Source: a virus
IMG/VR virus record: IMGVR_UViG_3300047560_001230
Coordinates: 1-20,663 of that record
DNA: 20,663 nucleotides
Reading direction: 5' to 3' (one strand)
Below the pieces are notes generated by a model that was not told the origin of the DNA, did no database searches, and worked only from the letters and a program-made list of their open reading frames with translations. How positions within the stretch are numbered: the first letter of the stretch is position 1; each line of letters starts with the position of its first letter. This document shows, piece by piece, positions 1 through 20,663 of this stretch. Position numbers and translations under genes: made by a program.

Positions 1-3000
1 CCTGTACAGATAGCATCTGCTGATAGCTTCACACAAGTAGCAATAGGTGGTGACGCTATATTTGCTATTAAAACAAATGGTACATTATGGGCATGGGGAT
101 ATGGCACCAATGGAACTATAGGTGATGGTACAACAGCTAACAGATCAAGTCCAGTACAAATTGGAGCTAGTACTTGGTCTGTTGTTGCGGGCCTGGCTTA
201 TGCTACCGGTGCAATAGATTCTATTGGTAGATTGTTTACTTGGGGCAGTGGCTCAAGTGGCGGATTAGGTAGTGGCACTACAGCAAACAGATCATCCCCT
301 GTATTAATTTCTGTCACTGGCTCATCCTTCACTATGGTTGCAGGTAAGGATGCTTATCGCTTTACCACTGACCCATCATGTGTCGCAAGAACTACCGCAG
401 GAACATACTATGTATGGGGCGTAAATGCTCAAGGTCAATTAGGTGACAACACTACTGTTAACAAATCCACGCCGGTAATAGCATTTGCATTAGCAAACTC
501 TACTACAGGAGCACAAATTGCAGTTGCAGACGGTATCAGGGTTGCACCGGGAGGCATTGCACCTTCACTGTACGTAACAGGCAGAAACAATTATGGTTCA
601 GTTGGTGATAATACAACAGTTAACAGATCAAGCCCTGTACAAATATCCACTGAAATGCGTGGTATACTATCACCAACAATGATATTCTCTGCGCCTTATC
701 AAGCCTCAACTATTCTTGGCGCACCTAATACAAGTAGCTTTACTGCAATAGGTGTAGGTCCTAGTTGGGGGGCTGCAATTGCTAGCAACGCAAACATACC
801 TGGAACATTGTGGACTTGGGGTATAGGTACATGGGGTCAGTTGGGAGACATGACCACGGTTAACAGAAGTTCACCGGTGCAGATCGGAGCTAACTATATT
901 GGCTTGAGTCCATTCTCTGCAGGTAACACAAGTAGTCCAGTACAAATTGCAAGCGGCAGCTGGAATCAAGTAGCAGTCGGAATCAGTACAATTTATGCTA
1001 TTAAGTCTGATTATACATTATGGTCATGGGGTGCTAATAACCTCGGACAAGTAGGTGACGGTGGTGTATATTGGATGTCCAGTCCAGTGCAAATTAACTC
1101 AGGTGAATTGACTGATCCTAATGCATATAGTATGTATTTCATGGGTGGTTGGGAACAGTACACCATCACTTCAGGATTTGCATTTGGTACAGGGGACTTC
1201 ACTATTGAATTCTGGGCATTCCCGGTGATATCACCAGACACTAACTACAACCCATTCTTTACAACAGGTAACAGCGGTGGCGGACAAGAAATTCGTATCA
1301 GTCAAAACCTGAATGGAAATGGATTTGGATTCTTAGTACCCAATAACTCTAATAATGCAGATGTGTATGCAGCTTTCGGCCATCTACCGTTGTTCAACTG
1401 GTATCATCTTGCATTAGTAAGATCAGGTAGCACAATTGCATTATATAAAAATGGTGTGTGTGTTGGTACTGCAACCGGTGTAAGTTTTAATCACACAGCA
1501 GTAAACGCATTAAGAATTGCAAACTGTCAGCCAGCATATAGCGATGGAACATTTAAAGGGTACATGTCAAATGTACGTGTTATTAAAGGGCAAGCAATCT
1601 ATACTGGTTTCCAAGTTGGTACAACATATTTTACACCAGCTACTGCACCGTTGACAACAAGTACAGTGGGCGCCACTGGTTCAGGGGTAGCGGGATCATT
1701 AACTGGAACTGTACAATTACTAGCATTAAGGTCTAATGTATTTGCAGGAACATTTACTGATGATAGTGCTAGCGCATGGCCATTAGTATACTATGGTGGA
1801 AAACTTTCAGCGTTTACACCGTTCACAAGTTTAAGAACTAACTATAGTTATGTAAACGTAACAACTGGTTACGACCAATCAGTAGCAATTACAACTACTG
1901 GTAAGTTATTCTCATGGGGTGGTTCAGGTTATGGAACAATCGGAGATAACACAAACGCTATCAACCGTAGCGACCCAGTACAACTTGCAATAGGTACAGC
2001 CACTGGCACATTATCATACAGTGTATATTTTGGTAGATTTATAAACAACTGGTTGTATGCACCAACTGATACCAATTCTACTTTAGGTACAAGCGACCAC
2101 ACCATTGAGTTCTGGTGTAAAATATATAGTAACGGCGCTGGCGTTGTTTGGCAATATAACTATGGTTCGTCAGCAAACGCCACAAACAAATATTATATGA
2201 CGATCGGTAGCACCACTTCTGCGTTGTATTTAGGTAATGGTACTGGATATGGTATTACTATTACAGCTACAAACAATAACGTATGGTACCTAGTATCAAG
2301 CTATTGGGCACACAACGCTATAGTGAGAAGTGGTAATACATTCACATGGTACGTCAATGGAGTAAGTGTAGGTAGTGGTACGTATGCTGCAAACATCCCA
2401 GCACAAACTACGTATGGATGGCAATTTGGTAGTGACAGCACAAGCAACATATATGGCGCTATAAGTAACTTCAGAGTTGTAGTTGGACAGGCATTATACA
2501 CAGGAAACTTTAAGCCAGCTACTAGTCCATTAACAACTAGCACTGTAGGAGCTACTGGTTCAGGTGCAGCCGCTTCATTAACTGGTACAGTTCCTGTATT
2601 GTTATTCAATACGTCTAACCCATTATATAACGCAGGTATTGGCCCTCAATTATTAAAGAGCGGTACATATTATGAACCTATTGCTGATTTTGTTAACACA
2701 CCGTTCTCTCAACAGACGTTCCCTGCGGTACTACCTAACTATGCGTACAGTAGTATCACACAGATTGCTTCAGGTTCTTATCATCATGTTGTATTGACTA
2801 GCAACAATATTCTATATTCATGGGGCCGCAATGATTACGGACAAGTAGGTGATCGAAGCCAAGGCAGTAGGAGTTTCCCAATACAATTACCGGGTACTGT
2901 ATCATCCCCAACTAATTATAGTGTTCGTATATTTGGTCCTAGCGACTACATCATATTACCGTCAGCATTAGCATCTACAACTGGAATGGGTGTAGGACTT

Positions 3001-5952
3001 GCTGGCAATAAAGTTACTATGGAAATGTTTATCTATCCATTCTATATGGACGGCGCATCCTATACCTTATTTAATTGCTGGTGGGGTGGTTCTAGTGGTG
3101 GAAGATGGCAATGGGGTTATGGTCCAGGATCAAGCTACGGTAACTGTACTAACCTGTATTTTATATGGACTACCGCGGCAAGTTCAAGTACAGTAACTAC
3201 AACATCATACTTAGTAAAATATTTGCAGTGGAATCACGTTGCTATAACAATTGATGCTACAACAGCTACATCCACTAATATCAACTTCTATTGTAATGGC
3301 GCGCTCGCGGGTGCGTTCACTGGACAAGATTTAAGTGCTCAAACTTCACACGCAGCTTTGGTATCAGGTGGCGCATGGTATCTATTCACTCAGCCTAGTG
3401 GATATAGTCCATTCTATGGCTATGCATCAAATGCACGAATAGTACGTGATGTATTAGTTTATACAGGAGCATACACTGTACCTACAAGTAATTTAACAAA
3501 TACACAAAGTGCAAGCACAAATATAAGCGCAATAACAGCAGGACAAACAGCATTATTAACACTACAAAGTGCCACCATAGTTGATAATAGTTATAACAAT
3601 TACACACTTACTACTAACACTGCTGCTGTGCCTAATGAGTTGAATGTTGGTGTCACAGACGTAGTACCATTTAGTACAGGTGCAATAACATACGACTCAT
3701 TCTCTCAAATATATGCAAGTGCAAGTTCATCACAGGCAGTGAAGGCTACTGACGCAACTGTGTGGGCTTGGGGTAGAAATGATACAGGTGAATTTGGTAT
3801 AAACAACACACTTAACTATTATAGCCCTGTACAAACAGCCGCATATCAGTACATATATCAAACTAAGGTGTCAAGCCCGGTACAGGTACAAGCAGGTAGT
3901 AGCTTTACATTTGTGAATACTAGAGGTTGGTCTACAGCCGCAGTGCCGATCAATGCTGGCGTAACGGTATGGATGTGGGGCAGAAACATAGAAGGTCAGT
4001 TGAATACCAATGATACTGTATCACGTAGTAGTCCTGTACAAATGGCACAGAACCCAGTTGGTCAAAGCGTATCGTTTACTGTATTAGGCACTGGTGTTTC
4101 TAACATAGTTGGTTTGGGTGTATATGGTGGAAGCAATGGTTTGATGTTTAATGCAGGTGGCGCCTCAGTAGGACAAATGGCTGATAACACAATTGTTTCA
4201 AAATCAATAGCTATACAAATTAACACAGGCACAATGAACCCACTACTATATCCTAAACCAACTACAGGATCTAACTGGGGTAGCTATACTCAAATACAAG
4301 TCAATCAATATACAGCAACAGTAATTGATAATAACAATAAACTATATGTTTGGGGTAACAATGCATACGGTGGTCTTGCAAGACCAGGTACATCTGATGG
4401 ATATTATATAAGTCCTATTTTGATGGGAAGTCAGACACCATCTGGATCCGCAAGCCCAGTACAAATCGTTGGCAGTTGGGGTGCAGTAAGTGCTGGTACT
4501 AGACATACACTAGCATTGAATTCTAGTAACAACATGTATACGTGGGGAGCCGATCCTGCAGTTAAAGGTGTTTCTTGGAAGTCATTATCATCTCAAAACC
4601 CTGCTCTGTACGGAGTACGCTCAGACGGAACATTATGGGCCTCAGGATATAACGGTGATGCGGGTCTAGGTGATGGTACTACTATCTCACGTTCTAACCC
4701 TGTTCAAATTCCAGGCAGCTGGGTATACGTAGCAGCCATTCAAGCTGCTGCCGCCGGAATTAGAGCGGACGGTACATTATGGACTTGGGGATTAAATAGT
4801 GCAGGACAGTTAGGTGACGGTACTGTTGTTAACAAGTCAAGTCCCGTTCAAGTTGCAGGTGGCGGAAGTTGGGCTACTGTAGCTGGTGGTAGAAGTCATT
4901 GGGTAGGTATCAAAACAGATGGTACTATGTGGGGCTGGGGTAACGGATATAACGGTCAATTGGGCATGGGATACTCTTTAGCAGCAGCAACTAAATCATC
5001 ACCTACACAGATTATAGCTAACAACGTGGCAGGAACAGACGTTGCAACCTTACCCTTCCCAACAACATGGAGTAAAGTTAGTTGCGGGGATTACAGCACA
5101 TACGCTGTAAGCAACGTGGGCGATCTATGGGTGTTTGGATACAATAACATAGGTCAGTTAGGATTGAATGATACAGTAGATAGATCAAACCCAGTACAGT
5201 TAATGGCTGGTGTGGGTATAGTTGATATTACTGCCGGTGGACCTGGTGGCACAACAACACACGTGATTAAAGGCGATGGCACATTATGGGGTTGGGGCTT
5301 AAATACGAACGGACAAATAGGTGATGGTACTGTTGCATATCGCTCAAGCCCTGTACAAATAGGTACAAGTAAGTGGGTATCACTATCACTTAACGGTGAT
5401 GTAAACAGATATGCAATGCGTAGTGACGGCACATTATGGGGTTGGGGATATAATGGCTATGGTCAATTGATGGATGGTACTACAGCTAATACATCCAGCC
5501 CAATACAACTTCCATCATCATGGGCACCACAATCTATACCTACATCAGGTAAATGGTTAATGACTGCTACGTGGAGCACATCTGGTAACACTAATTGGTG
5601 GGTAGCACCAACTGGTGAATTATATGGTTCTGGACAAAATAGATACGGTGAGTTAGGTGTAGGAACGTATAACCAATCCATGCCATATAACACATTTGGT
5701 GGAACATTAATACCAGGCTTTAGTACATCAAGCCCAGTTCAAATTGGATCAGGTACTTGGGGTAGTATCAATGCAGGTAATGATTTTAACTTAGCTACAA
5801 ATGGTTCTAATGCATTGTTTGCTTGGGGATTGAATACATCATATCAAGTAGGTTCAAATTCTGGTATGAACGTAGTATCTAGCCCAGTACAGATCGGAAC
5901 AGGTATCAACTTGATAGATGCTGGTACAATTGGTGGTTACTTACCGCAATAA
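1..5952 (+). CDS. Giant RCC1-repeat / LamG-domain adhesin-like protein (5' partial)
   Basis: The frame is open from base 1 to the TAA at 5950-5952 (1983 residues visible), so the true start lies left of the window; the ATG at 232 is internal. The protein is mostly RCC1-like repeats of about 50 residues. Each has a W-x-W-G core, a GQLGDGT-type turn and an S-S-P-V-Q-I strand; I count roughly two dozen P-V-Q-like strands. Three LamG/concanavalin A-like domains interrupt them at about residues 375-590, 673-872 and 972-1213, each with a TIEFW-like strand and an 'SN.RV..GQ.IYTG' strand. RCC1 repeats normally form beta-propellers and LamG folds are often glycan-binding, so a tail-fibre or other virion adhesin is the likely role. 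No catalytic motif, signal peptide or membrane segment was seen. The link to the virion is inferred from phage context. Domain calls are firm; receptor and exact virion location are unknown. Confidence 0.85.
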   Translation, partial: PVQIASADSFTQVAIGGDAIFAIKTNGTLWAWGYGTNGTIGDGTTANRSSPVQIGASTWSVVAGLAYATGAIDSIGRLFTWGSGSSGGLGSGTTANRSSPVLISVTGSSFTMVAGKDAYRFTTDPSCVARTTAGTYYVWGVNAQGQLGDNTTVNKSTPVIAFALANSTTGAQIAVADGIRVAPGGIAPSLYVTGRNNYGSVGDNTTVNRSSPVQISTEMRGILSPTMIFSAPYQASTILGAPNTSSFTAIGVGPSWGAAIASNANIPGTLWTWGIGTWGQLGDMTTVNRSSPVQIGANYIGLSPFSAGNTSSPVQIASGSWNQVAVGISTIYAIKSDYTLWSWGANNLGQVGDGGVYWMSSPVQINSGELTDPNAYSMYFMGGWEQYTITSGFAFGTGDFTIEFWAFPVISPDTNYNPFFTTGNSGGGQEIRISQNLNGNGFGFLVPNNSNNADVYAAFGHLPLFNWYHLALVRSGSTIALYKNGVCVGTATGVSFNHTAVNALRIANCQPAYSDGTFKGYMSNVRVIKGQAIYTGFQVGTTYFTPATAPLTTSTVGATGSGVAGSLTGTVQLLALRSNVFAGTFTDDSASAWPLVYYGGKLSAFTPFTSLRTNYSYVNVTTGYDQSVAITTTGKLFSWGGSGYGTIGDNTNAINRSDPVQLAIGTATGTLSYSVYFGRFINNWLYAPTDTNSTLGTSDHTIEFWCKIYSNGAGVVWQYNYGSSANATNKYYMTIGSTTSALYLGNGTGYGITITATNNNVWYLVSSYWAHNAIVRSGNTFTWYVNGVSVGSGTYAANIPAQTTYGWQFGSDSTSNIYGAISNFRVVVGQALYTGNFKPATSPLTTSTVGATGSGAAASLTGTVPVLLFNTSNPLYNAGIGPQLLKSGTYYEPIADFVNTPFSQQTFPAVLPNYAYSSITQIASGSYHHVVLTSNNILYSWGRNDYGQVGDRSQGSRSFPIQLPGTVSSPTNYSVRIFGPSDYIILPSALASTTGMGVGLAGNKVTMEMFIYPFYMDGASYTLFNCWWGGSSGGRWQWGYGPGSSYGNCTNLYFIWTTAASSSTVTTTSYLVKYLQWNHVAITIDATTATSTNINFYCNGALAGAFTGQDLSAQTSHAALVSGGAWYLFTQPSGYSPFYGYASNARIVRDVLVYTGAYTVPTSNLTNTQSASTNISAITAGQTALLTLQSATIVDNSYNNYTLTTNTAAVPNELNVGVTDVVPFSTGAITYDSFSQIYASASSSQAVKATDATVWAWGRNDTGEFGINNTLNYYSPVQTAAYQYIYQTKVSSPVQVQAGSSFTFVNTRGWSTAAVPINAGVTVWMWGRNIEGQLNTNDTVSRSSPVQMAQNPVGQSVSFTVLGTGVSNIVGLGVYGGSNGLMFNAGGASVGQMADNTIVSKSIAIQINTGTMNPLLYPKPTTGSNWGSYTQIQVNQYTATVIDNNNKLYVWGNNAYGGLARPGTSDGYYISPILMGSQTPSGSASPVQIVGSWGAVSAGTRHTLALNSSNNMYTWGADPAVKGVSWKSLSSQNPALYGVRSDGTLWASGYNGDAGLGDGTTISRSNPVQIPGSWVYVAAIQAAAAGIRADGTLWTWGLNSAGQLGDGTVVNKSSPVQVAGGGSWATVAGGRSHWVGIKTDGTMWGWGNGYNGQLGMGYSLAAATKSSPTQIIANNVAGTDVATLPFPTTWSKVSCGDYSTYAVSNVGDLWVFGYNNIGQLGLNDTVDRSNPVQLMAGVGIVDITAGGPGGTTTHVIKGDGTLWGWGLNTNGQIGDGTVAYRSSPVQIGTSKWVSLSLNGDVNRYAMRSDGTLWGWGYNGYGQLMDGTTANTSSPIQLPSSWAPQSIPTSGKWLMTATWSTSGNTNWWVAPTGELYGSGQNRYGELGVGTYNQSMPYNTFGGTLIPGFSTSSPVQIGSGTWGSINAGNDFNLATNGSNALFAWGLNTSYQVGSNSGMNVVSSPVQIGTGINLIDAGTIGGYLPQ
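1123..1770 (+). other. LamG/concanavalin A-like domain 1 within the adhesin
   Basis: Boundaries are approximate. The segment runs from a 'YSMYF' strand through 'DFTIEFW', 'WYHLALVRSG', 'LYKNGVCVG' and 'SNVRVIKGQAIYTG', the usual strand order of Laminin_G_3-type jelly rolls. It ends in a 'LLALRSN...DDSAS' closing strand. RCC1-like repeats flank it on both sides, so it appears inserted between propeller blades. Confidence 0.7.
1636..1713 (+). repeat. LamG linker repeat, copy 1
   Basis: These 26 codons begin with P-A-T-A-P-L and end with S-L-T-G-T-V. They match the segment at 2515-2592 at 23 of 26 residues, with many synonymous DNA differences. The segment follows LamG domain 1. Confidence 0.75.
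2017..2615 (+). other. LamG/concanavalin A-like domain 2 within the adhesin
   Basis: Boundaries are approximate. It has the same strand order as domain 1: 'YSVYF', 'DHTIEFW', 'NAIVRSGNTFTWYVNGVSVG', 'SNFRVVVGQALYTG', then a closing 'VLLF' strand. Its C-terminal linker is nearly identical in protein to that of domain 1, which points to domain duplication. Between domains 1 and 2 there is only about one RCC1-like unit. Confidence 0.7.
2515..2592 (+). repeat. LamG linker repeat, copy 2
   Basis: This is the second copy of the 26-codon linker (first at 1636-1713), differing at three residues. It follows LamG domain 2. No equally close third copy follows LamG domain 3. Confidence 0.75.
2917..3640 (+). 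other. LamG/concanavalin A-like domain 3 within the adhesin (divergent)
   Basis: Boundaries are approximate. It is recognisable by 'YSVRIFGPSDYIILP', 'KVTMEMFIYPF', 'WNHVAITID', 'NFYCNGALAG' and 'SNARIVRDVLVYTG'. It is more divergent than domains 1 and 2 and lacks their conserved linker. A closing 'LLTLQSATIVDNS' strand is present. The long uninterrupted RCC1-like block to the stop codon follows. Confidence 0.65.
3660..5949 (+). repeat. C-terminal block of RCC1-like repeats
   Basis: This is an uninterrupted run of RCC1-like units encoding W-x-W-G, a GQLGDGT-like turn and S-S-P-V-Q-I. Unit spacing is about 50-60 codons, with some longer degenerate units. Copies differ at many synonymous positions, so the similarity is kept at protein level and is not a recent DNA tandem expansion. 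The block could supply at least one complete seven-bladed propeller, but blade number cannot be settled by eye. Confidence 0.75.
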
Positions 5953-5985
5953 AATTATTTGGTAGCAGTTCTTTAGAATAAGTAG

Positions 5986-6001
5986 TAAAGTTATTACTTT
6001 A
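5986..6001 (+). promoter_or_regulatory. Small AT-rich hairpin between adhesin and glycosyltransferase genes
   Basis: TAAAGT (5986-5991) and ACTTTA (5996-6001) are perfect inverted repeats around the loop TATT. The hairpin lies after the adhesin stop and just before the Shine-Dalgarno sequence AAAGGA (6003-6008) of the next gene. It has no U tract and is weak, so it is a poor terminator candidate. It may influence translation initiation, or it may be chance in AT-rich DNA. Confidence 0.3.
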
Positions 6002-6016
6002 TAAAGGACAAAATAC

Positions 6017-7780
6017 ATGCATGAAATTGACGAGATGTTGGCTCTCCAGCTTGAGGGTAAACATGAACAAGCAAGAGTACTATCAGACAAATTAGAAGCA
6101 ATCGGTAAAGATAAGATTCTAGATCCAAACGGTAAAAATACCGAAGATATTTGGATGCGTCATTGCTTCAATCGCGGCTGGTTCTTGATCCAAGAAGGTA
6201 AATACCAAGAGGGTTGCCAGTTATTAGAAAACGGACGCTTCTTAAATGTATACGGTAGTCCTCCATTACGCACTGATGCTCCTATCTTTAACCCAGCAGA
6301 GCATGATATTACCGGTAAAGGTATTATCATTTCATTAGAAGGTGGATACGGTGATGAAATTATCCATGCACGTTTTGCACAGAGTTTTAAAAAGAAAGGC
6401 GCAAGCAAGGTATATATTGCAGCAGCACCAGAACTAATTTCTGTATTTGAGCGTATGGAAGGTGTTGATGGAGTTATATTACGCAATCAAGCACATACTG
6501 TGCCTCACGATTTCTGGGTTCCTGGCTTTAGCGCAGGATGGATTTCTGGGCACACGTTTGAAGATTTTCCCGGCGACCCATATCTAACACCACGCCAAGA
6601 TAGCGTTGAGATTTGGAAGTCAATGATTACTGCACCAGAAGGTGTAAAGAAAGTCGGTATTCGTTGGGCAGGTAATCCTAAGTTTGAACATCAACAGTTC
6701 CGTCGTTTTCCCGAGAACTTCATTACAAACTTAGCAAAGTATCCTGAACTAAAAATCTTTAGTCTACAGAAGGATCACAATCTAATTCAGTTACCTGAAG
6801 GAGTTACAGACCTGCAACACTTCCTAATTAGCTGGGAAGACACAATGGCAGCAATCGCTAATTTAGATATTGTCATCACTAGTTGTACAAGTATCGCACA
6901 CATTGCCGCGGGTATGGGTAAAGAAACATGGGTATTAGTTCCTGTATTACCGTATCATACATGGACGTACAAGAGTCCCGAAAATCGTGGATCACCATAC
7001 TATAACTGTGTACGATTATTCCGTCAAACACAAAAAGGTAAGTGGAATGACACATTCCAGTTATTGTACAAAGAACTAGAAGAAAAATTCAATCTAGCAC
7101 ATATTGATATGCCTGATGAAGACCGTGTAACTAAGCGTGTAAACTTAGGTTGCGGATCACAAAAGATTGAAGATTTTGTCAACGTTGATATTAGTCCTAC
7201 TGTAAAGCCAGATATGGTGGTAGACTTAAATCAATTCCCGTGGCCGTTCAAGGACAATGAATTTGATCACCTTGTTGCTAAGGATGTATTAGAACATCTA
7301 GGTGAAACAAGTGCAGACTTTATTAAGGTTCTCAAAGAGATGTATCGTATCAGTCATAACGGTGCTATTTGGGAAATTGAAAGCCCTCACTGGCGCTGTG
7401 ATACTGCAATAGATGATCCAGATCATAAGCGTTTAATCACAATGGGTATGTTTAATCTATTCAATAAGCGTATGCTACTAGAAAAACTTCAAACAGAAGG
7501 TGGTAGTCATAGTGCTCATGCATTCGAGCATGATATTGATATTGAAATTTGCGATATGCAATTTGATTATACTGGTCCTTGGGCAGAGAAACTACGTAAA
7601 CGTGAAATTGGTCAAGAAGAATTGACCTACGCATTGAATCACTTAACTAATGTTGCACAAAGCGTAAAGTATCTAATTCAAGTTCATAAGCCAGGGCGTA
7701 TTGATTTTGAAGAATATGAGCGTCTTGTTGATGAAAAGATAAAGACACCTTTGAAGTTGAATAATAGTGGTAACAGCTAA
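6017..7780 (+). CDS. TPR / GT9-like glycosyltransferase fused to SAM methyltransferase
   Basis: This 587-residue protein has three parts. Residues about 1-80 look like TPR-type helices ('NRGWFLIQEGKYQEGCQLLE'). Residues about 100-350 resemble the TPR-linked heptosyltransferase/GT-B group, with a 'GGYGDEI' loop near 109, 'KVGIRWAGNP' near 213 and the donor-site-like 'SCTSIAHIAAGMG' near 291. Residues about 373-480 are a class I methyltransferase with 'VNLGCGS' (SAM motif I) and 'FPWPFKDNEFD..VAKDVLEHL'. The likely role is sugar transfer plus methylation of a glycan or its carrier, in the cytoplasm. The start has a good Shine-Dalgarno AAAGGA 8 nt upstream. It is the first gene of the cassette after the adhesin, and the next gene overlaps its end by 14 nt. 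Sugar donor and acceptor are unknown. Confidence 0.75.
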   Translation: MHEIDEMLALQLEGKHEQARVLSDKLEAIGKDKILDPNGKNTEDIWMRHCFNRGWFLIQEGKYQEGCQLLENGRFLNVYGSPPLRTDAPIFNPAEHDITGKGIIISLEGGYGDEIIHARFAQSFKKKGASKVYIAAAPELISVFERMEGVDGVILRNQAHTVPHDFWVPGFSAGWISGHTFEDFPGDPYLTPRQDSVEIWKSMITAPEGVKKVGIRWAGNPKFEHQQFRRFPENFITNLAKYPELKIFSLQKDHNLIQLPEGVTDLQHFLISWEDTMAAIANLDIVITSCTSIAHIAAGMGKETWVLVPVLPYHTWTYKSPENRGSPYYNCVRLFRQTQKGKWNDTFQLLYKELEEKFNLAHIDMPDEDRVTKRVNLGCGSQKIEDFVNVDISPTVKPDMVVDLNQFPWPFKDNEFDHLVAKDVLEHLGETSADFIKVLKEMYRISHNGAIWEIESPHWRCDTAIDDPDHKRLITMGMFNLFNKRMLLEKLQTEGGSHSAHAFEHDIDIEICDMQFDYTGPWAEKLRKREIGQEELTYALNHLTNVAQSVKYLIQVHKPGRIDFEEYERLVDEKIKTPLKLNNSGNS

Positions 7781-8405
7781 TTATATATTTACCCACAATG
7801 ACTTCAATCATGCCTATGACAAAGGCAACAAAGCGAATGGTGGTGCTAAGTCGAACATTGAATGGTTAGTAAACTATTACGGTGTCCCTAGTACTATCAT
7901 TGAAGTGGGTGTGTTTGAGGGTGGAACAACGTTCTGGTTATCAGAAGTTCTAACCCCACATAACAAAAACTTAAAAATCTATGCTATTGATCCACATGTG
8001 GGTAGTACTGATATGGATGAAGATCCTGAAGCAGTGCAAAAAAACTTTGCTCACAATGTTAGTGTATGCACATATCAAAACGTAGAATATATTAGAAAAC
8101 ACAGTGAGGATGGTCTTATTGATTTAATTAATAAGGGTGTACAAGCAGAATTGATTTATATCGATGGAGATCATAAAGCAAACGCAGTCTTAACTGATTT
8201 AGTTTTGTCTTGGAAGTTGCTAAAAAAGGGCGGTGTTATTCTTTGTGATGACGCAGTTCATTGGCAATATAAAGATGAAAACGGGATGAAAGCTGCACAA
8301 ATGTCACCTAGAATGGCAGTAGAGTTTTTCATTCAATGTCATTGGCATGAACTTCATTTAATCAAAACACAAGATAGCTGGCAAACAGCATTTCAAAAGT
8401 TATAA
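7767..8405 (+). CDS. Class I SAM-dependent methyltransferase (Methyltransf_24 / CmcI-like)
   Basis: This 212-residue protein has SAM motif I as 'IIEVGVFEGGTTFWLSEVL' (about 44-62), an acidic strand-2 end 'IYAIDPH', and 'YIDGDHKANAVLTDL' (131-145). 'LLKKGGVILCDDAVHW' follows. This pattern fits the Methyltransf_24/CmcI-like group, which includes sugar O-methyltransferases. The start is GTG at 7767, overlapping the end of the preceding gene by 14 nt; no good in-frame ATG lies near the N-terminus, so translational coupling is likely. The context between two glycosyltransferases suggests a sugar substrate (inference). Confidence 0.75.
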   Translation: MVTANYIFTHNDFNHAYDKGNKANGGAKSNIEWLVNYYGVPSTIIEVGVFEGGTTFWLSEVLTPHNKNLKIYAIDPHVGSTDMDEDPEAVQKNFAHNVSVCTYQNVEYIRKHSEDGLIDLINKGVQAELIYIDGDHKANAVLTDLVLSWKLLKKGGVILCDDAVHWQYKDENGMKAAQMSPRMAVEFFIQCHWHELHLIKTQDSWQTAFQKL

Positions 8406-8407
8406 CA

Positions 8408-9115
8408 ATGTTAAATTTATATCGTAGTAACAATATGTCGGTCGAAGCCGCATACATCATTACTGTTAAAGGAAACGCTAACAGTGAAAAATATAGTGCG
8501 ATGGCACAAGATAGTTGTCGCCAAGTTGGTATGCCATATAAAGTATGGGATGCATATGATGGTACTACTAAAGGTATCATCAAAGAACCGGATAACTTAA
8601 AGAACGATAGCTTTATGGATATGATTAAAATTACCGATCATTATCTAACTAGAGGTGAAGTCGCTTGTGCATTAAGTCATATTAGTTTATGGCGTCATTG
8701 TGCATTAATTGATAGACCTATTGTTATCCTTGAGCATGATTCTGTCATGGTAAAACGATTTGAAAACCATGAGAGTTATAATTCCATCTGTTATTTAGGT
8801 GGTCAAGAGTGGGCTAAACAAGGTTGGAAGATTTATCCAATCCCACCACACGCTAGTGAAGGGCCTAACTGGCTCTTCATTTGTCGTGCTCATGCATACA
8901 GCATTGACCCTCAAGTAGCAAAGAACTTGCTAGCATACGTATTACAAATGGGAATCAATGCCCCATTAGATATTATGCTACGTGCAGACCTGTTTCATAT
9001 TACACATCAAGGTTTGTATGCATATGATATCCCAAGCTCTAAAGAAGATACAACTATCTTGGCTCGTCCGTTTGAGGGCAGAACTACAAAACGTAATGAC
9101 AAGTTAGAGTGGTGA
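8408..9115 (+). CDS. Glycosyltransferase family 25 (LPS-type) protein
   Basis: This 235-residue protein opens with a GT25-like first strand 'AAYIITVKGN' (14-23). It carries the family landmark 'LTRGEVACALSHISLW' (80-95) and 'IVILEHDSVM' (105-114), the place of the usual acidic 'LEDD' metal-binding segment; here one Asp is His. GT25 enzymes include LPS galactosyltransferases and hydroxylysine galactosyltransferases. The ATG at 8408 lies 2 nt after the previous stop. An internal ATG at 8435 would fit the usual compact GT25 N-terminus, so the start is uncertain. It probably acts with the two preceding genes. Confidence 0.75.
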   Translation: MLNLYRSNNMSVEAAYIITVKGNANSEKYSAMAQDSCRQVGMPYKVWDAYDGTTKGIIKEPDNLKNDSFMDMIKITDHYLTRGEVACALSHISLWRHCALIDRPIVILEHDSVMVKRFENHESYNSICYLGGQEWAKQGWKIYPIPPHASEGPNWLFICRAHAYSIDPQVAKNLLAYVLQMGINAPLDIMLRADLFHITHQGLYAYDIPSSKEDTTILARPFEGRTTKRNDKLEW

Positions 9116-9573
9116 TAAGTACATTCGTGATGAATGTATTTCAATTGAGTTATGAAGCCAGACTAAGAAGCTGGTACGATCTTAGAAGTCAGATTGAGCA
9201 GTCTGACACAAAAACCAAATGCGTAGAAATTGACAAATGGTGGCAAAAAGCCCCATTAGTCAACCATCATCTACATATTTTGGATAGTGAAAGTTGGCCC
9301 GATCCTTGGGAACTTTTGGTAGAAAACACCTATTGTACTGTTGCAAGAGCATTAGGTATGTGTTATACTTTGTTATTACTAGGGATTACAGATATTGAAT
9401 TGGTCGAGGCCACCGACAAAAACGGTGAGGACGTAGTATTAGTCCTGGTAGATAGCGCAAAATATGTACTTAATTACTGGCCCGAGACCGTAGTAAATAA
9501 CTATTCAAAAGACTTTACAATCAAGCGTAAGATAGACCTGACAGACTTACAACTAAAAATAGGTGCAAAATGA
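9109..9573 (+). CDS. Conserved-looking phage hypothetical protein
   Basis: I do not assign a function to this 154-residue protein. It is soluble, charged and rich in Trp, with 'LSYEARLRSWYDLR', 'IDKWWQKAPLVNHHLH' and 'SWPDPWELL'. A hydrophobic helix 'ARALGMCYTLLLLG' follows, then a beta-rich end with 'VVLVLVDSAKYVLNYWP'. From memory, similar sequences occur as hypotheticals in T4-like marine phages; this was not checked. The GTG at 9109 overlaps the previous stop. The ATG at 9130 (residue 8) is an equally good start and gives the N-terminus 'MNVFQLSYEARLR'. The 3' end overlaps nrdA by ATGA, so it is translationally linked to the nucleotide-metabolism operon. Confidence 0.65.
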   Translation: MVISTFVMNVFQLSYEARLRSWYDLRSQIEQSDTKTKCVEIDKWWQKAPLVNHHLHILDSESWPDPWELLVENTYCTVARALGMCYTLLLLGITDIELVEATDKNGEDVVLVLVDSAKYVLNYWPETVVNNYSKDFTIKRKIDLTDLQLKIGAK

Positions 9574-11900
9574 ACAACATAAATGTAGTAAAACGAAGCG
9601 GAGAAACAGTACCCTTAGACATAAACAAGATACAGAGACAGGTAGCATACGGATGCAGAGGGATAGATAATGTCAGTCCCAGCATGATTGAGATTAAAGC
9701 ACAAATTGAATTACACGATGGAATCAGTACCGAAACTATCGATGAACTATTGCTAAAAGCAATGGTAAACTTGATTGACGAAACAGAAAATCCAGATATC
9801 AATAACGTAAACTATCAATATGTAGCAGGAAGACAGAAAGTGTCGATGCTACGTAAAGAAGTATATGGCAGCTATAATCCACCCCCACTCTACAATATCG
9901 TTAAAAAGAACGTAGAATTAGGGATGTACACCCATGAATTGTTAGAGTGGTATTCCAAAGAAGAATGGGATATCATTGATTTGTTTATAGACCATAGCAA
10001 GGACGAAAATTACACCTATGCGGCTATCGCTCAATTAGCAGAAAAGTACTTAGTACAGAACCGTGCTACTGGTCAAATATTTGAGACTCCTCAGGTAAGA
10101 TATGCAATAGCAGCCGCCACTGCATTCCACAATGAGCCTAAAGATAAAAGGTTAAAATATGTCAAAGAATACTACGAATGTGCTAGCGACGGGCATTTTA
10201 CTCTTGCTACTCCTGTCTTGGCTGGCCTTGGTACTACAACCAAACAGTTTAGTAGCTGTGTACTCATTTCTAGTGATGATACTCTTGATAGCATTTTTGC
10301 CGCTGGAGAAATGATGGCTAAGTATGCTAGCAAACGTGCTGGCATTGGATTAGAGATTGGACGCATTCGCCCACTAGGTGCTCCTATTCGTAACGGAGAG
10401 ATTAAGCACACTGGTATGATTCCCTTCTTAAAGAAGTGGTTCGGTGATCTACGTAGTTGTAGTCAAGGTGGTGTACGTAATGCAAGTTGCACAGTTACAT
10501 TCCCAGTATGGCATTATCAGTTTGAAGACCTAATCGTATTAAAGAATAATCAGGGAACGGAAGAGACCCGAGTGAGACAAATGGACTACAGCGTGGTAGT
10601 CAACAAGATGTTCTGGAATCGTTTTAAGAACAATGAAAATATTACATTGTTTGATCCGCATGATGTACCAGACTTATATGAAGCATACTATAGAGATAGC
10701 GAAGAATTTCAAACATTATACGAACACTATGAACACAAGCGTGGTCTCAAAAAGAAAGTGTTACCAGCAGTGGAGATTTTCAAGAATGGAATACTAAAAG
10801 AAAGAACAGACACAGGTCGTATCTATCTAGTATTCATTGATAACGTAATTAATCAAGGTCCGTTTGATACCAAACTAGACCCGATTTATCAGAGTAACCT
10901 TTGCCAAGAAATACTATTACCTACAAAGCCATTTCAGCGCATTGAAGACGAGGCTGGCAGAATTGCCCTATGTACTTTGGGTAGCCAGAATTGGGGAGCG
11001 TTTAAGACTCCTCAAGAAATGCGTAAGAGTGCTAGGGTATTAGTGCGTAGTCTAAGTAATCTCCTTAGCTATCAAGACTTCCTCAGCGTACAGAGTAAGT
11101 TAGCTAACTTAGATTTCGAGCCTCTTGGTATAGGGATTACCAATTTAGCATACTGGCACGCCAAGCGTGGCTTCAAGTATGGAACTCCAGAAGCACTTGC
11201 TGAAGTTAAGCGTTGGATGGAACATCAAGCATACTACCTCACTGAGGCAAGTGTAGAACTAGCACAAGAGCGTGGTGCATGTCAAAAGTCAGCACAAACA
11301 TTCTATGGTCAAGGTATCTTTCCCTGGGAACGCCGTAGCCCAGGAGTTAATGAGTTAGCAGATTTTACACCTAGTGGTAATCTAGACTGGGAAGGATTGC
11401 GCCAAAATCTATTGAAGTATGGCATTCGTAATGCTACACTTATGGCAGTAGCTCCAGTAGAATCTAGTTCTGTCGTTTTAAATTCAACCAATGGTATTGA
11501 AATGCCAATGGAAATGATTTCAGTTAAAGAAAGTAAAGCAGGATCATTTGTACAAGTTGTACCAGAATACAAACGACTAAAGAACCGATATCAATTGATG
11601 TGGGAACAGCGTGACTGTGTTGATTATCTAAAGACTGCGGCAGTATTGGCTGCATATATCGATCAATCTATCAGCACAAATACATTCTATAATCCTGCGT
11701 ATTTTGAAGGTGGCAAAGTGCCAGGAACATTGATAAGTAAGAATCTAATGCTTGCTTACAAGTGGGGAATCAAAACTATATATTATAGTTTGATTAATAA
11801 AGTAGGTGCTAAGGCAGCACTACAAGAAGATAACATCATACCTTTTGTTAAACAAGAAATAATTGAAGATGATGAATACTGCGAAAGTTGCGTATTATAA
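9570..11900 (+). CDS. nrdA: Ribonucleoside-diphosphate reductase, class Ia alpha subunit
   Basis: This 776-residue protein reduces ribonucleoside diphosphates to deoxy forms with NrdB. An N-terminal ATP-cone is visible ('VVKRSGETVPLDINKI', about 6-21), so dATP/ATP activity control may be kept. The catalytic cysteines are C230 in 'FSSCVL', C445 in 'SNLCQE' (with E447) and C468 in 'IALCTL'. Their spacing (215, 23) closely follows E. coli C225/C439/C462. The radical-transfer tyrosine pair is in 'KTIYYS', and a C-terminal CxxC (C771, C774) can accept electrons from glutaredoxin. Length is normal (E. coli 761). ATGA overlap with the upstream gene indicates coupling. The stop is TAA at 11898-11900, and the following isocitrate lyase start is in the same frame 9 nt on. 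Confidence 0.96.
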   Translation: MNNINVVKRSGETVPLDINKIQRQVAYGCRGIDNVSPSMIEIKAQIELHDGISTETIDELLLKAMVNLIDETENPDINNVNYQYVAGRQKVSMLRKEVYGSYNPPPLYNIVKKNVELGMYTHELLEWYSKEEWDIIDLFIDHSKDENYTYAAIAQLAEKYLVQNRATGQIFETPQVRYAIAAATAFHNEPKDKRLKYVKEYYECASDGHFTLATPVLAGLGTTTKQFSSCVLISSDDTLDSIFAAGEMMAKYASKRAGIGLEIGRIRPLGAPIRNGEIKHTGMIPFLKKWFGDLRSCSQGGVRNASCTVTFPVWHYQFEDLIVLKNNQGTEETRVRQMDYSVVVNKMFWNRFKNNENITLFDPHDVPDLYEAYYRDSEEFQTLYEHYEHKRGLKKKVLPAVEIFKNGILKERTDTGRIYLVFIDNVINQGPFDTKLDPIYQSNLCQEILLPTKPFQRIEDEAGRIALCTLGSQNWGAFKTPQEMRKSARVLVRSLSNLLSYQDFLSVQSKLANLDFEPLGIGITNLAYWHAKRGFKYGTPEALAEVKRWMEHQAYYLTEASVELAQERGACQKSAQTFYGQGIFPWERRSPGVNELADFTPSGNLDWEGLRQNLLKYGIRNATLMAVAPVESSSVVLNSTNGIEMPMEMISVKESKAGSFVQVVPEYKRLKNRYQLMWEQRDCVDYLKTAAVLAAYIDQSISTNTFYNPAYFEGGKVPGTLISKNLMLAYKWGIKTIYYSLINKVGAKAALQEDNIIPFVKQEIIEDDEYCESCVL

Positions 11901-11912
11901 AGGACCAAAATG
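11896..11912 (+). promoter_or_regulatory. Ribosome binding site overlapping the nrdA stop, for aceA
   Basis: The stretch TTATAAAGGACCAAAATG contains the nrdA stop TAA, the Shine-Dalgarno AAAGGA and the aceA ATG. A nearly identical arrangement, TTTATAAAGGACAAAATAC before ATG, occurs at 5999-6019. It fixes the aceA start at 11910. Confidence 0.6.
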
Positions 11913-13136
11913 AAGAAACGAAACTACACACAAGACACAGTCCGTAAACTACAAGGTAGCGTACAGATTGAACACACACTAGCAAAGCGAGGCGCATTTA
12001 AGTTGCGTGAATTGTTAGCTACTGAACCCTATATCAACACCCTTGGTGCCTACAATGGCCAAATGGCTGTGCAACATGCTAAAGCAGGTTTAAAAGCAAT
12101 CTATCTAAGTGGCTGGCAAGTGGCTGGCGCTAACAATACAGCAAACCAAACATACCCAGATCAAAGTCTGTATCCAGTTGATAGCGTACCTAAAGTTGTT
12201 AAAGGTATCAACAACGCTTTCCGTCGTGCAGATCAAATTGACTTTGCTGAACAATATGCAAACGGTGAAGATCGTGATGTAGTACAAGATTACTTCCTTC
12301 CTATAGTTGCTGATGCAGAGGCGGGATTTGGCGGAGCCCTAAACGCTTACGAACTTATGTCAGCTATGATTGAAGCAGGTGCTGCTGGTGTACACTTTGA
12401 AGACCAACTAGCAAGTGAAAAGAAATGCGGTCACTTAGGTGGTAAAGTACTCGTACCAACAAGCCAAATGATTCGCACACTAAACGCCGCACGTTTAGCC
12501 GCAGACGTTGCAGGAGTCGATACTGTTATTATGGCTCGCACCGACGCAGAAAGTGCAACATTGATTACCAGTGACCACGACCCACTAGATAAGGACTTTA
12601 TTATAAATGAGCGTACTGAAGAAGGTTTCTACAAATTTAAGAACGGTATCGATGCTTGTATTAGCAGAGGTCTTGCTTATGCCCCTTACGCTGATCTCTT
12701 ATGGTTTGAAACTAGCACACCTGATATTGCACAAGCTAAGAAATTCGCAGACGCTATACACGCACAGTTTCCAGATCAAATGCTTGCTTATAATTGCAGT
12801 CCTAGCTTTAATTGGCGCAAGTTTTTAAGTGAAGATGAATGCGAAACATTCCAGCGTGAACTAGGTCAATTGGGCTATAAGTTCCAATTCATTACGCTAG
12901 CAGGTTTCCATAGTGTTAATTTAGCTACATTTGAACTAGCAGAAGCGTATAAGGCACGTGGCATGGCTGGTTATAGCGAAATGCAACAACGTGAGTTTGC
13001 CGCACAAGAGCGTGGCTTCACAACTGTTAAACATCAACGTGAAGTTGGCGTTAGTTACTTTGATGCAATCAGTACAGCAGTTGGCGCCACATCTACTGTA
13101 GCAAACACGCACTCAACTGAAGCGGATCAATTCTAA
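11910..13136 (+). CDS. aceA: Isocitrate lyase (glyoxylate shunt)
   Basis: This 408-residue protein cleaves isocitrate to glyoxylate and succinate. The family signature 'KKCGH' is at 171-175 (catalytic C173). Also present are '[10 protein letters not shown]' (67-76), 'DAEAGFGG' (135-142, Mg-site Asp), 'VHFEDQ' (161-166), 'NCSPSFNW' (295-302) and 'TLAGFHS' (329-335). These agree in order and spacing with E. coli AceA as I remember it. The C-terminal 'HSTEADQF' matches the usual end, so the active site looks intact. The N-terminus is about 20 residues shorter than E. coli AceA, which is 434 residues. The start has Shine-Dalgarno AAAGGA; the stop lies 1 nt before nrdB. Being inserted between nrdA and nrdB means it should be co-expressed with RNR. 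No malate synthase is in the window. 2-Methylisocitrate lyase is less likely given the overall match. Confidence 0.95.
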
Positions 13137-13137
13137 T

Positions 13138-14241
13138 ATGAGTAAAGAACAGTACAATATTAGTAAACAAACTAATTATTTGAAACGTAGAATGTTTTTA
13201 GACCCTGAAGGTCCAGTTACCGTTCAGCGTTTTGAAGAAGTTAAATATCCAAAGATACAAAAGTATGAAGAAACCGCACGTGGTTTCTTCTGGGTACCTG
13301 AAGAAATTAGTCTAACAAAAGACAAGATTGACCACAAAGAAGCTAGTGAGGCTGTTAAACATATCTTTACTAGCAACTTGTTACGTCAGACAGCACTTGA
13401 TAGTATTCAAGGTCGTGCTCCAAGCCAAGTGTTAGGTCCTGTATGCAGTATCCCAGAACTAGAAGCATTGACATTAACTTGGGGCTTCTTTGAAACAAGT
13501 ATTCATTCAAAGAGTTATAGTCATATCATTCGTAATGTATATGGTGTACCCAAAGAAGAATTCAACAAGATCCATGATACAAAAGAGATTGTTGAAATGG
13601 CTTCTAGCATTGGCAAGCACTATGATATCTTACACAAGATTAATTGTGATAAAGAGTTGGGAATCAATTCGTTTACTGAAGAACAACATATCAATGCAAT
13701 CTGGATGGCACTCAATGCAAGTTACGCACTAGAAGCATTACGATTCATGGTAAGTTTTGCTACAAGTCTAGCAATGGTCGAGAATAAGATTTATATTGGT
13801 AACGGCAACATTATTAGCTTGATTCTACAAGATGAAGTATTGCACAAAGAATGGACAGGGTTCATAATTAATCAAGTTGTCAAAGAAGATCCGCGCTTTG
13901 CTAAAGCTAAGATCGATTGCGAACGTCAAGTGTATGAAATGTACATGGACGTTATACGTGAAGAAAAAGAATGGGCAGAATACTTATTTAGCCGCGGCGT
14001 CGTGATTGGACTAAATGCTGATATACTTAAAGATTTTGTTGATTATACAGCATTTAACGCATTGAAAGAAATCGGAATTCGCTATGATGAGAATCACCCA
14101 AAGAGCAGTCCTATTCCATGGTTTAACAAACATGTTAATATCAATAAGAAACAGACAGCACTACAAGAAAATGAATCAACTAACTACGTTATCGGTGTTA
14201 TGAGTGACGTAGTTGAATTTGATAAGTTACCAAGTTTATAA
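13138..14241 (+). CDS. nrdB: Ribonucleoside-diphosphate reductase, class Ia beta subunit
   Basis: This 367-residue radical-generating subunit aligns with E. coli R2 along its length from memory. Metal ligands are D88 ('LDSIQGR'), E119 and H123 in 'FETSIHSKSY', E199 ('EALRF'), and E233 and H236 ('DEVLH'). The radical tyrosine is Y127. W52 ('FFWVPEE') and Y350 ('NYVIG') of the radical path are present. The D88-E119 spacing (31) equals E. coli D84-E115, but E119-H123 is E-x-x-x-H where E. coli, mouse and human have E-x-x-H: one extra residue (S121) in the metal-site helix. The gene starts 1 nt after aceA and is followed by a strong Shine-Dalgarno for glutaredoxin. The enzyme is probably active with NrdA. 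Confidence 0.95.
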   Translation: MSKEQYNISKQTNYLKRRMFLDPEGPVTVQRFEEVKYPKIQKYEETARGFFWVPEEISLTKDKIDHKEASEAVKHIFTSNLLRQTALDSIQGRAPSQVLGPVCSIPELEALTLTWGFFETSIHSKSYSHIIRNVYGVPKEEFNKIHDTKEIVEMASSIGKHYDILHKINCDKELGINSFTEEQHINAIWMALNASYALEALRFMVSFATSLAMVENKIYIGNGNIISLILQDEVLHKEWTGFIINQVVKEDPRFAKAKIDCERQVYEMYMDVIREEKEWAEYLFSRGVVIGLNADILKDFVDYTAFNALKEIGIRYDENHPKSSPIPWFNKHVNINKKQTALQENESTNYVIGVMSDVVEFDKLPSL

Positions 14242-14252
14242 GGAGAATAATA

Positions 14253-14483
14253 ATGTCAGCTATCGTATGGAGTAAGTATAACTGCCCTTTCTGTGACCAA
14301 GCTAAGAAATTACTTGAGAGCAAGGGTATTCAGTTTGAAGAAAGAAAAATCGGTGACGGATGGACAAAAGAAGATTTGTTAGAAGCCGTACCCACAGCCC
14401 GCACAGTACCTCAAATTTTTATGGACGGTGAATTAGTGGGCGGGTTCAATGAATTAAGAACCAAATTAACAGAAAGCGTATAA
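14253..14483 (+). CDS. Glutaredoxin
   Basis: This 76-residue thioredoxin-fold protein has the redox motif C-P-F-C (residues 11-14) after the first strand 'AIVWSKYN'. The cis-proline segment 'TVPQIF' and 'GELVGGFNEL' near the C-terminus are the glutathione-binding landmarks. It is short but complete for a glutaredoxin. It most likely reduces the C-terminal cysteines of the co-encoded NrdA. Shine-Dalgarno AAGGAG precedes the ATG. Its stop overlaps the next ATG by one base (TAATG). Confidence 0.92.
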   Translation: MSAIVWSKYNCPFCDQAKKLLESKGIQFEERKIGDGWTKEDLLEAVPTARTVPQIFMDGELVGGFNELRTKLTESV

Positions 14484-14785
14484 TGACACTAGAAGTAGGA
14501 CAAGTATACACATTCAAAATGAATAGCGGTGAAGAACTCATCGCTAAAGTTACAGCGTTAGATAATAATGGATATGTAACAATTTCAGAACCCGTTAGTA
14601 TTGCACCCGGACAAAAGGGAATGCAAATGATTCCTAGTATGTTTACCGCAGATCCTGGCGGTGACGTTACACTAAATACTAATAGTGTTGCTATCTTTGC
14701 TATTACTGAAGATAGTATTAAGATGAAATACATCGAAGCTACAACTGGTATCCAGATTCCAGATAAAAAGATTATATTAGGATAA
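14483..14785 (+). CDS. Small beta-rich protein, possibly Sm-like fold
   Basis: This 100-residue protein has no assigned function. The pattern 'Y.FK..SGEELIAKVTALDNNGYVTISEPVSI' followed by 'I.SMF.A......TLNTNSVAIFAITEDSIKMKYIEATTGIQI' is a run of short beta strands. It resembles an Sm/LSm-like barrel, a fold also used by several phage proteins. The similarity is my reading, not a search. The start overlaps the glutaredoxin stop, and the PAAR gene follows 1 nt after its stop. It could bind RNA, or be a small virion or regulatory protein. Confidence 0.55.
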   Translation: MTLEVGQVYTFKMNSGEELIAKVTALDNNGYVTISEPVSIAPGQKGMQMIPSMFTADPGGDVTLNTNSVAIFAITEDSIKMKYIEATTGIQIPDKKIILG

Positions 14786-14786
14786 T

Positions 14787-15068
14787 ATGGCAGCATTAAG
14801 TCGTGTAGGAGATACAAATCAACCCGGTGGTGCAATCGTAAGAGGTGCAGGAACCGTGTTCAGTAATGGTATCAAAGTAGGGTTACATGTTAGTCCTATA
14901 ACTCCTCACGCACCTTGGGGTAAACCTCATCCCCCTCATGCCTCAGCTACAACTACTGATGGGAGTCCTACTGTATTTGCAGAAGGAGCTCCTGTTCTCA
15001 GAGTAGGCTCAGGCAATAGTTGTGGTCATAGTATCGTACAAGGTAGTCCAGACGTTTTTGTCCCATGA
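14787..15068 (+). CDS. PAAR-domain tail-spike tip protein
   Basis: This 93-residue protein starts 'AALSRVGDTN' and has the Gly/His/Pro-rich middle 'HVSPITPHAPWGKPHPPHAS', then 'SPTVFAEGAPVLRVGSGNSCGHSIVQGSPDVFV'. The repeated 'G(S/T)..VF..G.PV.RVGS...CG' layout and C-terminal His/Cys are typical of PAAR proteins. These bind a metal ion and cap the membrane-piercing spike of contractile tails (T4 gp5.4 type). It overlaps the next gene by ATGA. This supports a contractile-tailed virus. Confidence 0.85.
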   Translation: MAALSRVGDTNQPGGAIVRGAGTVFSNGIKVGLHVSPITPHAPWGKPHPPHASATTTDGSPTVFAEGAPVLRVGSGNSCGHSIVQGSPDVFVP

Positions 15069-17092
15069 GTTATAGTCCATTACAAATTAATGCAATGGGT
15101 ACACTGTTGCAAAATATAGGTTTACGCATTAATCCTAATGCGGCAGCCTACATGGGTACAAGTGTTGATGAAGCTACATATACACCGGGGTCCGTAGTAA
15201 GTACTACATGTTTGGGATATTTGTCACAATCTATTCGTTTAGCATATGACTTAATTAATGAGCCGGGCGTATCTGCATTAACTTATGACAATCTTATTCA
15301 CATAGGATCTAATACTATTCCTGCATTAGGTAATAGCCCACCAACGTTCTTTACTAATCTAACTTATACAGATGAGATGACTAGCTATGGATTCTTGCGT
15401 TTAGCACCATGGTCAGCTTATCAGAGTTTTTATATTAACAACGGTAGCTATAGTGATTTCTTAAGCACAATTAATACGTGTTACGGTAAGAAAACACAGT
15501 TAAATGGCACAATTGCCGCGCTATCTAAATCTAAAACGTTTTTAGATGGTACTTACAGTAATATGAATGACCTGATATCGGGAGATATTACAGGGGTCAA
15601 CTTAAGTACATTCTATTGGGGTCAGGATTTAATTGCGAGTGGTAGAGCAATTGACTTAACGACAATGCAAGACTTCGGCTATCCTGATAATTTATTACGC
15701 ACATTAAACAAAAATAATGCGTTAACCAAAGCAGTTAACTTAGCATTGTTAAGTGCAGGATTGAATGCGTCAGATATCAATACTATTCTTAGTGGTCAAC
15801 GTGCAACAGAAGAACAGCAGAAATTAATGTACGGTGCTTTCTGTATTATTACAAATAATGACTTAGCAGATGTGTGTACATTGTTAAACTTCCAAGCAAC
15901 TGCAACTACGTTAGCTGATTTATTGAATCCTAAAGTATTGTTCCCTAACAGTTATGCATCACTAACCTTCCCAACATTCAACGCAATACCATTACCGACA
16001 AATAGCAAAACATATCATTTAATATACTCCAACGGTACTGTTGATATTAAACCTGGGTTAGGCATAGGTGACAAATACAGAAGTATCATTCCAGCAGACA
16101 TTGCATATGCGGCAGAAGCCTTTAGCATATCTATGCTACAAATTAAGAATATTCAAGCAATGAGTATTGAGAAGTTTTCGCAAGTTGTAATGAATTTGGA
16201 AAACGTTAATGGATTAGGAGTAAATGGCACTAACGTCCCCACTAACACAACATTAGCTAGTGCGGCATATGGTATCATAGCAAAGGGATCTGGTGTTGAC
16301 GATACTTACACTATGTTTGATTTCTTTGGTACAATGACAGATTTGCATTATCCATGGCAGCAGTTGCAAGAGTTACTAATTAAAGTGCAGACAAGTTCGT
16401 TAACCAGTACATATATTCAAATGTTCTCATTGTTGAACGGGCCCGGACCTTATTATGATTTACAAGGTTATATAGATCAGGCTAATGCTGAAATCATAGC
16501 GATATTGGGAACGGATACAGAGGACGTAAGAAATCTAATTAGTACATACGCAACCATAGCTGAGTATATACAAAAAGAGTTAGATGCAAGGGCACTAGCA
16601 TTGCCAGGAATCGCTGATTTAACTAGCACTCCGGCTGATGTTGTAAGTTTTATAGATAGTATAGGAACTTACGGCAATGAGACAGCAGTAGGTGGTATGG
16701 CCCCGTTCTTAGAAAACATTGCAGACCCTACGTCAGCTAATAGTTTAATAGGTGCATTGCGTGAAGCTAGAAATAGTTCACGTTTAGCATTAACTGGAGC
16801 AGTATTAGACAATGACGTTACTGGCGACCCGTTAATACTACCCAAACAAAGTCCATATACACCGGGCACCAGTCCTAATGAAGGATATGACGTTAGCCCT
16901 AAAATTGCTAATACGCCAGTTATAACTGGTGCGGCAATCGTACCGGGAAGTTTAGCAGGTTCCAAAGAAACCACACTAATCCCGCCCAATCTCAGTATTG
17001 TCACAACTACAGCAGGGCAGACAATATTGACACCCGAAGAAGCTATCGCAGATGTTATACTATGTAACTGTGACTGCTGGGATATGCTATGA
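15065..17092 (+). CDS. Large protein of unknown function, probable tail/baseplate component
   Basis: I do not recognise this 675-residue protein. It is rich in Ser, Thr, Asn, Leu and Tyr, with no signal peptide and no clear membrane segment. The N-terminal half is largely helical, with motifs such as 'GYLSQSIRLAYDLINEPG' and 'LAPWSAYQSFY'. The C-terminal 100 residues are Pro/Thr/Val rich and low in complexity. The protein ends in a cysteine cluster 'CNCDCW'. ATGA overlap with the PAAR gene and its size suggest a virion protein, perhaps one that carries or is capped by the PAAR tip (inference). No intrinsic motif supports an enzyme. Confidence 0.6.
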   Translation: MSYSPLQINAMGTLLQNIGLRINPNAAAYMGTSVDEATYTPGSVVSTTCLGYLSQSIRLAYDLINEPGVSALTYDNLIHIGSNTIPALGNSPPTFFTNLTYTDEMTSYGFLRLAPWSAYQSFYINNGSYSDFLSTINTCYGKKTQLNGTIAALSKSKTFLDGTYSNMNDLISGDITGVNLSTFYWGQDLIASGRAIDLTTMQDFGYPDNLLRTLNKNNALTKAVNLALLSAGLNASDINTILSGQRATEEQQKLMYGAFCIITNNDLADVCTLLNFQATATTLADLLNPKVLFPNSYASLTFPTFNAIPLPTNSKTYHLIYSNGTVDIKPGLGIGDKYRSIIPADIAYAAEAFSISMLQIKNIQAMSIEKFSQVVMNLENVNGLGVNGTNVPTNTTLASAAYGIIAKGSGVDDTYTMFDFFGTMTDLHYPWQQLQELLIKVQTSSLTSTYIQMFSLLNGPGPYYDLQGYIDQANAEIIAILGTDTEDVRNLISTYATIAEYIQKELDARALALPGIADLTSTPADVVSFIDSIGTYGNETAVGGMAPFLENIADPTSANSLIGALREARNSSRLALTGAVLDNDVTGDPLILPKQSPYTPGTSPNEGYDVSPKIANTPVITGAAIVPGSLAGSKETTLIPPNLSIVTTTAGQTILTPEEAIADVILCNCDCWDML

Positions 17093-17111
17093 TTACCCAA
17101 AAATCTAGCAA

Positions 17112-17123
17112 ATAAATATAAAT
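17112..17123 (+). promoter_or_regulatory. Candidate T4-type late promoter upstream of endolysin
   Basis: The segment ATAAATATAAAT contains two overlapping 7/8 matches to TATAAATA: AATAAATA (17111-17118) and TATAAATG (17117-17124). Initiation would fall near 17125-17131, leaving about 30 nt of leader with the Shine-Dalgarno GAAAGGA (17148-17154). No -35 element is expected for T4 late promoters. Its position at the only sizeable same-strand gap here supports it. Confidence 0.5.
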
Positions 17124-17124
17124 G

Positions 17125-17144
17125 GGTGTATAATTGTATACCCC
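17125..17144 (+). promoter_or_regulatory. Hairpin in endolysin leader
   Basis: GTATA (17128-17132) and TATAC (17137-17141) are perfect inverted repeats around ATTG. After one T/C mismatch, GG at 17125-17126 can pair with CC at 17143-17144. The hairpin ends just upstream of the Shine-Dalgarno. It could modulate endolysin translation; there is no U tract, so it is not a typical terminator. Confidence 0.3.
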
Positions 17145-17160
17145 AACGAAAGGAAACAAA

Positions 17161-17691
17161 ATGGTAAAAGTGCAAACTTTGAAGTTTATGTTATTACTAC
17201 CGTTACTATTGATTGGATTAATGATAACACCAAATCCAAAAATAGATACATTAGCAGTACATGGTATTGATTTAGCTAATGCGGTAAAAGTAGATACAAA
17301 ACAATTACAATGTCTAGCTACAAACATATACCATGAAGCTAGAAAAGAACCCTTATTGGGTCAATATGCTGTAGCACGTGTCGTAATGAACCGTGTTAAG
17401 CAAGGCTTCGCCAATACACCCTGCAAGGTCGTATATCAAAAGACCACACCAGACAAGGGTAAGACACAAGTGTGCCAGTTCAGTTGGGTATGTGAACATA
17501 AGCCATTGCCTCCACCTAACAGCCCAGACTATGTAAGAGCATTGGGTATTGCGTATGATGTATTGGCACATGATTCACATAAAGAATTGCTACCACGTAG
17601 CGTAGTATTCTTCCATGCGTTGCATGTCGATCCTATGTGGCCCTACAAAAAGGTTAAGCAAATAGGTAACCATATATTCTATCGTAAGTAA
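17161..17691 (+). CDS. SleB/CwlJ-type cell-wall hydrolase (endolysin) with N-terminal membrane segment
   Basis: This 176-residue protein has a hydrophobic N-terminal segment (about 7-23, rich in Leu/Ile) and a Hydrolase_2 (SleB) catalytic domain from about residue 48. Family landmarks are 'IYHEARKEPLLGQYAVARVVMNRV' (catalytic Glu E59), 'CQFSWVC' and the C-terminal 'IGNHIFYRK'. Such enzymes cleave peptidoglycan glycan strands, often as lytic transglycosylases. The hydrophobic segment could be a signal-arrest-release anchor or a cleavable signal, giving export without a holin. ATG at 17161 is preferred over the in-frame TTG at 17134 because Shine-Dalgarno AAAGGA (17149-17154) sits correctly. 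The likely role is host lysis. Confidence 0.85.
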   Translation: MVKVQTLKFMLLLPLLLIGLMITPNPKIDTLAVHGIDLANAVKVDTKQLQCLATNIYHEARKEPLLGQYAVARVVMNRVKQGFANTPCKVVYQKTTPDKGKTQVCQFSWVCEHKPLPPPNSPDYVRALGIAYDVLAHDSHKELLPRSVVFFHALHVDPMWPYKKVKQIGNHIFYRK

Positions 17692-17692
17692 A

Positions 17693-17713
17693 AACTTTTA
17701 AATTAGAGTTTTC
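17693..17713 (+). terminator. Weak AT-rich hairpin after the endolysin
   Basis: AAAACT and AGTTTT are perfect inverted repeats in the short gap after the endolysin stop, with an AT-rich loop of about ten bases. The descending arm ends in four T. It could be a weak intrinsic terminator or RNA 3' end stabiliser, but the stem is low in GC. Confidence 0.3.
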
Positions 17714-17729
17714 CTAGATATATAGTTAT

Positions 17730-18605
17730 ATGGAAAACACTCAACAACCCGAAGAAACCAAGTCATCATTGAATGAATATTTTGAAAAACTAGCACCCTC
17801 TTTGGCTAAAACAGATAGCTTAGTAGGTGATTTTATTATATACAAAAATGACCAAATTGTAAGTCAATCAATCGCATTGTTTGGTGAATACTGTCACGCT
17901 GAGATTAAAATTATGTCCAGATACTTAGACAAAGATTCACTATACTTAGACATTGGCACAAATATCGGATATCACGCTAGGGCTATAAATCAAGAGGTAG
18001 GATGCAACGTAATGGCTTTTGAGCCACATCCCAGTCATTTTTGTGTAGCCGCGTACAATTGTCAGGATAAGAACATTCTATTGTATCATACTGCATTAGG
18101 TAATAAAACAGGTAGTATAGAACTAAAGAACTTTGATGAAAACGCATCCGGCAATTATGGAGATTTGACTACAATTACTGATGATATTGAAGATGTTATC
18201 AAAGTACCATTAAAGAAACTAGATTCATTTAACCTAGAAAAATGTACATTAATGAAGATTGATGTAGAAGGCGCAGAACTTGATGTACTTAAGGGCGCTG
18301 TCAAGACTATTAAAAAGTTTCGTCCAGTAATATTCTATGAAGCAATCAGTGTAGATGATTGGGCAGAGTGTTACGAGTTTTTAGATACACGTGACTATAG
18401 ACAATATTGGGTTACATGCAGAACAAAACCATTAGGACCTACGTTTAAAACAAATGAAGCCAATCCATTCGGTGACGGTGGAGTTAGTAATATCTTAGCC
18501 GTTCCTTCAGAAAATGAACAACCAACTGATTTAGTTGAAGTTATGTCTGGCGAATCATACAACGACATGGTCAAACGGTTAACATCATATAAAATTATAT
18601 TTTAA
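17730..18605 (+). CDS. FkbM family methyltransferase
   Basis: This 291-residue protein has the FkbM pattern: SAM motif 'LYLDIGTNIGYHARAI' (71-86), 'VMAFEPHP' (94-101), 'LLYHTALGNKTGSIEL' (117-132), 'VPLKKLDSF' (159-167) and 'LMKIDVEGAELDVLKGA' (174-190). FkbM enzymes O-methylate small molecules and sugars, and are common in surface-polysaccharide clusters and marine phages. No clear Shine-Dalgarno precedes the ATG. The 3' end overlaps the convergent gene by 3-4 nt. The substrate is unknown; action on a virion or host glycan fits the other sugar genes. Confidence 0.85.
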   Translation: MENTQQPEETKSSLNEYFEKLAPSLAKTDSLVGDFIIYKNDQIVSQSIALFGEYCHAEIKIMSRYLDKDSLYLDIGTNIGYHARAINQEVGCNVMAFEPHPSHFCVAAYNCQDKNILLYHTALGNKTGSIELKNFDENASGNYGDLTTITDDIEDVIKVPLKKLDSFNLEKCTLMKIDVEGAELDVLKGAVKTIKKFRPVIFYEAISVDDWAECYEFLDTRDYRQYWVTCRTKPLGPTFKTNEANPFGDGGVSNILAVPSENEQPTDLVEVMSGESYNDMVKRLTSYKIIF

Positions 18606-19144
18606 ACCCATCGTTCATAACGTTTTAATTGACTTAAGAATACATCTTTATTCAACTTCCAAAACGTTTGTAAATGACCTCTATAGTATTTTTCAAATGC
18701 TTTACTTAGTACCCCAGTCTTAACTAGACTGGGTGCCCATATGTTATGTACTAATCGTTGGGTACCAGTGTCACTGGGGTGGGTAGTAATGTACATATCT
18801 TTGTCACCCACCCATTCAATACACGCGGGCATGAAAAACTGTGCAGTCACGTGCTGATGTGTGACTATTTGGTTGCGTGTGCGTACAGTAGTTGTTGGTA
18901 GTAAATCTGTAAGTACGCATGTTCTAGCGCATATCCTATATCCTTCGTCAATAGAATGTGCCGCAACACTACCCACAATAATATCATTGTAATACAATAC
19001 CCATACGTTCCATTCACGTTCATTTTTAAAACAATCTATCATAGCCTGTTGGCTACTATTGTTTGTAAAGCCTCTTTTATCGGCTTCACTATAAAAATTA
19101 GAAAGGTCTAAATCAGTAGACCATGGAATAATTTTGTATGTCAT
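18602..19144 (-). CDS. GNAT-like acetyltransferase or conserved phage hypothetical
   Basis: This 180-residue protein is encoded on the minus strand. The segment 'REWNVWVLYYNDIIVGSVAAHSIDEGYRICARTCVL' resembles the central GNAT strands, where a W-V-L-Y strand is followed by 'D.IVGSVA'. The canonical acetyl-CoA-binding Q/RxxGxG/A loop is not obvious, so catalytic function is uncertain. The C-terminal half has 'FEKYYRGHLQTFWKLNKDVF'. It is convergent with the FkbM gene and divergent from the oxygenase gene, with only 23 nt between starts. It could be an acetyltransferase or an unrelated conserved phage protein. Confidence 0.6.
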   Translation of the reverse strand: MTYKIIPWSTDLDLSNFYSEADKRGFTNNSSQQAMIDCFKNEREWNVWVLYYNDIIVGSVAAHSIDEGYRICARTCVLTDLLPTTTVRTRNQIVTHQHVTAQFFMPACIEWVGDKDMYITTHPSDTGTQRLVHNIWAPSLVKTGVLSKAFEKYYRGHLQTFWKLNKDVFLSQLKRYERWV

Positions 19145-19167
19145 ATAAGCGATAAGTATTTACTGAT

Positions 19168-19782
19168 ATGATTACGAGCCAGACAGTTTTCCCCATAAAA
19201 ATAGCATCTACCTTTTGGGAAGATAAACACTTACTGGGTGAGGATTTTCTAAAAGAGATAACAGATATATTTGAATCAGTGCCTGATAACAGAAAATTAG
19301 AAACTGCCGCCGGAGATCATGATACTACACTCAGGGTTTTGCCTGACATAATTAACTTAGAATCAATGAAACCATTGAAGTTCTGGTTAAAAAATATAGT
19401 ATATAAAATGTGGGAAGAAATAGGTTATGCCCCAACTGCACTTGCTATTGAACGGTCTTGGATTAATCAGTTCAAGCAAGGATCTAGATTACGCAGCCAC
19501 GCACATAGTTCTACTGAAATGGTAATGACGTATTATCATAAAGTGCCCCCAGGCTCAAGTAGTATTACTTTATATAACCCTTTCGAATTGTCTACGGGAA
19601 TGGCACCGTATGAACAAAAATCAATAACTATCTACCCACAAGAAGGTCAGTTACTAGCATGGCCTGGTTTCATGTGGCATGAAGTCAATGAACAGACAAT
19701 CGAAGATACTAGGATCGCTATATCTATGCATGTACACCAAGCATCTTACTACTTAGCTGATAGATGGAGACTTGTTGATTAA
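19168..19782 (+). CDS. 2OG-Fe(II) oxygenase-like protein
   Basis: This 204-residue protein resembles the phage-common 2OG-FeII_Oxy_5 (TIGR02466-like) group. 'SHAHSSTEMVMTYYHKVPPGSSSITLYNP' (110-138) is followed by 'YPQEGQLLAWPGFMWHEV' (156-173) and 'TRIAISMHV' (181-189). Likely iron ligands are H111 and H171, and R182 is the likely 2-oxoglutarate contact. The second facial-triad position reads H113 (HxH) where a canonical enzyme has HxD/E, so activity or ligand set is uncertain. Such proteins hydroxylate proteins, nucleic acids or small molecules. Its 3' end overlaps the opposite-strand methyltransferase by 30 nt. The start lies 23 nt from the divergent GNAT-like gene, leaving no room for a standard leader. 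Confidence 0.72.
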   Translation: MITSQTVFPIKIASTFWEDKHLLGEDFLKEITDIFESVPDNRKLETAAGDHDTTLRVLPDIINLESMKPLKFWLKNIVYKMWEEIGYAPTALAIERSWINQFKQGSRLRSHAHSSTEMVMTYYHKVPPGSSSITLYNPFELSTGMAPYEQKSITIYPQEGQLLAWPGFMWHEVNEQTIEDTRIAISMHVHQASYYLADRWRLVD

Positions 19783-20448
19783 CCAGAACCTACGCCCGCC
19801 GTATAATGGTTTATCCTCGAACGTTTTAACAACTATATTTGATAAATCAGGGTTCGTCACTACCCAATCATAATTAAACCATTTTGTATTTAAATCACTA
19901 TCGTCAAATCTAGTATAACTGCAATCTAGTTCAGACAACCAAGATTCTATTGATTTAGCAGAGGGAACGGTTCCAATAGTATTGAACGCATTCTCACCAT
20001 CCTCATCTTCTTCAGTTAGTTTATACTCAAACTCATAATCGCAGTCAGCTACAGCAGATTCAAGTACGATAATATTACTATGATTTATTGCACATTGTAA
20101 ATCTCTGCGCCAGTTATCTAAATGGTATAATACACCAAAGTGTATGATAATATCAAAACTTTCATTTAGATTCCAGTTGTTATCTTGGTCTAACAATATA
20201 GTCTTTGCAGTATTGTCCTTATGTAAAACAATATCTAAATGTTTTTGTCTAGCATCAGCGAACGTTACATCAGCCCCTAAACTTTTGAGATGTAACCCTA
20301 TATTGCCATATGCACATGCCAATTCTAATACTCTTTTACCGGTCCAATCATTACCAAAAAATGAAATTAGTTTGTTTACTCTAGTTTCGCGCCAACGATT
20401 ATAACAGTTATCAAAGGGAGTTTTGGTTTCGTGCAAATAATTGACCAT
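19753..20448 (-). CDS. Class I SAM-dependent methyltransferase
   Basis: This 231-residue protein is encoded on the minus strand. Motif I is 'VLELACAYGNIGLHL' (40-54), then 'GADVTFADARQKHLDI' and 'FDIIIHFGVLYHLDNW', the motif IV/post-I region of a Methyltransf_11/25-type fold. 'NIIVLESAVAD' and the C-terminal 'GGRRFWLINK' suggest a complete domain. Its substrate is unknown. Its 3' end overlaps the oxygenase gene by 30 nt. The start at 20448 lies 24 nt from the start of a divergent gene, with a palindromic late-promoter-like element between them. Confidence 0.8.
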   Translation of the reverse strand: MVNYLHETKTPFDNCYNRWRETRVNKLISFFGNDWTGKRVLELACAYGNIGLHLKSLGADVTFADARQKHLDIVLHKDNTAKTILLDQDNNWNLNESFDIIIHFGVLYHLDNWRRDLQCAINHSNIIVLESAVADCDYEFEYKLTEEDEDGENAFNTIGTVPSAKSIESWLSELDCSYTRFDDSDLNTKWFNYDWVVTNPDLSNIVVKTFEDKPLYGGRRFWLINKSPSIS

Positions 20449-20453
20449 ACGGG

Positions 20454-20467
20454 TATTTATATAAATA
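20454..20467. promoter_or_regulatory. Palindromic bidirectional late-promoter-like element
   Basis: TATTTATATAAATA is a perfect 14-nt palindrome. It contains TATAAATA on the plus strand (20460-20467) and, by symmetry, TATAAATA on the minus strand (20461 to 20454). It sits centrally between the divergent starts at 20448 (-) and 20473 (+). If used as a T4-type -10 box on each strand, transcripts would begin within a few bases of the start codons, so both messages would be leaderless or nearly so. This may instead be AT-rich coincidence. Confidence 0.5.
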
Positions 20468-20472
20468 TTTTA

Positions 20473-20663
20473 ATGAGCTATCAATTGATTAATTTACCCA
20501 TACTACCAGATGAATTAATAGCATCGTGTATTCAAGCATCTAAAGAACCACCTTTCTACAATGTATTCGTAGATAATAAAAAAGATTTTTGTGATACGAT
20601 TGGTTATGATGTACCAGGTGAATGGCCCAATGATGGATTTAATTTACCCTCTCCAGAGGATGC
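20473..20663 (+). CDS. Start of an unidentified gene (3' partial)
   Basis: An ATG at 20473 opens a frame with no stop through the window end (63 codons). The N-terminus 'MSYQLINLPILPDELIASC' is followed by 'EPPFYNVFVDNKKDF' and 'VPGEWPNDGFNLPSPED'. Codon use is like that of the neighbours. There is no clear Shine-Dalgarno. A function cannot be assigned from this fragment; an oxygenase-like or small phage protein is possible. Confidence 0.55.
   Translation, partial: MSYQLINLPILPDELIASCIQASKEPPFYNVFVDNKKDFCDTIGYDVPGEWPNDGFNLPSPED

Follow-up and report, generated by a model that had tools for sequence, protein, structure and literature searches.

Isocitrate lyase (ICL) genes have been reported from several viral settings. 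The marine viral genome TARA_ERS478052_N000008 contains an aceBA operon together with T4-like structural genes (PMC5332604), and aceA/aceB were recorded in Pacific Ocean viromes, where viral ICL was regarded as a carbon-metabolism gene (PMC4053976). Viruses of a proglacial lake also carry aceA, which is named together with nrdA as being without host homologues (PMC12783922), isocitrate lyase occurs in Ross Ice Shelf viruses (PMC10721903), and the enzyme is mentioned elsewhere (PMC11170926, PMC9270025, PMC7136201). As for the genomic position considered here, mobE of phage T4 is a promoterless gene inserted at the nrdA/nrdB junction and expressed from promoters upstream of nrdA (PMC2988022, PMC3653736). 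Viral aceA and a viral aceBA operon are already known, while an aceA placed in an nrd cluster and a virus-only AceA clade, both described below, were not found in the published literature searched. An earlier sequence-only reading had likewise named glyoxylate-shunt genes from viral metagenomes, though not in this arrangement.

The window, that is, the whole stretch of 20,663 nucleotides analysed (IMG/VR record IMGVR_UViG_3300047560_001230), encodes nrdA, aceA, nrdB and a glutaredoxin-like gene on one strand (Table 1). The open reading frames confirm that aceA lies exactly between nrdA and nrdB, 9 nt after the former and 1 nt before the latter, and that its product contains KKCGH at residues 171–175 and the C-terminus of the family, all as first read from the letters; the protein ends in STEADQF.

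Table 1. Features of the nrd cluster in the window.
Feature	Position	Strand	Evidence
nrdA, class Ia ribonucleotide reductase large subunit, 776 aa	9570..11900	+	NF006578, 836 bits (cut-off 813); phrog_84, 7e-272
Shine-Dalgarno-like AAAGGA of aceA	11899..11904	+	Sequence; overlaps nrdA stop codon TAA (11898-11900)
aceA, isocitrate lyase (ICL), 408 aa	11910..13136	+	NF011645; PDB match 6lrp; fold; active-site motifs
nrdB, ribonucleotide reductase small subunit, 367 aa	13138..14241	+	Phage NrdB phrog_86, 6e-110; class Ia model NF006576, 288 bits (below cut-off 346)
Glutaredoxin/thioredoxin-like gene, 76 aa, 3' of nrdB	14253..14483	+	phrog_22, 5e-16

AceA of the window exceeds the cut-off of the NCBIfam isocitrate lyase model NF011645 (680 against 562 bits) and matches PF00463 with 181 and 174 bits (cut-off 26), while failing the methylisocitrate lyase (PrpB) models (TIGR02317, 116 against 354 bits; a second model, 95 against 353 bits). 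Methylisocitrate lyase, the alternative named by the sequence-only reading, is ruled out by the TIGR02317 score and the passing of the NF011645 cut-off. The motifs DAEAGFGG, KKCGH and NCSPSFNW start at residues 135, 171 and 295, respectively, and every one of the 86 sequences in the viral AceA clade has all eight active-site motifs (the catalytic KKCGH and seven others). The best PDB sequence match is 6lrp (4e-164), and all 50 PDB matches listed for the predicted fold carry isocitrate lyase or AceA in their titles, with a best E of 1e-41, the model superposing on the matches listed with a TM of about 0.75 and an rmsd of 4.5–16 Å; its mean pLDDT is 74, with residues 373–408 under 50. The initial claim of an intact phage ICL gene is upheld by the NF011645 score and the active-site motifs: judged by its sequence, this is an intact isocitrate lyase gene and not a methylisocitrate lyase gene, and its product would be expected to cleave isocitrate.

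A 50,298-base IMG/VR record (the sister record, G011) spans the whole window at 99.95–99.96%, the two records possibly sharing one sample. When the order nrdA-aceA-nrdB was sought in other contigs, as had been suggested, it was found in 41 of the 80 viral loci examined (the best 80 of 181 AceA relatives, the sister record among them), and nine further loci have the order nrdA-nrdB-aceA-grx. A chimeric or host-derived stretch, a possibility raised earlier, is ruled out, since the sister record matches at 99.95% and 41 of these best 80 loci are syntenic. Altogether, nrd genes are in view at 54 of the same 80 loci, at two junctions of one cluster, while 26 show no nrd gene within the contig stretch covered, so that an nrd context is not essential for aceA. 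Tight spacing is a trait of the window and not of the whole family; over the nrdA-aceA-nrdB loci, the nrdA-aceA gap is 7 to 765 nt and the aceA-nrdB gap -1 to 4586 nt (ends from tblastn). Viewed from nrdB, aceA is carried by 7 of the 80 closest relatives of the window gene and by 11 of the 80 closest to nrdB of L046, loci with neither nrdA in view nor aceA numbering 4/80 and 13/80 in the two nrdB sets. Arrangement counts depend on what partial contigs reveal, and as some contigs occur twice (that of L173 is L003's, L247 L045's, L330 L027's, L357 L042's and L394 L037's), they refer to loci and not to independent events.

The tree with cellular AceA that the sequence-only reading had proposed (81 of 224 rows, the near-duplicate, short and stop-containing ones having been removed) places the window AceA in a single clade of viral sequences only, with support of 100/100 and no cellular row inside. 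No cellular ICL in the sample exceeds 67% identity to members of this clade, and the best plasmid match is 65.1% (Arthrobacter). The cellular sample derives mainly from two overlapping sets of genomes, 369 and 398 in number and drawn from one class and one phylum, of which the best 30 each became loci; since the scan of genome contigs with two narrow patterns gave few ICL loci (eight, and one weak match), sampling rests mainly on these genomes and on plasmids. A second viral AceA set (best 80 of 98 kept) is interleaved with gammaproteobacterial ICLs in the same tree. A single shared origin of the two viral sets is rejected (p-AU 1e-6; L163 was excluded once the tree had been inspected). Viral aceA of the window type appears as a distinct virus-only lineage in the cellular sample examined.

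Purifying selection on aceA is about as strict as on nrdA and nrdB, with median dN/dS values of 0.067, 0.071 and 0.071, respectively (34 of 161 sequence sets, in which nrdA, aceA and nrdB are each complete). That the high identity of aceA stems from recent spread is unsupported; among 253 pairs with nrdA 68–72% identical, mean identity at four-fold sites is 0.45 for aceA and 0.35 for nrdA, and because these sites are far diverged, the average identity of about 91% between AceA proteins is due to constraint. Divergence of aceA hardly follows that of nrdA (Spearman 0.08, against 0.80 for nrdB and nrdA; 552 non-independent pairs), and the history of aceA is independent of the neighbouring nrd genes. 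As its divergence does not track these neighbours, aceA resembles a cargo gene acquired or relocated repeatedly within a variable nrd slot. The nrdA tree comprised 58 distinct of 81 rows.

An SD-like motif precedes aceA in 72 of 79 related loci. The T4-late-type promoter motif TATAAATA lies within 200 nt upstream of aceA in one of 80 loci (a few of which have under 200 nt there) and is absent upstream of aceA in the window. Sigma-70-like promoters (16 found, 17.4 expected) and terminator-like patterns (6 found, 4.3 expected) in 9000–15200 are at chance level and uninformative. Expression of aceA along with the nrd genes is probable from this layout.

The major capsid protein Gp23 was found in nine of 50 related records (six bearing aceA, a seventh, G008, with a short piece, and two without aceA), and neither in the sister record nor in G005 (139 kb), G850 (106 kb), G007 or G009. 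The nearest isolates to Gp23 of G013 are Vibrio phage 2.275.O (67.1%) and Pseudomonas phage PA5oct and its kin (65.8%). A 675-aa gene and the desaturase of L006 had no match among phage records.

The sequence-only reading had proposed that the phage runs the glyoxylate shunt and dNTP synthesis as one transcription unit. A phage-encoded shunt is unsupported, as malate synthase (PF01274, matched in 6 of 14 control genomes) was found in none of 50 aceA-bearing records (49 of the clade and phage C48C1), an absence that weighs mainly for the long ones because most are fragments (the sister record being a 50-kb part of a phage genome), and PF00180, the family of isocitrate and isopropylmalate dehydrogenases, has no match in 50 records, 48 of them bearing aceA. 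In a second set of 49 records, mainly of the other viral AceA group, one (L163) has malate synthase. A tie of aceA to dNTP synthesis is possible. The loci without nrd genes, those with a desaturase nearby and the varied junction cargo count against that tie.

The explanation given slightly better than even chances is that an intact, phage-adapted ICL of a virus-only lineage moved among T4-superfamily phages as a promoterless cassette and adds activity at the isocitrate branch point, with host malate synthase completing the shunt. As a single cassette, the gene would have passed between these phages and lodged most often in the nrd cluster, at the nrdA|nrdB or nrdB|glutaredoxin junction, where aceA would be transcribed with nrd and translated from a ribosome-binding site of its own. 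A point against this explanation is that ICL of E. coli is a weak competitor of isocitrate dehydrogenase as long as AceK has not inactivated that enzyme. Extra ICL would probably shift flux at the host branch point, retaining carbon otherwise released as CO2 by isocitrate dehydrogenase and yielding glyoxylate and succinate, the latter a source of electrons for respiration and of C4 carbon. An ICL unaccompanied by malate synthase has to rely on enzymes of the host, and since the phage records show no malate synthase, that of the host, assumed to be present, most likely finishes the shunt, transamination to glycine being less likely.

The position itself may carry no meaning, the nrdA/nrdB junction being a slot that tolerates insertions and owes its variability to homing endonucleases, with aceA as one passenger of many, whose role is unrelated to dNTP supply. 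This reading, which has a substantial chance of being right though short of even, fits the varied contents of the slot elsewhere, namely a ferredoxin-family protein (phrog_3704), IscU/IscA, class II aldolase, methyltransferase-like and homing-endonuclease genes (L220, phrog_655, 206 bits; L250, phrog_314, 49 bits; the match in L174 is below the Pfam cut-off), the presence of aceA in few of the close nrdB relatives and its decoupled history. No homing endonuclease was found in the window. An nrd neighbourhood at 54 of the best 80 of 181 aceA loci is seemingly beyond random landing in genomes up to more than 300 kb, though slot homology could also explain it. A slot without meaning is compatible with the cassette explanation, as the latter concerns the enzyme.

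The two remaining proposals concern the enzyme's use. ICL might be carried for nucleotide supply, its glyoxylate being converted by host transaminases to glycine, a precursor of purine rings and also, by way of serine hydroxymethyltransferase (SHMT), of one-carbon units for thymidylate, which would explain both the place of aceA in a ribonucleotide reductase cluster (nrd in view at 54 of the best 80 loci) and the missing malate synthase (0/50 records, mostly fragments); L080, a relative, has an SHMT gene that starts 8 nt past the aceA stop codon. This appears unlikely, as SHMT occurs in just one of 50 records, with no nrd gene in view at that locus, a desaturase is near aceA in 22 of 82 loci, and nothing in the window matches Rfam at the gathering score, hence no glycine riboswitch. 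That viral ICL is a nucleotide-supply and not a shunt gene, one nrd transcript raising both deoxyribonucleotide reduction and purine/thymidylate precursor supply, is a shade less likely again; if true, it would give viral ICL a function not described before. A link to lipids or iron-sulphur clusters, with ICL acting in concert with the fatty-acid desaturase and Fe-S assembly genes of phages, is distinctly improbable. Both the enzyme that forms isocitrate, aconitase, and the one that consumes succinate, succinate dehydrogenase, are Fe-S enzymes. The desaturase lies within 1.5 kb of aceA in the 22 loci mentioned, with IscU in eight and IscA in nine, and is in excess in records with aceA from 35 kb upwards (12/17 against 8/27 without aceA, Fisher p 0.013) and from 80 kb upwards (8/10 against 0/6, p 0.007), but these size limits were set after the counts were seen and kinship is ignored, L071–L077 being near-copies and G007 and G009 alike; moreover, the sister record and the 374-kb G002 have no desaturase.

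Phages have kept here a central-carbon enzyme that forms a distinct lineage and is constrained by selection about as strictly as ribonucleotide reductase, with a history of its own and often in the same operon slot, and the general claim that viral aceA reprogrammes carbon becomes testable, as the malate and glycine routes can be distinguished by isotope tracing. Compared with known systems, the window resembles TARA_ERS478052_N000008 in having an ICL gene, with a proposed metabolic role, in a viral genome that is T4-related there and putatively so here, but, going by the description, aceA is paired there with malate synthase, whereas in the window it stands alone in an nrd cluster (PMC5332604); the aceB-aceA record found in this analysis (L163/G809) lies outside the window's clade in the 81-row tree. 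The Pacific Ocean account gives aceA/aceB, in the part concerned, without gene order (PMC4053976), and the proglacial-lake and Ross Ice Shelf viruses share viral aceA, the nrdA-aceA-nrdB arrangement not being described in the parts concerned (PMC12783922, PMC10721903). Phage C48C1 (OQ984149; 156 kb, Kyanoviridae) likewise has a full-length ICL gene (413 aa, 63% identical, annotated as hypothetical protein), but it has no nrd gene annotated within 15 kb and belongs to the second viral AceA set. T4 mobE resembles the window aceA in being a promoterless gene at the nrdA/nrdB junction, but encodes a homing endonuclease, whereas aceA encodes a metabolic enzyme (PMC2988022, PMC3653736).

The window, a virus record of 20,663 bases, carries on one strand a head-to-tail row of nrdA, aceA, nrdB and a glutaredoxin-like gene, and its open reading frames agree with the coordinates, strand and gaps of 9 nt (nrdA-aceA) and 1 nt (aceA-nrdB) given for the first three genes in the sequence-only reading. 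The nrdA stop codon is overlapped by AAAGGA upstream of aceA. In family profile searches, both NrdA and NrdB hit phage families of ribonucleotide reductase, NrdB scoring under one curated class Ia cut-off. The naming of the aceA product as an isocitrate lyase (ICL) also holds, as it passes the curated ICL model (680 bits against a cut-off of 562) and fails the curated models of methylisocitrate lyase, which rejects the latter identity. Solved ICL sequences align with it over almost the full length, and its predicted structure, a model of moderate confidence (mean pLDDT 74) with a poor C-terminal stretch, matches PDB ICLs, with an rmsd of 4.5–16 Å to those listed.

Features of the window
Feature	Position	Strand	Remark
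RCC1-repeat frame	1-5952	+	1983 aa, open at contig edge; three laminin-G-like (PF13385) stretches
Methyltransferase-like genes (Methyltransf_11, Methyltransf_24, FkbM) and glycosyltransferase family 25 gene	6017-9115 and 17730-18605		close to nrd cluster
nrdA	9570-11900	+	
aceA	11910-13136	+	408 aa
nrdB	13138-14241	+	
Glutaredoxin-like gene	14253-14483	+	
675-aa protein	15065-17092	+	after PAAR-like gene; no match in Pfam, PHROGs or phage collection

The whole window is present in a 50,298-base viral record at 99.95–99.96% identity. This sister record is counted among the best 80 of 181 relatives (87–100% identical), which were kept from 182 candidates in a scan of viral contigs with AceA. The order nrdA-aceA-nrdB recurs in 41 of these 80, with glutaredoxin in view in 38 of the 41, while 9 show nrdA-nrdB-aceA-glutaredoxin, 4 partial or other nrd-linked orders, and 26 no nrd gene in the stretch on record. 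The sister record and this recurrence rule out an artefact origin of the aceA arrangement. Viral aceA or isocitrate lyase has already been reported (PMC4053976, PMC10721903, PMC12783922), and a marine genome that also has T4-like genes is on record with an aceBA operon (PMC5332604); the nrdA-aceA-nrdB arrangement was not found in a search of main-text passages in open-access literature.

In an AceA tree of 81 rows (22 from the window group, window included, 21 from a second viral set and 38 cellular), the window group stands apart from cellular AceA as one clade with a support of 100/100 and no cellular row within. Its pairwise identity to 65 cellular rows is 57.7–67.4%. In overlapping samples of 369 and 398 genomes, the best matches of the window AceA are 65% identical, and the best plasmid match is 65.1% identical; chromosome sampling covered Pseudomonadota, plus one narrow scan reaching beyond. 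In the phage collection, 9 of 50,697 records match, the top one being Phage C48C1 (63.2%), and several others, e.g. 500-kb Salmonella contigs, resemble bacterial DNA. Members of the second viral set, C48C1 and its relatives, lie intermixed with ICLs of Gammaproteobacteria, and a constrained tree with both viral sets in a single clade is rejected (p-AU 1e-6, L163, a viral contig, left out), from which viral ICL seems to have more than one origin.

Eight active-site motifs are present in all 86 sequences of the window AceA clade. The median dN/dS is 0.067 for aceA (411 pairs), 0.071 for nrdA (234 pairs) and 0.071 for nrdB (579 pairs), with dS limited to 0.2–1.2. In the 34 sequence sets that include full-length aceA, nrdA and nrdB (552 of 561 pairs, near-identical ones excluded; pairs non-independent), protein distances of nrdB correlate with those of nrdA (Spearman 0.80) and those of aceA do not (0.08). 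When mapped on a quick-method nrdA tree of 58 rows, aceA presence requires at least 6 changes and the aceA slot 10; if only well-supported branches are counted, the no-aceA label still has to change at least 4 times. The loci were picked by similarity to aceA or nrdB, so their frequencies are biased.

The proposal that the phage runs the glyoxylate shunt is not supported, as malate synthase is found in none of 50 aceA-bearing records, including contigs of 374, 338, 184 and 147 kb as well as the C48C1 genome of 156 kb, by a search that was positive for 6 of the 14 genomes used as controls. No member of the isocitrate/isopropylmalate dehydrogenase family (PF00180) turned up in 50 records, of which 48 carry aceA, and serine hydroxymethyltransferase is found in 1 of 50, directly downstream of aceA. 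On these gene counts, the phages appear to add a single enzyme at a branch point and not a whole pathway. Host malate synthase would be the likeliest partner of the phage ICL; the main metabolic rival is the glycine route, in which host transaminases would convert ICL-derived glyoxylate to glycine. The serine hydroxymethyltransferase locus (L080, 273-3742) is a tight row of a Radical-SAM/SPASM gene, aceA and the hydroxymethyltransferase gene. Among 49 further records, mainly from the second viral set, one has an aceB-aceA pair (L163, 6441-9206; malate synthase-isocitrate lyase, outside the window AceA clade).

The T4 late promoter core, TATAAATA, is present in the 200 nt upstream of aceA at 1 of 80 loci, and a Shine-Dalgarno-like motif precedes aceA in 72 of 79; these two counts would fit a promoterless aceA cassette expressed from the nrd transcript. 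By pattern count, sigma-70-like sites are about as frequent as expected by chance.

In 22 of 82 clade loci (L006, L012, L051, L065, L071 and 17 further loci; seven are near-copies, L071–L077), aceA has a fatty-acid desaturase gene at a distance of up to 1.5 kb. All 22 are without nrd in view, and in some a class II aldolase gene separates the desaturase gene from aceA. The L006 desaturase has no match in the phage collection. IscU is near aceA in 8 of the 82 loci and IscA in 9. Desaturase is commoner with aceA, being present in 12 of 17 aceA-bearing against 8 of 27 other records of at least 35 kb, and in 8 of 10 against 0 of 6 of at least 80 kb, with size limits set post hoc and relatedness uncorrected.

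Of 50 related records, 9 encode a T4-type Gp23, the 338-kb and 374-kb contigs with aceA among them; it is absent from the window and its 50-kb sister record. Among isolates, one such Gp23 (record G013) is nearest to Vibrio phage 2.275.O (67.1%), then to Pseudomonas phage PA5oct and kin (65.8%), with records of 280–350 kb, and the closest match of the window NrdA is Xanthomonas phage X1 (61.5%). From these relatives, we infer a place for the window's phage among jumbo T4-like phages. The RCC1/laminin-G-like frame is perhaps a virion or adhesion protein, and the methyltransferase-like and glycosyltransferase genes suggest surface-glycan modification.

Beside nrdB, aceA is found in 7 of the 80 closest relatives of the window nrdB, the sister record among them, and in 11 of the 80 closest loci of a second nrdB query. 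Elsewhere the slot is empty or contains small proteins, IscU, IscA, class II aldolase, methyltransferase-like genes, a ferredoxin-family protein or homing endonucleases. The last are clear in L220 (phrog_655, 206 bits), supported by phrog_314 (49 bits) in L250, where Pfam GIY-YIG is below cut-off, and weakly matched in L174, with Pfam HNH just below cut-off. Alternative cargo at the nrdA-nrdB junction (L186, L242, L176, L018 and others) includes a cluster of about 220-aa proteins, whose L186 member matches phrog_3704 'ferredoxin', and a second cluster of about 190–226 aa, secreted and cysteine-rich in look by eye, with L176 and L242 lacking a family match. In L055 (3041-4507), a tryptophan-halogenase-like gene is flanked by nrdB and glutaredoxin, and L057 is arranged alike. 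Variability of the junction may be maintained by putative homing-driven exchange, with aceA riding in the slot. Phage nrdA and nrdB with interspersed genes of unknown function have been observed earlier (PMC3653736), and in T4 the homing endonuclease mobE sits between nrdA and nrdB and is driven by promoters upstream of nrdA (PMC2988022).
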